A model generated the notes under the pieces. That model had not been told where the DNA came from. It worked only from the letters and a program-made list of their open reading frames with translations, and ran no database searches. From Streptomyces sp. NBC_00239 (GTDB taxonomy: Bacteria; Actinomycetota; Actinomycetes; Streptomycetales; Streptomycetaceae): a DNA stretch of 64,000 nt. The stretch's first letter is position 1. Each line of letters opens with the position of its first letter. The position numbers and the translations under genes were made by a program. The stretch lies in assembly GCF_036194065.1 (NCBI RefSeq), contig NZ_CP108097.1:1-64000 (forward strand), written 5' to 3'. Positions 1 to 64,000 of the stretch are shown piece by piece.

Positions 1-322
1 GTACCTGAGCGCTGCGCGCTCAGGAGAGAACGGCCTCGCTGCGCTCGGCCGGGAGGCCCCCCGCTTCGCGGGGGGCCAGGGAGCCACCTCGCTGCGCTCG
101 GTGGGCGGGTCCCAGACCGCTGCGCGGTCTGGAGGTAATCCACCTCGCTGCGCTCGGTGGCCGGCCCTTCGGGCCGGTAAGGCCTGCGCTTCGCTTAGGC
201 CTCAGGTCTGTTCGCTTCGCTCTCTGACCTGGGGGAATCCGCTTCGCGGCTTCCCGGGGGCGGGCTCCGCTTCGCTGCGCCCGGGGCGGCCGCTGCGCGG
301 CCTTGGCCCGCGAAGCGGGCCC
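1..322. repeat. Streptomyces-type telomere palindrome array (replicon end)
   Basis: Thirteen consecutive palindromes fill this stretch, centred near 14, 41, 66, 94, 122, 150, 169, 191, 217, 244, 272, 295 and 313. Stems are 6-10 bp, some with two central mismatches. Every loop is a trinucleotide: TGC or TTC on the top strand, which is GCA or GAA on the bottom strand, so they are C(GNA)G triloops. Only the last (305-321) has GAA on the top strand. Such sheared-pair triloops are the hallmark of Streptomyces linear-chromosome 3' overhangs. The bottom strand is the one with its 3' end at base 1, as expected for a left end. The opening GTACC resembles the bases that follow terminal palindrome I in archetypal telomeres as I recall them, so about a dozen terminal bases may be missing from the assembly. 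A linear plasmid end is the alternative. Confidence 0.85.
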
Positions 323-1113
323 GGATGGCAGCAGAGGAAGGGGCGGCACTGTGCGGACACCTCCCCTGGCGGGCCCAACACGTATACCCCAGAACGGCCC
401 TGACGGCCTGTCTACAGCCCACTGACCTGCGCAAACACCCCTGGACAGACCGGGCAGAGAACGAGCCCCACAAGAGCGTACAGCGCCCCATCTGTTCACC
501 ACCGCACCCCACCCACCACCAAAACACACCTACCTGACAGGCAGTCAGATGTACTGAGGGAATTCAATACGTCGGTCTGGAGGAATCTATGGACCGTCCT
601 GATAGCCCATGAAATCGAATTCCAGCACACCCCGCATAAACCATGAGCGGCCCGACTAAGGGGCCAGGTCTGGAAATTCAATCCGCCCGCCACTACCGGG
701 TGGAACGGCCGGGACCCTGCCGCGGCGCCACGCCTCCGCCGGCTTCAGCACGAACCGTCCCGGACGGGCTTGCGCCACTAACCCACCCGCTCGGCACCCT
801 GCGTCCGGTGTGGGCCAGGACCTCACGGATCCGCGCACTCGACTCACTCACTCCATCAGGGAGCCCGGTGCGCAGCCGGGGGCTTGCGGGGCTAACCCTC
901 ACGCGGTCCACCCTCAGCCCACAACGGCCGAACGCCCCCGGGCAAGCGCCCTGTCAAGGACTCGCGAATCCGCTCTCCAGGGCCTCTGACCAGGCACGGA
1001 ACGAATATTCGCGAGAACTCGCACCCGGCCGCGATCACTCGCACGGTTGCCCCTGTCCCGCCCACACAACCCGGCATGCCGACCCGGCACGCCCCGCCTA
1101 TGAGGAGAACCCC
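323..1113. other. Subtelomeric non-coding stretch
   Basis: I see no convincing gene between the telomere hairpins and the first small membrane-protein gene. The open frame running in from 643 is low complexity and Pro/Arg rich, has no good ribosome binding site, and only becomes protein-like at 1114. Around 540-625 the DNA is more AT-rich (two GAATTC sites), but no repeat, promoter or RNA could be assigned. Confidence 0.4.
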
Positions 1114-1287
1114 ATGTCCCGACTCGCCCTGCTCGTCGTCCTCCAGGCCGTCATCACCGGCCTGCTGCTCCTGGCCGCCCTCGGGTACGCCACGTACCGG
1201 TACCCGCGGCTCGTCGCACCCCTGGGGGTGGTCGGCGCATTCGCCGCCGCCTACGCCGGCACCCTCGCCGTCGTGGTCGCCCTATGA
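1114..1287 (+). CDS. Small membrane protein, 57 aa, unknown function
   Basis: Begins ATG after an AGGAG site at 1103-1107. The encoded 57-residue peptide is almost entirely hydrophobic. Two membrane spans (about residues 3-22 and 33-56) are joined by a short loop with Tyr, Arg and Pro. A longer in-frame extension upstream to 643 exists but looks non-coding, so the ATG with the ribosome binding site was chosen. I do not recognise the family; tiny two-helix proteins like this are common on actinobacterial plasmids and chromosome ends. It resembles its neighbour at 1704 only in being small and membrane-embedded. No function is claimed. Confidence 0.5.
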   Translation: MSRLALLVVLQAVITGLLLLAALGYATYRYPRLVAPLGVVGAFAAAYAGTLAVVVAL

Positions 1288-1703
1288 CCACAGACCAGCG
1301 TCGCTGCCCGTGCCGGGCTGGCGCCCCCTGGGCTACCCCTGCTTCGGATGCGTGGACCAGCCCGCTCACTCGCTTCACCCGCCCCGGTCAAGTGTTCGTG
1401 AGCATCGCAATGACGACCAGGCCGACCGCGAGCAGGCCGGTCGAGGATCCCCGCCGTTCTCCCATCGGAGTGCTGGTGGTCCGGTGGGAGAACGGCTTAC
1501 GGGGGGTCAGGACGGGGCCCCAAGGCACGAGTTCGGGCGGTGTTTCGCGAGGAGCGACAAACAGCGTTCTTTGGCACAAATCTGCTAGGGGCTTATCAAG
1601 GACCGAAACCCGCGAGATCTCGGCCCCCGTCGGCCGTCTTCACACAGCGGCTCTCGCTCCCGGCCAACCCCGGCGCAACGCCGGCACCTTCGAGAGGAAC
1701 ACC
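1288..1703. other. Intergenic stretch with one strong hairpin
   Basis: No gene was recognised. It contains an inverted repeat, CCGTTCTCCCATCGG at 1454-1468 and CCGGTGGGAGAACGG at 1481-1495, with a 12-base loop. The hairpin could terminate transcription from the gene ending at 1287 or act as a binding site. A small antisense frame (1388-1579) has no supporting features. Confidence 0.45.
1453..1496. terminator. Inverted repeat, possible terminator
   Basis: The arms 1453-1468 and 1481-1496 pair over 16 positions with one mismatch, with a 12-nt loop. It lies 165 bp downstream of the small membrane gene and has no T-tract, as is usual in Streptomyces. Confidence 0.4.
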
Positions 1704-1946
1704 ATGTCCACCACCACGTCCGCCCAGACCGAGACGAGCGAGACCGCCGACACCAACGCTCAGCAGCTGACCCGGCTGCGGCGCCAGCGCGACGGACTCA
1801 TCGCGGTGCTCGGCGTCGTCCTCGCCATCGGCGGAGGTCTGCTGGTACGGCTGGCGCCGTCCTGGGCCGACCCGGCACAGGTATCCATCGGTACGGGGGG
1901 CCTGTACGCCGCGCTGATGGTGCCGTACCTGTTTCGGCGCCGGTGA
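1704..1946 (+). CDS. Small membrane protein, 80 aa, unknown function
   Basis: ATG preceded by GAGAGGA at 1691-1697. The first 30 residues are polar, rich in Thr, Ser and Glu, followed by a basic stretch (RLRRQR). Then come two hydrophobic segments (about residues 33-50 and 60-75), and the chain ends in three arginines. This gives a likely two-span inner-membrane protein with charged ends inside. Not recognised as a named family. It stands alone, with hairpins upstream and an apparently empty stretch downstream. Confidence 0.5.
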   Translation: MSTTTSAQTETSETADTNAQQLTRLRRQRDGLIAVLGVVLAIGGGLLVRLAPSWADPAQVSIGTGGLYAALMVPYLFRRR

Positions 1947-2799
1947 CGTCACCGGCAGACTCACCGGTTTCCTCCCCATCATGATCCGCGGTTTCCCAGT
2001 AGCCCGGTCGACTGACAACGGCCAGGACCCGAGAGCGACGTAATTGGCTGCCGTGAACGAGATGATCGTGATGGTGGGTCCGCCCGCCGGTCGTCAGTGC
2101 AGCCAACGGCCGGGGCAGGCCTCTGAGTACTCCGGCCGCTGCGCCCGGCGCCGGACTGGCCGATGGAGCACAAAGCGAGTGATCAGCCGATCACCGTCCA
2201 CAACTGCGGCGGCCCCACACCGCGCCGAGAACGGCCTGCTACTGGTGGCTCACAAGCCGTCAGTCCGCCGGTGAGGTCCGGCATTGCCGCTGGTGATTCG
2301 CGGACACACCGGTGAGGTTCAGGCGGGGCGGCGCTGTGACCTGGGGTGGGGAGGTTCTCCCCTCGCCCGGTGAGTCACGGGCCAATCTGTTCTCTTTCGG
2401 TGACGTCGAGAAGGTGGCGGTGGTGAGGAAGGCGGGACGGCGAAGCCGTGTTGGGCGCCTTGCAGTTCCGTCAGCTCGGTGGGGCCGCCGAAGGCCGGCA
2501 GGCCCCGGTCGGCGCGCTGCTGGAACGGTCGAAGGGTCAGCGGGTCGCCCGGGTGATCCAGTCCGGGTATGCGGCTCTGCGGGGTCGATTGCGAACTCAA
2601 TGGCTCGGCTTCGGCGCGGCAGCGTGTACGACCTGGGGGGCTTGGGGCCCCGCCTCGGGGATGAGGGGTGGTCCGGCTGGCGGGTGAGACGGGCCCCGTG
2701 GAGTGGGGGCTTGGGGTTGATGAGTGAGGTGGGGGGTGGGTTGAAGGATGGGGGTGTGGCCCTGGGAGGCAGGGTGCCCTGAAAGTTCTTCGGAGGATT
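1947..2799. other. Gene-poor subtelomeric stretch
   Basis: About 850 bp without a gene I can support. Several frames are open on both strands because of high GC, but none has a good ribosome binding site together with a plausible protein. The last ~130 bp (2640-2770) are unusually G-rich on the top strand. No transposase fragment could be recognised. Confidence 0.35.
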
Positions 2800-2802
2800 G
2801 TG

Positions 2803-3432
2803 ATGGTCGTGTCGCGTCGTAAGGCTGCTGGGCTGGTTGTGGCGATTGCTGTTACTGCCGGGTTGGTCACGGCTGCTGGGGCGTCTGCCGAGCATCGGGA
2901 GGGGAAGGCCTCGGTTGCGCGGGTGGTGGGGAGTGCGGAGTTTTCGTTGCCGTACTCGAAGGACGACGATGTGCGGTCGTTCAGCTTTGATGCGCGGGCG
3001 GTGCCGTACAGCCGGCCGTTGCCGGGGATTCCTACCGGGCTGCCCACGGATGCGTGGGGGACGGTGAAGGTGTCGCACTACTTCGCGGAGAACGGGACGA
3101 CGGTCACGGCGGACGGGAAGGTCGACTGTCTGGTGACCGGGCCGCGCACGGCGACGTTGACGGCGATCATCACTCGGGTGGATGCCGGGGGGCCTGACTG
3201 GGTGGGGAAGCGGATCGGGTTCAGTGTGTACGACGGGGGCAAGGACGAGGGGCGGTCCGGTGACCGGGTCGGGTTCTCGTGGAACGGTGTGAACCTCCTG
3301 CCCGACGGTGAGAAGGAGCCGAAGGACGCGGAGGTCGGCACGTGCATGGCGCCGGCGCCGTATGCGCCGGTGACGAAGGGCGGGTACACGGTGCGGCACG
3401 TCGACCTGCCGTTGTTCCCCGGGCAGGGCTGA
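2803..3432 (+). CDS. Secreted protein, ~209 aa, unknown function
   Basis: A GGAGG site at 2792-2796 precedes ATG 2803; an in-frame GTG at 2800 is an alternative. The first ~30 residues form a classical export signal: basic start (SRRK), a hydrophobic Ala/Val/Gly core, and a cleavage site after an Ala-Ser-Ala box. The mature part is Gly/Asp-rich with several Trp and Tyr and one pair of cysteines (in DCLV and GTCM) that could form a disulphide. It resembles conserved hypothetical secreted proteins of Streptomyces, but I cannot name a domain. The gene ends 12 bp before the convergent TetR gene. Confidence 0.65.
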   Translation: MVVSRRKAAGLVVAIAVTAGLVTAAGASAEHREGKASVARVVGSAEFSLPYSKDDDVRSFSFDARAVPYSRPLPGIPTGLPTDAWGTVKVSHYFAENGTTVTADGKVDCLVTGPRTATLTAIITRVDAGGPDWVGKRIGFSVYDGGKDEGRSGDRVGFSWNGVNLLPDGEKEPKDAEVGTCMAPAPYAPVTKGGYTVRHVDLPLFPGQG

Positions 3433-3444
3433 GCCGCTGGGCCG

Positions 3445-4035
3445 TCAGGCGTACGCGGAGATCAGGCGGGACAGGTGGCGGCCCGCTACCAGGAGCGGGG
3501 TCTGGCTTTCGCTGACCTGGGCGGCCATTTCCGCGCCTTCCAGGGTGCTGATGACGGTGAGGGCCAGGTCGCGGGCGTCGTCTTCGGAGAGGCCGTTCGC
3601 GAGGAGCTTGTCCTCGACCAGGCGGCGCCAGTTGGCGAAGGCCACCGCGCAGGCGGCCTGGAGGTCCGGCATGCGGCCGACCGATTCGAGGGCGGTGGCC
3701 GTCACCGGGCAGCCGTCGAGCCAGGTGGAGTCCCGTAGGGCCTCGGCGAGGAGGACGGCCACGGCTTCGACTGCTTCGGCGGGATCGGTGCGTGAGTCGA
3801 GGCCGCGTGCGAGGAGGGCGGCGAACTCCTGGTCGCCGAAGGCGATGGCGGCGACCGCGAGCTCCTGCTTGCCGCCGGGGAAGAAGTGGTAGAGCGAGCC
3901 GAGGGTGGCCTCGGCCTCCTTGACCAGCTGCTTCACCGGGGTGCTCTCGTACCCGCCGTGCTGCATGAGGCGGGAGGCGGTGCGGACCAGGCGGTCGCGG
4001 GTGCCGGGAGCGGCGGAGGTGGTCGCGGGCGTCAT
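3445..4035 (-). CDS. TetR-family repressor (LmrA/YxaF-like)
   Basis: A 196-residue TetR regulator. The N-terminal helix-turn-helix spans roughly residues 10-55 (TRDRLVRTASRL, then the recognition region ending TLGSLYHFFPGGK). The C-terminal ligand domain looks like the LmrA/YxaF group. The ATG at 4033-4035 was chosen because it gives the standard short arm before the first helix. It is divergent from the NAD-binding reductase at 4150, and the space between them holds two near-identical palindromic operators, so it very probably represses itself and that gene. The effector is unknown. Confidence 0.88.
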   Translation of the reverse strand: MTPATTSAAPGTRDRLVRTASRLMQHGGYESTPVKQLVKEAEATLGSLYHFFPGGKQELAVAAIAFGDQEFAALLARGLDSRTDPAEAVEAVAVLLAEALRDSTWLDGCPVTATALESVGRMPDLQAACAVAFANWRRLVEDKLLANGLSEDDARDLALTVISTLEGAEMAAQVSESQTPLLVAGRHLSRLISAYA

Positions 4036-4062
4036 GGGCACGATCTTACCCCCGGAATTGGA

Positions 4063-4121
4063 TAGAGCGTTCGTTCTAGTGCGTGCTACGGTCACCCAGA
4101 GCGCTAGAGCGATCGTTCTAG
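4063..4121. promoter_or_regulatory. Two TetR operators in divergent promoter
   Basis: TAGAGCGTTCGTTCTAG (4063-4079) and CTAGAGCGATCGTTCTAG (4104-4121) are near-copies of one palindrome, with centres about 41 bp apart. They sit between the divergent TetR gene (start 4035) and the reductase (start 4150). The motif TAGA-N9/10-TCTA is typical of TetR regulators of this class. Confidence 0.82.
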
Positions 4122-4149
4122 TCGGAGTGTTCACTTCAGGGGGAGACGT

Positions 4150-5019
4150 ATGTCCACGGGCAAGAACAGCGTCAGTGTCGTCGGTCTGGGTCCCATGGGG
4201 CAGGCCATGGCCGCCGCTTATCTGGACGCCGGGTACGAGGTGACCGTGTGGAACCGCAGCGCCGGGAAGGACGCCGGGCTGGTGGAGCGCGGGGCGCGGC
4301 GGGCCGCCACCGCGGCGGAGGCGGTGGCCGCTTCCGGGGTCACCGTCGTGAGTCTGATTGATGTGGATGCGCTGTACGCGGCGCTCGGCGAGGCCGAGTT
4401 GGACGGGCGGACGCTCGTCAATCTCTCTTCCGATACGCCGGAGAAGGCGCGGGCGGCGGCCGGGTGGGCGGGCGCGCGGGGAGCCTCGTATCTGAGCGGC
4501 GGGGTGAATGTGAATCCGGGTGGGGTCGGCAAGCCGGAGTCGTCGATCTTCATCAGCGGGCCGCGGGAGGTGTACGAGCAGCACCGGGCGGCGCTCGACG
4601 TGCTGGGCGGTACGGACTTCCGGGGTGAGGAGCCGGGGCTGGCGCTGTTGTACTACCAGCTCAACATGACGATGTTCTGGACCGCGTTCACCGGCTTCTA
4701 CCAGGCGGTGGCGATCGCGCGGGCGAACGGGCTGACGGCGGCGGACATCCTGCCGTACGCCGGGTACACGGGGGACAGCCTGCGCGGGTTCTACGAGTGG
4801 GCCGGGCCGGTGATCGACGCGGAGGACTACGACGGGTCGGCGGAGCGCCTGGCGATGTGCGCGGCGAGTGTGGAGCACGTGCTGCACACGGCGGCCGCGT
4901 CGGGCGTCGACACGGGGATCCTCGGCGCGCACGCCGACCTCTTCCGGCGGGGGATGGACGCGGGGTTCGGGGCGGAGAGCAGCACGCGGCTCGTCGGAAT
5001 CCTTTCCGACGCTGCCTGA
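4150..5019 (+). CDS. NAD(P)-binding 6PGDH-like / imine-reductase-like oxidoreductase
   Basis: 289 residues. An N-terminal Rossmann fold carries GLGPMGQAMA (residues ~12-21), the nucleotide site of the 6-phosphogluconate/3-hydroxyisobutyrate dehydrogenase superfamily. The Lys normally catalytic in hydroxyisobutyrate dehydrogenases is not evident in the central helix (LALLYYQLNMTMFW), a pattern seen in imine reductases. A GGGGGA site lies just before ATG 4150. It is the obvious target of the divergent TetR repressor through the twin operators. Likely role: NADPH-dependent reduction of an imine or carbonyl in response to a small molecule. The substrate cannot be read from sequence. Confidence 0.82.
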   Translation: MSTGKNSVSVVGLGPMGQAMAAAYLDAGYEVTVWNRSAGKDAGLVERGARRAATAAEAVAASGVTVVSLIDVDALYAALGEAELDGRTLVNLSSDTPEKARAAAGWAGARGASYLSGGVNVNPGGVGKPESSIFISGPREVYEQHRAALDVLGGTDFRGEEPGLALLYYQLNMTMFWTAFTGFYQAVAIARANGLTAADILPYAGYTGDSLRGFYEWAGPVIDAEDYDGSAERLAMCAASVEHVLHTAAASGVDTGILGAHADLFRRGMDAGFGAESSTRLVGILSDAA

Positions 5020-5084
5020 CGGCTCGTCCCCGGCGCCGGGAAATCGGCTGGGGGTGGTGGCGGTGGGCGTTCTAGGGTGCGGGA

Positions 5085-6131
5085 ATGAACCCTCTGCGCT
5101 ATCCGCCCAAGCCCCGGCCCGGTGACCGCGTTGCGGTCCTTTCTCCTTCGGCGGGGCTGCCGGGGCTGTTTCCGCAGCCGTACGAGTTGGGGCTCGGCAG
5201 GCTGGTGGCGGAGTTCGGGCTGGAGCCCGTCGAGTACGCCACCACGCGCCGGATGGGGGCCTCGCCGGCGGAGCGGGCCGCGGACATCCATGCCGCGTTC
5301 GCCGATCCGGAGATCAAGGCGGTGATCAGCAGCATCGGCGGGGACGACCAGATCACGGTGCTGCCGCACCTCGACCGCGAGCTGCTGCGCCGCAATCCCA
5401 AGCCGTTCTTCGGGTACAGCGACAACACGAACCTGCTGGTGTTCCTGTGGAACCTGGGGATCGTCGGGTACCACGGGGGCTCGGTGATGGTGCAGTTCGG
5501 GCGGCCGGGGGCGATCCATCCGGTGACGGCGGAGTCGTTGCGGGCGGCGCTGTTCGGGCGCGAGGTCCTTTACGAGCTGTCGCCGGCGAAGGCGTTCGGG
5601 GAGGTGGAGGGCGACTGGGCGGATCCGGGGACCTTCGAGGCCGAGCCGGTGTCGGAGCCCGCGGACGGGTGGATCTGGCACCGGGCGGACCGCGTGGTCG
5701 AGGGGCGCAGCTGGGGCGGGAACCTGGAGATCCTGTCGTGGATGCTCATGGCCGACCGGGAGATCCGGTCGGCCGAGGACTACGACGGGTGCGTGCTGCT
5801 GCTGGAGACGTCCGAGGAGCTGCCGCGGGCGGATGAGGTGTACAGGATCCTGCGCAACATGGGCGAGCGCGGGCTGCTCCGCCGGTTCCCGGCGCTGCTG
5901 ATGGCGCGGGCGAAGAGCTGGTCGTTCGAGCACCCGAACGGGCGCGAGGCGCGGGAGCGGTACCGGAGCGAGCAGCGCGAGGCGGTGCTGCGGGCGCTGG
6001 CCGCGTACGCGCCGGAGACGATGGCCGTCTTCGACGTGGACTTCGGGCACACGGACCCGCAGGTGGTGATGCCGTTCGGTGGTGCGGTGCGGGTGGACGG
6101 GCCGGCGCGGCGGATCAGCGTGACGTACTGA
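5085..6131 (+). CDS. S66 family LD-carboxypeptidase / MccF-like peptidase
   Basis: 348 residues, full length for family S66. The start PGDRVAVLSPSAG is the usual family opening. The nucleophile Ser lies in FFGYSDNT (about residues 107-114), and the C-terminal half holds the Glu/His partners (ETSEELP, FGHTDPQ). Family members cut the L,D bond of murein peptides or, like MccF, detoxify microcin-type peptidyl-nucleotides. The sequence looks closer to the MccF branch, but this is an impression. It is a single gene on the + strand, 65 bp after the reductase, possibly co-transcribed with it. Confidence 0.88.
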   Translation: MNPLRYPPKPRPGDRVAVLSPSAGLPGLFPQPYELGLGRLVAEFGLEPVEYATTRRMGASPAERAADIHAAFADPEIKAVISSIGGDDQITVLPHLDRELLRRNPKPFFGYSDNTNLLVFLWNLGIVGYHGGSVMVQFGRPGAIHPVTAESLRAALFGREVLYELSPAKAFGEVEGDWADPGTFEAEPVSEPADGWIWHRADRVVEGRSWGGNLEILSWMLMADREIRSAEDYDGCVLLLETSEELPRADEVYRILRNMGERGLLRRFPALLMARAKSWSFEHPNGREARERYRSEQREAVLRALAAYAPETMAVFDVDFGHTDPQVVMPFGGAVRVDGPARRISVTY

Positions 6132-6251
6132 GGACCCACTCCATGATGTGGCGTGGATCACATGGGTTGGGGTGTGGGGGAGCGATGAGTTTTGTGGGGC
6201 GCGGGGGTCTGATGGTGTGTAAGTCCCCGCTAGGAAGAGGAAATCAGCCCC

Positions 6252-6860
6252 ATGCGCATCGTGATCAGCGAGTTCATCAGCCTTGACGGTGTCGTGCAGG
6301 CTCCGGGTGGGCCGGACGAGGACACCGATGGCGGTTTTGCGCACGGCGGCTGGTCGCACCCGTTCTTCGCGGAGGTCGTGGGCGGGGCGTTCGCGGACGC
6401 CGTGAGCAAGGCCGACGCGCTGCTCTTCGGGCGTCGTACGTGGCAGACGATGGCGGCGGCGTGGCCGGGGCGGGCGGGTGACCCGTTCGCCGACCAGATG
6501 AACGCGCTGCCGAAGTACGTGGTGACGGGGACGCTGGGCGCCGACGAGCTGACGTGGAACAACACGACGCGGATCGCGGGCGACGGGGCTGTGGAGCGGA
6601 TCCGGGAGCTGCAGGCGGCCGAGGGCGGCGACCTGGTGGTCATGGGCAGCCCGACGCTGGTGCGGACGCTGTTGAGCGAGGGCCTGGTCGACGAGCTGCG
6701 GCTGATGATCATGCCGGTGCTGCTGGGCGGCGGTAAGTCGATCTTCCCGGAGGGCGGCGGGCTGCAGGCGCTGGAGCTGGTCTCCAACGTGACCAGTGAC
6801 ACGGGCGTGCACGTGTGCACGTACCGGCCGGTGGCTGCGGCGGCCGCTCCCCAGGCGTAG
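6252..6860 (+). CDS. RibD C-terminal / dihydrofolate-reductase-like protein
   Basis: 202 residues. It opens with MRIVISEFISLDGVVQAP, the standard start of stand-alone RibD-C (DHFR-fold) proteins. It has a nucleotide-binding GRRTWQTM loop near residue 60 and GGGKSIFPEGGG near the C-terminus. These proteins are NADPH-dependent reductases of unknown natural substrate in Streptomyces. An AGGAAAT region precedes ATG 6252. It is followed by a strong hairpin at 6877-6910 that separates it from the convergent DoxX gene. Confidence 0.85.
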   Translation: MRIVISEFISLDGVVQAPGGPDEDTDGGFAHGGWSHPFFAEVVGGAFADAVSKADALLFGRRTWQTMAAAWPGRAGDPFADQMNALPKYVVTGTLGADELTWNNTTRIAGDGAVERIRELQAAEGGDLVVMGSPTLVRTLLSEGLVDELRLMIMPVLLGGGKSIFPEGGGLQALELVSNVTSDTGVHVCTYRPVAAAAAPQA

Positions 6861-6876
6861 CGGCGGCGCGTGGTCT

Positions 6877-6910
6877 GACGGTCGGCCCCCTGTGGTGGGG
6901 GCCGGCCGTC
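6877..6910. terminator. Bidirectional terminator hairpin
   Basis: GACGGTCGGCCCCC (6877-6890) pairs with GGGGGCCGGCCGTC (6897-6910), a 14-bp stem with one mismatch and a 6-nt loop. It sits between the convergent RibD-like and DoxX genes. Confidence 0.7.
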
Positions 6911-6945
6911 GGCCGTTCCGTACCGCCTGTGGTGCTCGGGGGCGT

Positions 6946-7293
6946 TCAGGCCGGGAAGCCGAGGGCGAGGGCGCCGACGACGGGGGCCATGTAGACCAGC
7001 GGGAACGGGATGTGTCCGTACGAGCGGGCGCGGATGACGGTGATGACCGCGCCGGCGAAGTAGAGGATGAGGCCGATGGCGGCCAGGATGCCGATGACCG
7101 GGACGAAGAGGCCGACCAGGAGGCCTACGGCTCCGGCGGCCTTCGCCAGGCCGAGCGGCATCCACCAGGCCTGCGGGACCCGGTAGGCGATGAACGAGTC
7201 GATGACCCACTGCGCGCGCGACAGGGCGGCGTAGGCCGAGAACCCGGCCATGGCGGCGGCGATGACGGTGACGACGGTGGCGGTGGTGGACAT
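6946..7293 (-). CDS. DoxX family membrane protein
   Basis: 115 residues with four predicted membrane helices (about 5-22, 46-64, 70-90, 98-113). It has the DoxX-type pattern of small side chains in helix 1 and an Arg/His loop before helix 4 (RARSYGHIPFP). DoxX-like proteins are small inner-membrane proteins sometimes linked to redox or sulphur metabolism; no specific role can be given. ATG at 7291-7293, preceded on the minus strand by a GGAG site. Convergent with the RibD-like gene. Confidence 0.8.
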   Translation of the reverse strand: MSTTATVVTVIAAAMAGFSAYAALSRAQWVIDSFIAYRVPQAWWMPLGLAKAAGAVGLLVGLFVPVIGILAAIGLILYFAGAVITVIRARSYGHIPFPLVYMAPVVGALALGFPA

Positions 7294-7443
7294 CTGCCGG
7301 CTCCTTCGGTGGCGGCCTGGGGTGCTTGCCCCGGCCGGTTCGCTGCGACCTTCACCCCCTTGACCCGGCGCGGCGGACGAGTGTGACCGCTCGCCGGAAA
7401 TTCTTTTGGGGCGGTGTCGCGCGGCTCCTACGGTGGTGCGGTG

Positions 7444-8001
7444 ATGAGTACTCAGATGACCACTCAGGTGATCGTTCTCAACGGTGGGTCCAGCTCGGGG
7501 AAGTCCGGGATCGCGCGGTGTCTGCAGGCGGTGTTGCCGGATCCTTGGCTGGCTCTCGGGACGGACACTCTGGTGGATGCGATGCCGGCTTCCATGCAGG
7601 CCTCGGATGACGGGATCGAGTTCTCGGCGGACGGCGAGGTCGTCGTCGGGCCGGAGTTCCGGACGCTGGAGGCGGCCTGGATCGCGGGGGTCGCCGCGAT
7701 GGCGCGGGCGGGCGCGCGGGTGATCGTCGACGAGGTGTTCCTGGGCGGGCCGGACTCGCAGGAGCGGTGGCGCGCAGCCCTGGGCGGGCTGGGGGTGCTG
7801 TGGGTGGGCGTGCGGTGCGACGGCGAGATCGCCGCGGGGCGCGAGGTGGCGCGGGGCGACCGTATCGCCGGGATGGCCGCGTCCCAGGCGGAGCTGGTCC
7901 ACCGGGGTGTCGTCTACGACCTGGAGGTGGACACGGGGCGGGCGGAGGCGCTGGAGTGCGCGCGGGTCATTGCGGGGCGGGTCGCGGGGCGGGCCGGCTG
8001 A
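7444..8001 (+). CDS. Chloramphenicol-phosphotransferase-like P-loop kinase
   Basis: 185 residues. The Walker A loop NGGSSSGKS lies near residues 13-21, and an Asp that aligns with the catalytic base of chloramphenicol 3-O-phosphotransferase follows in [10 protein letters not shown]. The order of motifs and the length match the CPT family. A second conserved block, [12 protein letters not shown], holds the Walker B-like Asp/Glu. CPT proteins are found in antibiotic producers, but most homologues have no proven substrate. ATG 7444 is used; GTG 7441 is an alternative. No partner gene is evident. Confidence 0.8.
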
Positions 8002-8159
8002 GCGGTCCACTGCGCTTGGCGGACAGGTGTGCGGGTCGGCACAGGTGGATCGGCGATTTGCCGGTCGGACGCGCGACCGTCGACGAGTCTCCGTGGTGCC
8101 GGCTCAGCCCCGCAGCCGCGGCCCGAGCCCATCCGTTCCACGGCGTGCGTGAAGCATGA

Positions 8160-8201
8160 GAGATATACTTGCCTCCATACTTGATATCAATGAGGTGGAC
8201 A
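8160..8201 (+). promoter_or_regulatory. Promoter/operator of toxin-antitoxin pair
   Basis: An AT-rich island in GC-rich DNA. It has a -10-like TATACT at 8164-8169, a direct repeat ATACTTG at 8165-8171 and 8177-8183, and a perfect palindrome TTGATATCAA at 8181-8190 just before the GAGGTGG ribosome site. Repeats like these are the usual autoregulatory operators of VapBC-type pairs. Confidence 0.6.
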
Positions 8202-8417
8202 ATGAGCCGTACGGTGATCGACCTCGATGACGAGCTGCTCGCGGACGTGGCCAAGGCCCTGGGAACCAGCACCAAGAAGGAGACGGTCAACACCGCCCTG
8301 CGCGAGGTACTGGAGAACAGGCGTCGTGCGCTGGCTCTGACTCGCCTGCGCGCCGCAGCCGACGAAGGCGCGTTCGATCTGACACTCTTCGAGGACAAGC
8401 GGAACTACCGACGGTGA
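8202..8417 (+). CDS. VapB-type antitoxin
   Basis: 71 residues. The first ~45 form a ribbon-helix-helix fold (MSRTVIDLDDELLADVAKAL, then a helix with KKETVNTALREVLE), typical of actinobacterial VapB antitoxins. The C-terminal tail, ending ELF/LFEDKRNYRR-like, would wrap the toxin. The stop TGA overlaps the GTG start of the PIN-domain toxin by one codon step (GTGA at 8414-8417), so the two are translationally coupled. It is expected to bind the palindrome and repeats directly upstream. Confidence 0.9.
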   Translation: MSRTVIDLDDELLADVAKALGTSTKKETVNTALREVLENRRRALALTRLRAAADEGAFDLTLFEDKRNYRR

Positions 8418-8836
8418 ACGCCGCTCTCTACCTGATCGACACCAGCGCCCTCGCCCGCTTCATGCGGGGCGACGCCGAGCAATACGGCTGGGACCAGGCA
8501 GCGGCCGCCGGCCTGATCGCCACGTGCCCCATCACGGAGCTGGAGTTCTTCTACAGCGCCCGATCGGACGCCGACCGGGCACGCGGTATCGAGGACATCC
8601 GCCTGATCTTCGGCTGGGTCCCGGTCGACGACCGTGCCTACGGCCGGGCCTGGCAGGTCCAGGAGGCCCTCACCAAACAGGGCAAGCACCGCAGCGCCGG
8701 TGCAGTGGATCTCGTCGTCGCCGCGACCGCCGAGTTGCAGGGACTCACCCTCCTGCACTGTGACCACGACTTCGAGTGCATCGCCGCGGTAACCGGCCAG
8801 CCACTCCAGTGGTACGGCCCGGAAGGCCGTAAGTAG
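8414..8836 (+). CDS. VapC-type PIN-domain toxin
   Basis: 140 residues. PIN-domain ribonuclease with acidic metal ligands at Asp9 (LIDTSAL), Glu42/Glu44 (TELEF), Asp99 (AVDLVVAA) and Asp117/Asp119 (HCDHDF). All the usual positions are present, so it should be active. Such toxins cut tRNA or rRNA and are neutralised by the overlapping antitoxin. GTG start, overlapping the antitoxin stop. Location near the replicon end is consistent with accessory DNA or stabilisation of the arm. Confidence 0.9.
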   Translation: MNAALYLIDTSALARFMRGDAEQYGWDQAAAAGLIATCPITELEFFYSARSDADRARGIEDIRLIFGWVPVDDRAYGRAWQVQEALTKQGKHRSAGAVDLVVAATAELQGLTLLHCDHDFECIAAVTGQPLQWYGPEGRK

Positions 8837-9163
8837 TCACGATCAGTTCCGTCACGCCGGCCGGCAGGGGGACGGTCGAGTGCGTGTTCCGGCTGACGCC
8901 GACGGTAGAGGCCGACGGTGCTTGTGTCCGGCCCCGGGCCGGGCCGGCTGCCGCCGAGTTGGGAGAAGCGCGTAGCGATCTGGTGGGGGGTGTTCGCCCG
9001 GGAGGGCGGGCCTCGGCGGCAACGCCGCGTGCCTATCCGGAAGGGAGTCGAAGGTGGGCCGCCCCGACTCCGCCAAAAGGGGCAGCCCACCGCGCACGCG
9101 CGACCGCTTCCCTCCGCCGACGCCCCCGCAGCGTCGCAACCCGCTACGGGGGCCCGTACTCGC
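8837..9163. other. Intergenic stretch, nothing assigned
   Basis: About 325 bp between the toxin gene and the convergent ECF sigma factor. A top-strand open frame from 8918 reads as a low-complexity Arg/Gly/Pro-rich peptide. It might be a remnant of a dispersed Streptomyces element, but I see no ribosome site or domain. No clear terminator was found. Confidence 0.3.
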
Positions 9164-10030
9164 TTACGCGTCCAGGACCGTGAGGTCCAGTGCCTTGAGG
9201 CGGTCGGGGTCGGCGATCACGTCGATGGTGGTGATCTGGCCTTCGGTGACGGTGAAGGACATGAGGGAGAGCGGGGTGCCGTTGACGATGACGACGACGC
9301 CCGCGGTGCCGTTGATGAGGGCCGGGCGGGCGAACGGGGACAGGCGGGCGAAGGAGATGGCCTGGGAGCCGACGGCCTGGGCGCCGGTGAGAGTGGTGGT
9401 GTGGCGGGCGCGCTTGGCGCCGCCGTCTGCGCGGAGGACGACGTCGGGGGCGAGGACGGAGACGAGGGCGTCGAACTCGCCGTCGCGGGCGGCCGCGAAG
9501 AACGCGTCGACGACCTTGCGCTGTTGGGCGAGGTCGGGGTCGGGCGACGGGGCCTGGCCCTGGACGCGGCGGCGGGCGCGGCTGGCGAGCTGCCGGGTGG
9601 CCGCCGGGGTCTTCTCCAACATCGGGGCGATCTCGTCGAAGGGCACGGCGAACATGTCGTGCAGGACGAACGCGAGGCGTTCGGCGGGTGCGAGGGATTC
9701 GAGTACGACGAGCAGGGCGAGGCCGACGGAGTCGGCGAGGAGGACCTGCTGTTCGGGGTCCGTGCCGCGGGGGCTGCTGACGACGGGGTCGGGTATGCGG
9801 ATGTCGAGGGGGTCCTCGCGGCGGGTCTCGCGGGTGCGGAGGATGTTCAGGCAGATCCGCGCCGCGACGGTGGTGAGCCAGCCGGGGAGGTTTTCGACGT
9901 CGGTGGTGTCGGTGCGGTGGTAGCGGAGCCAGGTTTCCTGGACGGCGTCTTCGGCTTCGGCGAGGGAGCCGAGCATGCGGTAGGCGACTGCGCGGAGGTG
10001 GGGGCGGTGTTCCTCGAATCGGTCTGTCAC
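9164..10030 (-). CDS. ECF41-type RNA polymerase sigma factor with SnoaL-like tail
   Basis: 288 residues from GTG at 10028-10030. Sigma-2 region near residues 8-75 (HLRAVAYRMLGS, AEDAVQETWLRY) and sigma-4 helix-turn-helix near 110-165. An NTF2/SnoaL-like C-terminal domain (~175-288) replaces an anti-sigma partner, which is the ECF41 architecture. ECF41 proteins carry a DGGGK motif in the tail; here it reads DGGAK. Family members usually sit next to the one gene they control, often a small oxidoreductase. The nearest candidate is the NmrA-like gene at 10959-11804, separated by the 45-bp repeat array. Confidence 0.9.
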   Translation of the reverse strand: MTDRFEEHRPHLRAVAYRMLGSLAEAEDAVQETWLRYHRTDTTDVENLPGWLTTVAARICLNILRTRETRREDPLDIRIPDPVVSSPRGTDPEQQVLLADSVGLALLVVLESLAPAERLAFVLHDMFAVPFDEIAPMLEKTPAATRQLASRARRRVQGQAPSPDPDLAQQRKVVDAFFAAARDGEFDALVSVLAPDVVLRADGGAKRARHTTTLTGAQAVGSQAISFARLSPFARPALINGTAGVVVIVNGTPLSLMSFTVTEGQITTIDVIADPDRLKALDLTVLDA

Positions 10031-10958
10031 TGGGGCATTTTCCGTCCCCGGACGGAGGGGTGACCGGGCGGGGTTCGGGCGAGCCGGGTTGCCTTGGGGG
10101 TCCGCCCCCACCCCGCGCCTCAAGCGCCGGCGGGGCTGGAAATGGCACCTGCCACGCCGGCGGGGTCGACGGTGCGCGGAGGTTAGCTGGGGCTCCGCCC
10201 CAGGCCCCGCGCCTCAAACGCCGGCGAGGCTGGATATGGCCCACTCAGGTTGAGGACCGCCTCATGCCGGCGGGGCTGGATACGGCCGCTCAGGTTGAGG
10301 ACCGCCTCACGCCGGCGGGGCTGGATACGGCCGCTCAGGTTGAGGACCGCCTCACGCCGGCGGGGCTGGATACGGCCGCTCAGGTTGAGGACCGCCTCAC
10401 GCCGGCGGGGCTGGATACGGCCGCTCAGGTTGAGGACCGCCTCACGCCGGCGGGGCTGGATACGGCCGCTCAGGTTGAGGACCGCCTCACGCCGGCGGGG
10501 CTGGATACGGCCGCTCAGGTTGAGGACCGCCTCACGCCGGCGGGGCTGGATACGGCCGCTCAGGTTGAGGACCGCCTCACGCCGGCGGGGCTGGATACGG
10601 CCGCTCAGGTTGAGGACCGCCTCACGCCGGCGGGGCTGGATACGGCCGCTCAGGTTGAGGACCGCCTCACGCCGGCGGGGCTGGATATGGCCGCTCAGGT
10701 TGAGGACCGCCTCACGCCGGCGGGGCTGGATGTTGCCCGTGGGCACCTCGGCGCGGCTGAGGGGGTGCCCACGGGGCTCCGCCCCGCCCCGCGCCTCAAA
10801 CGCCGGCGGGGCTGGAAATGGCCCGCTCGGGCCGGGGTCCGGCTCGAGCGTCGGCGGGGATGGATATGCCGTGGGCACCCTGGCGCAGCTGGAGGTTGGG
10901 CGGGGGTGGGGTTGCTTCAAAGTTGGTGGTGGATAGGGATTGGAGGCGTTGTGGGGGG
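10031..10958. other. Repeat-rich intergenic region
   Basis: About 930 bp without a gene. It holds an 11-unit 45-bp tandem array (10246-10740), flanked by three dispersed copies of a Streptomyces intergenic element around CTCAAACGCCGGCGGGGCTGG (10120-10142, 10211-10234, 10794-10817). Both strands stay open through the array because the unit is a multiple of three, but this is not evidence of coding. Confidence 0.75.
10246..10740. repeat. 11-copy 45-bp tandem repeat
   Basis: Eleven head-to-tail units start every 45 bp from 10246 to 10696. Each unit begins CAGGTTGAGGACCGCCTCAC, continues with GCCGGCGGGGCTGGA and ends TACGGCCGCT. Copies are identical except for single-base changes in the first (a T in CTCATG) and the tenth (TATGG), and the last copy diverges at its end. 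There are no variable spacers, so it is not a CRISPR array. Each unit contains the core of the dispersed GCCGGCGGGGCTGGA element, suggesting the array grew from one copy of it. Confidence 0.92.
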
Positions 10959-11804
10959 TTACTTGAAGGCGGGGAGGCTGCGTTCCACCCAGACTCCGAA
11001 GGGGGCGGCGGGGCGGTTGAGGAGCTTTTCCACGTCGGGGCTCACGCGCTGTTCGGCGGGGAGGGGGAGGCCGAGGATGTCGAGGGTGCCGTCGGCGATG
11101 GGCGGGGGCATGAACTGGGACATGTGGGCGAGGGCCTGCCCGCGGGTCAGCTCGACGAAGGCGACGTCTTCGCCGAGGACTTCGGCGAGTACGGCGGCCT
11201 GCTCGCGCGGGGTGACTGCGGCCGGGCCGGTGAGCTCGTAGATCTGGCCGGCGTGGCCGTCCTCGCTGAGGGCGACCGCGGCGACGGCGGCGATGTCCGC
11301 GGGGTCGACGACGGGGAGGGCGACGTCGGCGAACGGGGCCATGACGGTGCGCTGGCCGCGGACGGACTCGGCCCAGGCGAAGGCGTTGGAGGCGAAGCCG
11401 CCGGCGCGCAGGATCGTCCAGTCGAGGCCGGAGCCGCGTACGGCTTCCTCGAACTCGCGCAGCCGGTGGTGGGAGGCGGCGTCGGGCCGGGTCTCGGTGA
11501 TCTGGGAGGAGAGGAGGACGACCTTGCGGACGCCGGCGTCGGCGGCGGCCTTCAGCAGGGTGGTGGCGCTCTCGCCGCCGGCGAGGAGTTCGCCGGCGAG
11601 CAGGATGAACAGGGCGTCGGCGCCGGTCAGCGCCTCGCCCATGCTCTCGGCGCTGCCGAGGTCGGCCTGGACGTGGCGGACGCCCGCGGGCAGTTCGGAG
11701 GCGAAGGGGCGGCGCGAGACGGCGGTGACCTCGGCGCCGGAGGCGGCAAGGGTCGCGATGAGCGGACGGCCTACGTTGCCGGTGGCTCCGGTGACGACAA
11801 TCAT
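10959..11804 (-). CDS. NmrA-like NAD(P)-binding reductase
   Basis: 281 residues. The start MIVVTGATGNVGRPL is a Rossmann GxxGxxG site near residues 6-12, followed by the NmrA/atypical-SDR pattern (VLLSSQIT, DWTILRAGGFASN, YELTGP). No YxxxK catalytic pair is obvious, as usual for this subgroup. The ATG at 11802-11804 was chosen over an earlier one because GAGGAG lies 7 bp before it. An HxlR-type box 99-139 bp upstream (11903-11943) is shared with the MFS/HxlR promoter at 21640-21680. It may also be the target of the ECF41 factor. Confidence 0.85.
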   Translation of the reverse strand: MIVVTGATGNVGRPLIATLAASGAEVTAVSRRPFASELPAGVRHVQADLGSAESMGEALTGADALFILLAGELLAGGESATTLLKAAADAGVRKVVLLSSQITETRPDAASHHRLREFEEAVRGSGLDWTILRAGGFASNAFAWAESVRGQRTVMAPFADVALPVVDPADIAAVAAVALSEDGHAGQIYELTGPAAVTPREQAAVLAEVLGEDVAFVELTRGQALAHMSQFMPPPIADGTLDILGLPLPAEQRVSPDVEKLLNRPAAPFGVWVERSLPAFK

Positions 11805-11827
11805 GAACGGCTCCTCAACAAGGGTCA

Positions 11828-13120
11828 TGGTGCAAGGGACAGCCGCTGTCGGGGGCGCCGGCGCGGGGGCCGGACGGTGTCCTTCGCCGTGATGTCAGCG
11901 ACGCTAGCATCCTCAAGGTAGTAGGTACCTAGAGGATAGTGACTATCGCGATCGTGGTCACGGTCCCGGATGTCCCCGTGGACAGCGGACAGTTCGTGGC
12001 CGAGGCGCGCCAGGCGGGCGCGGGCCTCGGGAGGGCCGAGTACTTCGACGCGGGCGCCGAAGCCGGCCAGTTGGGCGGCGAGCACATCGAGGGACGGGCC
12101 GTCGGCCTCGATGTCCAGGCGCCCGTCGGGGCGTACGGATGCGGTGCGCAGCCGGGTGCCGAGCGCTTCGCGCAGGGCGGGGACCGCTTCGCGGTCGGCC
12201 GCGGCGTACACGGTGGCCGCGCGGCGGCGTTGCTCCTCGGCGGCGGCCAGGATGTGCCAGGCGGCCGCCAGGTCGAAGTCGGCGGGACGGCGGGCGGGTT
12301 CGCCGGTGGGGGTGACGGAGGTGACCTCGGTGTGGCGGATGGCGTGCAGGCCGTTGTCGCCTGCGGCGACGAGGTACCAGGTGCCGGCCTTGGACACGAG
12401 GCCGAGGGGGTCGACCGTATGCGTTGCCGGCCCCGTCTCCGTTGGCGGCCCGGTACCTGTTGACGGTCCGGTCCCCGTTGACGGCCCGGTACCTGTTGAC
12501 GGTCCGGTCCCCGTTGACGGTCCGGTACCTGTTGACGGTCCGGTCCCCGTTGGCAGTCCGGTACCTGTTGACGGTCCGGTCCCCGTTGGCAGTCCGGTAC
12601 CTGTTGGCAGTCCGGTCCCCGTTGGCGCTGCCGGCTCGGTCGTTGTCGATTCCGTTGCCGTCGTCGTCGTGATGTGGACGCGGCGGCGGTTGAGGACGGC
12701 CTGGCGTAGCGCCTCGTGGTGGGGGCCGCCGGTGGTGTGGGTGGTGTCCAGGCCGTCGACCAGCATCGATTTGCTGGCGTTTTCGGCGTGGGGGCGCAGG
12801 GGGGCCGGGACGGCGCGGATGAGTTTGCGCAGGGCGGTGCGCAACTCCGGGAAGGCGGAGAGGGGGCCGGCGGCCAGGAACAGGGCGCCGATCTCGCTTT
12901 CGGTGAAGCCGGTGAGGTCGGTGCGGGCGCCGCCGACCAGGCTCCAGCCGCCGCCGCGTCCCCGCCGGGAGTAGACCGGCACGCCGGCGGTGGTGAGGGC
13001 TTCGAGGTCGCGGCGGGCGGTGCGTTCGGAGACCTCCAGTTCGGTGGCGACCTCGCGTACGGTCACGCGGCCGCGGGCCTGGAGGAAGAGCAGGGTCGCG
13101 ACCAGCCGGTCGGCCTTCAC
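11828..13120 (-). CDS. WYL-domain transcriptional regulator with internal minisatellite
   Basis: About 431 residues. An N-terminal DeoR-like helix-turn-helix (residues ~5-55, VREVATELEVSERTARRDLE) is followed by a WYL domain with DPLGLVSKAGTWYLVA near residue 250. Between them lies an insert of ~65 residues made of GTGPST/GTGLPT hexads, encoded by an 18-bp repeat (12430-12632). The last ~45 residues are encoded by what looks like the promoter of the neighbouring reductase gene, including its HxlR-type box, so the natural C-terminus may have been lost and replaced. Stop codon at 11825-11827. Divergent from the DinB-like gene at 13231. Confidence 0.82.
11903..11943. promoter_or_regulatory. HxlR-type operator, copy 1
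   Basis: A 41-bp element starting GCTAGCA and centred on the perfect palindrome TAGGTACCTA (11922-11931), ending AGAGGATAGTGAC. It aligns without gaps with 21640-21680 (33 of 41 positions identical), which lies between an HxlR regulator and its MFS neighbour. It therefore probably binds the same kind of regulator and controls the NmrA-like gene. Confidence 0.65.
12430..12632. repeat. Coding minisatellite, 18-bp units
   Basis: About eleven 18-bp units alternating between GGTCCGGTCCCCGTTGAC and variants with GGTACC or GGCAG. The unit length keeps the WYL gene in frame, giving GTG-(P/L)-(S/P)-T hexads. Alternating variants show expansion in 36-bp steps. Confidence 0.88.
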
Positions 13121-13230
13121 GGTGTTCCCCCCTCGCCGGAATCTCCGGTGATCTCGTACCTGTTATTTCCAGTATTTCTAATATTCCTAATAGGCCATGA
13201 GATGACCTCTTTTGAGGGGAAGATGAGTGC

Positions 13231-13845
13231 ATGACCGAGAATGCGCATGCCTCCGGCTCCCCTGCCACGCCTCCGACCGCTGACCCCCGCGGCGGCCTTT
13301 TCAAGATCGTCGGACTGACCGGCCAGGTGCTGGCCGCGGTCCGTCCCGACCAGTACGACCTGGTCACCCCGTGTCCGGACTACTCGGCCCGGGACATGGC
13401 CAACCACCTGGTGTCGGTGCTGCGCCGGGTCACCGTGATGGGTTCCGGCGGGTCGTTCGCCAGCGTTCCGCACTTCGCCGAGGACGTCGCCGACGGCGAC
13501 TGGGCCGAGGCGTGGGCCGTCGCCGCGAAGGAGTTCGACGCGGTGTGGTCCGACCCGTCGGTGCTGGGCCGTCAGATCGGCCTGCCCTGGGGCCCGGTGC
13601 CCGGGGTGATCGCCTCGGTGATCTACACCAACGAGTTCGTGCTGCACACGTGGGACCTGGCCAAGGCCACCGGGAAGAACCCGGAGTGGGACCCCGAGAT
13701 GCTGGCCGCGCCGCTCGCGAACATGCACCGTGCCGTGCCGGCCGAGCCGCGTGGCGGCCCGGTTCCGTTCGGTCCGGTGGTGGAGGTTCACGAGGATGCT
13801 CCCGACATCGACAAGCTGGTGGGTTGGTACGGGCGTCGTCCCTGA
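13231..13845 (+). CDS. DinB/mycothiol-type (TIGR03086-like) protein
   Basis: 204 residues. Helical DinB-like fold of the mycothiol-dependent maleylpyruvate isomerase superfamily: PDQYDLVTPCPDYSARDMANH with a metal-ligand His, and a second block with YTNEFVLHTWDLAKATG near residues 130-146. These proteins are putative metal-dependent thiol transferases, and this subgroup is uncharacterised. Divergent from the WYL regulator; the shared 110-bp promoter region has an AT-rich core with three TATTTCC/TATTCCT-like repeats (13162-13190) that could be the regulator's site. Confidence 0.8.
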   Translation: MTENAHASGSPATPPTADPRGGLFKIVGLTGQVLAAVRPDQYDLVTPCPDYSARDMANHLVSVLRRVTVMGSGGSFASVPHFAEDVADGDWAEAWAVAAKEFDAVWSDPSVLGRQIGLPWGPVPGVIASVIYTNEFVLHTWDLAKATGKNPEWDPEMLAAPLANMHRAVPAEPRGGPVPFGPVVEVHEDAPDIDKLVGWYGRRP

Positions 13846-13867
13846 CGGATACGGATGTCGCCCGGCC

Positions 13868-13902
13868 GGGGGGCCGTCGTCCGAGGTGGACGGCGGCCCC
13901 CC
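13868..13902. terminator. Terminator hairpin
   Basis: GGGGGGCCGTCGTCC (13868-13882) pairs with GGACGGCGGCCCCCC (13888-13902) with one weak position and a 5-nt loop. It lies 23 bp after the DinB-like gene and before the convergent oxidase gene. Confidence 0.7.
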
Positions 13903-13978
13903 GTCGCGTGCGCGTGCGGGCGGGCGGGCGGCCACGCGTACGTGCGTGGCTACCCGCGGCGCGCGTCCGTGCGTACGG

Positions 13979-15544
13979 TCAGCCGGCCGAGCCGATGGAC
14001 TGGGCGAAGTCGAAGAACCGGTACGGGTCGTACTTGGCCTTGATGGTGGCCAGCCGGGAGTAGTTCTCGGCGTAGTACGACTGCTTCCAGTCCGTGAGGG
14101 CCGGGTCCATCCAGTTCTGGTACGTCTCGCCGTTGGAGTGCGGGTCGACGGCGGCGAAGCCGTTGTCGACCCAGGTCGTGGCGACCGCCTTGGCCTCGGC
14201 GGTGACCTGCTGGGGGTCGTTGATCAGGACCCGGTAGTTCACGGAGAACAGCGAGTCGCGGTGCACGTACGCGGTGTCGGTGCGCGCCAGGTCGTTGGCG
14301 GCGCCGCCGAAGAAGTGCAGGTCGAGGTAGCGGGCCTGGCCGGCCCGGCGGTCGGCGTCGAACGCGGACATCACGTCGGCCCAGCCGCCGCCCGCGTACG
14401 GGGCGCTCGCCAGGCGGGTGCGCTCCAGGCCGAACTCGGGGCGGGTGAGCACGCCGGCCGGGGACTTCTGCGAGCGCTGGCACTGGTCGAGGGTGAGCGT
14501 GGAGCAGCCGAAGATCATCATCATGAGCTGCTGGTACGTCAGGACGGCGTCCTGGCGGGCCAGCGGGGCGCCGGTCATGGAGATCAGGCGGGCGGCCTCG
14601 GTGGCCAGTTCGGCCGGGGTGCCGCGGGAGGCGAGCATGATGTTGACGTTGGGCACCGAGCCGGGGGCGGCGTCGGGCTGGACGACGTAGCCGCCGCCGC
14701 CGATGGTGCGGGGGGCGTCGACGAGCCAGCGGGTGGCGGCGTCGAGGACGTCGGCCGCGCGGTCGTACGGGAAGATCAGGTTGGTGATGGCCATCTGGTC
14801 GCCCACGTGCGGGGTGACGGTGAAGCGGGTGACCACGCCGAAGTTGCCGCCGCCGCCTCCTCGGATGGCCCAGAACAGGTCGCTGCGCGTGGTCGGGGAC
14901 GCGGTGACGATGCGGCCGTCGGCGAGGACCACCTCGGCCGAGGTGACGGCGTCGCAGGCCATGCCCATGGGGCGGGTCAGGAAGCCGTAGCCGCCGCCCT
15001 GGAGGAAGCCGCCGGCGGCGACGGTCGGGCAGCCGCCCTCGCTGACGACGAGGCCGTGCGGGGCGAGGGCATTGAGGATGTCGACGTTCTTGGCGCCGGG
15101 GCCGATGTTGACGGATCCGCTGCCGGGGGCGACGGCGATGCCGTTGAGGCGGGACACGTCGATGATCAGGCCGCGGGTGGTCGAGTAGCCGCCGAAGCTG
15201 TGGCCGCCGCTGCGGACGGCTGCGGGCAGGCAGTTGTCGCGGGCGAAGCGGAGGGCGACGGAGACGTCGGCCGCGCTGGTGCAGTACGCGACGCCGCGCG
15301 GGTTGGCGGAGTCGAACTGGGCGAGTTCGAGCTGCTTGGCGACGCCGTAGGTGGGGTCGGCGGGCAGGACGAGCTGGCCCTGGAGGTTGCGGGCGAGCTG
15401 GCCCCAGGGGGTGTAGAGGGTGCCCGTCGCGTCCGCGGCCGTGGCGGTGGCCGTGGCCGTGGCGGCGGTGGGCAGGGCGGCGAGGCCGACGGCGGCCGAG
15501 CCCGCGCCGAGGAGTGCTCTGCGAGTGATCACGGGTTGTCCCAT
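13979..15544 (-). CDS. BBE-type bicovalent FAD oxidase, Tat-exported
   Basis: 521 residues. A twin-arginine signal (ITRRALLGAGSAAVG) with an Ala/Thr-rich linker occupies the first ~40. The FAD domain (PCMH type) has RSGGHSFGGY with His115 and EGGCPTVAAGG with Cys172, the two residues that attach flavin covalently in berberine-bridge-type oxidases. The C-terminal BBE segment ends NYSRLATIKAKYDPYRFF. Relatives in polyketide pathways (for example AknOx and GilR) oxidise sugars or lactols after export. The gene is last on the left arm of the cluster and in the same direction as the halogenase. It may finish a late, extracellular oxidation, or simply mark the boundary. Confidence 0.88.
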   Translation of the reverse strand: MGQPVITRRALLGAGSAAVGLAALPTAATATATATAADATGTLYTPWGQLARNLQGQLVLPADPTYGVAKQLELAQFDSANPRGVAYCTSAADVSVALRFARDNCLPAAVRSGGHSFGGYSTTRGLIIDVSRLNGIAVAPGSGSVNIGPGAKNVDILNALAPHGLVVSEGGCPTVAAGGFLQGGGYGFLTRPMGMACDAVTSAEVVLADGRIVTASPTTRSDLFWAIRGGGGGNFGVVTRFTVTPHVGDQMAITNLIFPYDRAADVLDAATRWLVDAPRTIGGGGYVVQPDAAPGSVPNVNIMLASRGTPAELATEAARLISMTGAPLARQDAVLTYQQLMMMIFGCSTLTLDQCQRSQKSPAGVLTRPEFGLERTRLASAPYAGGGWADVMSAFDADRRAGQARYLDLHFFGGAANDLARTDTAYVHRDSLFSVNYRVLINDPQQVTAEAKAVATTWVDNGFAAVDPHSNGETYQNWMDPALTDWKQSYYAENYSRLATIKAKYDPYRFFDFAQSIGSAG

Positions 15545-16093
15545 GGGTCGAGGTAGCGGATGCGGTGTGCGTGGCGGGGTGGTGGGTGTCGGGTTGCGGG
15601 GTGTGGCGCGCGGCCCCGCGGCGGGGCGGGCTGCCCCGGGGGAAGGCAGTGCGGCCCGCCGCGGGGCGGCGCCGGCGGGGTGTCCGGGCCCGTGGGCCCG
15701 GATCCCGTCTTGCCGGGCCGGGGTACGGACCCCCGTCCGGGTCCGGACCCCGGCCCGTGACCGGGGGCCCGGTCCGGGTCAGGGACCCGGTCCGTGGGCC
15801 GGGCACCCGGTCCGTGGGCGGGGCCCCGCCCCGGGCAACCCGGCTCCGCCGGGTACCGGGCTCTGCCCGGACCCGCGCCTCAAACGCCGGCGGGGCTGGG
15901 TGTTGCCCCTCAGGGCGCCAACGAAGGATGGGGGTTGCCCCTCAGGGCGCCGACAAAGGATGGGGGTTGCCCCTCAGGGCGCCGACGAAGGGTGGGGTTG
16001 GCCCTCGGGCGGCTGGTACCGGTCCGGGACCGGGCGCCGGTACCGGCCCGAGCCTGCCCAGGCCCGGGCGCTGGTACCGGTCCGGGTCGGGGG
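15545..16093. other. Repeat-rich spacer between oxidase and halogenase genes
   Basis: No gene. It holds runs of CCGG/GGCC hairpins (15700-15870), one dispersed CTCAAACGCCGGCGGGGCTGG element (15872-15899), a 32-bp tandem repeat (15902-16020) and repeated GGTACCGG blocks (16014-16085). Both flanking genes read leftwards, so this stretch probably ends transcription of the halogenase unit. Confidence 0.7.
15902..16016. repeat. 32-bp tandem repeat, 3 full units and one decayed
   Basis: Units start at 15902, 15934 and 15966 with GTTGCCCCTCAGGGCGCC followed by (G/A)ACAAAGGATGGG-like ends. A degenerate fourth begins at 15997 (GTTGGCCCTCGGGCGG). Not in a gene. Confidence 0.8.
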
Positions 16094-17794
16094 CTAGGAG
16101 ACCTTGCGGCCTCGGATGCCCTGGCGGACCACGCCCTTGAGCATGGAGCGGCCGAGGTCGCGCATTTCCTTGGGTCCCTGGGTGCTGGCCCACCACATGA
16201 ACTTCATCATGGTGGGGGTGGTGGCGCGGAAGAAGCGGTGGTCTTCCGGGTCCTTCCAGCCGAAGGGGGTGTTGACGGACTCGCAGTTGCGGATCGCCTC
16301 GAAGACGATGTCCGCGGCCTTGTCGCCGTCGATCTGGCCGGCCTCGTACGCCTCGCAGGTGTCGACCGTGATCTCGAACAGCTCCTTGAAGGCGTGGCTG
16401 TCCGGCCACCACAGGCCCGTGTACGGGGCGTTCTCCATCTCCTTGAAGTGGCGGTCGTCGCCGTCCAGGGAGAAGTTCTGGCGGGCCATGATCTGCCGCA
16501 TGGTGGCCGGGGTGGTGAAGCAGGCCCAGACGCGGAAGACGGCGTTCCAGAGGCGGAAGTGGTCGAAGGCGATGTAGGAGGCGTTGACGATCTTGTCGTT
16601 GTGCTCCAGCAGGCCCTGCTCCAGGCGCTCCACGTACTCGAAGCGCTCGGCGGTGAAGTTGTTGTCGCGCAGCGCGTCCAGCACCCGGTAGGCGAGGGCG
16701 TCGACGACCTCGAAGGTGTTGGACAGGCCGCGGGAGTACAGCGGGTCGATGAAGCCGGCCGCGTGCGACATCAGGCACCAGCGGTCGCCGACCGTGCGCT
16801 TCGACGAGTACTGGATGCGGTCGGTGGAGACCCACTCGCGGACCCGCTTGGCGCCGTCGAACTGGCGCTTCACGGCCGGGTACATGTCGAGGTACTTGTT
16901 GAACTCCTCGTCCGGCGTCATGTCCGTCGGCTTCGGGTACACCCGCTCGTCGAACGTGAGGCCGACGCTGCACAGCGGGTTCTTGGAGTCCTTGTAGTTG
17001 TCGAACGGGATGATCCAGAACCAGCCGCGCTCGATCAGGTGGTGCAGGGTGCCGCCGTGGAAGGGCGACTCGGCCGGCGGGCGCAGCGCCTCGGGGTAGT
17101 TGCACACGTCGTCGTACGGCTTGACGCCGACGTAGTGCGTGAACAGCGAGCGCGCGTGGTGCTTGAGCCGCGACGGCTTCTCGCGCAGGTCGAACTTGTC
17201 GGCGAGCGGCGAGCGGAACCCGCTGGCGTCGATGAGGAACTTGCCGCGGAAGACCTCGCCGTTGTGGCCGGTGACGGTGACGCCGTCGTCGTCGAAGTCG
17301 ATGTCGGTGGCGCGCCAGTTCTGCCGGAGCTCGCAGCCGTACTTGGCGGCGACGCTCAGGTAGTACGAGTCGGTGTCCTGCCGGTAGAGGTGGATGGCCT
17401 CGGTCAGCATCTTGGGGATCACGAACATGGTCGCTTCGCGCGGGTCCGGCTCGCGGTTCTTGCGCTGTGTGACGAATCCGAAGCTCTGCTTGCGGCCGTG
17501 CTGGGGGCCGATGTTCTCGGTGATCGCCTTCACGTCGAGCATGTGCTTGATCTCGGGGACGTCGTAGCGCACCGCGAGGATGTGCAGCCACTCGACGAGC
17601 TGCGGGTTCTGGGACTCGCCGACCGCGAAGCGCGGGTGCTGGCCTGCGTCGACGAGTACGACCTTGGCGCCCTGGCGGGCCAGGATGGCGCCGGTGATCG
17701 AGCCGGCGAGGCCCGATCCCAGGATGACGACGTCGCAGTCGTTCCACTCTTCGGCCTCGGGGGCCTTGTTCACTGCCTCAGCCTTGGTGGGCAA
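16094..17794 (-). CDS. Flavin-dependent halogenase
   Basis: About 566 residues, tryptophan-halogenase superfamily. FAD site GSGLAGS at residues 26-32. HPRFAVGES follows near 53-61, and a Lys in GRKQSFGF (Lys102) aligns with the catalytic Lys that forms the haloamine. WFWIIP (258-263) is the WxWxIP motif that blocks monooxygenation. All three hallmarks are intact, so an active halogenase acting on a phenolic polyketide is likely. FADH2 would come from the flavin reductase at 22143. Start: no ATG is suitable; TTG at 17792-17794 lies 7 bp after AGGAG, and an in-frame GTG at 17810-17812 is an alternative. Same direction as the monooxygenase 57 bp upstream. Confidence 0.93.
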   Translation of the reverse strand: MPTKAEAVNKAPEAEEWNDCDVVILGSGLAGSITGAILARQGAKVVLVDAGQHPRFAVGESQNPQLVEWLHILAVRYDVPEIKHMLDVKAITENIGPQHGRKQSFGFVTQRKNREPDPREATMFVIPKMLTEAIHLYRQDTDSYYLSVAAKYGCELRQNWRATDIDFDDDGVTVTGHNGEVFRGKFLIDASGFRSPLADKFDLREKPSRLKHHARSLFTHYVGVKPYDDVCNYPEALRPPAESPFHGGTLHHLIERGWFWIIPFDNYKDSKNPLCSVGLTFDERVYPKPTDMTPDEEFNKYLDMYPAVKRQFDGAKRVREWVSTDRIQYSSKRTVGDRWCLMSHAAGFIDPLYSRGLSNTFEVVDALAYRVLDALRDNNFTAERFEYVERLEQGLLEHNDKIVNASYIAFDHFRLWNAVFRVWACFTTPATMRQIMARQNFSLDGDDRHFKEMENAPYTGLWWPDSHAFKELFEITVDTCEAYEAGQIDGDKAADIVFEAIRNCESVNTPFGWKDPEDHRFFRATTPTMMKFMWWASTQGPKEMRDLGRSMLKGVVRQGIRGRKVS

Positions 17795-17850
17795 GACCGC
17801 ACTCCTCTTCACTCGGGCTTTGCGGGTCACTGGGTTCGCTCGGTTGCGGG

Positions 17851-19326
17851 TCAGGCCGCGGTGCGCGGCTCGCCGAACCAGGTGGCCAGGGCGTCGGTCA
17901 GGCCCTCGGGGGTGCCGTCGGCGGCGGCCCACGCCACGTAGCCGTCGGGGCGGACCAGCAGGCTCGCGGTCGGGGCGTCGGCGCCGCCGGGGCGGGCGGT
18001 GACGATGTCGACGCGGTCGGCCCAGCCGGCGGCGGCGGCGCGCAGCTCGGCGTTGTCGTGCAGGTCGAGCAGGAGCGGGCGGCCGCGGTGCAGCTGCTCG
18101 TAGGTGCTCGTCTTCTCCTCGCCGAGGATGAGTTCCTGGTCGGGGAGGCGGTGGCCGAGCAGCGGGTGGTCGCCTTCGGCGTGGCCGTAGACGATGTCGA
18201 GGCCGGTGACGAGGCCGACGAGGTGGCGCTGCACCTCCTCGATCTTGACGAGCTCGGCGAAGATCTCGCGCAGCGGCTGCATTTCGGGGCCGCCGAGGTA
18301 CAGGGAGCGCTGCACCAGGGTGTTGGCGACGATGCGGGCGCCGACCGGGTGGCGTTCGGCGTGGTACGTGTCGAGGAGGCCCTCGGGGGCGGTGCCCTTG
18401 ACGGCGGCGGCGAGCTTCCAGCCGAGGTTGACCACGTCGCCGACGCCGGCGCTGATGCCCTGGGCGCCGATCGGGAGGTGGATGTGGGCGGCGTCGCCGG
18501 CGAGGAAGACGCGGCCCTTGCGGTACTCGGTGGCCTGGCGGCTGGCGTCGGTGAAGTAGCTGGTCCACAGCGGGGTGGCGGCGCTGATGTCCTCGCCGGT
18601 GACGCGCTGGAAGGACGCGGCGACCTCTTCGAAGGTCGGCGGCTCCTGGGTGGGGCGCACGCCGGCGCCGCGCTCGAAGACGACGACGCGGGTGGCGTGC
18701 GGGCCGAGCGGCAGGACGACGACCATGCCGGCCTCGCCGACCTCGCCGGTGGGGCGGATCCGCAGCGGGACGCCGGTGACGTCGGCCATCTGCATCTCGA
18801 TGGTGGCGTTGACGCCGGGGAAGTCGATGCCGGCGATGCGGCGGACGACCGAGCGGGCGCCGTCGCAGCCGACGAGGTAGGAGGCGCGCAGGGTCTGGGT
18901 GCCCTCGGGGCCGGCGACCTCGACGGTGACGCTCTCGCCGTCGTCGGTCAGGCCGGTGACCTCGTGGCCGCGGCGTATGTCGGCGCCCAGGCGGGTGGCC
19001 CAGCCGTTGAGGATGGCTTCGGTGCGGGACTGCGGGACCCCGCGGACACCGAAGTTGCCGCCCTCGATGATGCGGTAGTCGATCGGAATTCCGCCGAAGT
19101 GGCCACCGGGAATGGTGTCCAGTTCGCCGAATGCGTCGAGCAGGCCGCGCTGGCCGAATTCCTCGATGGTGCGGGCCGAGAATCCCAGGGCCCGGGACTG
19201 CTGCATCGGCTCTTCGAGCCGGTCGAGGACGATGACGGAGAGTCCGGAGAGACGGAGTTCCCCTGCGAGCATGAGTCCCGAGGGGCCTGCTCCGGCAACA
19301 ATCACATCGGCGTTAAGGCTTTCCAT
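17851..19326 (-). CDS. Class A FAD monooxygenase (aromatic polyketide hydroxylase)
   Basis: 491 residues, group A flavoprotein. GAGPSGLMLA at residues 12-21, LVGCDGARSVVRR with the DG motif near 160, and GRVFLAGDAAHIHLP near 280 for ribityl/FAD binding. The C-terminal thioredoxin-like domain (~380-491) ends in SLLVRPDGYVAWA, as in PgaE, CabE and RdmE type hydroxylases. Likely role: oxygen insertion into the polycyclic intermediate. It is the first gene of the leftward monooxygenase-halogenase unit. Upstream (19411-19437) lie TCGTCAG/GTGTCAG repeats resembling SARP boxes. Confidence 0.92.
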   Translation of the reverse strand: MESLNADVIVAGAGPSGLMLAGELRLSGLSVIVLDRLEEPMQQSRALGFSARTIEEFGQRGLLDAFGELDTIPGGHFGGIPIDYRIIEGGNFGVRGVPQSRTEAILNGWATRLGADIRRGHEVTGLTDDGESVTVEVAGPEGTQTLRASYLVGCDGARSVVRRIAGIDFPGVNATIEMQMADVTGVPLRIRPTGEVGEAGMVVVLPLGPHATRVVVFERGAGVRPTQEPPTFEEVAASFQRVTGEDISAATPLWTSYFTDASRQATEYRKGRVFLAGDAAHIHLPIGAQGISAGVGDVVNLGWKLAAAVKGTAPEGLLDTYHAERHPVGARIVANTLVQRSLYLGGPEMQPLREIFAELVKIEEVQRHLVGLVTGLDIVYGHAEGDHPLLGHRLPDQELILGEEKTSTYEQLHRGRPLLLDLHDNAELRAAAAGWADRVDIVTARPGGADAPTASLLVRPDGYVAWAAADGTPEGLTDALATWFGEPRTAA

Positions 19327-19594
19327 CTTCCCTCTCCCGGTGGCGTTTTCTCCAGTATTCCGACGGGGCGGGGGAATCAGAACGGCCGCGGATACAGGGT
19401 TCTGACAAGTTCGTCAGGTCTGCGGCAGGTGTGTCAGGGCGTGCTCCGGGAAACGGCGGGAGGGTGCCGACAGCGATGTGTCCGGCACCCTCCGGTCGTG
19501 CACGTCGTACGGGTTCTACGGGTCGTACGGGGTTCTGCGGGTCCTACGGGTCGTACGGGGTTCTGCGGGTCCTGCGGGTCGTACGGTGGGCCGG
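19327..19594. other. Intergenic region with SARP-like repeats and small tandem repeats
   Basis: Next to the monooxygenase start, GTCAG-type repeats occur at 19411-19417 and 19431-19437, with a weaker copy at 19422. Farther on (19500-19588) there is a run of GGGTCGTACGGGG/TTCTGCGGGTCC repeats of about 28 bp. A similar GGTCGTACGGGT repeat recurs at 38390-38515. No gene. Confidence 0.6.
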
Positions 19595-19996
19595 TCAGTT
19601 GCCGAGGACGCGGTCGACGCGGATCTCGACGACGGCCAGGCCCGGCGGCTGCGGCGGCGGGGCCCAGTACCGCTTGGTGTAGCGGCGGATGCCCTCGGCG
19701 ACGCGCGCCCGGTCGGTGCTGACGGTGGCCGTGCCCTCCAGGGTGAGCCAGCGCCAGCCGACCATCTGGCAGACCGACACCCGAGCTCCGGGGGCGGCGA
19801 GGATGTTGCGGGACTTCTGGCGGTGCACGGTCGTCATGACCCGGGCGATGCCGGTGGCGGCGTCCCAGGTGAAGCGGACCGGTGCGGTGTGCGGGCTGCC
19901 GTCGGGCCGCAGGGTGGTGAAGGTGCACAGGTGGTTCTCGGCGAGGAAGGCCTCCGCCTCGGCGGTCAGGCGCGGGGGGTGTGCCGTCTGGGCCAT
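19595..19996 (-). CDS. PPOX/FDOR-type F420- or FMN-dependent reductase
   Basis: 133 residues, split-barrel flavin/deazaflavin-binding fold (pyridoxamine-phosphate-oxidase-like). Typical segments: LCTFTTLRPDGSPHTAPVRF near 23-42 and KSRNILAAPGARVSVC near 62-77. The family includes F420-dependent reductases that act late in aromatic polyketide pathways, such as OxyR of oxytetracycline; a housekeeping role is the alternative. It lies 96 bp downstream of the MFS gene and reads in the same direction. Confidence 0.82.
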   Translation of the reverse strand: MAQTAHPPRLTAEAEAFLAENHLCTFTTLRPDGSPHTAPVRFTWDAATGIARVMTTVHRQKSRNILAAPGARVSVCQMVGWRWLTLEGTATVSTDRARVAEGIRRYTKRYWAPPPQPPGLAVVEIRVDRVLGN

Positions 19997-20092
19997 CGTG
20001 GGTCCGTTCTCGCCGGGCCCGTGCGGTGCGCGGGCCCGGCGGGTTCGTTCGCTGCGGGGCGGGCCCGGGGGTGCGCTCCCGGGCCCGCGTTC

Positions 20093-21586
20093 TCAGTGGG
20101 CCGCGACGTTGGTGTTCTGGTCCTCGGCCCGGGTCAGCGGGAGCAGGATCAGGGTGACGAGGAAGCCGGCGGCGGCGAATCCGGCGCTGATCAGGAAGGC
20201 GTCGTGGAAGACGGTGGTACGGGCCTCCAGGACCAGGGCGGGCACGCCGTGGGCGGCGGCCTCCAGCTCCGGGATCCGGCGGAAGGCGAAGGTGGCTGCG
20301 ACGGCCAGGCCGACAGCGCCGCCGACTTCCTGGGCGGTGTTGATGAGACCGGCGGCCAGGCCCGACTCGTGCTCCTCGGAGCCGGCGAACGCGGAGACCT
20401 GGAGCGGCACGAAGGAGGCGCCGAGGCCGAGGCCGCAGATGATGAAGGCGGGCAGCAGGTCGATCACGTACGAGGCGTCCGAGGGGGCGCGCCACAGCAG
20501 CATCATGCCGGTGGCGACGAGGGACAGACCGACCATCAGGACGGGCTTGGCGGCGACCTTGGTGACGACCTGGGAGGCGATGCCGGCGCCGACCGCGGTG
20601 GTCAGGGCGAGCGGGACGTACGCCAGGCCGGTGGTGACGGCGGAGTAGTCGAGGACCTGCTGCATGAAGAGGCTGGCGAAGAAGAAGAGGCTGACGCAGG
20701 TGCCGAGCAGCAGGACGGCGATGACGTTGGCGGCGCGCAGCGAGGGCCGGCGGAAGATCGCGAGGGGGATCAGCGGGGCCTTGGCGCGGCGTTCGATGAG
20801 GAGGAAGCCGACGATCAGGAGGGCGGAGAGGGCGAAGCCGCCGTAGATGCGGCCCATCGGGACGTCGGAGTCGTCGACGGTCTGGCCGAGGGTGAAGATG
20901 AGGAGGATCAGACCGGCCGTCAGGACCACGGCGCCGGCGACGTCGAAGCTGCGGGTGCGCTCGGCGGCCTTGCTCTCGCCGACGACCATCGGGGCGATCA
21001 GGGCGCCGATGAGGCCGATCGGCACGTTGATGAAGAAGATCCAGCGCCAGCCGGGGCCGTCGGTGAGGAGGCCGCCGAGGGTGACGCCGGCGACGGCGGC
21101 GACGCCGCTGAGGGCGCCCCAGGCGCCGAGCGCCTTGTTGCGGGCCGGGCCTTCCTCGAAGTTGTTGGTCAGCAGGCTCAGGGCGGCGGTGGCGATGAAG
21201 GCCGCGCCCAGGCCCTGGGCGCCGCGGGCGGCGATGAGCAGGGCGGCGGTGTCCGCGAAGCCGGCGGCCAGCGAGGAGAGGGCGAAGAGGACCAGGCCGG
21301 TCTGGAGCATCCGGCGGCGGCCGAAGGTGTCGGCGAGCCGGCCGGTGAGCAGCAGGAATCCGCCGAGGAGCATGCCGTAGGTGGTGACGACGTACTGCAG
21401 GGCCGTCTGGGAGATGTGGAGCTCGTCCTCGATGGTCGGCAGGGCCACGTTGACGATGGAGACGTCGAGGAACGTCATGAAGCCGGCCAGGCAGAGGAAC
21501 GCCAGGATGAGCCCGGGGCGGTACGCGGGCCCGGGCTCCGCCGGTGCCGGCGCAGAGCTTCGCAGGGGGGACTCTTGGATCGACAT
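20093..21586 (-). CDS. MFS drug exporter (DHA2, 14-TM)
   Basis: 497 residues with about 14 membrane helices. Motif A-like GRLADTFGRRRM lies near residue 80 and motif C-like GVTLGGLLTDGPGWRW near 155, as in EmrB/QacA exporters. An acidic/Pro-rich N-terminus precedes helix 1. Divergent from an HxlR regulator with one shared operator (21640-21680). Probable role: self-resistance and export of the polyketide. Confidence 0.92.
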   Translation of the reverse strand: MSIQESPLRSSAPAPAEPGPAYRPGLILAFLCLAGFMTFLDVSIVNVALPTIEDELHISQTALQYVVTTYGMLLGGFLLLTGRLADTFGRRRMLQTGLVLFALSSLAAGFADTAALLIAARGAQGLGAAFIATAALSLLTNNFEEGPARNKALGAWGALSGVAAVAGVTLGGLLTDGPGWRWIFFINVPIGLIGALIAPMVVGESKAAERTRSFDVAGAVVLTAGLILLIFTLGQTVDDSDVPMGRIYGGFALSALLIVGFLLIERRAKAPLIPLAIFRRPSLRAANVIAVLLLGTCVSLFFFASLFMQQVLDYSAVTTGLAYVPLALTTAVGAGIASQVVTKVAAKPVLMVGLSLVATGMMLLWRAPSDASYVIDLLPAFIICGLGLGASFVPLQVSAFAGSEEHESGLAAGLINTAQEVGGAVGLAVAATFAFRRIPELEAAAHGVPALVLEARTTVFHDAFLISAGFAAAGFLVTLILLPLTRAEDQNTNVAAH

Positions 21587-21639
21587 GCCACTCCTCGGAA
21601 CGGAACGGATAACGGGGGGACGTTGGTGGCTTTCAGGAA

Positions 21640-21680
21640 GCTAGCACCCTGGGTAAAGTAGGTACCTAGAGGAAAGTGAC
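21640..21680. promoter_or_regulatory. HxlR operator, copy 2, divergent MFS/HxlR promoter
   Basis: Contains GCTAGCA at 21640, the palindrome TAGGTACCTA at 21659-21668 and AGAGGAAAGTGAC to 21680. It lies 54 bp from the MFS start and 17 bp from the HxlR start, and shares 33 of 41 positions with 11903-11943. Confidence 0.75.
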
Positions 21681-21696
21681 TTCCTGGAGGGTTCGC

Positions 21697-22128
21697 ATGA
21701 ACAGCAGCACGGCCTCCGCACGGAGCGGCGGCGCGGCCGCCCACGCGGCCCGGGTGACGTCGGAGCAGGCTTGCCCGATCGCCCCGGTCCTCGACATCGT
21801 CTTCAGCCGGTGGACGACGCCGATCCTGTGGACGTTGAACGAATTCGGCGTGCAGCGCTTCGTGGAGCTCCACCGCAACATCGGCACCATCACGGCGAAG
21901 GTGCTGACGCAGCGCCTGCGGCAGTTGGAGCGCGACGGGCTCGTGATCCGCACGTACCACCCCGAGGTTCCGCCCCGGGTGGAGTACGAGATCAGTGAGC
22001 TCGGGCGGAGTCTGGCCCCGCTCTTCGCGCACCTGGCGGACTGGTCGGCGGACAACCTGCCGCGCGTGGAGCGGGCGCGGCAGGAGTTCGACGCGGCGGA
22101 GGCGCCGGTCGTGGTCCGGGGGCGCTGA
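21697..22128 (+). CDS. HxlR-family regulator
   Basis: 143 residues, winged helix. CPIAPVLDIVFSRWTTPILWTLNE near residues 26-49 holds the conserved Cys and Trp of HxlR proteins, and the recognition helix is in ITAKVLTQRLRQLERDGLVIR. ATG 21697 follows TGGAGG at 21685-21690. HxlR proteins often sense electrophiles or quinones, fitting a polyketide quinone as inducer of the divergent exporter (inference). The palindrome 21659-21668 is the likely site. Convergent with the flavin reductase, which ends 14 bp away. Confidence 0.9.
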   Translation: MNSSTASARSGGAAAHAARVTSEQACPIAPVLDIVFSRWTTPILWTLNEFGVQRFVELHRNIGTITAKVLTQRLRQLERDGLVIRTYHPEVPPRVEYEISELGRSLAPLFAHLADWSADNLPRVERARQEFDAAEAPVVVRGR

Positions 22129-22142
22129 GCCCCGCGGGCCGG

Positions 22143-22694
22143 TCAGGCAGCGGCGGCGTCATCGGCGGCGCTGTCGAGATCGCTGTCCAGTTCGCGCATG
22201 GCGCCCTGGAAGAAGATGAGGGGCTCCTCCTCGGCGGCCGGGGCGCCGAGTTCGACGACCTCGCCGAGCAGGATGGTGTGGTCGCCGCCGTCGTACTCGT
22301 TGATCAGCCGGCAGTCCAGGAAGGCCAGGGCCTCGCTGAGGACGGGCAGGCCCGCGTCCGAGCGGTGGTGCGGGACTTCCTCGATGCGCGCGGAGTCGCG
22401 GCCGGCGAACGCCCAGGCCACCCGCTCCTGCTGCTGGGTCAGGAAGTTGACGACGAAGCCGCCGCTGGACTGCACCACCGGCAGCAGCCGGGAGTTCTGG
22501 TGCAGGCAGATCAGCACCAGCGGCGGGTCCAGCGAGACCGAGGTGAACGAGTTCACGGTGGTCCCGCCGGCGTCGTCCTTCTCGCCTGAGGTGATGACGG
22601 TGACGCCGGTGGCGAAGTTGCCGCACACGTCGCGCAGCGCGCGCCCGTCGACCGGGTTGCGGCGCTCGGTGCCGGCTGACTGAACGGGTATCAC
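22143..22694 (-). CDS. Flavin reductase (partner of halogenase/monooxygenases)
   Basis: 183 residues, FMN-binding split barrel of the flavin-reductase-like family: FATGVTVITSG near 29-39, VNSFTSVSLDPPLVLICL near 48-65, then SGGFVVNFLTQQQ. Supplies reduced flavin by NAD(P)H oxidation to two-component enzymes; in this cluster the halogenase is the clear customer. It is 14 bp downstream of the antiporter gene, in one leftward transcript with it. Confidence 0.9.
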   Translation of the reverse strand: MIPVQSAGTERRNPVDGRALRDVCGNFATGVTVITSGEKDDAGGTTVNSFTSVSLDPPLVLICLHQNSRLLPVVQSSGGFVVNFLTQQQERVAWAFAGRDSARIEEVPHHRSDAGLPVLSEALAFLDCRLINEYDGGDHTILLGEVVELGAPAAEEEPLIFFQGAMRELDSDLDSAADDAAAA

Positions 22695-22708
22695 GACAGA
22701 GCCCTTTC

Positions 22709-24076
22709 TCAGCTGTGTGTGGTGAGGACGTCCGCGCCGGGGGTGGTGCGCGCCTCCTGGGGCGCGGCGCCGGCGGGGAGTTCGGTGTCGAGGGGGGCCT
22801 TGGTGCCGTCGAGCGGCGCGCCCGCGTCCTTGGCGGTGCGGCGGGACAGCAGGGGGCCCGCCATCGCCGTGGTGACCAGGGCCATGACGACGAGCATGGT
22901 GAACATCCGCCCGTCCAGGACGCCGAGGCTGACGGCCGCGTTCAGGATGATCAGCTCGGTGAGGCCGCGGGTGTTCATGAGCAGGCCCAGGTCCACGGAC
23001 TCGCGCCAGCCCAGGCCGGCCATCCGGGCGGGCAGGATGGCGCCGACCAGCTTGCCGGCGCAGGCCACCGCGATGATCAGGGCGAGGGCGATGAAGTCGC
23101 CGCCGCTCAGAGCCCCGAGGTCGACGCCGAGGCCGGTGACGATGAAGAAGACGGGCAGCAGGACGACGCTGACGTTGTCCATCGGCTTGCGCAGGTGCTG
23201 GGCCAGGACGCGGGAGGGCTCACGGGGCATCACGAAGCCGAAGAGGAACGCGCCGAAGATGGCGTGGATGCCGATCCAGGTGGTCAGTACGGCCGAGCCG
23301 AGGGCGCCGGCGCACAGCACGGCCAGCAGCGCCGACCAGCGCTCGGTGGCGGCCCAGCGCCACACCAGGCGGGCCACCAGCGGCTTGACGACCAGGAACA
23401 TCAGCGCGATGTACCCGACGCTGAGCAGGCCGATCTTGGCCATGTTGGTGAAGTCGCCGTCCGAGGTGACCAGGGCGGAGACGTACGCCAGCAGGCACCA
23501 GGCGAGCAGGTCGTCGATGGCGGCACTGGCCAGCGACAGGGCGCCGACGCGGGTCTCCATCAGCTTGTTCTCGGTGAGGATGCGGGCCAGCACCGGGAAG
23601 GCGGTGACCGACATGGCGGTGCCGAGGAAGGTCGCGAAGGCGACGAAGGAGATCTCGTGGCCGGCCACGGTGGCGTGGTCGGGGTAGAGGAACGGGGCGA
23701 GCGCCACGCCCAGGCCGAAGGCCATCGCGATGGAGGAGAGGGAGACTCCGGCGGCGAGCCCGGCGTGCGGCCGGATCATCCGCTTCTCGAACTCCCAGCC
23801 GACCACGAACATGAAGAGGATCAGGCCCACCTGGGAGACCGCCGACAGGAGCGGGCGCACCTCGGCGGGGAACAGGTGCTGGGTGAGGTTTCCGGGCAGC
23901 AGGCCCAGGACGCTCGGCCCGAGCAGGATGCCGGCCGTGATCTCGCCGACGACGGCGGGCTGGCGCAGGCGCTGGGCGAACCTGCCCAGCGCGGCGCCGG
24001 CGAGCAGCACGATCGCGATGTCCAGGAGGAGCATCGCGAGGGTGGATTCCGGTACTCCGGCGGCGAGGGTGGTCAC
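22709..24076 (-). CDS. CPA2-type cation/proton antiporter
   Basis: 455 residues with ~12-13 membrane helices and the KefB/NapA-like pattern: LGPSVLGLLPG near residues 51-60, LASAAIDDLLAW near 165-176 with the paired Asp of the ion site, and NTRGLTELIIL near 380. GTG start, overlapping the stop of the upstream NTF2-like gene (GTGA), so the two are coupled. Antiporters of this type occur in some angucycline and anthracycline clusters and are thought to aid resistance or export; this is not proven. Confidence 0.88.
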   Translation of the reverse strand: MTTLAAGVPESTLAMLLLDIAIVLLAGAALGRFAQRLRQPAVVGEITAGILLGPSVLGLLPGNLTQHLFPAEVRPLLSAVSQVGLILFMFVVGWEFEKRMIRPHAGLAAGVSLSSIAMAFGLGVALAPFLYPDHATVAGHEISFVAFATFLGTAMSVTAFPVLARILTENKLMETRVGALSLASAAIDDLLAWCLLAYVSALVTSDGDFTNMAKIGLLSVGYIALMFLVVKPLVARLVWRWAATERWSALLAVLCAGALGSAVLTTWIGIHAIFGAFLFGFVMPREPSRVLAQHLRKPMDNVSVVLLPVFFIVTGLGVDLGALSGGDFIALALIIAVACAGKLVGAILPARMAGLGWRESVDLGLLMNTRGLTELIILNAAVSLGVLDGRMFTMLVVMALVTTAMAGPLLSRRTAKDAGAPLDGTKAPLDTELPAGAAPQEARTTPGADVLTTHS

Positions 24077-24525
24077 TGCATCTCCTGCTGCTGTGGCGCG
24101 GGCGGGGTCCCATCGGTCCACAGGACCTGGAAGGAGAGGGCGGCGAGGCGCCAGCCCCCGGGGGTGCGGTGGGCTTCTCCGGTCGCCAGGGTGCCGACGC
24201 TGAACAGCGGGCGGGCGGCCCCGGCGTCCGGGTGGTGGACGTGCGTGGAGACGAGGTTGGCGCGCAGCACCGCGCGGTCGTCGCCGGTGAAGTCGACGAC
24301 GGCGGGCGATCCCAGGTGCTGCGTGGCGGCGAAGGCCGCGAGCGCGTCGCGGTGGTACGCGGCCATGCCGTCGAGGCCCTTGTGGGCGCTCATCGGGAAC
24401 TCGACCCGGGCGTCGTGCGTGAACAGGGTCGCCGCCCACGCGTCGTCCAGTTCGTCGGCGTCGAGTCCGATGAGGTAGCGGTCCAGCAAGGTGCTTATGT
24501 CGGATGTTTCCCGGCCTGGATACAT
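24073..24525 (-). CDS. NTF2/SnoaL-like protein
   Basis: 150 residues. Cone-shaped NTF2-like fold: DISTLLDRYLIGLDADELDDAWAATLFTHD at the start, RVEFPMSAHKGLDGMAAYHRD in the middle, and GGWRLAALSFQVLWTDG near the end. The size and cluster setting match JadX-type proteins of jadomycin clusters, which are NTF2-like but poorly understood. ATG at 24523-24525. Divergent from the ABM gene; overlaps the antiporter start by 4 bp. Confidence 0.8.
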   Translation of the reverse strand: MYPGRETSDISTLLDRYLIGLDADELDDAWAATLFTHDARVEFPMSAHKGLDGMAAYHRDALAAFAATQHLGSPAVVDFTGDDRAVLRANLVSTHVHHPDAGAARPLFSVGTLATGEAHRTPGGWRLAALSFQVLWTDGTPPAPQQQEMQ

Positions 24526-24757
24526 TGCGCGAGCATCCCAAGAATCCGATGGCCAACCAAGGCTGCTTTTCCTGGAACTGACGAAGTTGCAGAAAACCTT
24601 GAACCCGGCCGGGAAACCTGACAAACCCGTGCGATTTTCTGACCGGACGGGCCTTTCCCTTCGGCCCATTCCTCTTGCAAGCTGCGGTGGGAACAAAAGA
24701 CGGACATGCCGTGAAGATGCTCCGCACACCATTTCCCCGAACGGAAGAGAAGAGAGA
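24526..24757. promoter_or_regulatory. Divergent promoter with spaced TGAC half-sites
   Basis: CTGACGA (24578), CTTGAAC (24598), CTGACAA (24618) and CTGACCG (24639) are spaced 20, 20 and 21 bp on the same strand, two helical turns apart. Similar CTGAC heptamers with 11-bp spacing stand before the PKS and carboxylase operons. They are candidate SARP or other activator sites for the ABM operon. The rest of the spacer is moderately AT-rich. Confidence 0.5.
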
Positions 24758-25450
24758 ATGCCTAAGATCGCAGCCGACGGGCAGCACCTGACCGTCCTCA
24801 ACCTGTTCTCGACCGACGCTCCCGAGAAGCAGGTCAAGCTGCTTGCCGCGATGCGCGAGATCGTCGACTCCGCGGCGTACGAGGGCTGGATCTCCAGCAC
24901 GGTGCACGCGGGCCAGGACAAGCCGGGCACCGCCAACTTCATCCAGTGGCGCAGCACCGAGGACCTGGAGGTGCGCTACTCCGGCGAGGAGTTCAAGCAC
25001 CGCACGCTGCCGCTGTTCGGCGAGATCACCACCTCGATCCGGCTGCTCCAGAACGAGATCGCCTTCACCCAGCAGAAGCCGGGCCTGGACGTCACCGAGA
25101 TCTCCCCGGACCGCGACGACTACACGTCGATCGAGCTGTTCGGCGTCTCGGAGGACGAGCAGGAGCAGCTCGTCGACGCGCTCGGCACCGACTCGGAGTG
25201 GCTGGCCGAGGTCGACGGCTACCGCACCCACACCGTGCTGCGCGGCCTGCGCGCCCGCGGCATCGAGGGCAAGTTCGTCGTCGTCTACTCGCAGTGGGAC
25301 AGCAAGGAGGCGTTCGACGCCTTCCGCGCGGTGCCCGAGGCGGACCGCACCCCGGCGCGCCAGAAGGTCGACGCCCAGGTCACCGCCCTGTCGACCTGGC
25401 AGGACGCCAACACGTACCGCGTGGTCCACACCCGTTCCGCGGGCGAGTGA
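24758..25450 (+). CDS. Tandem ABM-domain oxygenase/cofactorless monooxygenase-like protein
   Basis: 230 residues with two antibiotic-biosynthesis-monooxygenase (ferredoxin-like) halves, about 10-100 and 115-215. Each opens with a beta strand (LTVLNLFST; YTSIELFGV) and contains a Trp-rich strand (NFIQWRS; VVYSQWDS). ABM proteins include cofactor-free quinone-forming oxygenases of type II PKS pathways (TcmH, ActVA-Orf6, JadG). A tandem form is less usual, and the halves may have one active and one structural site. AGAGAAGAG precedes ATG 24758. First gene of the rightward unit with the second cyclase and the PPTase. Confidence 0.82.
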   Translation: MPKIAADGQHLTVLNLFSTDAPEKQVKLLAAMREIVDSAAYEGWISSTVHAGQDKPGTANFIQWRSTEDLEVRYSGEEFKHRTLPLFGEITTSIRLLQNEIAFTQQKPGLDVTEISPDRDDYTSIELFGVSEDEQEQLVDALGTDSEWLAEVDGYRTHTVLRGLRARGIEGKFVVVYSQWDSKEAFDAFRAVPEADRTPARQKVDAQVTALSTWQDANTYRVVHTRSAGE

Positions 25451-25453
25451 CCT

Positions 25454-25513
25454 GCGGCCCCGGGCGGGGGTCCGGCCGGCTGTGCGGCAGCCGGAAACCC
25501 GCCCCCGGGCCGC
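25454..25513. terminator. Nested hairpin after the ABM gene
   Basis: GCGGCCC (25454-25460) pairs with GGGCCGC (25507-25513) around an inner hairpin, CCGGCTG (25476-25482) with CAGCCGG (25488-25494). It may weaken read-through into the cyclase gene 255 bp later. Nothing else is evident up to 25768. Confidence 0.5.
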
Positions 25514-25768
25514 TTACGGACACGGGCACCGCGCGCCCTGAGCGCGGCCGCGGACAGCTGACCCGAGCACGAGAGGTCTGCCGTCTCCCCCCACCGGCGG
25601 CCGCTCGCCCGCCGGAGTGCCGCTGCCGGGAATTCCCCACCCGGCGGCGGCATTTCCGGTTTTCGGACCCCGTCCGCGGACACCACCCGAAGATTTCCCA
25701 CGCGGGCGAGCGGGTCGCCCCCGGCGCCCCGGCTCCCCGTGCCCTTCGCAGGACGAGGAGTACCGAAC

Positions 25769-26725
25769 ATGCAGGATGCGGGCGTGCGCCGGACGGCGCA
25801 CGAGATCACCGTGGCGGTCCCGGCGGCCACGGTCCACCGGCTGATCGCCGACGTGGACAACTGGCCGCGGACCTTCCCCGACACCGTCCACGTCGCCCTG
25901 GAGGCGGCGCCCGAAGGTGAGCAGCGGCTGCGGATCTGGGAGGCCGCCGACGGCGGCGAGCCGCAGGTCCGTACGCTGCGCCGGATCGTCCAGGACGACG
26001 AACTGCGGGTCAATTTCGAGCAGTTGACGAACGAGCCGCCGGTGGCCTCACTGGGCGGCGCCTGGCTCGTGGAGCCGGCCGGCGAGGACTCCTCGCGGGT
26101 GCGGCTGCTGCACGAGTTCCGGGCGGCCGGCGAGGGCGCCGCGGCCGATGCGGTGCTCGACGCGATCGCCGTACGGGTCGGGCGCGAGGCGCAGGACACC
26201 CTCGCGGCGTTGAAGGAGAACGTGGAGGCCGTCCACGCCAGCGAGGACGTCACCTTCTCCTTCGAGGACACCGTCCACATCGACGGCAGCGCCAAGGACG
26301 TCTACGACTTCATCAACGAAGCCGACCTCTGGCACGAACGCCTCCCCCACGTCGCGACCGTCCGCCTCACCGAGGACACCCCCGGCCTCCAGACCCTCGA
26401 AATGGACACCCGGGCAAAAGACGGCTCCACCCACACCACCAAGTCCCACCGCGTGACCTTCCCCCACCACAAGATCGCCTACAAGCAGGTCACCCTCCCC
26501 GCCCTCATGACCCTCCACACCGGCTACTGGACCTTCCAGGAGACCGACAACGGCGTCAGCGCCTCCTCCCAGCACACCGTCACCCTCAACACCGCCAACA
26601 TCGCCCGCATCCTCGGCGACCAGGCCACCACCGCCGACGCCCGCGCCTACGTCCACCAAGCCCTCTCCACCAACAGCACCGCCACCCTCCACCACGCCAA
26701 GGCCTACGCGGAGAGCGGCCGCTGA
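25769..26725 (+). CDS. Didomain aromatase/cyclase (copy with duplicated C-terminal domain)
   Basis: 318 residues, two StAR-like (Bet v 1) domains, the ActVII/JadD/UrdL architecture. Domain 1 (about 10-145) opens HEITVAVPAATVHRLIADVDNWP; domain 2 (about 150-315) opens EDVTFSFEDTVHIDG. Codons from 26201 to 26713 (residues ~145-315) are a base-for-base copy of the C-terminal domain of the cyclase at 36161-37096, while domain 1 is clearly different. The copied part has a C-ending codon style unlike domain 1. ATG follows GAGGAG at 25755-25760. The TGA overlaps the ATG of the PPTase. Likely role: ring closure/aromatisation of the polyketide chain. Confidence 0.92.
   Translation: MQDAGVRRTAHEITVAVPAATVHRLIADVDNWPRTFPDTVHVALEAAPEGEQRLRIWEAADGGEPQVRTLRRIVQDDELRVNFEQLTNEPPVASLGGAWLVEPAGEDSSRVRLLHEFRAAGEGAAADAVLDAIAVRVGREAQDTLAALKENVEAVHASEDVTFSFEDTVHIDGSAKDVYDFINEADLWHERLPHVATVRLTEDTPGLQTLEMDTRAKDGSTHTTKSHRVTFPHHKIAYKQVTLPALMTLHTGYWTFQETDNGVSASSQHTVTLNTANIARILGDQATTADARAYVHQALSTNSTATLHHAKAYAESGR
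26201..26713 (+). repeat. 513-bp perfect inverted duplication, copy A
   Basis: Identical, as far as I can compare base by base, to the reverse complement of 36173-36685. Both are 513 bp, so there are no indels. It covers the whole C-terminal cyclase domain and stops abruptly on both sides. Confidence 0.93.
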
Positions 26726-27546
26726 TGGCGGTGGCGAACACGCTCTCCGTGGGCCACGGGGAGCTGGACGTATGGCTGCTGCCGCCCCCCGACTCACCGC
26801 GCGACGTGCCGGTGGGCGAACTGGACGCGAAGGAGATGCAGCGGGCCGAGGCCTACCGCCGGCCCGACGACCGGCGGATGTACACGGCGGCCCACGTCGG
26901 GCTGCGCAGGGTGCTCGCCGTCTACACCGGCATCGCACCGCACCTGCTGTGCATCACCGGCGAGAAGCACGACGGGCTGGGCGGCCGCAACGGCCGGCCG
27001 CGCGTCCTCGGGGTGCCCGGCGCCCCGCAGTTCTCGCTGTCGCACAGCCACGGGCTGGCGCTGGTGGCTGTGGCGGGCAGCCGGATCGGGGCCGACGTCC
27101 AGCGGATCCCCGACCCGGCGACCGCCGCGGCCTGCCTGCCCGCGCTGCACCCGGCGGAGCGGGCGGAGCTGGAGGAGCTCCACGGGTCCGAGCAGACGGT
27201 CGCCTTCGGGCGGCTGTGGACCCGCAAGGAGGCGTACCTCAAGGGGCTGGGCACCGGGCTGGCCCGGGGCGCGGACCTCGACTACCTGGGCGAGTACGAC
27301 GCCTCCCGGCGCCCCGAGGGCTGGGTGGTGGGCAACCTGCCGCTGTGCGCGAGCCATGTCGCGGCGGTCGCCGTGCTGGGCAGCGGGGACCGGCGCATCG
27401 TGATGCGGGCGGTGCCGGACACGCTGCTGTACGCGCGGGAGGCGGCTGAGCGGATTGCCGGGGTCGAGCCGGGGTTGCACACCGTGTTGCGTGACCTGCG
27501 GGGGCGGGGCGGGGCGGCCGCCGCCGCCGGGCGGGCCGTGGCCTGA
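26725..27546 (+). CDS. Sfp-type phosphopantetheinyl transferase
   Basis: 273 residues. The 4'-phosphopantetheinyl transferase core is visible: FSLSHSHGLALVAVA near 103-117, RIGADVQRIPD (usual GVDVE, here GADVQ) near 120, and the acid/base block LWTRKEAYLKGLGTGL near 164. It loads holo-ACP by transferring the CoA arm. The equivalent in jadomycin is JadM. ATG overlaps the cyclase stop (TGATG), so it is translated with it. A strong terminator follows at 27571-27606. Confidence 0.92.
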   Translation: MAVANTLSVGHGELDVWLLPPPDSPRDVPVGELDAKEMQRAEAYRRPDDRRMYTAAHVGLRRVLAVYTGIAPHLLCITGEKHDGLGGRNGRPRVLGVPGAPQFSLSHSHGLALVAVAGSRIGADVQRIPDPATAAACLPALHPAERAELEELHGSEQTVAFGRLWTRKEAYLKGLGTGLARGADLDYLGEYDASRRPEGWVVGNLPLCASHVAAVAVLGSGDRRIVMRAVPDTLLYAREAAERIAGVEPGLHTVLRDLRGRGGAAAAAGRAVA

Positions 27547-27570
27547 GCGGCCTGCTCCGCCGCAACGCGC

Positions 27571-27606
27571 CGAGGGGCCGGACTTCCTGAGAAGTCCGGC
27601 CCCTCG
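27571..27606. terminator. Strong terminator hairpin
   Basis: GAGGGGCCGGACTTC (27572-27586) pairs perfectly with GAAGTCCGGCCCCTC (27591-27605), extended by one more pair, with a 4-nt loop. It follows the PPTase gene by 25 bp. Confidence 0.9.
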
Positions 27607-27785
27607 GGCGTGCGGGTGGCCGTACGGCGTTTGCGGCGCGGGGATTGGGCCCGAGCCCACTCCGGCCTCGCCGGTGCCTTGGGGCGCAACCCCCAGCCTT
27701 GTCGGCGCTGCGTGCGGGAAATCCAGCCTCGCCGGCGTTTGAGGCGCGGGGTTTGGGGCTGAGCCCCAAGCAACCCGGCTGACGC

Positions 27786-28137
27786 CGGGCACCGGGCTCC
27801 GCCCGGACCCGCTCCTCAAACGCCGGAGGGGCTGAAGATGCGCGGGGTCGCCGGGCTCTGCCCGGGCCCGCTCCTCAAACGCCGGAGGGGCTGAAGATGC
27901 GCGGGGTCGCCGGGCTCCGCCCGGGCCCGCTCCTCAAACGCCGGAGGGGCTGAAGATGCGCGGGGTCGCCGGGCTCCGCCCGGGCCCGCTCCTCAAACGC
28001 CGGAGGGGCTGAAGATGCGCGGGGTCGCCGGGCTCTGCCCGGGCCCGCTCCTCAAACGCCGGAGGGGCTGAAGATGCGCGGGGTTGCCGGGCTCTGCCGG
28101 GGCCCGCTCCTCAAACGCCGGAGGGGCTGAAGATGCG
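27786..28137. repeat. 59-bp tandem repeat, six copies
   Basis: CTCCTCAAACGCCGGAGGGG recurs at 27812, 27871, 27930, 27989, 28048 and 28107, exactly 59 bp apart. Each is joined to GCTGAAGATGCGCGGGG and a CCGGGCTCTGCCCGG hairpin. Copies differ by one or two bases. The unit contains a variant of the dispersed CTCAAACGCCGG element. Confidence 0.92.
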
Positions 28138-28153
28138 GGTTGCAGGTGGCGGG

Positions 28154-28384
28154 TCAGGCGGCGGAGTGCCAGGTTCGGGGGCCTTCGAAGCCGGGTACGC
28201 GGTCGGGGCGGCGCCAGCGGGCGGAGGCCTGGTGGCGGCGGGCCAGGTCGTCGGTGCCGGCGCCGGGGCCGGCGCCGCGGGCGAGCAGGACGGCCGTGAG
28301 GGCGGCGAGTTCCTCCGGGGAGGGGTCGCCCTTGACGACGCGCAGCAGGTCCACGGGTGCGGCGGGCTGTCCGTTCTCGTTCAC
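28154..28384 (-). CDS. Acyl-CoA carboxylase epsilon subunit
   Basis: 76 residues. Short acidic/Pro start, then VDLLRVVKGDPSPEELAALTAVLLAR (residues ~11-36), the signature of the actinobacterial AccE/PccE stabilising subunit. The Trp/His-rich tail (RWRRPDRVPGF) is also typical. It lies 16 bp after the beta subunit gene, so it is co-transcribed. It should strengthen the complex of the beta subunit here with the biotin-carrying subunit at 41541. Confidence 0.92.
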   Translation of the reverse strand: MNENGQPAAPVDLLRVVKGDPSPEELAALTAVLLARGAGPGAGTDDLARRHQASARWRRPDRVPGFEGPRTWHSAA

Positions 28385-28400
28385 GGTGTGCTCCTCACGT

Positions 28401-29972
28401 CTACTGGGGCGGGTTGCCGTGCTTGCGGCGGGGCAGGTCGGCGTGCTTGGAGGCGAGCATCGCGAGCGAGCGGGCGAGGACCTGGCGGGTCTCGGCGGGG
28501 TCGATGACGTCGTCGACCAGGCCGCGCTCGGCCGCGTAGTACGGGTGGACGAGCTCGCGCTTGTACTGGTCGATCTTCTCCTGGCGCATCGCGTCCGGAT
28601 CGTCGGCGGCGGCGATCTCGCGGCGGAAGACGACGTTGGCGGCGCCTTCCGCGCCCATCACGGCGATCTCGTTGGTGGGCCAGGCCAGCGCGATGTCGGC
28701 GCCGATGGACCGGGAGTCCATGACGATGTACGCGCCGCCGTAGGCCTTGCGCAGCACCACCGAGACGCGCGGGACGGTGGCGTTGCAGTACGCGTACAGC
28801 AGCTTGGCGCCGCGGCGGATGATTCCCTCGTGCTCCTGGTCGACGCCGGGCAGGAAGCCGGGCACGTCCACGAGGGTGACCAGCGGGATGTTGAAGGCGT
28901 CGCAGAACTGCACGAACCGCGCGCCCTTCTCGCTGGCGCGGATGTCCAGGACGCCGGCCATCGCGGCGGGCTGGTTGGCGACGATGCCGACCGTGTGGCC
29001 GTCGATGCGGGCCAGGCCCACGACGATGTTCTGCGCCCAGGCCGCGTGCACCTCCATGAACTCGCTGTCGTCGACGAGTTCCTCGATGACCCCGCGGATG
29101 TCGTACGAGCGGTTGCCGTCGGCGGGGACCAGGTCGTGCAGGGCCTCGCAGGGGCGGTCGGCGGGGTCGCCGGTGCGGGCGGCCGGCGGCAGCTCGCGGT
29201 TGTTGGAGGGGAGCAGCGAGATCAGGTAGCGGACCTCGGCCAGGCAGGTCTCCTCGTCGTCGTAGACGAAGTGCGCGACGCCGGAGGTGCCGGCGTGCAC
29301 GTCGGCGCCGCCGAGGCCGTTCTGGCTGATCTCCTCGCCGGTCACGGCGCGGACCACGTCCGGGCCGGTGATGAACATCTGGGAGATGTCGCGGACGGCG
29401 AAGATGAAGTCGGTCAGGGCCGGGGAGTACGCGGCGCCGCCGGCGCAGGGGCCGAGCATCACGGAGATCTGCGGGATGACCCCGGAGGCCTTGGTGTTGC
29501 GCTGGAAGATGCCGCCGTACCCGGCGAGCGCGGAGACGCCCTCCTGGATGCGGGCGCCCGCGCCGTCGTTCAAGGAGACCAGCGGGGCACCGGCCGCGAT
29601 GGCCATGTCCATGATCTTGTGGATCTTCGCGGCGTGGGCCTCGCCCAGCGCGCCGCCGAAGACCCGGAAGTCGTGGGCGTAGACGAAGACCGTGCGGCCC
29701 TCGACGGTGCCCCAGCCGGTGACCACGCCGTCGCCGTACGGCTTCTTCGCCTCCAGCCCGAAGCCGGTGGCCCGGTGCCGGCGCAGCGACTCCACCTCGG
29801 CGAAGCTGCCCTTGTCCAGCAGCAGGGTGATCCGCTCGTGGGCGGTCAGCTTGCCCTTGGCGTGCTGGCGTTCGGTGGCCCGGGGGTCCAGGCCGTGGCG
29901 GGCCTCGTCCTTGCGGGCCTGGAGCTCGGTGAGGCGTTCGGTGAGCCGGGCCTCGGGTGTCGCGGGCGGCAT
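28401..29972 (-). CDS. Acyl-CoA carboxylase beta (carboxyltransferase) subunit
   Basis: 523 residues, AccB/PccB family. The N-terminal carboxyltransferase half holds FGGALGEAHAAKIHKIMD and GAGARIQEGVSALAGYG with the oxyanion-hole glycines (~150-165). The C-terminal half holds ADVHAGTSGVAHFV and KAYGGAYIVMDSRSIGAD. It transfers carboxyl from biotin to acetyl- or propionyl-CoA. Together with 41541 it would supply malonyl-CoA to the minimal PKS; the jadomycin equivalent is JadN. A direct decarboxylase-like role in tailoring has been proposed for such proteins and cannot be excluded. Confidence 0.93.
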   Translation of the reverse strand: MPPATPEARLTERLTELQARKDEARHGLDPRATERQHAKGKLTAHERITLLLDKGSFAEVESLRRHRATGFGLEAKKPYGDGVVTGWGTVEGRTVFVYAHDFRVFGGALGEAHAAKIHKIMDMAIAAGAPLVSLNDGAGARIQEGVSALAGYGGIFQRNTKASGVIPQISVMLGPCAGGAAYSPALTDFIFAVRDISQMFITGPDVVRAVTGEEISQNGLGGADVHAGTSGVAHFVYDDEETCLAEVRYLISLLPSNNRELPPAARTGDPADRPCEALHDLVPADGNRSYDIRGVIEELVDDSEFMEVHAAWAQNIVVGLARIDGHTVGIVANQPAAMAGVLDIRASEKGARFVQFCDAFNIPLVTLVDVPGFLPGVDQEHEGIIRRGAKLLYAYCNATVPRVSVVLRKAYGGAYIVMDSRSIGADIALAWPTNEIAVMGAEGAANVVFRREIAAADDPDAMRQEKIDQYKRELVHPYYAAERGLVDDVIDPAETRQVLARSLAMLASKHADLPRRKHGNPPQ

Positions 29973-30040
29973 CTTCGGGTCTCCTGTCGGGTGGGTGGCG
30001 GGGCGGCGGGGCGGGCTGCGGACGCGTGAGCGGTCCGGGC

Positions 30041-30394
30041 TCAGACGCCCGCGGGGGCCGGTTCGAGGTGCTTGGCGAGCAGTTCGGCGAGGCCGGTGAC
30101 CGTACCGTCGAGTAGGTCTTCGGCGGCCAGCGGGACGCTCAGGTCCCGCTGGATCCCGCGGACCAGGCTCTCGGCGTTGAGCAGGTCCAGTCCCTGGTTG
30201 CGCAGGGGCTGGTGGGGGCCGGTGCGGTGGCCCGGCGGCACCTGGAGGAGCTGGTCCAGGTGCAGGCGCAGGCAGTGGGCGAGGGTGGCGGTGCGCAGCT
30301 CGGGGCTCATGGCCCGCAGGTCGCGCAGGGCGGGCAGGTGCCCGAGGGTGCCGTTCGCCGTGCCGTGGGCGCTCTGGGCGGTGTCGTCGGTCAT
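30041..30394 (-). CDS. Acyl-carrier-protein-like protein lacking the carrier serine
   Basis: 117 residues. Residues ~28-112 follow the modular-PKS type ACP pattern: a first helix SPELRTATLAHCLRLHLDQL, then LRNQGLDLLNAESLVRGI where GxDSL is expected, then LSVPLAAEDLLDG and a last helix. The phosphopantetheine Ser position is Leu71 (codon CTG at 30182-30184), so it cannot be loaded in the usual way. The frame is intact, with a good ribosome context, and the start overlaps the exporter stop (ATGA), so it looks maintained, not decayed. A scaffold, docking or regulatory role is possible. The true function is unknown. Confidence 0.7.
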   Translation of the reverse strand: MTDDTAQSAHGTANGTLGHLPALRDLRAMSPELRTATLAHCLRLHLDQLLQVPPGHRTGPHQPLRNQGLDLLNAESLVRGIQRDLSVPLAAEDLLDGTVTGLAELLAKHLEPAPAGV

Positions 30395-31830
30395 GTCTGT
30401 CGCTGCCTTTCGTCGGGTGCGGGCCGGCCCGCCCGGTGGTGTGTCGGCCCGTCAGGGCCGACTGTCCGGGCGGGCGGAAGAGGCGGGAGCGCGAGCGGCT
30501 TGAGCGGATCTGAGGCGGCCCCGTGTCCGGCCTCGAGCGCGGGCGCCGGAGCAGCCGCCGGGGCGGCCGGCGGGGCGGGCACGGGAGCGGCCGCCGGGGC
30601 GGGTGTGGCGGGGCGGCGGCGGGTGGTGGCCGGCCAGGCGGCCAGGGCCGCGGCGAGCGAGACCAGGCCGCCCGCGGTCAGGCCCCAGCGGGCGCCGTGG
30701 CGGGCGCTGAGCCAGCCCACGAACAGGGCGCCCAGGGGGGTGAGACCTTGCAGGATCAGCGTGTACAGGGCCATCACCCGGCCGCGCAGCCGCGGGTCGG
30801 TGCCGAGCTGGATGCGGTGGTTGGCGGCCTGCGCGAAGTAGATGCTCGCGAAGCCGGTCAGGGCGAGGAGGACGGCCGCCGAGACGTAGCCGGGTGCCCC
30901 GCCGGCGGCCGCCTCCAGGACGCCGAACGCGAGGGCGGAGCCGGTGACCGTACGGGCGGCGGGCCGGCTGCGGCGGCCGGTGGTGGCGAACGCGGCGGCC
31001 AGCGAGCCGGTCGCGAAGGCGGTGGTGAGCAGGCCGAAGGCGGTGGCGTCGGCGTGGAAGACGGTTTTGGCGAGCAGCGGCAGGGTCAGCTGGAAGTTGA
31101 AGCCGAACAGGCCGACGACCGCCACCAGGCCCAGCGTGACGACCAGGTCGGGCCGGGTGCGTACGTACCGCAGGCCGTCGCGGATGCCGGTGCCGCGGCC
31201 GGCGGGCGGGGTGAGGTGCAGCTCGGCGGGGCGGATCGCGCGCAGCCCGGCGACGGTGGCCAGGTAGCTGGCGGCGTTGAGGGCCAGCGCCCAGCCGGTG
31301 CCGGCGACGGAGATGAGCACCCCGGCGAGGGCGGGGCCGGTGACCCGCGCGATGTTGAAGTAGGCGGCGCTGAGCGCGGAGGCGTTGGGCAGCAGGTCGG
31401 GGCCGACGAGCTCGCCGACGAACGCCATCCGCGCCGGCACCTCGAAGGCGTTGACGGTGCCCAGGCCCAGGGCGAACAGGTACAGCTGCCAGAGCTGGAC
31501 CGCGTCGGCGAGGACGAGGACGGCCAGCGCCAGGGCGAGCGCGCCGGAGGCGAGGTTGGCGAGGACCAGCAGCTGCCGTTTGGGGCGGCGGTCGGCGAGC
31601 CGGCCGCCGTGCAGGGTGAGCAGCAGCATGGGCGTGAACTGGAGGGCGGTGAGGGTGCCGAGGGCGCCGGCGGAGTCTCCCGTCAGGTCGAGGACCAGCC
31701 AGTCCTGGGAGACCACCGCCATCCAGGTGCCGGCCACCGAGACGGTCTGTCCGGCGGCGAACAGCCGGAAGTTGCGCACGGCGAGGGAGCGCAGGGGCCG
31801 CGGGTACGTCCGGGGACGTGTCGTCTCCAT
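30391..31830 (-). CDS. MFS exporter (enterobactin-exporter-like, 10-12 TM)
   Basis: 479 residues. About 11 membrane helices in the first ~400, with GGRLADRRPKRQ (motif A) near 75-86 and an Arg-rich loop RLRGRVMALYT near 345. The C-terminal ~75 residues are an Ala/Pro-rich repetitive tail and probably disordered. Second exporter of the cluster, embedded in the PKS operon. Stop overlaps the ACP-like gene by 4 bp; start lies 12 bp from the hydrolase stop. Confidence 0.9.
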   Translation of the reverse strand: METTRPRTYPRPLRSLAVRNFRLFAAGQTVSVAGTWMAVVSQDWLVLDLTGDSAGALGTLTALQFTPMLLLTLHGGRLADRRPKRQLLVLANLASGALALALAVLVLADAVQLWQLYLFALGLGTVNAFEVPARMAFVGELVGPDLLPNASALSAAYFNIARVTGPALAGVLISVAGTGWALALNAASYLATVAGLRAIRPAELHLTPPAGRGTGIRDGLRYVRTRPDLVVTLGLVAVVGLFGFNFQLTLPLLAKTVFHADATAFGLLTTAFATGSLAAAFATTGRRSRPAARTVTGSALAFGVLEAAAGGAPGYVSAAVLLALTGFASIYFAQAANHRIQLGTDPRLRGRVMALYTLILQGLTPLGALFVGWLSARHGARWGLTAGGLVSLAAALAAWPATTRRRPATPAPAAAPVPAPPAAPAAAPAPALEAGHGAASDPLKPLALPPLPPARTVGPDGPTHHRAGRPAPDERQRQT

Positions 31831-31842
31831 GGGCTCTGCCGG

Positions 31843-32790
31843 TCAGCCGGCCGCGCCGGCGCGCGCCAGGCACTCCTCCAGGAACGCGAGGGCGCGCAGG
31901 TGGTAGGAGCGGGCGACCCAGCCGAGGCTGATGTTGTGGCCGGCGTCGGGCTGCCGGTCGACGGTGACGAACGGCGCGGCGCCGAACAGGCCGGCGAGGC
32001 CGTCGAGGTCGTCCTCGCCGTGCCGCCACCACAGTTCGTGTTCGGCGAAGGTGAGCCGTACGGGGACGGTGACGGCGGCCGCGGCGGTGGTGAAGCTCTC
32101 GGGCCAGCGGGCGGCCTCGGCGCGCTCGCGCACGGGCATGGGGGCGACGAGGGCGGCCGCGTCGCGGAAGGTGTTGGGCGGGTAGAAGCGCAGGGCGCCC
32201 CAGTTGCGCTTCCAGTGGCTGTGCACGTGGGGGTCGCGGTGGTCGCCGGGGTCGACGGCGTAGTCGCGGCCGCAGCCGTTGATGTCGAGGCCGAGCAGGG
32301 GCGGGGCGGCGGGGGCGTTAACGGCGTTAACGCCGTTAACGCCGGCGCCTCGCGGGCGGGCCCGGTCGGCGGCGTAGGTGAGGGCGAGTTTGCCGCCGAA
32401 GGAGTGCGCGACGAGGAACAGCCCGGCGCCGGTCGGGAAGCGGCCGGCGAGGTGGGTGAGGGCCGCGGTGAGGGTGGCGGACTGCTCGGCGAGGCTCTGG
32501 CCGCGGGGCAGCCGGGCGGCGGAGAGCCCGTAGCCGGGGCGGTCGACGGAGACGACGGTGTAGCCGAGGCGGGCGCCGAGGGTCAGCAGGGAGACGTCGG
32601 GGTGGGCCTGCCCGTCGAAGTAGCCGGCGCTCATGCCGCCGCCGTGGACGGCGACGATGGTGGCGCGGGGCGGTCCGGCGGGCTGGGCGATGAGCGCGGA
32701 CAGGGTGATGTCGCCGGCGTCCAGCGTGACGGGGCGGACGCCGGGGGACATCGACGGGGCGACGACCGGGGCGATGGTGGGGGCGCTCAT
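31843..32790 (-). CDS. Alpha/beta hydrolase
   Basis: 315 residues. IVAVHGGGMSAGYFDG near 46-61 gives the oxyanion hole, the nucleophile elbow LVAHSFGGKLAL lies near 128-139, and the catalytic His is in DAGHNISLGW near 285. An insert around residues 150-160 reads NGVNAVN and is encoded by a perfect 30-bp palindrome (32314-32343). It may hydrolyse an ester/lactone or release the polyketide; the substrate is unknown. It lies between FAD monooxygenase and exporter genes in the operon. Confidence 0.85.
   Translation of the reverse strand: MSAPTIAPVVAPSMSPGVRPVTLDAGDITLSALIAQPAGPPRATIVAVHGGGMSAGYFDGQAHPDVSLLTLGARLGYTVVSVDRPGYGLSAARLPRGQSLAEQSATLTAALTHLAGRFPTGAGLFLVAHSFGGKLALTYAADRARPRGAGVNGVNAVNAPAAPPLLGLDINGCGRDYAVDPGDHRDPHVHSHWKRNWGALRFYPPNTFRDAAALVAPMPVRERAEAARWPESFTTAAAAVTVPVRLTFAEHELWWRHGEDDLDGLAGLFGAAPFVTVDRQPDAGHNISLGWVARSYHLRALAFLEECLARAGAAG
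32314..32343. repeat. 30-bp perfect palindrome inside the hydrolase gene
   Basis: Three GTTAAC hexamers linked by GGC/GCC make a self-complementary 30-mer (starts GGCGTTAACG, ends CGTTAACGCC). It is locally AT-rich in a GC-rich gene and keeps the frame. Possibly an inserted small element or a binding site. Confidence 0.9.
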
Positions 32791-33044
32791 GCGGTACCGC
32801 CCCGGGGGCGGGTGGTGGGGCGGCGGGTCATTGTTCCTCCTGGTGCGGGTACGTACGTGCGGGCCTGGCCGGGCCGGGCCTTTCGGGGCTCCGCCCCGGA
32901 CCCCGCGCCTCAAACGCCGGCGGGGCTGGGTTTCGCCCGGCCAGGCCAGGGCTGTGGCGGGGACGGCGCCTCGAACGGCGGTGATCCAGCCTCGCCGGCG
33001 TTTGAGGCGCGGGTGCGGGGCTGGGATGCGCCTCAGGTGGGTGG
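32791..33044. repeat. Intergenic pair of inverted dispersed elements
   Basis: CGCCTCAAACGCCGGCGGGG (32903-32922, continuing CTGG) and its reverse complement CCAGCCTCGCCGGCGTTTGA (32986-33005, continuing GGCGCG) face each other across ~60 bp. They could form a long hairpin in the transcript between the FAD monooxygenase and the hydrolase. No gene. Confidence 0.75.
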
Positions 33045-34529
33045 TCAGGCGGAGGTGCCGAACCAGGTGGTGAGGGCCTCCTTCGCGGCGGACGGGTCGG
33101 TGCCGGCCCAGGCGACGTAGCCGTCGGGGCGGACCAGGACGGCGGTGGCGCCGGCGAAGACGTCGGCGCCGGTGGCGGGGGTGCCGGTGACGGTGATCAC
33201 GCGGTCCTTCCAGGCGGCGGCGCACTCGCGCAGCGCCGGGTCGTCGGCGAGGTCGATGAGCACGCCCTGGGCCGCGTGCAGCAGTTCGGGGGTGCGGACC
33301 TCGCCGGCGGCGGTGGCCAGGGTGCGCGGCGGGAGCCGGCGGCCGGTCAGCGGGTGCGCGTCGGCGGGCGTGCCGGCGGGCGTGCCGGCGGGCGCGTCGT
33401 AGCGGACGTCGAGGTGGCTGACCACGCCGGCGAGGTGGCGCTTGACCGGGTCCAGCGCGAGGAGTTCGGTGAACAGGGCGCGCATCGGCTCGGACTCCTC
33501 GCCGCCGAGGAAGACGGTGCCCTGGGCGAGGGTGTTGGTGAGCAGGCGCTGCCCGGCCGGGTGCCGCTCGCCGTGGTAGGTGTCGAGGAGGCCTTCGGGG
33601 GCCCAGCCCTGGACGACGGCGGCGAGCTTCCAGCCGAGGTTGGCGGCGTCCTGGACGCCGGTGCTCAGGCCCTGGCCGGCGGCCGGGAGGTGGATGTGGG
33701 CGGCGTCGCCGGCGAGCAGGACGCGGCCGCGCCGGTACTCGGTGGCCTGCCGGGTGGCGTCGCTGAAGGAGCTGACCCAGTCGGCGCCGCCGCCGGAGAT
33801 GTCCTCGCCGGTGAGGCGCTGCCAGGCGGCGGCGACCTCGGCGAACTCGGGGGTCTCGCTGCGGTCGGCGGGCGGCGCGCCGTGCTCGCACACGATGATG
33901 CGGTCCACGCCCTCGGCGAGCGGCGCGGCCATCACCATGCCGGCGGGGACGCGTTCGCCGAGGAAGCGCGGCGGGATGTTGCAGCCGGTGACGTCGGCGA
34001 GGTACATGCCGCGGGTGGCGTCGGTGCCGGGGAAGTCGAAGCCGCCGGCCTTGCGGACCTTGCTGTGGCCGCCGTCGGTGCCCACCAGATAGGCGGCGCG
34101 CAGCCGCTCCTCGCCGTCGGGGCCGGCGACGGTGACGGTGACGCCGTCCTCGTCCTGGTCGAGGGCGAGGAACTCCACGCCGCGCCGGATGTCGGCGCCG
34201 AGTTCGGCGGCCCATTCGGACAGCACGGCCTCGGTGCGGGACTGCGGGATGCCGCGGGCCCCGAAGTGGGCGTCCTCCAGCACGGTGTAGTCGAAGACCA
34301 CGCCGCCGAAGTGGCCCATCGGGCTGGTCTCCACGTCGCCGAAGCGCGGGACGAGGCCGCGCTGGTCGAAGGTCTCCAGGGCGCGGGCGGTGAAGCCGAG
34401 CCCCCGCGACTGGCCGGTGGGCTGCGCGAGCTTCTCGACGACGACGACGTGCGCGCCGCCGAGGCGCAGTTCCCCGGCCAGCATCAGGCCGGTGGGCCCG
34501 GCGCCGACGATGATGACGTCCGCGTCCAT
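33045..34529 (-). CDS. Class A FAD monooxygenase (PgaE/JadH-like)
   Basis: 494 residues. GAGPTGLMLAGELRLGGA near 9-26, LVGTDGGHSKVRK near 155-167 and GRVLLAGDAAHIHLPAAGQG near 279-298, plus the C-terminal thioredoxin-like domain. Clearly related to the protein at 17851 (same overall layout, GVPQ/GIPQSRTEA block). A small APAGTPAGTPAD repeat occurs near residue 385. Likely hydroxylation or ring-modifying oxidation of the angular intermediate. 28 bp downstream of the next FAD monooxygenase gene. Confidence 0.92.
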   Translation of the reverse strand: MDADVIIVGAGPTGLMLAGELRLGGAHVVVVEKLAQPTGQSRGLGFTARALETFDQRGLVPRFGDVETSPMGHFGGVVFDYTVLEDAHFGARGIPQSRTEAVLSEWAAELGADIRRGVEFLALDQDEDGVTVTVAGPDGEERLRAAYLVGTDGGHSKVRKAGGFDFPGTDATRGMYLADVTGCNIPPRFLGERVPAGMVMAAPLAEGVDRIIVCEHGAPPADRSETPEFAEVAAAWQRLTGEDISGGGADWVSSFSDATRQATEYRRGRVLLAGDAAHIHLPAAGQGLSTGVQDAANLGWKLAAVVQGWAPEGLLDTYHGERHPAGQRLLTNTLAQGTVFLGGEESEPMRALFTELLALDPVKRHLAGVVSHLDVRYDAPAGTPAGTPADAHPLTGRRLPPRTLATAAGEVRTPELLHAAQGVLIDLADDPALRECAAAWKDRVITVTGTPATGADVFAGATAVLVRPDGYVAWAGTDPSAAKEALTTWFGTSA

Positions 34530-34557
34530 GTGGTCTCTTCCTCGTTCCTGCCGCGCC

Positions 34558-36159
34558 TCAGCGGGCGGCGGCGGTTGCGGTGGCGATCGGGGCGTGGGTG
34601 GTACGGGGGCTCGCGGCGGCGCCGAACCAGCGGCGCAGCGCGGCGTGCAGGCCGGCGGTGTCGCTGCCGGGGCCGGCCCAGGCGACGTAGCCGTCGGGGC
34701 GTACCAGCAGGGCCTCGCCGGGGGTGAGCGGGGTGCCGGGGGCCGGGCGGGCGGTGATCTGGGTGACGCGGTGGGCCCAGGGGGCGGCGCCGAGGTCGGT
34801 GCCGGTGCCGAGGTCGAGGAGCAGGCCGTGGCCGGTGCGCAGCAGGTCGGTGGTGCGCAGGGGGCCGCCGGGGTCCGGGGTGGGGAACGCGGCGGGTCCG
34901 GCGGTGAGTTCGGCGGCGGCGAGCGGGGCGGGGGGCAGCCGGCGGCCGGTGAGGGGGTGGCCGGCGCCGTCGGGCAGGTCGTAGCGGATGCCGAGGCCGC
35001 TGATGGTGCCGGCGAGGGCGGCCCGTACGGGTTCCAGGGCGATCAGCTCGGCGAGGACGGCGCGGGCGGGTTCGATCTCGGGGCCGCCGAGGAGCAGCTG
35101 GGTCTGGGCGCGGATGTTGGCGAGGACCTCGGCGCCGACGGCGTGCCGTTCGGTGTGGTAGCTGTCGAGGAGGCCTTCGGGGGCGTCGCCGCGGATCTCG
35201 GCGGCGAGTTTCCAGCCGAGGTTGAAGGAGTCCTGGACGCCGAGGTTGAGGGCCTGGCCGCCGCTGGGCATCTGCTGGTGGGCGGCGTCGCCGGCGAAGA
35301 GGATCCGGCCGTGCCGGTACCGGTCGAGCTGCCGGTTGGCGTCGCCGAAGGCGTTGACCCAGTGGGGCAGGCCGTGGCCGATGTCCTCGCCGGTGACGCG
35401 CTGCCAGGCCTCGGTGACCTCGGTGAAGGCGGGGGCGCCGGTGCGGGGCCGGGCGGGGGTTCCGTACGCGTGGACCATGACGCGGGTGACGCCGTCGCGG
35501 GTCGCGGAGATGGCGAGGCCCGCTTCGAGGCGCTGGAAGCGGCGGTCGGGGGTGTCGATGCCGGTGACGTCGGCGCGCAGGAGTTCGCGGGTGGCGTCCT
35601 GGCCGGGGAAGTGGGCGCCGGTCAGGCGCCGTACGGTGCTGTCCTCGCCGTCGCAGCCGACCAGGTAGCGGGCGGTGATGCGGACGGGCCCGTCGGGGCC
35701 GAGGGCGTCGGCGGTGACGTGGTCGGGGCCCGCGGTGAGCGCGACGAGCTGGTGGCGGCGGTGGAGGCGGGCGCCGAGTTCGGCGGCCCGGTCCTGGAGG
35801 AGTTCCTCGGTGCGCCGCTGGAGGACCTTCCACTGGCCCGGGTGGGAGCTGGGCAGGCCGAGGTCGAGTCCGATGCCGCCGAAGTGGCCGCGGGGCTCGC
35901 GCGGCGGGCTGCCGAGCGGGGCCAGCAGGCCGCGGGAGTCGAGGATCTCCATGGTGCGGGCGTGCAGGGTGGAGGCCCGCGACTCGGTGGTGGGGCCGGG
36001 GCGCTGGTCGAGCACGAGGGCGTCGGCGCCGCCGAGCCGCAGCTCGCAGGCGAGCATCAGCCCGGCGGGGCCGGCGCCGACCACCAGGACGTCGGTGTGC
36101 AGGGTCGCCACGGCGGGCGTGCGGGCGGTGTCCGGGGCGTCCCGATGGTCGGCGGCCAT
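34558..36159 (-). CDS. Class A FAD monooxygenase
   Basis: 533 residues. GAGPAGLMLACELRLGGA near 28-45, LVGCDGEDSTVRRL near 175 and GRILFAGDAAHQQMPSGGQ near 297. It is longer and more diverged than the other two, with an Arg-rich RRHQLVAL segment after the FAD domain. It may act as an early oxygenase (JadF/PgaE-type) or a bond-cleaving one. Starts 1 bp after the cyclase stop, so it is tightly coupled. Confidence 0.92.
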   Translation of the reverse strand: MAADHRDAPDTARTPAVATLHTDVLVVGAGPAGLMLACELRLGGADALVLDQRPGPTTESRASTLHARTMEILDSRGLLAPLGSPPREPRGHFGGIGLDLGLPSSHPGQWKVLQRRTEELLQDRAAELGARLHRRHQLVALTAGPDHVTADALGPDGPVRITARYLVGCDGEDSTVRRLTGAHFPGQDATRELLRADVTGIDTPDRRFQRLEAGLAISATRDGVTRVMVHAYGTPARPRTGAPAFTEVTEAWQRVTGEDIGHGLPHWVNAFGDANRQLDRYRHGRILFAGDAAHQQMPSGGQALNLGVQDSFNLGWKLAAEIRGDAPEGLLDSYHTERHAVGAEVLANIRAQTQLLLGGPEIEPARAVLAELIALEPVRAALAGTISGLGIRYDLPDGAGHPLTGRRLPPAPLAAAELTAGPAAFPTPDPGGPLRTTDLLRTGHGLLLDLGTGTDLGAAPWAHRVTQITARPAPGTPLTPGEALLVRPDGYVAWAGPGSDTAGLHAALRRWFGAAASPRTTHAPIATATAAAR

Positions 36160-36160
36160 G

Positions 36161-37096
36161 TCAGTTCTTGCCCTCCGCGTAGGCCTTGGCGTGGTGGAGG
36201 GTGGCGGTGCTGTTGGTGGAGAGGGCTTGGTGGACGTAGGCGCGGGCGTCGGCGGTGGTGGCCTGGTCGCCGAGGATGCGGGCGATGTTGGCGGTGTTGA
36301 GGGTGACGGTGTGCTGGGAGGAGGCGCTGACGCCGTTGTCGGTCTCCTGGAAGGTCCAGTAGCCGGTGTGGAGGGTCATGAGGGCGGGGAGGGTGACCTG
36401 CTTGTAGGCGATCTTGTGGTGGGGGAAGGTCACGCGGTGGGACTTGGTGGTGTGGGTGGAGCCGTCTTTTGCCCGGGTGTCCATTTCGAGGGTCTGGAGG
36501 CCGGGGGTGTCCTCGGTGAGGCGGACGGTCGCGACGTGGGGGAGGCGTTCGTGCCAGAGGTCGGCTTCGTTGATGAAGTCGTAGACGTCCTTGGCGCTGC
36601 CGTCGATGTGGACGGTGTCCTCGAAGGAGAAGGTGACGTCCTCGCTGGCGTGGACGGCCTCCACGTTCTCCTTCAACGCCGCGAGCTCGGAGCGGCTGTT
36701 GCGGTCGACGGCCTCGTCGATCCACAGCAGGTCGTGCGCGTCGTCGTCGATGGCGCGGTAGTCGTGCAGCAGCCGCACCCGCGAGGAGCCGTCGCCCAGC
36801 GGCTCGATGATCCACTCGCCGCCCATGGCGGCGATGGGCTTGGTGGTGACCTCCTGGCGGAAGGTGATGCGCAGGCCCTCGGGGTCGAGTTCGCGGCGCG
36901 AGGTCCAGTTCTTGGGCTGGCCGTTGGCGGTGGCCCAGATCCGGATCCGCTCCTGGGAGCCGTTCGAGTCCACCCGGTCCACGTGGATCGTGGGCGGGAA
37001 GATCCGCGGCCAGTTGGTGACCTCCGCCAGCAGCCGGTACACGTCCGGTGCGGGCGCGTCGATGGTGATCTCGTGCTCAACCTCGCGGGTCGTCAT
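36161..37096 (-). CDS. Didomain aromatase/cyclase of the PKS core
   Basis: 311 residues. Domain 1 (3-145) opens REVEHEITIDAPAPDVYRLL; domain 2 (148-308) opens EDVTFSFEDTVHIDG and is identical, protein and DNA, to that of the cyclase at 25769. This is the copy in the canonical position (KS, KS, ACP, KR, CYC), so it is probably the ancestral aromatase for the first ring. GAGGAAGG lies before ATG 37094-37096. Transcribed with the KR gene 55 bp upstream. Confidence 0.93.
   Translation of the reverse strand: MTTREVEHEITIDAPAPDVYRLLAEVTNWPRIFPPTIHVDRVDSNGSQERIRIWATANGQPKNWTSRRELDPEGLRITFRQEVTTKPIAAMGGEWIIEPLGDGSSRVRLLHDYRAIDDDAHDLLWIDEAVDRNSRSELAALKENVEAVHASEDVTFSFEDTVHIDGSAKDVYDFINEADLWHERLPHVATVRLTEDTPGLQTLEMDTRAKDGSTHTTKSHRVTFPHHKIAYKQVTLPALMTLHTGYWTFQETDNGVSASSQHTVTLNTANIARILGDQATTADARAYVHQALSTNSTATLHHAKAYAEGKN
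36173..36685 (-). repeat. 513-bp perfect inverted duplication, copy B
   Basis: Reverse complement of 26201-26713 with no differences detected. The copies face each other about 9.5 kb apart, so recombination between them would invert the hydrolase-exporter-carboxylase segment. Confidence 0.93.
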
Positions 37097-37151
37097 GACG
37101 CCTTCCTCTTTCGGGAACAACCCGGGCGCGTGCGCACCCGGCGGGTGCGGA

Positions 37152-37937
37152 TCAGAAGTTGCCGAGGCCGCCGCAGACGTTGATCGCCTGGGCGGTGACG
37201 GAGGCGGCGGTGTCGGAGGCGAGGTAGGCGACCATGCCGGCGACCTCCTCCGGGGTGGAGTAGCGGCCGAGGGGGATCTTCGACTGGAACTTGTCGAGGA
37301 TGGCGTCCTCGGAGGTGTCGTAGGCGGCGGCGTAGCCGGCCCGGACGCGCTGGGCCATCGGGGTCTCGACGTAGCCGGGGCAGACCGCGTTGACGGTGAT
37401 GCCGGTGGGGGCCAGCTCGTTGCCGAGGGCCTTGGTGAAGCCGACCACGCCGTGCTTGGAGGCGGAGTAGGGGGCGCCGAGCACCACGCCCTGCTTGCCG
37501 GCGGTGGAGGCGATGTTGATGATGCGGCCGCGGTTCTTGTGGCGCATGCCGCCGGTGTTGAGGACTTCCTTGGTCAGGCGGAAGACACTGTTGAGGTTGG
37601 TGTCGATGACGTCCGCCCACAGCTCCTCGTCGATGTCGGCGGTGACGCCGCCACCGGACCGGCCGGCGTTGTTGACCAGTACGTCGACGGTGCCGAAGCG
37701 GTCGACGGCGGCCTGGACGAACGCGGCGGCGGAGGCCGTGTCCCGTACGTCGAGGACCGAGCCGTCGGCGTCGATGCCCTCGGCCTGAAGCTCCTTGACG
37801 GTGGCCGCGACGTTGTCGGCGTTGCGCGCGCCGATGAAGACCTGGTGGCCGGAGGCGGCCAGCGCCCGGGCGGCCGCCAGGCCGATGCCGCTGGTCGCGC
37901 CGGTGATGAGGGCGACCCGCTTCTCCTGCAACGACAT
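37152..37937 (-). CDS. Type II PKS ketoreductase (ActIII-like)
   Basis: 261 residues, SDR. TGATSGIG at 12-19, NNAG at 89-92, and catalytic Asn114, Ser144, Tyr157 and Lys161 at exactly the ActKR positions. The ActKR Pro94-Gly95-Gly96 loop reads Ser94-Gly-Gly. The C-terminus VCGGLGNF matches the family. Expected to reduce the C-9 keto group of the nascent chain. Position between ACP and cyclase genes is standard for angucycline clusters. Confidence 0.95.
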   Translation of the reverse strand: MSLQEKRVALITGATSGIGLAAARALAASGHQVFIGARNADNVAATVKELQAEGIDADGSVLDVRDTASAAAFVQAAVDRFGTVDVLVNNAGRSGGGVTADIDEELWADVIDTNLNSVFRLTKEVLNTGGMRHKNRGRIINIASTAGKQGVVLGAPYSASKHGVVGFTKALGNELAPTGITVNAVCPGYVETPMAQRVRAGYAAAYDTSEDAILDKFQSKIPLGRYSTPEEVAGMVAYLASDTAASVTAQAINVCGGLGNF

Positions 37938-38009
37938 GTTCTCTGCTCCGTTTGTGTCCGGGGGTGATTCGTCCGGGGTGGTTCGGCCGTCCGGCCGGGG
38001 TGGTTCGGG

Positions 38010-38041
38010 CGGGCCGAGCGGAATCGATTCCGCTCGGCCCG
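38010..38041 (-). terminator. Intercistronic palindrome between ACP and KR genes
   Basis: A perfect 32-bp palindrome with arms CGGGCCGAGCGGAATC and its complement. On the transcript it lies after the ACP stop (28 bp) and before the KR start. It may attenuate transcription or protect the upstream ACP/KS message, giving more minimal PKS than tailoring enzymes. Confidence 0.7.
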
Positions 38042-38069
38042 TGGGAGACGCGGTGACCGGTGGGACCGG

Positions 38070-38345
38070 TCAGGCGGCGGTGGGAACGCCCGCCGGCAGC
38101 GCCGCGTTGACGGCCGCGATCAGCGCCCGCGGGGTGTCGGCGTCGGTGAGCAGGTCCTCGTCGAGGGCGATGTCGTACTCGCGCTCGATGCGGCTGCCGG
38201 TCTCCAGCAGGGCGAGGGACTCGTAGCCGAGCGCCTCGAACGGGATGTCGAGGATGTCGCCGTCGAGGTCGACGTCCTCGTCGGCGCCGGCGCCTTCGAG
38301 GAGGATCCGGCGCAGGTCGGCGAGGGTGAATTCGGTGGTGGACAC
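38070..38345 (-). CDS. Type II PKS acyl carrier protein
   Basis: 91 residues. LADLRRILLEGAG helix, DLDGDILDIPFEALGYESLALLE with the phosphopantetheine Ser43, and IALDEDLLTDADTPRALIAAVNAAL. The residue before Ser is Glu (ESL) instead of the usual Asp. Substrate of the PPTase at 26725. Third gene of the minimal PKS. Confidence 0.95.
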   Translation of the reverse strand: MSTTEFTLADLRRILLEGAGADEDVDLDGDILDIPFEALGYESLALLETGSRIEREYDIALDEDLLTDADTPRALIAAVNAALPAGVPTAA

Positions 38346-38604
38346 GTGTGCCCCTTCGTGGCTCGGTTCGCGGTTCGCGGGCGGATGCTGCGGGTGGTGC
38401 GGGTCGTACGGGTGGCGCGGGTACTACGGGTCGTACGGGTACGCGTGACGCGGTGGCGCAGGTCGTACGGGTCGTACGGGTACGCGTGACGCCGTGGCGC
38501 AGGTCGTACGGGTGGTGCCGGTGGCGCGGGGCGCGGGGGGCGCCCCCGCCCGTGGGCGCGGGGGGATGGCCACGAGCGGGGGCGCGGCTTGCGGGGTGCC
38601 GGGA
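38346..38604. other. Repeat-containing spacer between ACP and KS-beta
   Basis: An unusually long gap for a minimal PKS. It holds GGTCGTACGGGTACGCGTGA repeats (38411-38448, 38464-38490, partial to 38520). Similar GTCGTACGGG repeats occur at 19500-19588. No gene. Confidence 0.65.
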
Positions 38605-39819
38605 TCAGTCGGCGGAGCGCACCACCACGGCGGAGTTGAAGCCGCCGTAGCCGCGGGCGATGACCACGGCGGTGCGCACGGAGGCGGTGCGGGGCTGGCC
38701 CACGACCAGGTCGAGGGCGTAGTCCTCGGCCGGGTGCACGTTGACGGTGGGCGGGATGACGCCCTCCTCGATGGCCAGCAGGGCGGTGGCGACGTCCAGC
38801 GGCGCCGCGCCCGAGTACAGCCGGCCGGTCATCGTCTTGGGGGCGGTGACGGGGACGCCGCGCTCGCCGAAGACCGCGGCGAGCGCCTCGGCCTCGATCC
38901 GGTCGAGTTCGGGCACTCCGGCCGCGTCGGCGAACACCACGTCCACGTCGGCCGCCTGGACGCCCGCGTCCTCCAGGGCGATCTCGATGGCCTTGCGCAG
39001 GGCGGGCTCGCGCCCGAGCTCAGGCGCCGCGTCGAAGGTGGACCCGTACCCGGCGATCTCGCCGTAGACCTTCGCGCCGCGCTCGCGCGCCGACTCGGCC
39101 GACTCCATGATCAGGATGGCGCCGCCCTCGCCGGGGACGTAGCCCGAGGCGTCGGCGTCGAACGGCAGGAAGGCGCGGGCGGGTTCGTCGCTGGTGCTCA
39201 GCCGCTTGCCGGCCAGCTGCGCCACCCAGCCCCAGGGGCAGATCGACGCGTCGACGCCGCCGGACACGATCATCCGGGTGCCCTTGCGGATCAGGCGGCG
39301 GCCCTGCGCGAGGGCGTCCAGGCCGCCGGCCTCGTCGCTGACGATGACCCCGCTGGGGCCCTTGAGCCCGTTGCGGATGGAGATCTGGCCGCTGTTGACG
39401 GCGTAGAACCAGGCGAAGGACTGGTACGCGCTGACGTACTGGCTGCCCTGGCCCCACAGCTTCTGCAGCTCGCCCTGGCCGAACTCGAAGCCGCCCGAGG
39501 AGCTGGCGGTGACCACGCCCATGTCGTACTCGGCGAGCTGCTCCGGGTCGACGGAGGCGTCCGCGAGCGCCCACTCGGCGGCGACGAGCGCGAGGCGTGT
39601 CATGTGGTCGGTCTGCGGCAGCAGCCGGCTGGGCAGCAGCGCCCCGGCGTCGAAGCCGGGGACCTCGCCCGCCAGGGTCGAGGGGTAGGAGCTCGGGTCG
39701 AAGCGGGTGACGCGCCCGATGCCGTTCTTGCCGCTCTTGGTCGCGGCCCAGTAGTCCTTGGTGCCCAGCCCGTTGGGCGCGGTGATGCCCAGGCCGGTCA
39801 CTACCACCGAGGTGGTCAT
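38605..39819 (-). CDS. Ketosynthase beta / chain length factor
   Basis: 404 residues, KS fold without the active Cys. The conserved Gln of chain length factors (EQAGG, cf. Gln161 of the actinorhodin CLF) is Glu163 here ([10 protein letters not shown], codon GAG). Other CLF hallmarks are intact: YDMGVVTA near 98-105, [21 protein letters not shown] block near 133-149, [11 protein letters not shown], and [13 protein letters not shown]. Overlaps the KS-alpha stop by 4 bp (ATGA). It pairs with KS-alpha to set chain length. Confidence 0.95.
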
Positions 39820-41087
39820 GCCACGCTCCTCTCGGGACGCGCCAGCACCATGGCGCTCTGGAATCCGCCGAAGCCGCTGCCGACGGTCAGGACGGCGTCG
39901 GTGAGCTGCTCGCGGGCGACCAGCGGGACGTAGTCGAGGTCGCACTCGGGGTCCGGGGTGTGCAGGTTGGCGGTCGGCGGCACCACGTGGTTCTCCATCG
40001 CCAGCGCGGACGCGGCGATCTCGATGGAGCCGATCGCGCCGAGGGAGTGCCCCACCATGGACTTGATGGAGCTGACCGGCGTCCGGTACGCGTGGTCGCC
40101 CAGGCTCCGCTTGAACGCGGCGGTCTCGTGCCGGTCGTTCTGCTTGGTGCCCGAGCCGTGCGCGTTGATGTAGTCGATCTCGGTCGGGTTCATCCGCGCC
40201 TCGTCGAGGGCGACGCGGATCGCCTCGGCCATCTCGGCGCCGTCCGGCCGCAGACCGGTCATGTGGTACGCGTTGGAGCGGGTGGCGTAGCCGGCGATCT
40301 CGGCGTAGATGTGCGCGCCGCGCTTCTTGGCGCTTTCCAGCTCCTCCAGGACGAACACGGCCGCGCCCTCGCCGAGCACGAAGCCGTTGCGGGTGCCGTC
40401 GAAGGGGCGGGAGGCGTGCGCCGGGTCGTCGTGGCGGGGGGTGGTCGCCTTGATCGCGTCGAAGCAGGCCATGGTGATCGGCGAGATCGGGGCGTCCGAG
40501 GAGCCGGCGATCATCACGTCCACGGAGCCTTCGCGGATCAGGTCCACGGCGTGCCCGACGGAGTCGATGCCGGAGGTGCAGCCGGTGGAGACCACGGTGC
40601 TCGGGCCCTGGGCGCCGACCTCGCGGGAGACCTCCGCCGCGAAGGAGCTCGGGACCAGGTAGTTGTACAGGTGCGGGACGGCGTACTCGTGGTCGACGAG
40701 GTGCAGCCGGCCGCCGTCGCTGACGACGTTGTACTCCTCGTCCAGGCCCATGGTGGCGCCGACGGCGCTGCCGACGGTGACACCCACCCGGTAGGGGTCG
40801 TACGTCTCCAGGCTGATGCCGCTGTCGGCGACCGCGCCGCGGGCCGCGACCACCGCGAACTGCGCGGCCCGGTCCATGCGGCGGATCTCCTGCGGGCCGA
40901 GGCCGTGTTCCGCCGGGTCGAAGTCGATCTCGGCGGCGACCTTGGAGCGGAAGGGGCTCGGGTCGAAGAAGGTGATGCCGCGGGTGGCGGTACGGCCTTC
41001 ACTCAGCAGGTTCCAGAAGTTCTTGGCCCCGACACCGCCGGGGGCGAGCACCTCGATGCCGGTGATGACCACGCGTCGGGGAGTCAC
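39816..41087 (-). CDS. Ketosynthase alpha
   Basis: 423 residues. Active site Cys170 in [11 protein letters not shown], His310 in YINAHGSGT and His347 in [11 protein letters not shown]. Full length with [16 protein letters not shown]. Catalyses the Claisen condensations with the CLF. GTG start at 41085-41087 overlaps the cyclase stop (GTGA). Order cyclase-KSalpha-KSbeta-ACP-KR-CYC is that of urdamycin/jadomycin-type clusters. Confidence 0.96.
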
Positions 41088-41413
41088 GCGGACGCCTCCC
41101 AGTGGTAGAAGCGCTTGGCCATGGCGTCGGCCGGGGAGCGCCAGGTGGCGGGGTCGTACGCTTCGATGAAGGGCTTGAGGTCCTCGCTGATCTGTACGAA
41201 GCGCTGGTCGTGCCGCGCGTCCTGGATCAGCCGGTCGCCGTTGTCCTCGTCGAAATCCTGCAAATGAAAGTAGAGACCCCGGTATTCGAAGAGCTGGCGG
41301 CGCCGGGTGCCCATCCGGTGGGGCATGTCGGTTCCGTCGAACTCGCCGAACAGCTTGGCGACGTCGACATTGGAGCTCGGGTCCATCCGAGCCACAATCA
41401 AGGTGCTGTGCAT
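41084..41413 (-). CDS. TcmI-like polyketide cyclase
   Basis: 109 residues, ferredoxin-like cyclase of the TcmI family (as UrdF and JadI). It opens [42 protein letters not shown] lies near 35-54, and the chain ends [10 protein letters not shown]. Acts on the later rings. First gene of the long leftward operon; its promoter is in 41414-41540. Confidence 0.93.
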
Positions 41414-41540
41414 ATGTGCTCCCTCTCCTCATGACCCACGAATTGAATTCAGTATCCCGGGGCCAAAAGTCGGATTTCAACAGTGCCTGTGTCAGGCTTT
41501 TGTCAGACCGCGCAAGAATTGCGCAGCGGAAATAAAACCC
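41414..41540 (-). promoter_or_regulatory. PKS operon promoter with SARP-like box
   Basis: GTGTCAG (41489-41495) and TTGTCAG (41500-41506) are heptamers spaced 11 bp. On the coding strand they read CTGACAA-N4-CTGACAC, the layout of SARP binding sites, about 75-95 bp before the cyclase ATG. This is the only sizeable gap before the core operon. Confidence 0.55.
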
Positions 41541-43304
41541 TCAGTCCTTGATTTCGCATATGGTGGCGCCGGAGGTGAGGGGGTCGCCGACTTTGGCGGC
41601 GAGTCCGGTGATGGTTCCGGTGCGGTGGGCGTTGAGGGGTTGTTCCATTTTCATGGCTTCGAGGACGACGACGAGGTCGCCTTCTTCGACGTGTTGGCCT
41701 TCTTCGACGGCGACCTTGACGATGGTTCCCTGCATCGGGGAGGCGAGGGTGTCGCCGGATGCGGCGGGGCCGGACTTCTTGGCGGCGCGGCGTTTGGGCT
41801 TGGCGCCGCCGGCGGCGGCGGTGCGGGCGAGTGTCATGCCGAGGGAGGACGGCAGGGACACTTCCAGGCGTTTGCCGCCGACCTCGACGACGACGGTCTC
41901 GCGGCCCGGTTCGTCGTCCGTGTCGTCGGTGGCGGGGGTGGTGAAGGCGGGGATGGTGTTGACGAACTCGGTCTCGATCCACCGGGTGTGGACCGTGAAC
42001 GGGTTCTCGCCTTCGGGGCGGAAGGCGGGGTCGGCCACGACGGCCTGGTGGAAGGGGATGGCGGTGGCCATTCCCTCGACCTTGAACTCGGCCAGCGCGC
42101 GGGCGGCCCGCTGGAGGGCCTGCTCGCGGGTGGCACCGGTGACGATCAGTTTGGCGAGGAGTGAGTCCCAGGCGGGGCCGATGACGGATCCGGTTTCGAC
42201 GCCGGCGTCGAGGCGGACGCCGGGGCCGGTGGGGGCCTGGAAGAGGGTGACGGTGCCGGGGGCGGGCAGGAAGCCGCGGCCGGGGTCTTCGCCGTTGATG
42301 CGGAACTCGAAGGAGTGGCCGCGCAGGACGGGGTCGCCGTAGCCGAGTTCCTCGCCGTCGGCGATGCGGAACATCTCCCGCACGAGGTCGATGCCGGTGA
42401 CTTCCTCGGTGACGGGGTGTTCGACCTGGAGGCGGGTGTTGACCTCGAGGAAGGAGATGGTGCCGTCGGTGCCGACGAGGAACTCGACGGTGCCCGCGCC
42501 GACGTATCCGGCTTCCTTCAAGATGGCCTTGGACGCCGCGTACAGCTCGGCGTTCTGCTCCGGGGTCAGGAACGGCGCCGGGGCCTCCTCCACCAGCTTT
42601 TGGTGGCGGCGCTGGAGGGAGCAGTCGCGGGTGGAGACGACGACGACGTTGCCGTGGGTGTCGGCCAGGCACTGCGTCTCGACGTGGCGGGGCTTGTCGA
42701 GGTAGCGCTCGACGAAGCATTCGCCGCGGCCGAACGCGGCGACGGCTTCGCGGACGGCGGAGTCGTAGAGTTCGGGGACTTCTTCCAGGGTGCGGGCGAC
42801 CTTCAGGCCGCGGCCGCCGCCTCCGAACGCGGCTTTGATCGCGATCGGGAGGCCGTGTTCTTTGGCGAACGCGACGACTTCGTCGGCCCCGGAGACGGGG
42901 TCGGGGGTGCCGGCGACCAGGGGTGCGCCGGCGCGCTGGGCGATGTGACGGGCGGCGACCTTGTCGCCGAGGTCGCGGATGGCCTGCGGGGGCGGGCCGA
43001 TCCAGGTCAGGCCGGCGTCGATGACGGCCTGCGCGAACTCGGCGTTCTCCGACAGGAATCCGTAACCGGGGTGGACGGCATCCGCGCCGGCGTCCGCCGC
43101 GGCCTGCAGGACCTTGGACATGTCCAGATAGCTGGTCGCGGGAGTGTCACCGCCCAGGGCGAATGCCTCGTCTGCCGCGCGGACATGCAGAGCGTCACGG
43201 TCCGGGTCTGCGTAGACGGCTACGCTCGCGATCCCGGCATCCCGGCAGGCCCGGGCAACGCGGACAGCGATTTCGCCTCGATTGGCGATGAGCACCTTGC
43301 GCAC
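41541..43304 (-). CDS. Acyl-CoA carboxylase alpha subunit (biotin carboxylase + BCCP)
   Basis: 587 residues. ATP-grasp biotin carboxylase (1-450) with [30 protein letters not shown] and [19 protein letters not shown] domain at the C-terminus with biotinyl Lys in EAMKMEQ. Jadomycin counterpart: JadJ. With the beta and epsilon subunits at 28154-29972 it forms a complete cluster-borne carboxylase for malonyl-CoA supply. Upstream region (43376-43455) has two SARP-like repeats. Confidence 0.95.
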
Positions 43305-43548
43305 GTGAACCTCTCCCCCATGACTCTCGGAGTCACCAGAGTGTTCGGTTCACCTGCATATGTTCAACAGAGCCGGTTTCAGGAGTCCGTCAGAATTCCC
43401 AGACAGCCGCCAGCACTGTGGGCGGAACTGAAGGAACAGGTCAGGAATTCGTCAACCGGCCGACATCCGGGTAAAACGTCCCCACCATGGCGGGTGCGCC
43501 GGCAGCCGATACCGTCACACCCGCCCCGAGGATGCGTACATGGTGAAT
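43305..43548 (-). promoter_or_regulatory. Carboxylase promoter region with two SARP-like boxes
   Basis: GTTTCAG/CCGTCAG at 43376 and 43387, and AGGTCAG/TCGTCAA at 43438 and 43449, are each 11 bp apart. They lie 72-151 bp upstream of the carboxylase start. No gene in the stretch. Confidence 0.5.
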
Positions 43549-44478
43549 TCAGGCCGCGCGGACCGTGTCCTCGTACCAGGACCTGGTCCAGGCGAAATCC
43601 TCCTCGAATCCGGGGCCGGGCTCCTCGCCCAGATCCGTCCACAGCGGGGAGCTGTCGAACCAGTGGTCGGTGGTCATCATGTCCAGGCCGTGCGCGGACT
43701 TGCCGCGGGCGGCGAGCAGGGCGCGCGCCTGCGGCTCCGTCAGCTGCCGCCGGGGACGCGGCAGGTCCGCGCACTCGGCGACCGCGCGCAGCAGCCGGGC
43801 GGCGCTCACCGGCTCCGGGTGGGCCGCGTGGTAGACCTGCGCGGTCAGGTCGGCGGCCGGCGCGAAGGCCACCCCGAGCAGCAGGCGGGCCAGTTCGGGC
43901 GCGGAGGCGACGGACAGCAGGGCGTCGCCGCGCGCCAGGTCGCCGCGCAGGTTGCGCAGCAGCCCGGCGAGTCCCGGCACCACCCAGACGTCGCCCTTGC
44001 CGTACACCAGGTGGGGGCGGAGCACGATGCCGCCGGCGGCCAGGACGGCGTCCTCGGCGGCGGCGCGGGTCTGCGAGGTCGGCGATCCCGGGCGCCTGGT
44101 GAGGCCTTCGGGACGGGCTCCGGTGAAGGTGCCGCGGCCGTACACGGACGCCGTGCTCAGGTAGACGATGCGGGACACCCCGGCGCGGCGGGCCTCGGCG
44201 ACGAGCGCTTCGGTGCCGCGGGCGTTGACGGCCTCGTTGGCCTCGGGGGTGCCGCCGATCTGCGAGGCGCAGTGGATCAGTACGTCCACTCCCTCGCAGG
44301 CGCCGCGCAGGGTGTGCGGGTCGGCGAGGTCGGCGGTGACGGTGCGGGCGGCGGACCGGGGTAGGGCCAGCGGCCGGCGGTGGGACATCAGGGTCAGGGC
44401 GGTGGTCCGGTGGGCGGCGGCCCGGGCGACGTGGCTGCCGACGAATCCGGAGGCTCCGGTGATCATGGTGGTGAGCAC
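43549..44478 (-). CDS. NAD-dependent epimerase/dehydratase (SDR extended)
   Basis: 309 residues. GASGFVGS near 8-15, an STASVYG block with YxxxK-type context near 105-111, and a Rossmann fold typical of extended SDRs. GTG start at 44476-44478, 8 bp after AGGAG; the ATG at 44464-44466 is an alternative. Directly follows the AfsA-like gene, so it may act on the butyrolactone/butenolide signal (JadW2 position). A tailoring role is the alternative. Confidence 0.8.
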   Translation of the reverse strand: MLTTMITGASGFVGSHVARAAAHRTTALTLMSHRRPLALPRSAARTVTADLADPHTLRGACEGVDVLIHCASQIGGTPEANEAVNARGTEALVAEARRAGVSRIVYLSTASVYGRGTFTGARPEGLTRRPGSPTSQTRAAAEDAVLAAGGIVLRPHLVYGKGDVWVVPGLAGLLRNLRGDLARGDALLSVASAPELARLLLGVAFAPAADLTAQVYHAAHPEPVSAARLLRAVAECADLPRPRRQLTEPQARALLAARGKSAHGLDMMTTDHWFDSSPLWTDLGEEPGPGFEEDFAWTRSWYEDTVRAA

Positions 44479-44503
44479 GCAACACGCTCCTGGTCCGGGG
44501 AGG

Positions 44504-45529
44504 TCAGCGGGTACGGGGGCGGAGCACGAGATCGGCGGCGAACACCGCTCGGTCCTCCTGGAATCCGCACACCTGGACGAGGGTGTCGCCGACGGCGTCG
44601 GGCAGGCCGGGCATGGCCTGGATCCGGCAGGGCGCGTCGAGTTCGGCGTACCGGGCGAAGGTGCTGTCCAGGCTGATGACCAGGGCGTCCGGCATCCCGG
44701 TGGAGGCGTGGGCGGCCTGCCGGGCGGCCTCCAGGAGCATCATGCCGGGGACGTGGTCCACCGGGTGGTCGAAGAAGATCGGGTGGCTGGTGTCGACGTG
44801 CAGGAGCCAGCTGTGGTCGTCCGCGCCGGCGTTCGTGTCCGGGGTGAGGACCACGTGCCCGGCGTCCGTACGGCCGACCAGCGCGGGGTCGATGGGCCGG
44901 CCGGCGGCCCGGGCGACGGCGGTGGGACGGTCGCCGCGCAGCCGTCGGTGGACGGCCGGGCTGGTGCAGCTGAAGGCGGCGCCGGCCGTGGCCAGGGCGA
45001 CGCCGTCGACGAGGGCGGTGACGTCGTAGCGCATGCTCGCGAGGTTCTTGCCGCGGCGCACGACCTCGCTGCACACGGTGCGCAGTTCGAGTTCGGTGGG
45101 GGCGGGGCCGGCGACCAGCAGGTCCGGGGTGGTGGCGAAGGACATGTCCCACATCAGGAACTGGTGGCCGAAGGCGACGCCGAACTCCGCGTGGGAGAGC
45201 AGGGATCCGATCTGGCGGACCGACTCGATGAGCAGCATCGGGTCCTGGTAGCCGTCGGCCTGCGAGAAGAGCGAGTGGCCGCGGGGCCACTGGGCCCGTA
45301 CGACGAAGGACTCGGGGTGTCCGGCGGGGCCGGTGGGGGCCGCTTCCCAGCCGGTGAGCAGGACTTCGGAGACCGCGGCACGGTGTACGTACTCGCGGGG
45401 AACGGTGCTGGTCAGGCCGGCCGGCGCCCTGCCGGCGAAGGCCGGGGCTAAGCCGAACGGGGCGGTCAACACGCTGGTGCTGAAGCTGCTGCTGGTACTG
45501 CGGTGCGGTGCAGAGGCAGAAGACGGCAT
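44504..45529 (-). CDS. AfsA-family signalling-molecule synthase
   Basis: 341 residues. Two AfsA hot-dog repeats: EVLLTGWEAAPTG... near 54-66 with FGHQFLMWDMSF near 121-132, and FDHPVDHVPGMMLLEAARQAAH near 234-255. The N-terminal ~20 residues are Ser-rich. AfsA proteins condense a beta-keto acyl chain with dihydroxyacetone phosphate to make gamma-butyrolactones/butenolides (cf. ScbA, JadW1). An ARE-like operator (45621-45643) lies just upstream, so it is likely repressed by one of the TetR proteins here. Confidence 0.92.
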   Translation of the reverse strand: MPSSASAPHRSTSSSFSTSVLTAPFGLAPAFAGRAPAGLTSTVPREYVHRAAVSEVLLTGWEAAPTGPAGHPESFVVRAQWPRGHSLFSQADGYQDPMLLIESVRQIGSLLSHAEFGVAFGHQFLMWDMSFATTPDLLVAGPAPTELELRTVCSEVVRRGKNLASMRYDVTALVDGVALATAGAAFSCTSPAVHRRLRGDRPTAVARAAGRPIDPALVGRTDAGHVVLTPDTNAGADDHSWLLHVDTSHPIFFDHPVDHVPGMMLLEAARQAAHASTGMPDALVISLDSTFARYAELDAPCRIQAMPGLPDAVGDTLVQVCGFQEDRAVFAADLVLRPRTR

Positions 45530-45620
45530 GCGTGGACTCCTGAATCCGAACTGGGCAGGGGTGAGCACGCCGTACGCCTGCAGCCACCCCCCGTGGCAGA
45601 CGAACTGTTGCAGGCCCCAA

Positions 45621-45643
45621 GATACAGACATGTCGGTTCGGTA
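45621..45643. promoter_or_regulatory. ARE-like operator 1 (AfsA-like gene)
   Basis: GATACAGACATGTCGGTTCG followed by GTA is an imperfect inverted repeat similar to autoregulatory elements of gamma-butyrolactone receptors. It is 92 bp upstream of the AfsA-like ATG. Confidence 0.6.
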
Positions 45644-45819
45644 ACTCAAGTAAAGGTTTGGTCTAGGAGCCCAACGGCCCTCCGCGCGGACGCCGGTGGT
45701 GCCCGATCTCTCGGCGGGCCGCGCGGCGCGCTGAGGTCGGACCCCTCCGGACACGTCCTGACGTGCACTGTCTGTGGATCAGGGGGTTTAGGGCGGTCCA
45801 CGGGTGCTCCTTCCGCCAA

Positions 45820-45843
45820 AACATACAACCCTGCCTGTTAACT
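45820..45843. promoter_or_regulatory. ARE-like operator 2
   Basis: ACATACAACCCTGCCTGTTA matches the ACATACAA...TGTT pattern of ARE sites; the core TACAACCCTGCCTGTT is repeated at 48491-48506. Upstream of the OmpR regulator. Confidence 0.7.
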
Positions 45844-45990
45844 TCTGATGTACGGAACTCACACTTCAGGGTCCGAGTGCCCCTCCGGAAACCGACACGC
45901 CCTACAACTTGCCTGCAAAATGCGGCAGTTGCTGGCCTCCGCGCGGATCTTGGGTTGCACGCGACGCCACACGCCGACACTTGAGGATGC

Positions 45991-46022
45991 GTTGACAATC
46001 AGACAAGTCTGTTTGCTATCTT
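45991..46022 (+). promoter_or_regulatory. ARE-like operator 3 within TTGACA promoter of OmpR regulator
   Basis: TTGACA (45993-45998) as a -35 box, then AATCAGACAAGTCTGTTTGC as an ARE palindrome in the spacer, then TATCTT as a -10. A repressor bound here would block the polymerase directly. The near-twin is at 48627-48656. Confidence 0.75.
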
Positions 46023-46081
46023 CCAACAAGCGCGAGCATTTCGCAGTCCGTGATGCCACGCCCGTGCCTCAGGAGGAGCAG

Positions 46082-46867
46082 ATGAACCGGCAGGCCGTAG
46101 ATCTACTCGAACCCCGGACCGAGCGGTACCGCCCCCTCATCCCGCAGCCCCAGTCCGCGTCCCTGCGCACCCCTCCCCCGCCGGTACCCGCCGGGGACCG
46201 CGAGGTGTTACGGGTGCTGGTCGTCGAACCGGAGCCGCGGGCCGCCGAAGCCCTGGTCCAGGGGCTGTTGCGGCAGGGACACCTGGCCGAGAGCGTGGCC
46301 ACGGGTGGAAAGGCGCTCCAGACCCACCACCAGGCCGATCTCATCCTGCTCGACCTCGACCTGCCGGATCTGGACGGGCTGGAGGTCTGCCGCGGCATCC
46401 GCGCGGTGAGCAGCACGCCCGTCATCGCCGTCACCGCGCGCGGCAGCGAGCTCGACCGGGTGCTGGGCCTGCAGGCCGGCGCGGACGACTACATGGTCAA
46501 GCCGTACGGATTCCGTGAACTCCTGGCCCGCATCGAGGCCGTGATGCGCCGGGCCAGGCCCCGGCAGGCCGCGGCCCGCACCATCGAGCACGGCCCGCTC
46601 GTCATCGACGCCACCACCCGGGAGACCACCCTGCACGGCAGGCCGGTGGACCTCACCCGCAAGGAGTTCGACCTGCTGCACCTGCTGGCCTCGCAGCCCG
46701 GCGCGGTCATCTCCCGGCGCCAGCTGATGACCCAAGTCTGGGATGATGCCTGGTCGCACCGTGGCCGCACCATCGACACGCACGTCAGCAGCCTGCGGGG
46801 GAAGCTCGGTTCGAGCAGCTGGATCATCACCGTTCGCGGGGTGGGCTTCCGCCTCGGACACGCCTGA
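46082..46867 (+). CDS. Atypical OmpR-type response regulator (JadR1-like)
   Basis: 261 residues. Receiver domain ~43-160 and winged helix ~165-258 (RKEFDLLHLLASQPGAVISR). The acidic pocket, usually two Asp after the first strand, is Glu49-Pro50-Glu51 (VLVVEPEPRA), while the phospho-Asp equivalent Asp91 and Lys140 remain. Such atypical receivers, as in JadR1, are thought to be controlled by ligand not phosphate. A ~40-residue N-terminal extension precedes the receiver. Codon 43 is TTA (46208-46210), making translation bldA-dependent. AGGAGGAG lies just before ATG. Confidence 0.9.
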   Translation: MNRQAVDLLEPRTERYRPLIPQPQSASLRTPPPPVPAGDREVLRVLVVEPEPRAAEALVQGLLRQGHLAESVATGGKALQTHHQADLILLDLDLPDLDGLEVCRGIRAVSSTPVIAVTARGSELDRVLGLQAGADDYMVKPYGFRELLARIEAVMRRARPRQAAARTIEHGPLVIDATTRETTLHGRPVDLTRKEFDLLHLLASQPGAVISRRQLMTQVWDDAWSHRGRTIDTHVSSLRGKLGSSSWIITVRGVGFRLGHA

Positions 46868-46953
46868 GGAATCCGGGGTTCCGACCGAGTTTCACGGAAT
46901 CCGCCCTCCGGGTCCCTGTCCTCCGGGTACTGACGTCGCGTATACCTGGCCAT

Positions 46954-46977
46954 AGGATGCAGACAGGTCGGTTCGAT
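46954..46977. promoter_or_regulatory. ARE-like operator 4 (TetR gene at 47001)
   Basis: GATGCAGACAGGTCGGTTCG, close to site 1, 24 bp before the TetR start; suited to autorepression. Confidence 0.6.
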
Positions 46978-47000
46978 TTGGGCGATTGCAAGGACTCGGG

Positions 47001-47642
47001 ATGGCACAACAGGAACGCGGAACACGCTCACGGCGCTCGATTCTCGAAGCCGCCGCGCACGTGTTCGATCTGCGCGGCTACGACGCCGCGAGCACCAACG
47101 AGATCCTCGCGAGCACCGGCCTGACCAGAGGCGCGCTCTACCACCACTTCCCGTCCAAGGAAGCGATCGCGGTGGCCCTGGTCGCCGCGCACAGCGAGGC
47201 CCTGGTCATCCCCGAACAGCAGGTCAAGCTCCAGGCCATCATCGACCTGACCATGGCCTTCGCCTTCCGCCTGCAGCGCGACCCGGTGCTGCGCGCCAGC
47301 GTCCGGCTCGCGGTGGAGCAGACCTCCTTCCCGCGGCCGACGACCACTCCGTACGAGCAGTCCAGCGCGGCCATCCACGGCCTGCTGAAGCGGGCCCAGG
47401 AGCAGGGCGAGATCCTGCCGGGCGTGGACCTCGACGCCGCGACCTCCGTGATCGTGGGCTCGTTCACCGGCATGCAGGTGATGTCCCAGGTCTACACGAA
47501 CCGCCAGGACCTGCCCGAACGCATCAGCATGCTGTGGCGGTTCCTGCTGCCCGGGCTCACCAGCCCGGGGATGATCGGCCACCTGCGGGTCGCACCGCCC
47601 CCGGCGCCGCCGGAGGACGAGCAGCCGGTCACGCCGTTCTGA
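47001..47642 (+). CDS. TetR regulator, gamma-butyrolactone-receptor-like
   Basis: 213 residues. N-terminal helix-turn-helix: RRSILEAAAHVFDLRGYDAAST then TGLTRGALYHHFPSKEAIA, the signature of ArpA/ScbR-type receptors. The C-terminal domain has RDPVLRASVRLAVEQTSFP near 100-118 as in that family, and a Pro-rich tail. ARE site 4 directly upstream. Probably a receptor or pseudo-receptor of the AfsA-derived signal or of pathway intermediates (cf. JadR2/JadR3). Confidence 0.9.
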   Translation: MAQQERGTRSRRSILEAAAHVFDLRGYDAASTNEILASTGLTRGALYHHFPSKEAIAVALVAAHSEALVIPEQQVKLQAIIDLTMAFAFRLQRDPVLRASVRLAVEQTSFPRPTTTPYEQSSAAIHGLLKRAQEQGEILPGVDLDAATSVIVGSFTGMQVMSQVYTNRQDLPERISMLWRFLLPGLTSPGMIGHLRVAPPPAPPEDEQPVTPF

Positions 47643-47751
47643 CCCGGACGCCTGCCGTCCGCGCGGGGGCGGGCGTGGGTGTGCGTGTGCGCGAGGGTGC
47701 GGGCGAGGGCCCGGGGCCGGCTGCCGGTGGCGGTGGCGGCCCGGGCGGCGC

Positions 47752-48408
47752 TCAGTTCTGGTCGGCGGCCGCGAACAGCGGGCGCAGCGTGTCCCAGATC
47801 CGCCCGGTCGTCTTGGGGTCCCACCAGGTGCTGTCGGTGTAGCCCAGCGACTCCAGGCCCGCCGTCACCACCACGGCCAGATCGGCCAGATCAGCGAGAT
47901 CGGCCGGCTCGGCCAGCTCCCCGATCTCCCGGTGGGCGCCGATCTCGCCGAGGTCGGAGAGTTCCCCGAGGTCGGAGAGGCCCGCCAGGTCCGCCGGCTC
48001 CGCGGCGCCCGGCGCGCCCTGGGTGACCCGGTCGTGCACCAGCGCCAGCAGCTCGTCACGCAGCCGCGGCGGCCCGTCGGTGCCGTCGGGTCCCACCTGC
48101 ATACCCGCCCGGACCAGGTACTCCTCGCGCATGGCCGCGCCCAGGGCGATGCTGAACCGGGCCGGGGCCTCGGCGCCCGCACCGGCGAACGCCTGCTCCG
48201 CGAGGACCGCCGTACGGGCCTGCGCCTGCGCGTACACCTCCGCCATCAGCTCGGCGGTGGAGGAGAAGTGGTGGTAGAGCGCGCCCCGGCTCACTCCGGC
48301 CCGGCGACAGATGTTCACGAGCCCGGCATCGGCGAACCGGCCGTTCGCGATGAGTTCCGCCGCGGCACGGACAAGAGCCTGGCGCGTCTGATCGGACCGC
48401 TTCTGCAT
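47752..48408 (-). CDS. Second TetR regulator (receptor-like) with internal repeat expansion
   Basis: 218 residues. Helix-turn-helix with RAGVSRGALYHHFSSTAELM near 38-57. Around residues 130-175 lies a run of ADLAGLSDLGELSDLGE-type repeats, encoded by GATCTCGCCGAGGTCGGAGA-like DNA (47878-47995), inside what should be the ligand domain. The C-terminus (TTGRIWDTLRPLF) is normal. ARE site 5 is upstream. It may be a pseudo-receptor with altered ligand response. Confidence 0.87.
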   Translation of the reverse strand: MQKRSDQTRQALVRAAAELIANGRFADAGLVNICRRAGVSRGALYHHFSSTAELMAEVYAQAQARTAVLAEQAFAGAGAEAPARFSIALGAAMREEYLVRAGMQVGPDGTDGPPRLRDELLALVHDRVTQGAPGAAEPADLAGLSDLGELSDLGEIGAHREIGELAEPADLADLADLAVVVTAGLESLGYTDSTWWDPKTTGRIWDTLRPLFAAADQN

Positions 48409-48486
48409 CAGGCTGCACCTGTCCTTCTTCTCCTGGGGCACACAAAAGGGAAGGAACGCCGGTACGGCAGTCCTCATCCAAGTGGA

Positions 48487-48510
48487 ATCGTACAACCCTG
48501 CCTGTTTCTC
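48487..48510. promoter_or_regulatory. ARE-like operator 5
   Basis: TCGTACAACCCTGCCTGTTT shares TACAACCCTGCCTGTT with site 2. It is 79 bp from the second TetR start, and also upstream of the kinase. Confidence 0.7.
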
Positions 48511-48624
48511 TCAACACCCCCCGTCGGACAGACTTTCACCTTCCGGCTGCGCAAATGGGCAACTTTCCGCCGTAGCACCCACTTTGGCAGGTCGATCTGC
48601 ACAACTCGCGGCGCTCAAGCCTTC

Positions 48625-48656
48625 CTTGACAATCAGACAGGTCTGTTTGTTATGTT
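48625..48656 (+). promoter_or_regulatory. ARE-like operator 6 within TTGACA promoter of histidine kinase
   Basis: TTGACA (48627-48632), AATCAGACAGGTCTGTTTGT, then TATGTT. Nearly identical in layout and sequence to the promoter at 45993-46022. Confidence 0.75.
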
Positions 48657-48696
48657 CGGCGACGTCGTCAGCGGCACCGACGTTGAGGAGATCCGG

Positions 48697-49848
48697 ATGA
48701 ACAGCGCGACCGCCACCGTGGTGGCGAGCGGCTTCAGTGAGGCCCTGAACGAGGGGCTGTTGCGGGCCGCGACCCGGCTGCACCGGCCGCGCACCGCCGC
48801 CGCGGCCGCCGCCCGGCGCGCCCCGGCCCTGCCCGGCGAGCGCGAGGCGGCCGCCACCGGCCCGGTGCTCTGGGCCTGGGAGAGCGAGGCCATCCTGGAG
48901 CGGTTCGCCGAACGGCTGCCGTCGGTGCTGCTCCCGGCCGAGGCCGAGGCGCCCGGGGTGCGCGCGGCCCTGGAGTCCTTCGCCCGTACGGTCCTCCTGC
49001 GCGCGGGCGGCGCACCCGACGGGGCAGCGGCAGACGGGGCGGCGGCCGACGGGGCCGCGCCCGCGCCCGCCGCGGCCCCGCACCAGCTGGTCGCCGCCGC
49101 CTCCCTGCTCTTCGAGTGCGGGCTGCTGCACGTCCTGGAGTACGGCATCGCCCACAACAGCACCGGGCTGCTGCGGGCGGTGGCCGTCGTCCAGCACCTG
49201 AGCGAGGCCATGCGGGGTGCGGGCGAGGGATTCTGGCAGGGCGACGGCGGCCGCGGCGACTGCCGCCGGCTCGCCCGGCAGCTGCACGACGAACTCGGCG
49301 GCGCGCTCGCCACCGCCCGCCGCAGTGTCGCGCTGGCCGGCGCCGACGGCGTGGACGGCGCCGCCCGCACCGCGCACCTGGCCGATGCCCGCAAGGCGCT
49401 GGACGAGGCGGCCGAGGAGAACCGGGCGCTCGTCGACGGCCTGCGCAGGCGCTCCCAGCTGCCGCCGCTGGGCGAGGCCCTCTACGCCTTCCTCGCCGGG
49501 GCGCGGCCGGCCGCGCAGGTGAGCGTACGGATCGCCGGGGACGAGCGGGCCGCGCCCGAGCGCTACCGGCAGGAGGTCTTCCTCGTCCTGCGCGAGGCGC
49601 TGCGCAACTGCTTCGCGCACTCCGGGGCGGAACGCGTCGAGGTCTCGGTGCGCACCACCCGGCGCTGGCTGTACGCGAAGGTGGAGGACGACGGCGCCGG
49701 GCTGCCCGACGGCGGCGGCACCCGCGGCCGGGGCCTGCAGTCGATGACGGACCGCATCGAGGACCTGGGCGGCCGGCTGCGCGTCTCCTCCGGCGCCGGG
49801 TCCGGCACCTGCGTGGAGATACACCTGCCGCTGGGCCCGCGCGGCTGA
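48697..49848 (+). CDS. Soluble NarL-type histidine kinase
   Basis: 383 residues. No membrane span. Residues 1-180 are Ala-rich and of unknown fold. HisKA_3 dimerisation domain near 187-260 with LARQLHDELGG (His197) and an ATPase domain from ~290: REALRNCFAHS (N box), VEDDGAGLP (G1), GRGLQSMTDR (G2). All catalytic parts are present. No NarL-type response regulator lies nearby; the only receiver protein is the atypical OmpR regulator under a twin promoter. ATG 48697 preceded by GAGGAG. Confidence 0.88.
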   Translation: MNSATATVVASGFSEALNEGLLRAATRLHRPRTAAAAAARRAPALPGEREAAATGPVLWAWESEAILERFAERLPSVLLPAEAEAPGVRAALESFARTVLLRAGGAPDGAAADGAAADGAAPAPAAAPHQLVAAASLLFECGLLHVLEYGIAHNSTGLLRAVAVVQHLSEAMRGAGEGFWQGDGGRGDCRRLARQLHDELGGALATARRSVALAGADGVDGAARTAHLADARKALDEAAEENRALVDGLRRRSQLPPLGEALYAFLAGARPAAQVSVRIAGDERAAPERYRQEVFLVLREALRNCFAHSGAERVEVSVRTTRRWLYAKVEDDGAGLPDGGGTRGRGLQSMTDRIEDLGGRLRVSSGAGSGTCVEIHLPLGPRG

Positions 49849-49849
49849 C

Positions 49850-49889
49850 GGCCGCCCGGACCGGCGGTCGGTCACCGGTCCGGGCGGCC
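49850..49889. terminator. Strong terminator hairpin
   Basis: GGCCGCCCGGACCGG (49850-49864) pairs perfectly with CCGGTCCGGGCGGCC (49875-49889), 10-nt loop, directly after the kinase stop. It marks the right end of the polyketide regulatory arm. Confidence 0.88.
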
Positions 49890-49988
49890 CTTCGGTCCCG
49901 GGCCCACAGGCCCGTGGGCCCGAGCTCTGCTGCCGGCGGCCACTGCGCGCGGGGTGCGGGGTGCGGCGGCTGCGGCTGCGGCCCGTGG

Positions 49989-50183
49989 TCAGTTGCCGGC
50001 GAGGGTGTGGGCGACCAGGGCGGTGGCGTGGCCGTGCCCGATGCCGAAGTCGGCCTTGAGCCAGTTGACGAGCTCCATGTGCTTCTTCAGGGGGGACTGG
50101 CGGATCATCTCCTGCCACTCCTCGATGGGGCGGCCGTACTTCTTCTCGATGGAGGGGAAGTAGCTGGTCGGGGTGCCGGACAT
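49989..50183 (-). CDS. DUF4287 small protein
   Basis: 64 residues: FPSIEKKYGRPIEEWQEMIR, then MELVNWLKADFGIGHGHATALVAH, the full DUF4287 pattern. Function unknown; often linked to stress or DNA-modification genes. ATG at 50181-50183. Upstream neighbour on the same strand is the DUF998 gene. Confidence 0.88.
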   Translation of the reverse strand: MSGTPTSYFPSIEKKYGRPIEEWQEMIRQSPLKKHMELVNWLKADFGIGHGHATALVAHTLAGN

Positions 50184-50233
50184 GGTCTTCTCCTTCGGTT
50201 CGGTTCAGCGGGTGCGGCGGGTGCGGCGGCGGT

Positions 50234-50902
50234 TCAGACCGTGCGGCGCAGGTGCACCGCGACGGCGGTGAGGCCGCCGAGGCCGAGGGCCGCGCCCGCG
50301 GTGAAGGCGGCGACCGAGACGGACGAGGCGGCGAAGCCGGCCAGCACGCCGGCCGGGGCGATCCGGCAGGCGAGCGCCCAGCCGCGCCGGCCGGTGGCGG
50401 CGAAGTGGCGGGCGAGGATCAGGAAGGCGGCGCACAGCGCGAGGAATCCGGCGCCGGCGCCGATCATGTGGACCGCGCCGTGCGCGCTCATCGCGGGCGG
50501 CGGGCCGGACGGGGTGCCGGCCGGGTAGCCGGCGCCGGGGTCGGCGCTGAAGACGGAGTTGAGGGCGAACGAGGCGCCGAGGGCCGCGACCAGGCGCGGC
50601 ACCCAGGTGCCGGCGGTGCTGCCGCGCAGCGCCTCGCGGATGCCGGCCGCGCCCGCGCACATCAGGGCGCCGGTGGCCAGGAACACGCCGCGGTGGATCC
50701 AGCCGCTGTCGCCGAGGCTGAGCTGGCTCAGGGCGTTACGGCTGAAGGCGAAGCTGTCGTCGGCCAGTCCCAGGGCGAGTCCGGCGGCGAGGAAGAGCGG
50801 TCCGGCGGCGGCGCCGCAGGCGAGCAGAGCGCGCGGGTCGTGCAGGAACCGGGCCGGGGCGGGGGCGGGCGAGCCGGTGGGGGTGCTGAGCGTGGGGGTC
50901 AT
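50234..50902 (-). CDS. DUF998 membrane protein
   Basis: 222 residues with about six membrane helices. ALSQLSLGDSGWIHRGVF near 58-75 is the DUF998 signature (NxxSxL...W). Function unknown. ATG at 50900-50902. A perfect CRP-type palindrome lies 74 bp upstream. Confidence 0.85.
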   Translation of the reverse strand: MTPTLSTPTGSPAPAPARFLHDPRALLACGAAAGPLFLAAGLALGLADDSFAFSRNALSQLSLGDSGWIHRGVFLATGALMCAGAAGIREALRGSTAGTWVPRLVAALGASFALNSVFSADPGAGYPAGTPSGPPPAMSAHGAVHMIGAGAGFLALCAAFLILARHFAATGRRGWALACRIAPAGVLAGFAASSVSVAAFTAGAALGLGGLTAVAVHLRRTV

Positions 50903-50975
50903 GGGTGGTGCCTTCCTTGGTGCAAGTGCCACAGATGTGGACCGGCGGGGGAAGGCGAACTGAGCGCTTCATGAA

Positions 50976-50991
50976 TGTGACGTAGGTCACA
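50976..50991. promoter_or_regulatory. CRP-like binding site
   Basis: TGTGACGTAGGTCACA is an exact match to TGTGA-N6-TCACA. Streptomyces Crp prefers GTG-N6-CAC, which is contained in it. Located between the DUF998 gene and the secreted protein gene. Confidence 0.65.
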
Positions 50992-51004
50992 CTCGGGAGG
51001 TGGG

Positions 51005-51556
51005 TCACGGACGGGGCAGCTGCGTGATCGGCAGAAGGTCGCCCGGTCCGGTGTGCGGGCGGTCGGCCGAGAGCAGCCAGCGGCCGCCCTCGGTGCGCCG
51101 GAACGTGAGCGTGTGCTCGATCAGGTACGCCTCGTACGCGGGGGCGCCGGCCTCGGGCGTCTCGTGGAAGAGCCGGGTGAGCTCCTCGACGTCGAGGGTG
51201 GCGGTGTCACCGGCCACCTCGGCCGTACCGGCGGCCCGGTCGGTCTCGGCGCGCCCGTAGCCGGCGCCGTCGCCGCGGAGGGTACGGGCGCGCGCGGCGA
51301 GGGCGTCGTACTCGCCGCGCATCGCGGCGGCCAGCGGCGGGGTCATGACGCCGGCCGGCACCTCGGGCCGCGCGGCGGCCCTGGTGACCGCGGCGGCCCT
51401 GCTCCCGAGGTAGGCATCGGCGATCCGCAGCATCTCCCGGTTGTCCGCGGCGGAGGCGGTGGACTCCTCGCGGGCCTGCCCGGCCAGGGCGGTACCACCG
51501 GCCACGGCGGCGATCAGGGCCGCGGCGGCAAGGACGTAACCGACAGGCGTGCGCAT
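51005..51556 (-). CDS. Exported/anchored protein, 183 aa, unknown
   Basis: A hydrophobic N-terminal segment (TPVGYVLAAAALIAAVAGGT, residues 3-22) acts as signal peptide or anchor. The rest is polar, with REMLRIADAYLGSRAAAVTRAA and a C-terminal beta-rich part (LIEHTLTFRRTEGGRWLL), resembling the stalk domain before amidase domains in Streptomyces proteins; no amidase domain follows. Lone gene. Confidence 0.6.
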   Translation of the reverse strand: MRTPVGYVLAAAALIAAVAGGTALAGQAREESTASAADNREMLRIADAYLGSRAAAVTRAAARPEVPAGVMTPPLAAAMRGEYDALAARARTLRGDGAGYGRAETDRAAGTAEVAGDTATLDVEELTRLFHETPEAGAPAYEAYLIEHTLTFRRTEGGRWLLSADRPHTGPGDLLPITQLPRP

Positions 51557-51879
51557 GGGACTCCTTTGGCGGTGGCCGGGTGCGGTCTCCCCCGGCCGCC
51601 GGTCTCCCGGTGCACGAGGACTCCCCCGATGATCAGGTACTCCCCCATGAACACGCCGCGGCGGGTCGGGCGGTTCTCGAACGGCCGGACCGGCTAGTGC
51701 GGCGGAGGTACGACCCACCGTGTACGACGCGACCGCGAGCCGCCGGCGCCGCGTACGAGATCGGCGTGGCGCCGGGTGCGGGGGGCGCGTGAATCGAGGC
51801 GCTCTGGGCCCACGCCGACCCCACACCTGCGGGCAGGAGGGGGCGCTGTCGTGCGTCCGGGCCCGGTTAGCCTGCGGCC
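51557..51879. other. Intergenic stretch, nothing assigned
   Basis: 322 bp between the divergent exported-protein gene and the HAD gene. A repeated ACTCCCCC pair (51621-51650) is visible; no operator, RNA or gene could be assigned. Confidence 0.35.
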
Positions 51880-52545
51880 ATGACGATCCGTGCTGTGGTG
51901 TTCGACGTGGGGGAGTGCCTGGTCGACGAGACCCGGGAGTACGGCACGTGGGCCGACTGGCTCGGAATCCCCAGGCACACGTTCGCCGCGATGTTCGGCG
52001 CTGTGATCGCCCAAGGCCGCGACTACCGCGAGACGTTCCAGGAGTTCCGGCCCGGGTTCGACCTCACGGGGCAGCGCGAAGCCCGCGCGGCCGCCGGGAA
52101 GCCGGAGTGGTTCGGCGAAGACGACCTCTACCCGGACGTCCGGCCCGCGCTCGCGCAGCTCCGCGCGGACGGGCTGTGGCTCGGCATCGCAGGGAACCAG
52201 ACGGTCCGCGCCGGTGGCCTGCTCCGGGACCTGTTCACGAAGGACGTCGACCTCATCGGCACGTCGGACGACTGGGGCGCCAGCAAGCCCGACCAGCTGT
52301 TCTTCGACCGGGTCGCCGAAGTCGTGCCGTTCGCCAACGACGAGATCCTCTACGTAGGCGACCGGGTCGACAACGACCTCCGGCCCGGGGCGAAGGCGGG
52401 AATGCGCACCGCGCTGATCCGCCGGGGCCCGTGGGCGACGATCCAGTGGAACACCGACGAGGCCCGGACCCTGCCGATGTTCCGGGTCGACAGCCTTGCC
52501 GAGCTGTCGCCCCGGATCGCCGAGTTCAACGAACGAGAGCGCTGA
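51880..52545 (+). CDS. HAD-superfamily hydrolase
   Basis: 221 residues. Motif I VVFDVGECLVDE near 5-16 (second Asp of DxD is Gly, as in the YihX-like HAD subgroup), motif II IAGNQT near 104, Lys in GASKPDQLFF near 134, and motif IV YVGDRVDNDL near 155. A cap domain lies between motifs I and II. Probable small-molecule phosphatase; substrate unknown. Genes of this type are often next to XRE regulators in Streptomyces, as here. Confidence 0.87.
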   Translation: MTIRAVVFDVGECLVDETREYGTWADWLGIPRHTFAAMFGAVIAQGRDYRETFQEFRPGFDLTGQREARAAAGKPEWFGEDDLYPDVRPALAQLRADGLWLGIAGNQTVRAGGLLRDLFTKDVDLIGTSDDWGASKPDQLFFDRVAEVVPFANDEILYVGDRVDNDLRPGAKAGMRTALIRRGPWATIQWNTDEARTLPMFRVDSLAELSPRIAEFNERER

Positions 52546-52716
52546 CGACGGCGCCCGAGCCATAGCGCCGGTCGTGGAGCGAGCGGGCTGGTTCATCCTT
52601 GTTCAGGCATACAAGACGCCGCCCCTCTCGCACTGTGCGGAAGGGGCGCCTTCGCCATCTCCCCGTCAGCAAAGGGGAGTAGCGTTTCGAGTGTCTGAGT
52701 CAGAACGGAGTCCCGT

Positions 52717-53940
52717 ATGCCTGAGCAGCACGACCCCGCACCCGCCGTCCAGACCTTTGCCCAGCGCGCCCGCAATGCGAGAGACCGTGCCGGCCTGACG
52801 CGCCCCGTGGCGGCCGGCCTCGTGGGCCGCTCGGCAGAGTGGATCAAGGGCGTCGAGACAGGCGCCATCGGAATGCCCCGACTGCCCATGCTGATCCGCC
52901 TCGCCACCATCTACGAGTGCGACGTCGCCGACCTGACCGGCGACGACCGTATCGCCGCCGCGAGCTACACCAAGGCCGCTCACACCGACCTACCGACGAT
53001 CAAGAAGGCCCTGACCACCTACCGCCTCTCCCCGGCCGATGGCGTGCCCGAGTCCGCCGAAGTGCTGAGCGCCCGGGTCCGCCAGGCCTGGAAGCTGTGG
53101 CACGGAAAGGGCGACCACCGATCCCGTATCGCCAGTCTCCTGCCGGACCTCCTCGCCGACACTCAGCACTCGTCCCGGGTCCTGGAGGGCACCGAGCGTC
53201 GCCGTGCGCTCGTCGCGCAGGCGCAGGCCTACCACCTGACGCAGCTTTTCCTCAGTTTCCAGCCCGCCCCGGAACTCGTGATGCTGACGGGAGACCGGTC
53301 CATGACGGCTGCGCAGGACGCGGACAGCCCACGCGCGATCGCCGGGGCCGCCTGGTACATGAACCATGTGTACCGGGACGCCAACGAGGCGGCCGACGCC
53401 CGCGTGGAACTCGCCGAGCAGGCAGCCGGTCTGCTCCGTCAGGACGACGCCGAGCAGCTTGCCCGCTGGGGGCTGCTCCAGCTGGCCGTTGCCCTCTCCT
53501 TCGCGAAAGTCGGGCGGGCCGGTCAGGCGTGGCGGTACTGGGACCGCGCGAAGGAAGCGGCCCAACGTCTCGGCGAGGACTACGCACACCCCTGGCTCGT
53601 TTTCGGGCACGGTGTCGTCGATGCGTACGCGCTCACCATGCACAACGATCTCGTGCAGCCCGGCAAGGCCTTGGAAGTCGCGGCCGCGCTGGACCTGAAG
53701 ACCGTGCCGTCCGCAACACGGCGCTGCTACCACCTGATCGAAACGGCTCGCGCCCACGGCATGCAGGACGAAGGCGTCGCCGCGGTGGCACTGCTCCAGA
53801 AGGCGTTCAAGGAGTCACCCGAGACCATCCGCTACAACATGCACACCCGGATGGTGCTGCCCGAACTGGCGAAGACCGGTCCCCGGATGGTCCGGGAGGA
53901 CGCGCACACTCTCGCGCTGGAACTCGGCGTACCTGTGTGA
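52717..53940 (+). CDS. XRE-family regulator with TPR-like C-terminus
   Basis: 407 residues. N-terminal helix-turn-helix (~12-65: FAQRARNARDRAGLTRPVAAGLVG...IYECDVADL). The remaining ~330 residues are helical, with TPR-like repeats (ADARVELAEQAAGLLRQ, LARWGLLQLAVALSFAKVG). Common Streptomyces architecture for regulators of linked small genes. Two direct repeats follow the stop (53947-53995) and could be its site for the downstream operon. Confidence 0.85.
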   Translation: MPEQHDPAPAVQTFAQRARNARDRAGLTRPVAAGLVGRSAEWIKGVETGAIGMPRLPMLIRLATIYECDVADLTGDDRIAAASYTKAAHTDLPTIKKALTTYRLSPADGVPESAEVLSARVRQAWKLWHGKGDHRSRIASLLPDLLADTQHSSRVLEGTERRRALVAQAQAYHLTQLFLSFQPAPELVMLTGDRSMTAAQDADSPRAIAGAAWYMNHVYRDANEAADARVELAEQAAGLLRQDDAEQLARWGLLQLAVALSFAKVGRAGQAWRYWDRAKEAAQRLGEDYAHPWLVFGHGVVDAYALTMHNDLVQPGKALEVAAALDLKTVPSATRRCYHLIETARAHGMQDEGVAAVALLQKAFKESPETIRYNMHTRMVLPELAKTGPRMVREDAHTLALELGVPV

Positions 53941-53946
53941 TCACGG

Positions 53947-53996
53947 AAGGGGTAGGAACCCTACCCCTCGGCAAGGGGGCAGGAACTCTACCCCTC
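53947..53996. promoter_or_regulatory. Direct repeat with palindromic core, putative operator
   Basis: GGGGTAGGAACCCTACCCC (53949-53967) is an 8-bp-arm palindrome, repeated imperfectly as GGGGCAGGAACTCTACCCC (53976-53994). It is between the XRE gene and the three-gene operon starting at 54058. Confidence 0.65.
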
Positions 53997-54057
53997 GGCC
54001 GCGCACAGCACCCCTACCGTCGTCCCATCACCCGCTGACGACGGTAGGAGCACTGCC

Positions 54058-54423
54058 ATGAGCACGCCGGACACCCACTCCGTACAGGCCCTGGTCGACA
54101 AGGTCCTCGGGCCCTACGGGCAGAAGCCGTCCGCCGAGGCGATCGGCCGCCTCACCGGCGAACTCCTCGCGGCCGGCGCCGGGCTCCTCCCCCACGCCGA
54201 GGGCCTGCGCGAGGAGGACGGATTCGCGGACGGTGCGCTCCGGGACTGGCACAAGCTCACCTCGGACGGGCCGTCCGACAGCGCCCTCGGGGACTGGAAC
54301 CACGTGCGCGGCCTGGCCCGGGTGGTGCGGACGCTGTGCCGGGCGATCGAGGGCGACGAGCAGCCTCCGTACCGGGAGACGACCGTGCCGCTCTCGTTCT
54401 CCTTCGGCCGGATGCCCCTGTGA
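54058..54423 (+). CDS. Conserved small actinobacterial protein, 121 aa
   Basis: ATG 54058 with AGGAGC upstream. Sequence such as QALVDKVLGPYGQKPSAEAIGRL and GDWNHVRGLARVVRTL resembles a DUF6415-type family found with XRE regulators in Streptomyces; naming is tentative. Ends overlapping the next gene by GTGA at 54420. Confidence 0.7.
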   Translation: MSTPDTHSVQALVDKVLGPYGQKPSAEAIGRLTGELLAAGAGLLPHAEGLREEDGFADGALRDWHKLTSDGPSDSALGDWNHVRGLARVVRTLCRAIEGDEQPPYRETTVPLSFSFGRMPL

Positions 54424-54584
54424 GTGCGGCGGCCGACGACCGGATCTGCTGCCGCTGCGACCGGCCCGTCACCGGGCCGGCGCGGGAGACCGTGCACGAC
54501 TCGATGAGCGGCGCCCGCCCGAGCACCTGGGCGCACGAAGACCCCCGCGCCTGCCGGGCCGCCCGCGACGGCGAGGACCCGTGA
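54420..54584 (+). CDS. Small Cys-rich protein, 54 aa
   Basis: GTG start overlapping the upstream stop. DRICCRCDRPVTGPARE near residues 7-23 holds a CCxC cluster followed by one more Cys in DPRACRA: a probable small zinc knuckle. Not recognised. Ends overlapping the next mini-gene by GTGA (54581-54584). Confidence 0.6.
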   Translation: MSAAADDRICCRCDRPVTGPARETVHDSMSGARPSTWAHEDPRACRAARDGEDP

Positions 54585-54661
54585 GCGAACACGCCCGCCA
54601 GGCCCTGTACGTCGTCATCTGCGTCAGCGTCCTCGCCACGATCGTCCTCGGCACCCGCTGA
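54581..54661 (+). CDS. 26-aa single-span membrane peptide
   Basis: GTG start within the upstream stop (GTGA). The peptide is a short polar start (SEHARQA) followed by one hydrophobic helix and a Gly-Thr-Arg end. Translational coupling to two preceding genes supports its being real. Function unknown. Confidence 0.5.
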   Translation: MSEHARQALYVVICVSVLATIVLGTR

Positions 54662-54801
54662 CTTCACGCTTCCACCCGGCCGCCGGGCCCGTGCCGGTTC
54701 TCGAACGGCCGGAAAACGACGGCCGGCCCGGTGGCGGGTGCCACCGGGCCGGACGGGTGCGAGCGGGCCGGCCACGGGGGTGGGCCGGGCCGCTCGCGGG
54801 A

Positions 54802-57072
54802 TCAGTCCACGAGCTGGCGCTCGCGGGCCGGGGTACGGGAGGCCGGGACGGACGCGATGTGGTTGAGCTTCTCGCCCTCCACGTCGACGTTCGGCAGGGC
54901 CTTGTCGAGCCAGCGCGGCAGCCACCAGGCGGCCTTGCCGAGCAGGGCGAACAGGGCGGGCACGATCGCCATGCGGACGACGAACGCGTCGAAGAGGACG
55001 GCGGTGGCGAGTCCGAAGCCGATCATCTGGATCATGTCGTTCGTGTCCAGGATGAAGCCGGAGAAGACGCTGATCATGATGAGGGCGGCGGCGCTGACGA
55101 CCCGGCCGCTGTAGCGGAAGCCGGTGACGACGGCCTGGTCCGGGTCGGCGCCGTGGGCGTACGCCTCGCGCATCCGGGAGACCAGGAAGACCTCGTAGTC
55201 CATGGCCAGGCCGAAGACGATGCCGATCATGAAGATCGGCATGGTGCTCATGATCGGGCCGGGCTGGTCGATGCCGAAGACGTCCTGCAGCCAGCCCCAC
55301 TGGAAGACCGCGACGACGGCGCCGAGGGCCGCGCTGACCGACAGGAGGAAGCCGAGGGCCGCCTTCAGCGGGACGAGCAGCGAGCGGAAGACCAGGACCA
55401 GCAGGAGGAAGGCGAGGCCGACGACCAGGCCGAGGTAGGGCACGAACGCGTCGTCCAGCGTCTTCGAGAAGTCGATGAGCATCGCGGTCTGACCGGTGAT
55501 CAGCACCTCGCCGCCGGTCTGGTCCTCCAGGCCGCCCGCGAGCGCGCGGAGGCTGCGGACCAGTTCCTCGGTCTGCTTCTCGGACGGGCCGGTGGTCGGC
55601 ACGACGTTGATGATGGCGGTGTCGCCGGCCTCGTTCGCGACGGCCGGGGAGACCGAGGCCACCCCGTCCTCCTTGGCGAGGGACTTGCCGACGGTGTCGC
55701 CGGCGTCCTTGGCGTCCTTGGCGGAGACCGTGACCGTCAGCGGGCCGTTGAAGCCGGCGCCGAAGGACTCGGACAGCATGTCGTACGCCTTGCGCTGGGT
55801 CATCTCCGGCGCCATGGTGCCCTCGCCCGGCAGGCCAAGCTCCAGGCTGGCGGCGGGCACCGCGATGGCACCGAGGCCCACGACGCCGACCAGCAGGACG
55901 GCGATCGGGTGGCGCAGGACGTAACGGGCCCAGCGGGAGCCGAGGTTCGGACGGGCCGGGTCCTTCTTCGCGGCGCGGGCGGCCGCCTTGGCGGTGCGCT
56001 TGGCGGCCGCGCGCTCCTTGCGGGCCTTGAGCGGCTGGGGCCAGAACAGGTGGCGCTCGCGGCGGCCCATCACCTTGTACGGGGCGAAGCCGATCAACGC
56101 GGGGACCAGGGTCAGCGCGATGAGGACGGCGACGGCGACCGTGCCGGAGGCGGCGAGGCCCATCTTGGTGAGCAGCGGGACGTTCACCACGGACAGGCCG
56201 GCCAGGGCCACGATGACGGTGAGGCCGGCGAAGACGACGGCCGAGCCGGCGGTTCCGACGGCGCGTCCGGCCGCCTCCTCGCGGTCGCGGCCCTCCAGCA
56301 TCTCGGAGCGGTAGCGGGAGACGACGAACAGGGCGTAGTCGATGCCGACGGCGAGGCCGAGCATCATCGCCAGCGTCGAGGTGGTGGCGGACAGACCGAA
56401 GGTGCTGCCGAGCGCGGTGATGGCGGAGATGCCGATGGAGACGCCGATGGTGGCGGTGAGGAGCGGCATGCCGGCCGCGATCATCGAGCCGAAGGTCAGC
56501 AGCAGGACGACGGCGGAGATCAGGATGCCGATGCCCTCGGCGGAACCGCCCATCTCGGCCTCGATCTTGACGGCGTCACCGCCGGCCTCGACGGTCAGGC
56601 CGCCGGCCCGGGCCTTCTCGGTGATCTTGTCGAAGGCGTCGTGGGCCTCGTCGCTCACCTCGGGCCCGGGGACCTTGTAGGTGACGACGGCGTAGGCCGT
56701 GGTGCCGTCCTTGCTGATCGTCTGCGTCTGGTACGGGTCGGTCGCGCCGACCACCTCGGGAGCCTTGGACAGCTCGCCGACCAGCTTGCCGACGGCGGCC
56801 TTGGGGCCCGCGTCGGAGATCTTCGCGCCCTTGGGGGCGCGGACCACGACGCGGGCGCTGGCGCCGGTGGCGCTGGCCGTCGGGAACTTCTCCTTGAGGA
56901 GGTCGAAGGCCTTCTGCGACTCGGTGCCGGGCATCGAGAAGGTGTCGGCGGGCGGCGGGGGCGCCGTGGACGCCGCGACGCCTATGCCGCCGAAGATCAG
57001 CACCCACAACAGGACGAACAGGCCCCGGCGCCGGAAGGCCAGGCGGCCCAGTTTGTAAAGGAAGGTGGCCAC
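54802..57072 (-). CDS. MMPL-family RND exporter
   Basis: 756 residues. Two halves, each with a periplasmic loop domain and about six membrane helices. GLAVGIDYALFVVSRYR near 235-251 and IVFGLAMDYEVFLVSRMREAY near 615-635 carry the proton-relay Asp-Tyr pairs of MMPL proteins. Exports lipids or hydrophobic metabolites. GTG start at 57070-57072. An operator-like palindrome lies 54 bp upstream, and a TetR gene precedes it on the same strand. Confidence 0.92.
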   Translation of the reverse strand: MATFLYKLGRLAFRRRGLFVLLWVLIFGGIGVAASTAPPPPADTFSMPGTESQKAFDLLKEKFPTASATGASARVVVRAPKGAKISDAGPKAAVGKLVGELSKAPEVVGATDPYQTQTISKDGTTAYAVVTYKVPGPEVSDEAHDAFDKITEKARAGGLTVEAGGDAVKIEAEMGGSAEGIGILISAVVLLLTFGSMIAAGMPLLTATIGVSIGISAITALGSTFGLSATTSTLAMMLGLAVGIDYALFVVSRYRSEMLEGRDREEAAGRAVGTAGSAVVFAGLTVIVALAGLSVVNVPLLTKMGLAASGTVAVAVLIALTLVPALIGFAPYKVMGRRERHLFWPQPLKARKERAAAKRTAKAAARAAKKDPARPNLGSRWARYVLRHPIAVLLVGVVGLGAIAVPAASLELGLPGEGTMAPEMTQRKAYDMLSESFGAGFNGPLTVTVSAKDAKDAGDTVGKSLAKEDGVASVSPAVANEAGDTAIINVVPTTGPSEKQTEELVRSLRALAGGLEDQTGGEVLITGQTAMLIDFSKTLDDAFVPYLGLVVGLAFLLLVLVFRSLLVPLKAALGFLLSVSAALGAVVAVFQWGWLQDVFGIDQPGPIMSTMPIFMIGIVFGLAMDYEVFLVSRMREAYAHGADPDQAVVTGFRYSGRVVSAAALIMISVFSGFILDTNDMIQMIGFGLATAVLFDAFVVRMAIVPALFALLGKAAWWLPRWLDKALPNVDVEGEKLNHIASVPASRTPARERQLVD

Positions 57073-57125
57073 GGCGGGTGGACTCCCATCGGCAGGAAAT
57101 ATCAGCAGGACTCGGGGAGCATAAC

Positions 57126-57143
57126 AAACCGCAGCGCCGGTTT
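57126..57143. promoter_or_regulatory. Putative TetR operator before the MMPL gene
   Basis: AAACCGCAGCGCCGGTTT: arms AAACCG/CGGTTT with 6-nt centre, in an AT-rich context 54 bp before the MMPL GTG. Candidate site for the TetR at 57449. Confidence 0.55.
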
Positions 57144-57390
57144 ATTTAACGCCCGATGGATTCACGCCACCGCGACGATCTCTCCACATCCCCGATGTCG
57201 TGCGAGGGAAGAACCGGAACCGCGCCCTCAGCTCACCGCACCCCGCTGGAACCCCACCCGAATCCTGCCGGAGCCCCGCTCGAGGACCGCTGGAGCCCCG
57301 GGCGCGCGCCCGACACCCGCATCCCCCTCCCGCATCCCGCATCCCGCACCCCGCACCGACGCGGCCCGGCCCGGCCCCCGGACGCACGCC

Positions 57391-57422
57391 CGCCCGCGGC
57401 CCCAAGACCGGGGCCGCGGGCG
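57391..57422 (-). terminator. Terminator of the TetR gene
   Basis: CGCCCGCGGCCCC (57391-57403) pairs perfectly with GGGGCCGCGGGCG (57410-57422), 6-nt loop, 26 bp beyond the TetR stop. Confidence 0.85.
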
Positions 57423-57448
57423 GGCGATGGGCGCAGCGGCGGGTGGCG

Positions 57449-58204
57449 CTATCCGGCGGCGCCGGAGGCGCGGACCAGCCGGGCCGCCAGCCCGTCCAGC
57501 ATCAGGTCGAGGCCGTAGCCGAAGGCGTCCGCCGAGGCGGCGGGTTCGCCGCCGCCCCGCTGCGCCGCGAACCACGTGCTCAGCCGCGGGTACGGGCGTA
57601 CCGCCTGCGCCACCACCGGCCGCACGCGCTCGGCCCACTCCTCGCGGCTGCGGCCGCTGCGCGCCAGCGCGATCACGAACGCGGCCTCGCCGGTGCCCGC
57701 CCCGATCACGTACGCGAGCAGCGCCCGCACCGCGTGGTGCGCCTCGTCGAGGGGGAAGCCGCCCGACTCGAACACGGCGAGCAGGTCCTCGGTGTTGCGC
57801 AGCATGCGGGGGCCGAGCGAGGAGAAGGAGGACCCGCCCAGCACGGAGGCCAGCCAGGGGTGCCGCAGCAGGGTGGCGCGCAGGCTCTGCGCGCCGCTCA
57901 CGGCCGCCGCGCGCCAGCCCTCGGGGCCGCCGGCGGCGGGCACCTCCATCTCGCCGTAGACCTCGTCGACGACCAGCTCGACGAGTTCGTCCTTGTTGGC
58001 CACGTGGGAGTAGAGCGAGGTGGCACCGGCGTTCAGACGGGCCGCCAGGCGGCGCATGCTCAGGGCCTCGACGCCCTCGGCGTCGAGCAGCCCGATCGCC
58101 TCGGCCACGATGTACTCCCGGCTCAGGGCCGGCTGCTCGCGGCGGCCGCGGCGCGGGCGGGTCCACACCGACGGGATCAGCTGCTCGTGCGCTGCTGCGG
58201 ACAT
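57449..58204 (-). CDS. TetR repressor (tetracycline-repressor-like C-terminal domain)
   Basis: 251 residues. HTH after a basic N-terminus: LSREYIVAEAIGLLDAEGVEALSMRRLAARLNAGATSLY (~27-66), then a TetR_C-like domain. ATG 58202-58204. In line with the MMPL exporter downstream, it is a probable local repressor of it. Confidence 0.87.
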   Translation of the reverse strand: MSAAAHEQLIPSVWTRPRRGRREQPALSREYIVAEAIGLLDAEGVEALSMRRLAARLNAGATSLYSHVANKDELVELVVDEVYGEMEVPAAGGPEGWRAAAVSGAQSLRATLLRHPWLASVLGGSSFSSLGPRMLRNTEDLLAVFESGGFPLDEAHHAVRALLAYVIGAGTGEAAFVIALARSGRSREEWAERVRPVVAQAVRPYPRLSTWFAAQRGGGEPAASADAFGYGLDLMLDGLAARLVRASGAAG

Positions 58205-58335
58205 GCGGCCGCCTCCTCTTCCTCGTGGCTGGCCGCAGGATAGCCCGATCTGCGTACGTTGTGCGGTATTTGGGACGTCGTACGCCCTGGCGCACGGCGC
58301 ACGGCGTCCGGATGCGGGCGTCGGCCGACTGCCCG

Positions 58336-59103
58336 TCAGGAAGCGGCGGCGCCGACGCCCGCGAGCAGACCCTCGGTGACGGCCTCGGCGACGCCGGCGT
58401 TGTGGTCGACGAGGTAGAAGTGGCCGCCGGGGAAGACCTTGACCTCGAAGTCGCCGCGGGTGTGCTCGCGCCACGTGTGCGCCTCCGCGACCGTCACCAT
58501 CGGGTCGTCGTCGCCGGTCAGGGCGGTGATCGGAGCGTCGAGCGGCTCTCCCCCGCGCCAGCCGTACGTGCCCAGGGCCCGGTAGTCGGCCCGCAGCGCC
58601 GGCATCACCATCTCCAGGACGTCGGGGTTGTCGAGCATGCCCTCCCCGGCACCGCCCAGCCGGTGCACGTCCGCCAGCACCTCGGAGTCGTCGTAGAGGT
58701 GGTAGGGGACGTGCGGCCGGTAGTCCGGAGCGCCGCGGCCCGAGAGGAACAGCCTCTGCGGGGCGGGCAGTTGCTTCCGGGCGAGCACCAGCGCCGTCTC
58801 GAAGGCGATGATCGAGCCCATGCTGTGGCCGAACAGGGCGTACGGCCGCCCCGGGTCCGCGGCGATCTCGCGGGCCAGCTCCTCGGCCACCGCCTCGACG
58901 AGCGAGACGAGGGACGTGAACGGCGCCTCGCGGTAGCGGTCCTGGCGCCCCGGGTACTGCACGGCCACCACGTCGAAGTCCTCGGGGAGCGTACGCGCCA
59001 GCGGCATGTACGCCGTCGCGGAGCCGCCCGCGTGCGGGAAGCACACGAGCCGCGGCCCGGTCCCCTCGGCCGTCGTGTAGCGACGGAACCACGTGCTGTT
59101 CAC
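58336..59103 (-). CDS. Type II thioesterase
   Basis: 255 residues, alpha/beta fold. VCFPHAGGSATAYMPLA near 20-36, nucleophile GHSMGS near 91-96, Asp in TGDDDPMV near 195 and His in GGHFYLVDH near 226. Editing thioesterase of modular PKS/NRPS systems, removing misprimed units. GTG start at 59101-59103 fits the family's usual N-terminus (NSTWFRRY). Its neighbours (SARPs, PPTase, PKS end) suggest it serves the second locus. Confidence 0.92.
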   Translation of the reverse strand: MNSTWFRRYTTAEGTGPRLVCFPHAGGSATAYMPLARTLPEDFDVVAVQYPGRQDRYREAPFTSLVSLVEAVAEELAREIAADPGRPYALFGHSMGSIIAFETALVLARKQLPAPQRLFLSGRGAPDYRPHVPYHLYDDSEVLADVHRLGGAGEGMLDNPDVLEMVMPALRADYRALGTYGWRGGEPLDAPITALTGDDDPMVTVAEAHTWREHTRGDFEVKVFPGGHFYLVDHNAGVAEAVTEGLLAGVGAAAS

Positions 59104-59218
59104 TGTGGGGTGTCCCTTCGTCCGTGCCGGCCGACTGGTCCCGGCCGTGGCCGGACCAGTCAACCGCCCGGTTCGGCCGGGCCGGTCGAGCGCCGCTCGC
59201 GTCCCGGCCGAGGGACCC

Positions 59219-60076
59219 TCAAGAAGCCTCCGACCACGCCATGTAGCGGCCCGGCGCGGTCGCGTACAGGTCGAACGTCGAGCCGCGGCGCGGGCCCGCC
59301 ACCACGTCCAGCGCCGGATCCACCGTCAGCATCGCCTGGTGCAGGCGCTGCAGCTGCGGGGACGGCTCCACGCCCAGTTCGTCGATCAGGCGGCCGCGCA
59401 GCCTGCGGTAGACGTCCAGGGCCGTGGCCTGACGGCCGGACCGGTACAGCGCGACCATGGCCTGCGAGTGCAGGCCCTCGTGCTGCGGGTGCCGGGCGAT
59501 CAGCTCGGTCAGCTCGGCGATGACCTCGACGTGCCGGCCCAGACGCAGGTCCGCGTCGATGCGCCGCTCGACGGTCACCAGCCGGCTCTCCTCCAGGCGC
59601 AGGACCTCGATCTCCAGGATCGGCCCCACCCGTACGTCGACCAGGGCCGGGCCGTTCCACAGGCCCAGCGCCTTGCGGAGCAGCTCCGCCGCCCGCTCGT
59701 CGTCCCCCTCTTCGAATGCGTGCTGTCCGCCCGTCACGAGCGTCTCGTACTCGTGTACGTCGACCGCGTCCGGCGGAATCTGCAGCACGTAGCCGCCGTG
59801 CCGGGTCGCCAGCACGTCCTTGGCGCTGCCCGGTACGCCCGGGCCCATCGCAGTGCCCAGTCTCCGGCGCAGCTGCAGGATGTACGTCTGCAGCGTCGTG
59901 AGCGCACTCTGCGGGAGCGCGGTGCCCCAGATCTCCTCCATGAGGGTCTGTACGGGTATCACCCGCCCCGGAGAGAGCGCCAGCAGCGCCAGGATCTGGC
60001 GCGGCTTGCCAGCCGTAGGAACAATCGAGCCCCCGTTGACCTCGGCACTCAACGGACCCAGAACCTGAATCTTCAC
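59219..60076 (-). CDS. SARP-family regulator 1
   Basis: 285 residues. OmpR-like DNA-binding domain (~1-95: VKIQVLGPLSAEVNGG, TLQTYILQLRRRLG) and bacterial transcriptional activation domain (~100-250: EYETLVTGGQHAF, ARHPQHEGLHSQAMVALYRSGRQATALDVYRRLR). ActII-ORF4/DnrI type. GTG start chosen because GGAGGA lies just before it; an ATG ten codons earlier is possible. Divergent from SARP 2. It could act on the TGACA-type boxes of the type II cluster, on the modular PKS, or both. Confidence 0.92.
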   Translation of the reverse strand: MKIQVLGPLSAEVNGGSIVPTAGKPRQILALLALSPGRVIPVQTLMEEIWGTALPQSALTTLQTYILQLRRRLGTAMGPGVPGSAKDVLATRHGGYVLQIPPDAVDVHEYETLVTGGQHAFEEGDDERAAELLRKALGLWNGPALVDVRVGPILEIEVLRLEESRLVTVERRIDADLRLGRHVEVIAELTELIARHPQHEGLHSQAMVALYRSGRQATALDVYRRLRGRLIDELGVEPSPQLQRLHQAMLTVDPALDVVAGPRRGSTFDLYATAPGRYMAWSEAS

Positions 60077-60319
60077 GGTCTCCTCCGTAATTCGTCGAGT
60101 TCCCATCGATTTACAGCCTTCGACTCCGGCACGGTAGCTGGGTCCAGTACGGCTCCCCCGAATTCTTGAGCAGGTGTCGAGCCACCCTCCGTCCCACATG
60201 GTTGCATGATGAAAACACAGTGGTAGATTCCGCTGAGGGGATGAGAACCGGCACTTTTCTTTCGCCCGCCGGTGTTCGTGTCTTTCCGCAGATCCCGCAG
60301 CTCGCCGGGAGGAGGCACC
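60077..60319. other. Divergent SARP promoter region
   Basis: 243 bp between the two SARP genes, more AT-rich than average (60185-60260). I could not identify heptamer repeats or an ARE site with confidence. Confidence 0.45.
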
Positions 60320-61354
60320 ATGGAATTCGGCGCACCCGCCACCCACGGCACACCTGCCGCACCCGTGGCCCGAGGCGCGGACGGCGACACCGAGGCGGAC
60401 TTCCGCGTGCTGGGGCCGGTGGAGGTGTTCGACCGTCACACGGGGACGTACCTCGTGCCCTCCGGCTCCAAGCAGCGGGCGCTGCTCGGCGCCCTGGTGG
60501 TCCGGGCGGGCCACGTGCTGTCCGCCGAGCGGCTCATCCACGAACTCTGGGGCGACCGGCCGCCGGCGAGCGCGGCCAACGCGCTGCAGGCCCACGTGGC
60601 CCGGCTGCGCCGGCTGCTGCAGGGCGGTGCGCCCGACGCCGACGGCCAGGAGTGGATCGCCACCCGCTCGACGGGCTACCTGCTGCGGCCCGGCCGGGCC
60701 ACCACCGACGCGCAGCGCTTCCACCGGCTGTCCGCCGAGGGCCGCGCGGCCCTCGGCTCCGACCCCGAGCACGCGGCCGAACTGCTGCGCGGAGCCCTGT
60801 CCCTGTGGCGCGGCCCGGCACTGGAGGGGAGCACGCAGGGCCCCCTGTGCACGGTGGAGGCCGACCGGCTGGAGGAGCTGCGGCTGACCACGCTGGAGAC
60901 CCTGTACGACGCGAACCTGCGCAGCGGGCGGCACGCCGAGGTCGTCCGGGACCTGGAGCGGCTGACGGCCAACCACCCGATGCGGGAACGGCTGTACGAC
61001 CTCCAGATGCTGGCGCTGTACCGGTGCGGCCGGCAGACGGAGGCGCTGGGCGTGTACGAGCGGGCCCGCCGGCGGCTGGTGGACGAGCTGGGCGTCGAGC
61101 CGGGGCCCGCGCTGCGGGCGCGGATGGAGGCGATCTTGCGTCATGCGCCGTCGCTGGCGGTGGGGGTGGCGGCGGGGGTCTCCGACGGGTGGCGGGATCC
61201 GGATGCGGCGCTGCTCGAACTCGGGCGGGAGATCGCGCGGCTGGGTGTGCGGATCGAGTCGCTCGGGCGGGAGCAGGAAGCGCTCATCCGCCGCTTCAAC
61301 CTCCTCTCCCCGACCCCCGCCGCCGCCCCCGTCCCGGGCGACCAACTCGTCTGA
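60320..61354 (+). CDS. SARP-family regulator 2
   Basis: 344 residues. A ~28-residue Ala-rich extension, then the DNA-binding domain (FRVLGPVEVFDRHTG, ANALQAHVARLRRLL) and BTAD (~125-270, RCGRQTEALGVYERARRRLVDELGVEPG). The C-terminal ~60 residues form an amphipathic, probably coiled-coil helix (LELGREIARLGVRIESLGRE), unusual for small SARPs and a possible dimerisation arm. ATG after GGGAGGAGG. Confidence 0.92.
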   Translation: MEFGAPATHGTPAAPVARGADGDTEADFRVLGPVEVFDRHTGTYLVPSGSKQRALLGALVVRAGHVLSAERLIHELWGDRPPASAANALQAHVARLRRLLQGGAPDADGQEWIATRSTGYLLRPGRATTDAQRFHRLSAEGRAALGSDPEHAAELLRGALSLWRGPALEGSTQGPLCTVEADRLEELRLTTLETLYDANLRSGRHAEVVRDLERLTANHPMRERLYDLQMLALYRCGRQTEALGVYERARRRLVDELGVEPGPALRARMEAILRHAPSLAVGVAAGVSDGWRDPDAALLELGREIARLGVRIESLGREQEALIRRFNLLSPTPAAAPVPGDQLV

Positions 61355-61363
61355 ACGCCGCGC

Positions 61364-61400
61364 AACCGCCAGCCTCGCCGGTGTTTGAGGCGCGGGGTTG
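61364..61400. repeat. Dispersed intergenic element (reverse copy)
   Basis: CCAGCCTCGCCGGTGTTTGA followed by GGCGCGGGG, one of the dispersed elements also at 10120, 10211, 10794, 15872, 27720, 32903 and 32986. Confidence 0.75.
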
Positions 61401-61424
61401 GGATTCGAACGGTGGCGGGGTCGG

Positions 61425-62351
61425 TCAGGCGTGGCAGGTTGTGGGGCGGCCGTGGTACGTGGTCATTTCTTCGAAGAGGGTTCCCACGTCGAGGGGGGAG
61501 CCCTCGGGCAGGCCGTGTTGTTCGGCGTAGGCGCGGTGCAGGTTCGGCAGGAGGCGCTCGCTGTCGAGGAGGCCGGCGTAGGCGCCGAGGTCGGTGGCGC
61601 GGGCCAGGTCGAGCGGGGCCGCGCCGGCCGCGACGCCCTCCTCGGCCAGGCGCTGGACCCACCGCAGATAGCCGGCGTTGGCATCGAGCAGCTCCGGCCC
61701 CCCGACCGCCCCGTGACCCGGCACGATCGTGGTGGCGCCGAGCCCCCGCAGCCGCTCCAGCGCGCGCAGCGACCCGGCCACCGACCCCATGACGCAGAAC
61801 GGCGTGACCCCGTTCATGACGAGGTCGCCGGTGAACAGCACGCCCCGGTCGGGCAGCCAGACGATCGTGTCGTCGGTGGTGTGGGCCGCCGGGCCGATGT
61901 GGATCAGCTCGGCCCGCAGGTCGCCCACGTGGAGCGTCGTGCGGTCCCGGAAGGTCAGTTCGGGCGGGGTGATCTCGATGTCGCCCCAGCAGACGTCCGG
62001 CCACAGCCCGGCCATGTGCAGGCCCGCCGCCCGGACCATGGCCCGGGTCCGCTCGTGGCCGATGGTCAGGGCTTCGGGGAAGACGAAGTTGCCGTACGTG
62101 TGGTCGCCGTGGAAGTGCGTGTTGACCACGGCGCGCGGCGGGCGGGGCGCCAGCCGCAGCGCCGCCCGGCGCAACTGCCGGGCACGGCTCTCGGTGGCGG
62201 CGGTGTCGACGAGCGCGCTGTGGCCGCCGTCGGTGAGGATGCCGGCGTTGTTCAGGCACCAGCCGCCCTCGGGCTGGACGTACGCGTGGACGCCCTCGGC
62301 CACCTCGATGACGGCGGTGTCTGCGGGCCGCCTGACGGTCGTGGCGTGCAC
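61425..62351 (-). CDS. Metallo-beta-lactamase-fold hydrolase
   Basis: 308 residues. HxHxDH motif in NTHFHGDHTYGN near 77-88, further zinc ligands His in PAAHTTDDTIVW and Asp in FTGDLVMNG, and His in IVPGHGAVGG. GTG start at 62349-62351. MBL-fold enzymes in PKS loci act as thioesterases, lactonases or lyases. Substrate unknown. Leftward, towards the divergent SARP 2. Confidence 0.88.
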   Translation of the reverse strand: MHATTVRRPADTAVIEVAEGVHAYVQPEGGWCLNNAGILTDGGHSALVDTAATESRARQLRRAALRLAPRPPRAVVNTHFHGDHTYGNFVFPEALTIGHERTRAMVRAAGLHMAGLWPDVCWGDIEITPPELTFRDRTTLHVGDLRAELIHIGPAAHTTDDTIVWLPDRGVLFTGDLVMNGVTPFCVMGSVAGSLRALERLRGLGATTIVPGHGAVGGPELLDANAGYLRWVQRLAEEGVAAGAAPLDLARATDLGAYAGLLDSERLLPNLHRAYAEQHGLPEGSPLDVGTLFEEMTTYHGRPTTCHA

Positions 62352-62639
62352 GGGACACCTCTTTCTGTTCACGGCGGGCCCCCGTCCGGGCCCTCGCCGA
62401 TGCGGGACCTGAATTCTGCGGGCAGACGCCGTGGTCCCGCTCAATTCCCCGTGCATTCCCGATGGAGTTGTCCTGGATTCCTGTTGGATTCCCCGTCGAT
62501 CGCCCGTTGATTACGGCGCGTTTTCCCGCCCGCACGGCCGTGGAATGCCGTTCCCGCGTACCCGTCCGGACGATATCGGGGACAGGCCGGACGGAAATCC
62601 GCTCAAGGGTCGGCGGAGCGGGCGCGCGGCGGCGGGCCG
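62352..62639. other. Spacer between MBL and PPTase genes
   Basis: 288 bp, relatively AT-rich in 62400-62560 (probable promoter of the MBL gene). No motif assigned. Confidence 0.4.
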
Positions 62640-63461
62640 TCAGGCGAGGGCGGGCTCCGGCAGGACCAGGCGGCGGGGTGCGGCGCGGCCCCACGGGAAG
62701 CCGTGGTGCAGGTGGACGGCCGGCGGCCGCGCGTCGTCGACCTCGACCGCCACCGCCGCCAGCACCTCGGGTACCGGCTCGACCTCCAGGAAGCGCCAGC
62801 GCGCCGCCGAGTCGTCGGCGGGCGGCCGGAAGGCGAGGACGCCCCGGTCCTCGGCGAGGGTGAACACGAACGAGTCGAAGGGCAGTCCCAGTCCCAGCCC
62901 GCGGGCCTTGGAGTAGGCCTCCTTCAGCGTCCACAGCCGCAGGGCGCGCCGGTTGCGGGGCCGCCCGGGAGCGGCGCTGGCGATCCAGTCCTGCTCCTCG
63001 GGGGAGAACGTCGCGATGATGTTGTCCAGGCCGCGCTCGCCGCGGTCGAGCCGCTCGACGTCGACCCCGATGCGCAGGCCCCGGGAGACGCCCAGCAGGT
63101 TGTACGCGTTGGCGTGCGAGAGGTTGAAGTCCAGCGTGTCCGCGCCGCGCGGCAGGCCGCCGTCGGGCGTCTGCAGGAACGGCCGCCCGCGCGAGGAGCG
63201 CCAGATGATCGCCTCGGCCTCGGGGATGCCGGTCTCCAGGGCCAGCACCCGGCGCACCAGGGCGTGGGCGACGAGGTACTGGCGGCGGTCGCGTTCGAAG
63301 AGGAAGCGGCCGGCCACCTCCTGCTCGTTCTCGTCCAGCCAGTGCGAGGCCAGGGTGGCGGCGATGCCGGGCGCGAGGTCCTCGTTGGGGCAGAACCACA
63401 GGTTGACCGGGGCGGGTTCGTTCTCCCCCGGCCCGCCGTGGTCGAGAGACAGCACGCTCAT
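62640..63461 (-). CDS. Second Sfp-type phosphopantetheinyl transferase
   Basis: 273 residues. NLSHANAYNLLGVS near 113-126, IGVDVERLDRGER near 132-144 (canonical GVDVE) and LWTLKEAYSKARGLGLG near 177-193. Motif details differ from the PPTase at 26725, so it is not a recent copy. ATG overlaps the stop of the PKS gene (ATGA at 63458-63461), tying it to that modular PKS. Confidence 0.93.
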   Translation of the reverse strand: MSVLSLDHGGPGENEPAPVNLWFCPNEDLAPGIAATLASHWLDENEQEVAGRFLFERDRRQYLVAHALVRRVLALETGIPEAEAIIWRSSRGRPFLQTPDGGLPRGADTLDFNLSHANAYNLLGVSRGLRIGVDVERLDRGERGLDNIIATFSPEEQDWIASAAPGRPRNRRALRLWTLKEAYSKARGLGLGLPFDSFVFTLAEDRGVLAFRPPADDSAARWRFLEVEPVPEVLAAVAVEVDDARPPAVHLHHGFPWGRAAPRRLVLPEPALA

Positions 63462-64000
63462 GCCGACCCCTCCTCGCCACCCAGCCACAGCGGGACGCGC
63501 AGGAACGCGGACGCGGGCAGCGGCACGGCCACGGAGGCAGCGCCCCGGGCCGGCTCCAGCGCGGTCCAGTCGATGTCGAGCCCGGACAGCCACAGGCCGC
63601 GGAGCTGGTCCAGGTGCCCGGCCCGCCAGAGCGCGGCGAGGTACCCGTCCGTCTCCGGTACGCCGCCCAGGTCCAGCGGGTCGGCGCCGCCGTCCCGCAG
63701 ATCGGCGCAGGGCGCGCCGTCCCGTACGAACCGCTCCAGGGCCCGTACGAGTTCGCCGGTGTCGGTGACGACGGCCGCGAAGCGGCAGTCCATGGCGGAC
63801 CGGCCGGTGCGCAGTGCGCGGGCGAGCGCCGGGAGCGGGGGCACCGGGCCCGGCCCGTCGAGCAGCTCGGCGAACCGGCCCGCGGTGGCGGCCAGATGGG
63901 CGGGGGTGGGGGCGGACAGCACGAACAGTTCGCGGGCGGCCTCGGGAGCGGCCTCGGGTACCGGGTCCGGGACCGGGTCGGCGCCGGGCAGGTACTCCTC
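63458..64000 (-). CDS. Modular polyketide synthase, C-terminal part (runs off the right edge)
   Basis: 181 codons are visible; no start in the window, so the gene is cut by the edge. The upstream-most residues read EEYLPGADPVP, the typical end of a KS domain, followed by ELFVLSAPTPAHLAATAGRF and LPALARALRTGRSAMDCRFA, the post-KS linker of modular (especially trans-AT style) PKS. Then WLSGLDIDWTALEP and PLPASAFLRVPLWLGG, which correspond to the GVxVDW...PLPTYPF segment. It ends there with no further domain, so the protein ends just after a KS plus linker. Confidence 0.8.
   Translation of the reverse strand, partial: EEYLPGADPVPDPVPEAAPEAARELFVLSAPTPAHLAATAGRFAELLDGPGPVPPLPALARALRTGRSAMDCRFAAVVTDTGELVRALERFVRDGAPCADLRDGGADPLDLGGVPETDGYLAALWRAGHLDQLRGLWLSGLDIDWTALEPARGAASVAVPLPASAFLRVPLWLGGEEGSA

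Follow-up and report, generated by a model that had tools for sequence, protein, structure and literature searches.

Probable recurrent gene conversion between the C-terminal domains of two aromatase/cyclases in a Streptomyces type II polyketide cluster

Concerted evolution has been described for the KS, AT, A and C domains of modular PKS and NRPS clusters, where internal recombination makes the domains of a cluster alike and they group by cluster rather than by position (PMC4256081). Gene conversion is also documented between tufA and tufB of Salmonella, two chromosomal copies linked by non-reciprocal transfer in mostly contiguous tracts (PMC5485169). For type II PKS aromatases, we found no report of gene conversion in literature listings and abstract openings, in which few subscription journals were represented. 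A solved relative is BexL, the di-domain aromatase of BE-7585A (PDB 4xrw); the accessible portions of the papers on BexL (PMC8488855, PMC12664062) mention neither a paired second aromatase nor domain homogenization.

Here we describe two BexL-type di-domain aromatase/cyclase genes, g1 and g2, with activities predicted from sequence, in the angucycline-like type II PKS cluster of Streptomyces sp. NBC_00239. We analysed the first 64,000 nucleotides of contig NZ_CP108097.1, hereafter the window. Comparison with related strains makes it highly probable that recurrent gene conversion between g1 and g2, confined to the C-terminal domain, accounts for their likeness.

An inverted repeat between two aromatase/cyclase genes

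g1 and g2 lie 9.5 kb apart in opposite orientation (Table 1). An earlier note on this DNA had reported a perfect 513-bp inverted duplication of the C-terminal cyclase domain in two genes with diverged N-terminal domains, and both observations hold. In ungapped comparison, 26201-26713 and the reverse complement of 36173-36685 are identical at 513/513 bases. The run is maximal, with no 1-base extension possible on either side, and its ungapped flanks show 11–25 matches per 50 columns. No longer inverted repeat was reported for the window, and a genome search found two copies in 9.3 Mb, the next-best matches being 66% across 455 bases of the query, and a single 36-base stretch. A gapped alignment of g1 with g2 gives 84% over 928 columns, so the genes are homologous to the left and right of position 26201, where identity changes abruptly. 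The C-domains are 98.9% identical (516/522 nt), with all six differences in the last few codons, and the N-domains 61.3% identical (408 aligned nt). When the 366 variable sites were shuffled, a run matching the length of the real one (124 agreeing sites) arose in 0 of 2,000 trials. N-domain identities are given from a trimmed alignment; the N columns of another table held untrimmed upstream sequence, but both sources agree in their C values.

Table 1 Features of the g1–g2 region, by position in the window
Feature	Position	Strand	Basis
g1, di-domain aromatase/cyclase, the cluster's second, 318 aa	25769..26725	+	Polyketide_cyc2, two stretches; BexL 4xrw E 2.4e-98
N-domain part of g1, diverged	25769..26200	+	61% nt identity to g2 N-domain
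C-domain repeat, copy in g1	26201..26713	+	maximal exact match, 513/513 to copy 2
4'-Phosphopantetheinyl transferase; start overlaps g1 stop (TGATG)	26725..27546	+	PF01648
Acyl-CoA carboxylase carboxyl-transferase subunit	28401..29972	-	PF01039
Small PP-binding-domain protein	30041..30394	-	PF00550 E 2.9e-4
MFS exporter	30391..31830	-	PF05977/PF07690
Alpha/beta hydrolase, start by eye	31843..32790	-	PF12146/PF00561
FAD aromatic-ring monooxygenase	33045..34529	-	PF01494, PF21274
FAD aromatic-ring monooxygenase, directly downstream of g2	34558..36159	-	PF01494, PF21274
g2, di-domain aromatase/cyclase of core PKS operon, 311 aa	36161..37096	-	BexL 4xrw E 8e-131
C-domain repeat, copy in g2, inverted	36173..36685	-	two copies in genome at such identity
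N-domain part of g2	36686..37096	-	86-90% nt identity among g2 orthologs, three strains
Ketoreductase	37152..37937	-	PF00106
Acyl carrier protein, 91-aa ORF, by size and place	38070..38345	-	ortholog in L095 and L096
Ketosynthase beta/chain length factor, provisional start, alpha/beta by order	38605..39945	-	FabF-type family matches
Ketosynthase alpha, provisional ORF start, alpha/beta by order	39816..41480	-	FabF-type family matches
Cyclase_polyket-type ring cyclase	41084..41413	-	PF04673 E 7e-43

Two Polyketide_cyc2 stretches occur in each protein, corresponding to two helix-grip/SRPBCC domains, the fold of g1 being taken from a model (mean pLDDT 92.3). BexL is the closest solved structure to both proteins by sequence, and it is also the best PDB match to the g1 model (TM 0.88). 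We placed the start of g1 by eye at the ATG at 25769, behind an AGGA-rich stretch; the mechanically listed reading frame begins at 25739. In the model, the identity step falls at residue 145, inside the last helix of the N-domain (residues 123–157). R72, a candidate for the conserved arginine of the N-domain pocket in BexL-type enzymes, is invariant in 37 aligned sequences including g1 and, going by sequence alignment, lies in a WTSRR-type stretch of BexL and ZhuI. The repeat had been described as a C-terminal cyclase domain; its C-terminal position stands, and the label of cyclase is doubtful because the C-domain of BexL has been reported to be pseudocatalytic (PMC8488855).

By family matches, the spacer contains the hydrolase, exporter and carboxylase named earlier, together with a PPTase, a small PP-binding protein and two FAD monooxygenases. 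The idea that g1 stands in for an absent Cyclase_polyket enzyme is ruled out, since one is encoded at 41084-41413. When the ends of contig C3 were searched for terminal inverted repeats by megablast (first 14 kb versus last 13.9 kb), only two short intergenic-repeat matches appeared.

The gene pair in related strains

The pair recurs in the same order and orientation in Streptomyces sp. H27-H5 (L096) and in NBC01549 (L095, genome G370), which together with the window are the three strains providing both copies as DNA. Comparison of orthologous clusters, a check that the earlier note had proposed, uncovered C-domains that are alike within each of the two strains and N-domains that are orthologous across strains. 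C-domain identity within the two strains is 515/522 and 488/522 nt (98.7% and 93.5%), compared with 80–88% between strains. N-domain paralogs share 61–66% within the three strains, and N-domain orthologs 72–79% (g1) and 86–90% (g2) between them. Over the tract, paralogs within a genome are more alike than orthologs between genomes; tract borders are sharp (on the left they fall at columns 439, 434 and about 484 of the alignment), and the flanks keep their orthology. The longest agreeing run of each own DNA pair was reached in 0 of 2,000 shuffles. Among 12 between-strain DNA pairs, one run was unusual (8/2,000, in the N-domain of window and NBC g2) and three stood at 54–90/2,000.

A single recent duplication or domain swap in this strain, with nothing recurrent, would suit the perfect identity of the window's copies over 513 bases. 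It is insufficient, since the pairs of two other strains are homogenized to sequences 12–20% of nucleotides away from the window's, and the N-domains of g1 and g2 are each orthologous across strains. We consider such an event very improbable. Where the earlier note left recent gene conversion and domain swapping side by side, conversion is retained, recurring in other strains, and the single-event swap is not.

The likeness extends to synonymous sites. Within strains, C-domain dS is 0.003, 0.000 and 0.153; between strains, it is 0.16–0.51 for C-domain orthologs and 0.28–0.68 for six neighbouring genes (KSb rows, out of frame with dN above dS, were left out). Set against the neighbours, the low within-strain values place the likeness at the DNA level and make it younger than the strain splits. 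Set against the C-domain orthologs, they refute the proposal that strong purifying selection slows the C-domain in both genes, which we give next to no credence. Many C-domain columns are indeed invariant in the 37 aligned sequences, and g1 orthologs evolve more slowly in the C- than in the N-domain (median aa identity 0.83 versus 0.65, 21 pairs), but g2 orthologs are no slower there (median 0.82 versus 0.88, 21 pairs). Between the window and H27-H5, C-domain dS is 0.16, below the neighbouring genes (0.28–0.53), so exchange between strains may also contribute.

A few differences between repeats can be lost in polishing, and near-identical copies could have been collapsed or polished alike during assembly. 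Several observations make this artefact a very slim prospect: the N-versus-C contrast is present in six other strains, the H27-H5 pair retains one internal C-domain difference and distinct last codons, and the 5 contigs for 9.3 Mb suggest a long-read assembly. Moreover, a few erased differences would leave the conclusion unchanged. In WM4235, which is closely related to H27-H5, two contigs share their terminal 99 bases at this locus; a short-read assembly would be expected to leave such ends at a long identical repeat.

At the protein level, identity within strains is 0.93–0.99 for the C-domain and 0.43–0.53 for the N-domain in 7/7 strains. Besides the three with DNA, these are NPDC059443, DSM 116496, NPDC088358 and fagopyri, whose pairs are rows agreeing in both strain name and longest contig among the 120 of 1,190 and 120 of 2,489 matches listed; the count of seven leaves out possible partners of rows called g1only or g2only. 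Over the 146-aa C core, the own pairs show 0, 1, 3, 0, 0, 2 and 0 differences. The N tree separates 15 g1 from 19 other rows at 100/100, and a tree that unites the two window copies is rejected for this domain (AU test, p 1.5e-8). For the C-domain it is a single g1 clade that is rejected (AU test, p 0.0005), and supported branches join the own pairs of three of the seven strains (the window, NPDC059443 and DSM 116496). The own pairs of H27-H5, NPDC088358 and fagopyri fall at forks that the tree leaves unresolved; NBC01549 g1, instead of pairing with its own g2, branches with g1 of S. mirabilis (86/96). The trees left out P0011 and P0018, two of 11 '_x' rows; P0012 and P0013 are in neither the trees nor the protein comparison. 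With g1 and g2 of close relatives included, the own partner is strictly the nearest C-domain protein in four of the seven strains; in the other three, a close relative's g1 (for H27-H5, also a g2) equals or beats it. This pattern fits conversion older than the close splits, which implies fewer independent events.

A C-domain DNA query matched 125 of 392 genus genomes (own included) at E 1e-40. Besides the window, only G167 and G370 had two inverted places 8.8–8.9 kb apart, with at most two candidates scored per genome, so further pairs may be hidden. A set of 395 relatives, largely the same genomes, yielded ten more with single matches (63–66%); 393 genus genomes, largely the same draw, yielded two more (G383 and G140, 68–69%); and a family draw of 394 genomes returned only the window's own at E 1e-133. 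A PLSDB search gave 134 records matching g1, all of them below 80%, and the one region inspected (L130, S. lavendulae pSA3239) holds a cluster of another kind.

Five other same-genome aromatase pairs, including a same-contig tandem pair and those of G315, L043 and L049, are without an excess of C- over N-domain identity. The tandem pair at C3:159123-161070 was rejected as a second homogenized case, its N- and C-domains being equally diverged (0.74 and 0.74 nt). The two FAD monooxygenase paralogs were likewise rejected, with within-strain identities of 68.0, 63.5 and 62.4%. The window's monooxygenase pair (68.0%) is slightly above cross-strain values (62–66%).

A model of C-domain conversion

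Under recurrent conversion, g1 and g2 would be old paralogs serving a single type II PKS cluster, g1 as its second and g2 as its core di-domain aromatase/cyclase. Homologous recombination between the copies would repeatedly transfer the C-domain from gene to gene without exchanging the flanks. The left end of a tract would lie where the N-domains, at about 60% identity, have diverged too far for pairing, and its right end close to the end of the gene. Because conversion would keep only the C-domain alike, the pattern would be self-maintaining. The exchange is probably RecA-type conversion without crossover, and the g2-like linker in g1 of the window, H27-H5 and NPDC059443 suggests that g2 is the more frequent donor. 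As to why the C-domain is kept alike, we infer that it may serve both enzymes as a scaffold or partner-binding half without catalytic activity, with N-domains acting on different intermediates; homogenization would then be tolerated or even favoured. We hold it possible, though rather unlikely, that g1 and g2 form a constant/variable enzyme pair, in which conversion maintained by selection keeps a shared, non-catalytic docking or hetero-pairing domain identical as the catalytic domains diverge, that of g1 for another ring or intermediate.

The earlier note also regarded the segment between the repeats as prone to inversion. This is possible in principle: both N-domains lie outside the 9.5-kb segment and both downstream gene groups inside it, an arrangement permitting a switch that swaps the genes after g1 and g2 (PPTase or monooxygenase), with homogenization as a by-product of frequent inversion. 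The segment nonetheless has the same orientation in 3/3 resolved strains (window, L095 and L096; a small sample, with WM4235 unresolved here), and no recombinase is among the spacer genes examined. We judge such a switch very improbable.

Comparison with known systems

In strain after strain, the g1/g2 pairs join a single C-domain to two N-domains that have diverged, and they mark the junction to the base; they amount to a natural set of domain exchanges. They suggest that the N- and C-domains can be interchanged at or close to the final N-domain helix, and they are relevant to the role of the second, pseudocatalytic domain in di-domain aromatases. Two warnings also follow: trees built from the C-domains of these enzymes can be misleading, and assemblies from short reads may be interrupted at this locus.

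Recurrent conversion between g1 and g2 would extend concerted evolution from modular assembly lines to type II PKS accessory enzymes. The systems of PMC4256081 are modules that recur along PKS and NRPS assembly lines, and 'type II' is absent from the accessible main text of that paper; g1 and g2, unlike these, are two separate small type II enzymes, encoded in inverted orientation, with one of two domains homogenized. The tuf genes are near-identical over their full length (PMC5485169), whereas g1 and g2 have a diverged, unconverted half.

An inverted repeat shared by two cyclases

The earlier note described a perfect inverted duplication of a C-terminal cyclase domain, and this is borne out: the copy in g1, the second di-domain aromatase/cyclase, and the reverse complement of the copy in g2, the di-domain aromatase/cyclase of the core PKS operon, agree at 513/513 positions, with no extension possible. 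Of all inverted repeats reported in the window it is the longest, and its genome copy number is two. It runs from codon 145 of g1 to three codons ahead of the stop and takes up the corresponding stretch of g2, in register. Both enzymes contain two Polyketide_cyc2 stretches, and BexL is the nearest solved structure by sequence for each. The predicted structure of g1 (mean pLDDT 92.3; 37 aligned sequences) comprises two helix-grip domains, and its top PDB match is again BexL (TM 0.88). The repeat border falls within the long helix that closes the g1 N-domain (model residues 123-157) rather than at the linker.

Ketosynthases, ACP, ketoreductase, g2 and two FAD monooxygenases form the core set. 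Separate from it, on the opposite strand, lies g1, followed by a PPTase with an overlapping start. The gene set and the BexL relationship suggest an angucycline-like cluster. The core of a nearby 59-bp tandem repeat (CTCAAACGCCGGAGGGGCTG and near variants) also occurs singly elsewhere in the window.

Contig C3 (303,920 bases) begins with the window. Closely set short palindromes are typical of linear Streptomyces replicon ends, and they occur at both ends of C3; compared with shuffles, folding is better at the window end (z -4.1) and less clear at the other (z -1.5). Three proteins named as plasmid-borne (P0009, P0037 and P0047) are relatives of g1 and g2 (DSM 116496) or of g2 (NBC_01426); on this naming the cluster may travel on plasmids.

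Features of the cyclase region and of contig C3 (window coordinates unless stated)
Feature	Position	Strand	Remark
Start of C3	1-150		closely set short palindromes
Tandem array	10151-10825		45-bp units
Tandem array	12387-12663		18-bp units
Tryptophan-halogenase type FAD protein	16094-17785		near cluster
g1	25769-26725	+	
Repeat copy in g1	26201-26713		C-domain
59-bp tandem repeat array	27728-28196		between PPTase and carboxyl-transferase
Small protein	30041-30394		weak PP-binding match; usual attachment serine apparently replaced (GLDLL; by eye)
Adjacent FAD monooxygenases	33045-36159		
g2	36161-37096	-	
Repeat copy in g2	36173-36685		C-domain, inverted
Cyclase_polyket-type enzyme	41084-41413		inside mechanically listed, over-long ketosynthase ORF
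AfsA-domain protein	44504-45754		A-factor-like signal synthesis
TetR-type regulator	46986-47642		close to AfsA-domain protein
Tandem di-domain aromatase/cyclase pair	L138 9124-11071 (C3 159123-161070)		aa identity N 65%, C 63%
End of C3	L139 13772-13921		closely set short palindromes

The pair in other strains

With g1 as the query, genome contigs yielded 61 loci, whose flanks held a second aromatase at L005 (Streptomyces sp. H27-H5) and, at ~35% identity, at five others. L005, which matches the opening 15,187 bases of G167 contig 25 exactly, carries the same inverted pair as the window, as does G370 contig 12 (here labelled NBC_01549). The window's gene order and orientation are kept over 15 genes in H27-H5 (L096) and 16 in NBC_01549 (L095). 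Between g1 and g2 of one strain (the own pair), C-domains agree at 516/522 nt in the window, 515/522 in H27-H5 and 488/522 in NBC_01549, and at 80-88% between strains. The N-domains have diverged, as had also been noted, and show the opposite trend: in the three strains the paralogs share 61-66% nt identity, and orthologs share 72-79% (g1) and 86-90% (g2). C-domain dS in own pairs is 0.003, 0.000 and 0.153; for six neighbouring genes between strains it is 0.28-0.68, a comparison that excludes the out-of-frame KSb rows. The longest agreeing run was reached by 0/2000 shuffles in each own pair (three DNA pairs). Among the other 12 DNA pairs the minimum was 8/2000 (window g2 vs NBC_01549 g2, run in the N-domain), with three more at 54-90 of 2000. 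The WM4235 assembly is broken here: its g1-side and g2-side contigs have identical terminal 99 bases, and another contig, coming from the other side, stops inside the repeat, which is typical short-read assembler behaviour at a long identical repeat. Since WM4235 is 97.7-99.5% identical to H27-H5 over the stretches compared, it represents no independent lineage.

Among the matches listed, at least four further strains have both proteins. Across seven strains (window, H27-H5, NBC_01549, NPDC059443, DSM 116496, NPDC088358 and fagopyri), every own pair shares 93-99% aa identity in the C-domain and 43-53% in the N-domain, and the 146-residue C core differs by 0, 1, 3, 0, 0, 2 and 0 residues. The N-domain tree (34 rows) splits 15 g1 rows from the rest at 100/100. 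The C-domain tree recovers the own pairs of the window, NPDC059443 and DSM 116496, leaves those of H27-H5, NPDC088358 and fagopyri unresolved, and groups NBC_01549 g1 with S. mirabilis g1. AU tests rejected a single clade of all 15 g1 for the C-domain (p 0.0005) and the joining of the window's own pair for the N-domain (p 1.5e-8). The nearest C-domain is strictly the own partner in 4/7 strains; in the remaining three, a close relative's g1 C-domain is equally near or nearer. Together, these trees, counts and tests indicate that conversion is recurrent, yet partly predates some close strain splits.

The pattern of high C- and low N-domain identity was absent at the nucleotide level from five other same-genome aromatase pairs: G315 (N 0.818, C 0.812), L043 (0.595, 0.579), L049 (0.592, 0.574), a tandem pair on C3 itself (0.740, 0.736), and NBC_01549 g2 against that strain's third aromatase (0.766, 0.803); of the five loci where the second aromatase is distant, this contrast covers all but L046, L050 and L054. 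NBC_01549 g1 against the third aromatase gave N 0.682 and C 0.797, as expected if g1 bears a g2-like C-domain. In g2 orthologs the C-domain changes no more slowly than the N-domain (median identity 0.82 vs 0.88); in g1 orthologs it does change more slowly (0.83 vs 0.65). These identities point to the g1 N-domain as the fast part. The cluster's monooxygenase paralogs are 62-68% identical within strains. In the window strain the adjacent FAD monooxygenases are 68.0% alike, slightly above the 62-66% across strains, perhaps reflecting a short conversion tract.

Mechanism and direction

Homologous recombination between the two C-domain copies, with a non-reciprocal outcome, would explain the silent-site identity, the tract borders and the unchanged flanks. 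The left border varies by strain (alignment columns 439, 434 and about 484), an argument for independent events; on the right it lies close to the gene end in 3/3 strains. In the window, H27-H5 and NPDC059443, g1 bears an NVE-type, g2-like linker, from which we infer g2-to-g1 transfer in these strains with moderate confidence; in NBC_01549, NPDC088358 and fagopyri, g1 has a linker type of its own. In enteric bacteria, MutS/MutL aborts conversion between unlike sequences. Streptomycetes are not known to have MutS/MutL mismatch repair, and its absence would favour conversion between copies.

Function and known cases

WTSRR-type arginines are retained in the g1 N-domain (R72 invariant, R71 nearly so; 37 sequences), and N-domain dN/dS is about 0.41-0.72 for g1 vs 0.25-0.30 for g2 (three strain pairs each). 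Kept arginines alongside faster change suggest that g1 probably still works as an enzyme, its task being a different or a relaxed one. PMC8488855 assigns BexL aromatase activity to the N-domain (also PMC12664062), terms the C-domain pseudocatalytic and hypothesises a role in solubility and support. If this picture applies to g1 and g2, conversion would touch the silent domain only.

The pattern is real and not confined to one strain: domain-limited concerted evolution of two type II PKS enzymes. In the literature listings searched, which covered open-licence papers, we found no report of such a variant. Modular systems already provide cases of concerted evolution in biosynthetic clusters (PMC4256081); here, in contrast, it involves a pair of type II PKS enzymes and is limited to one domain.
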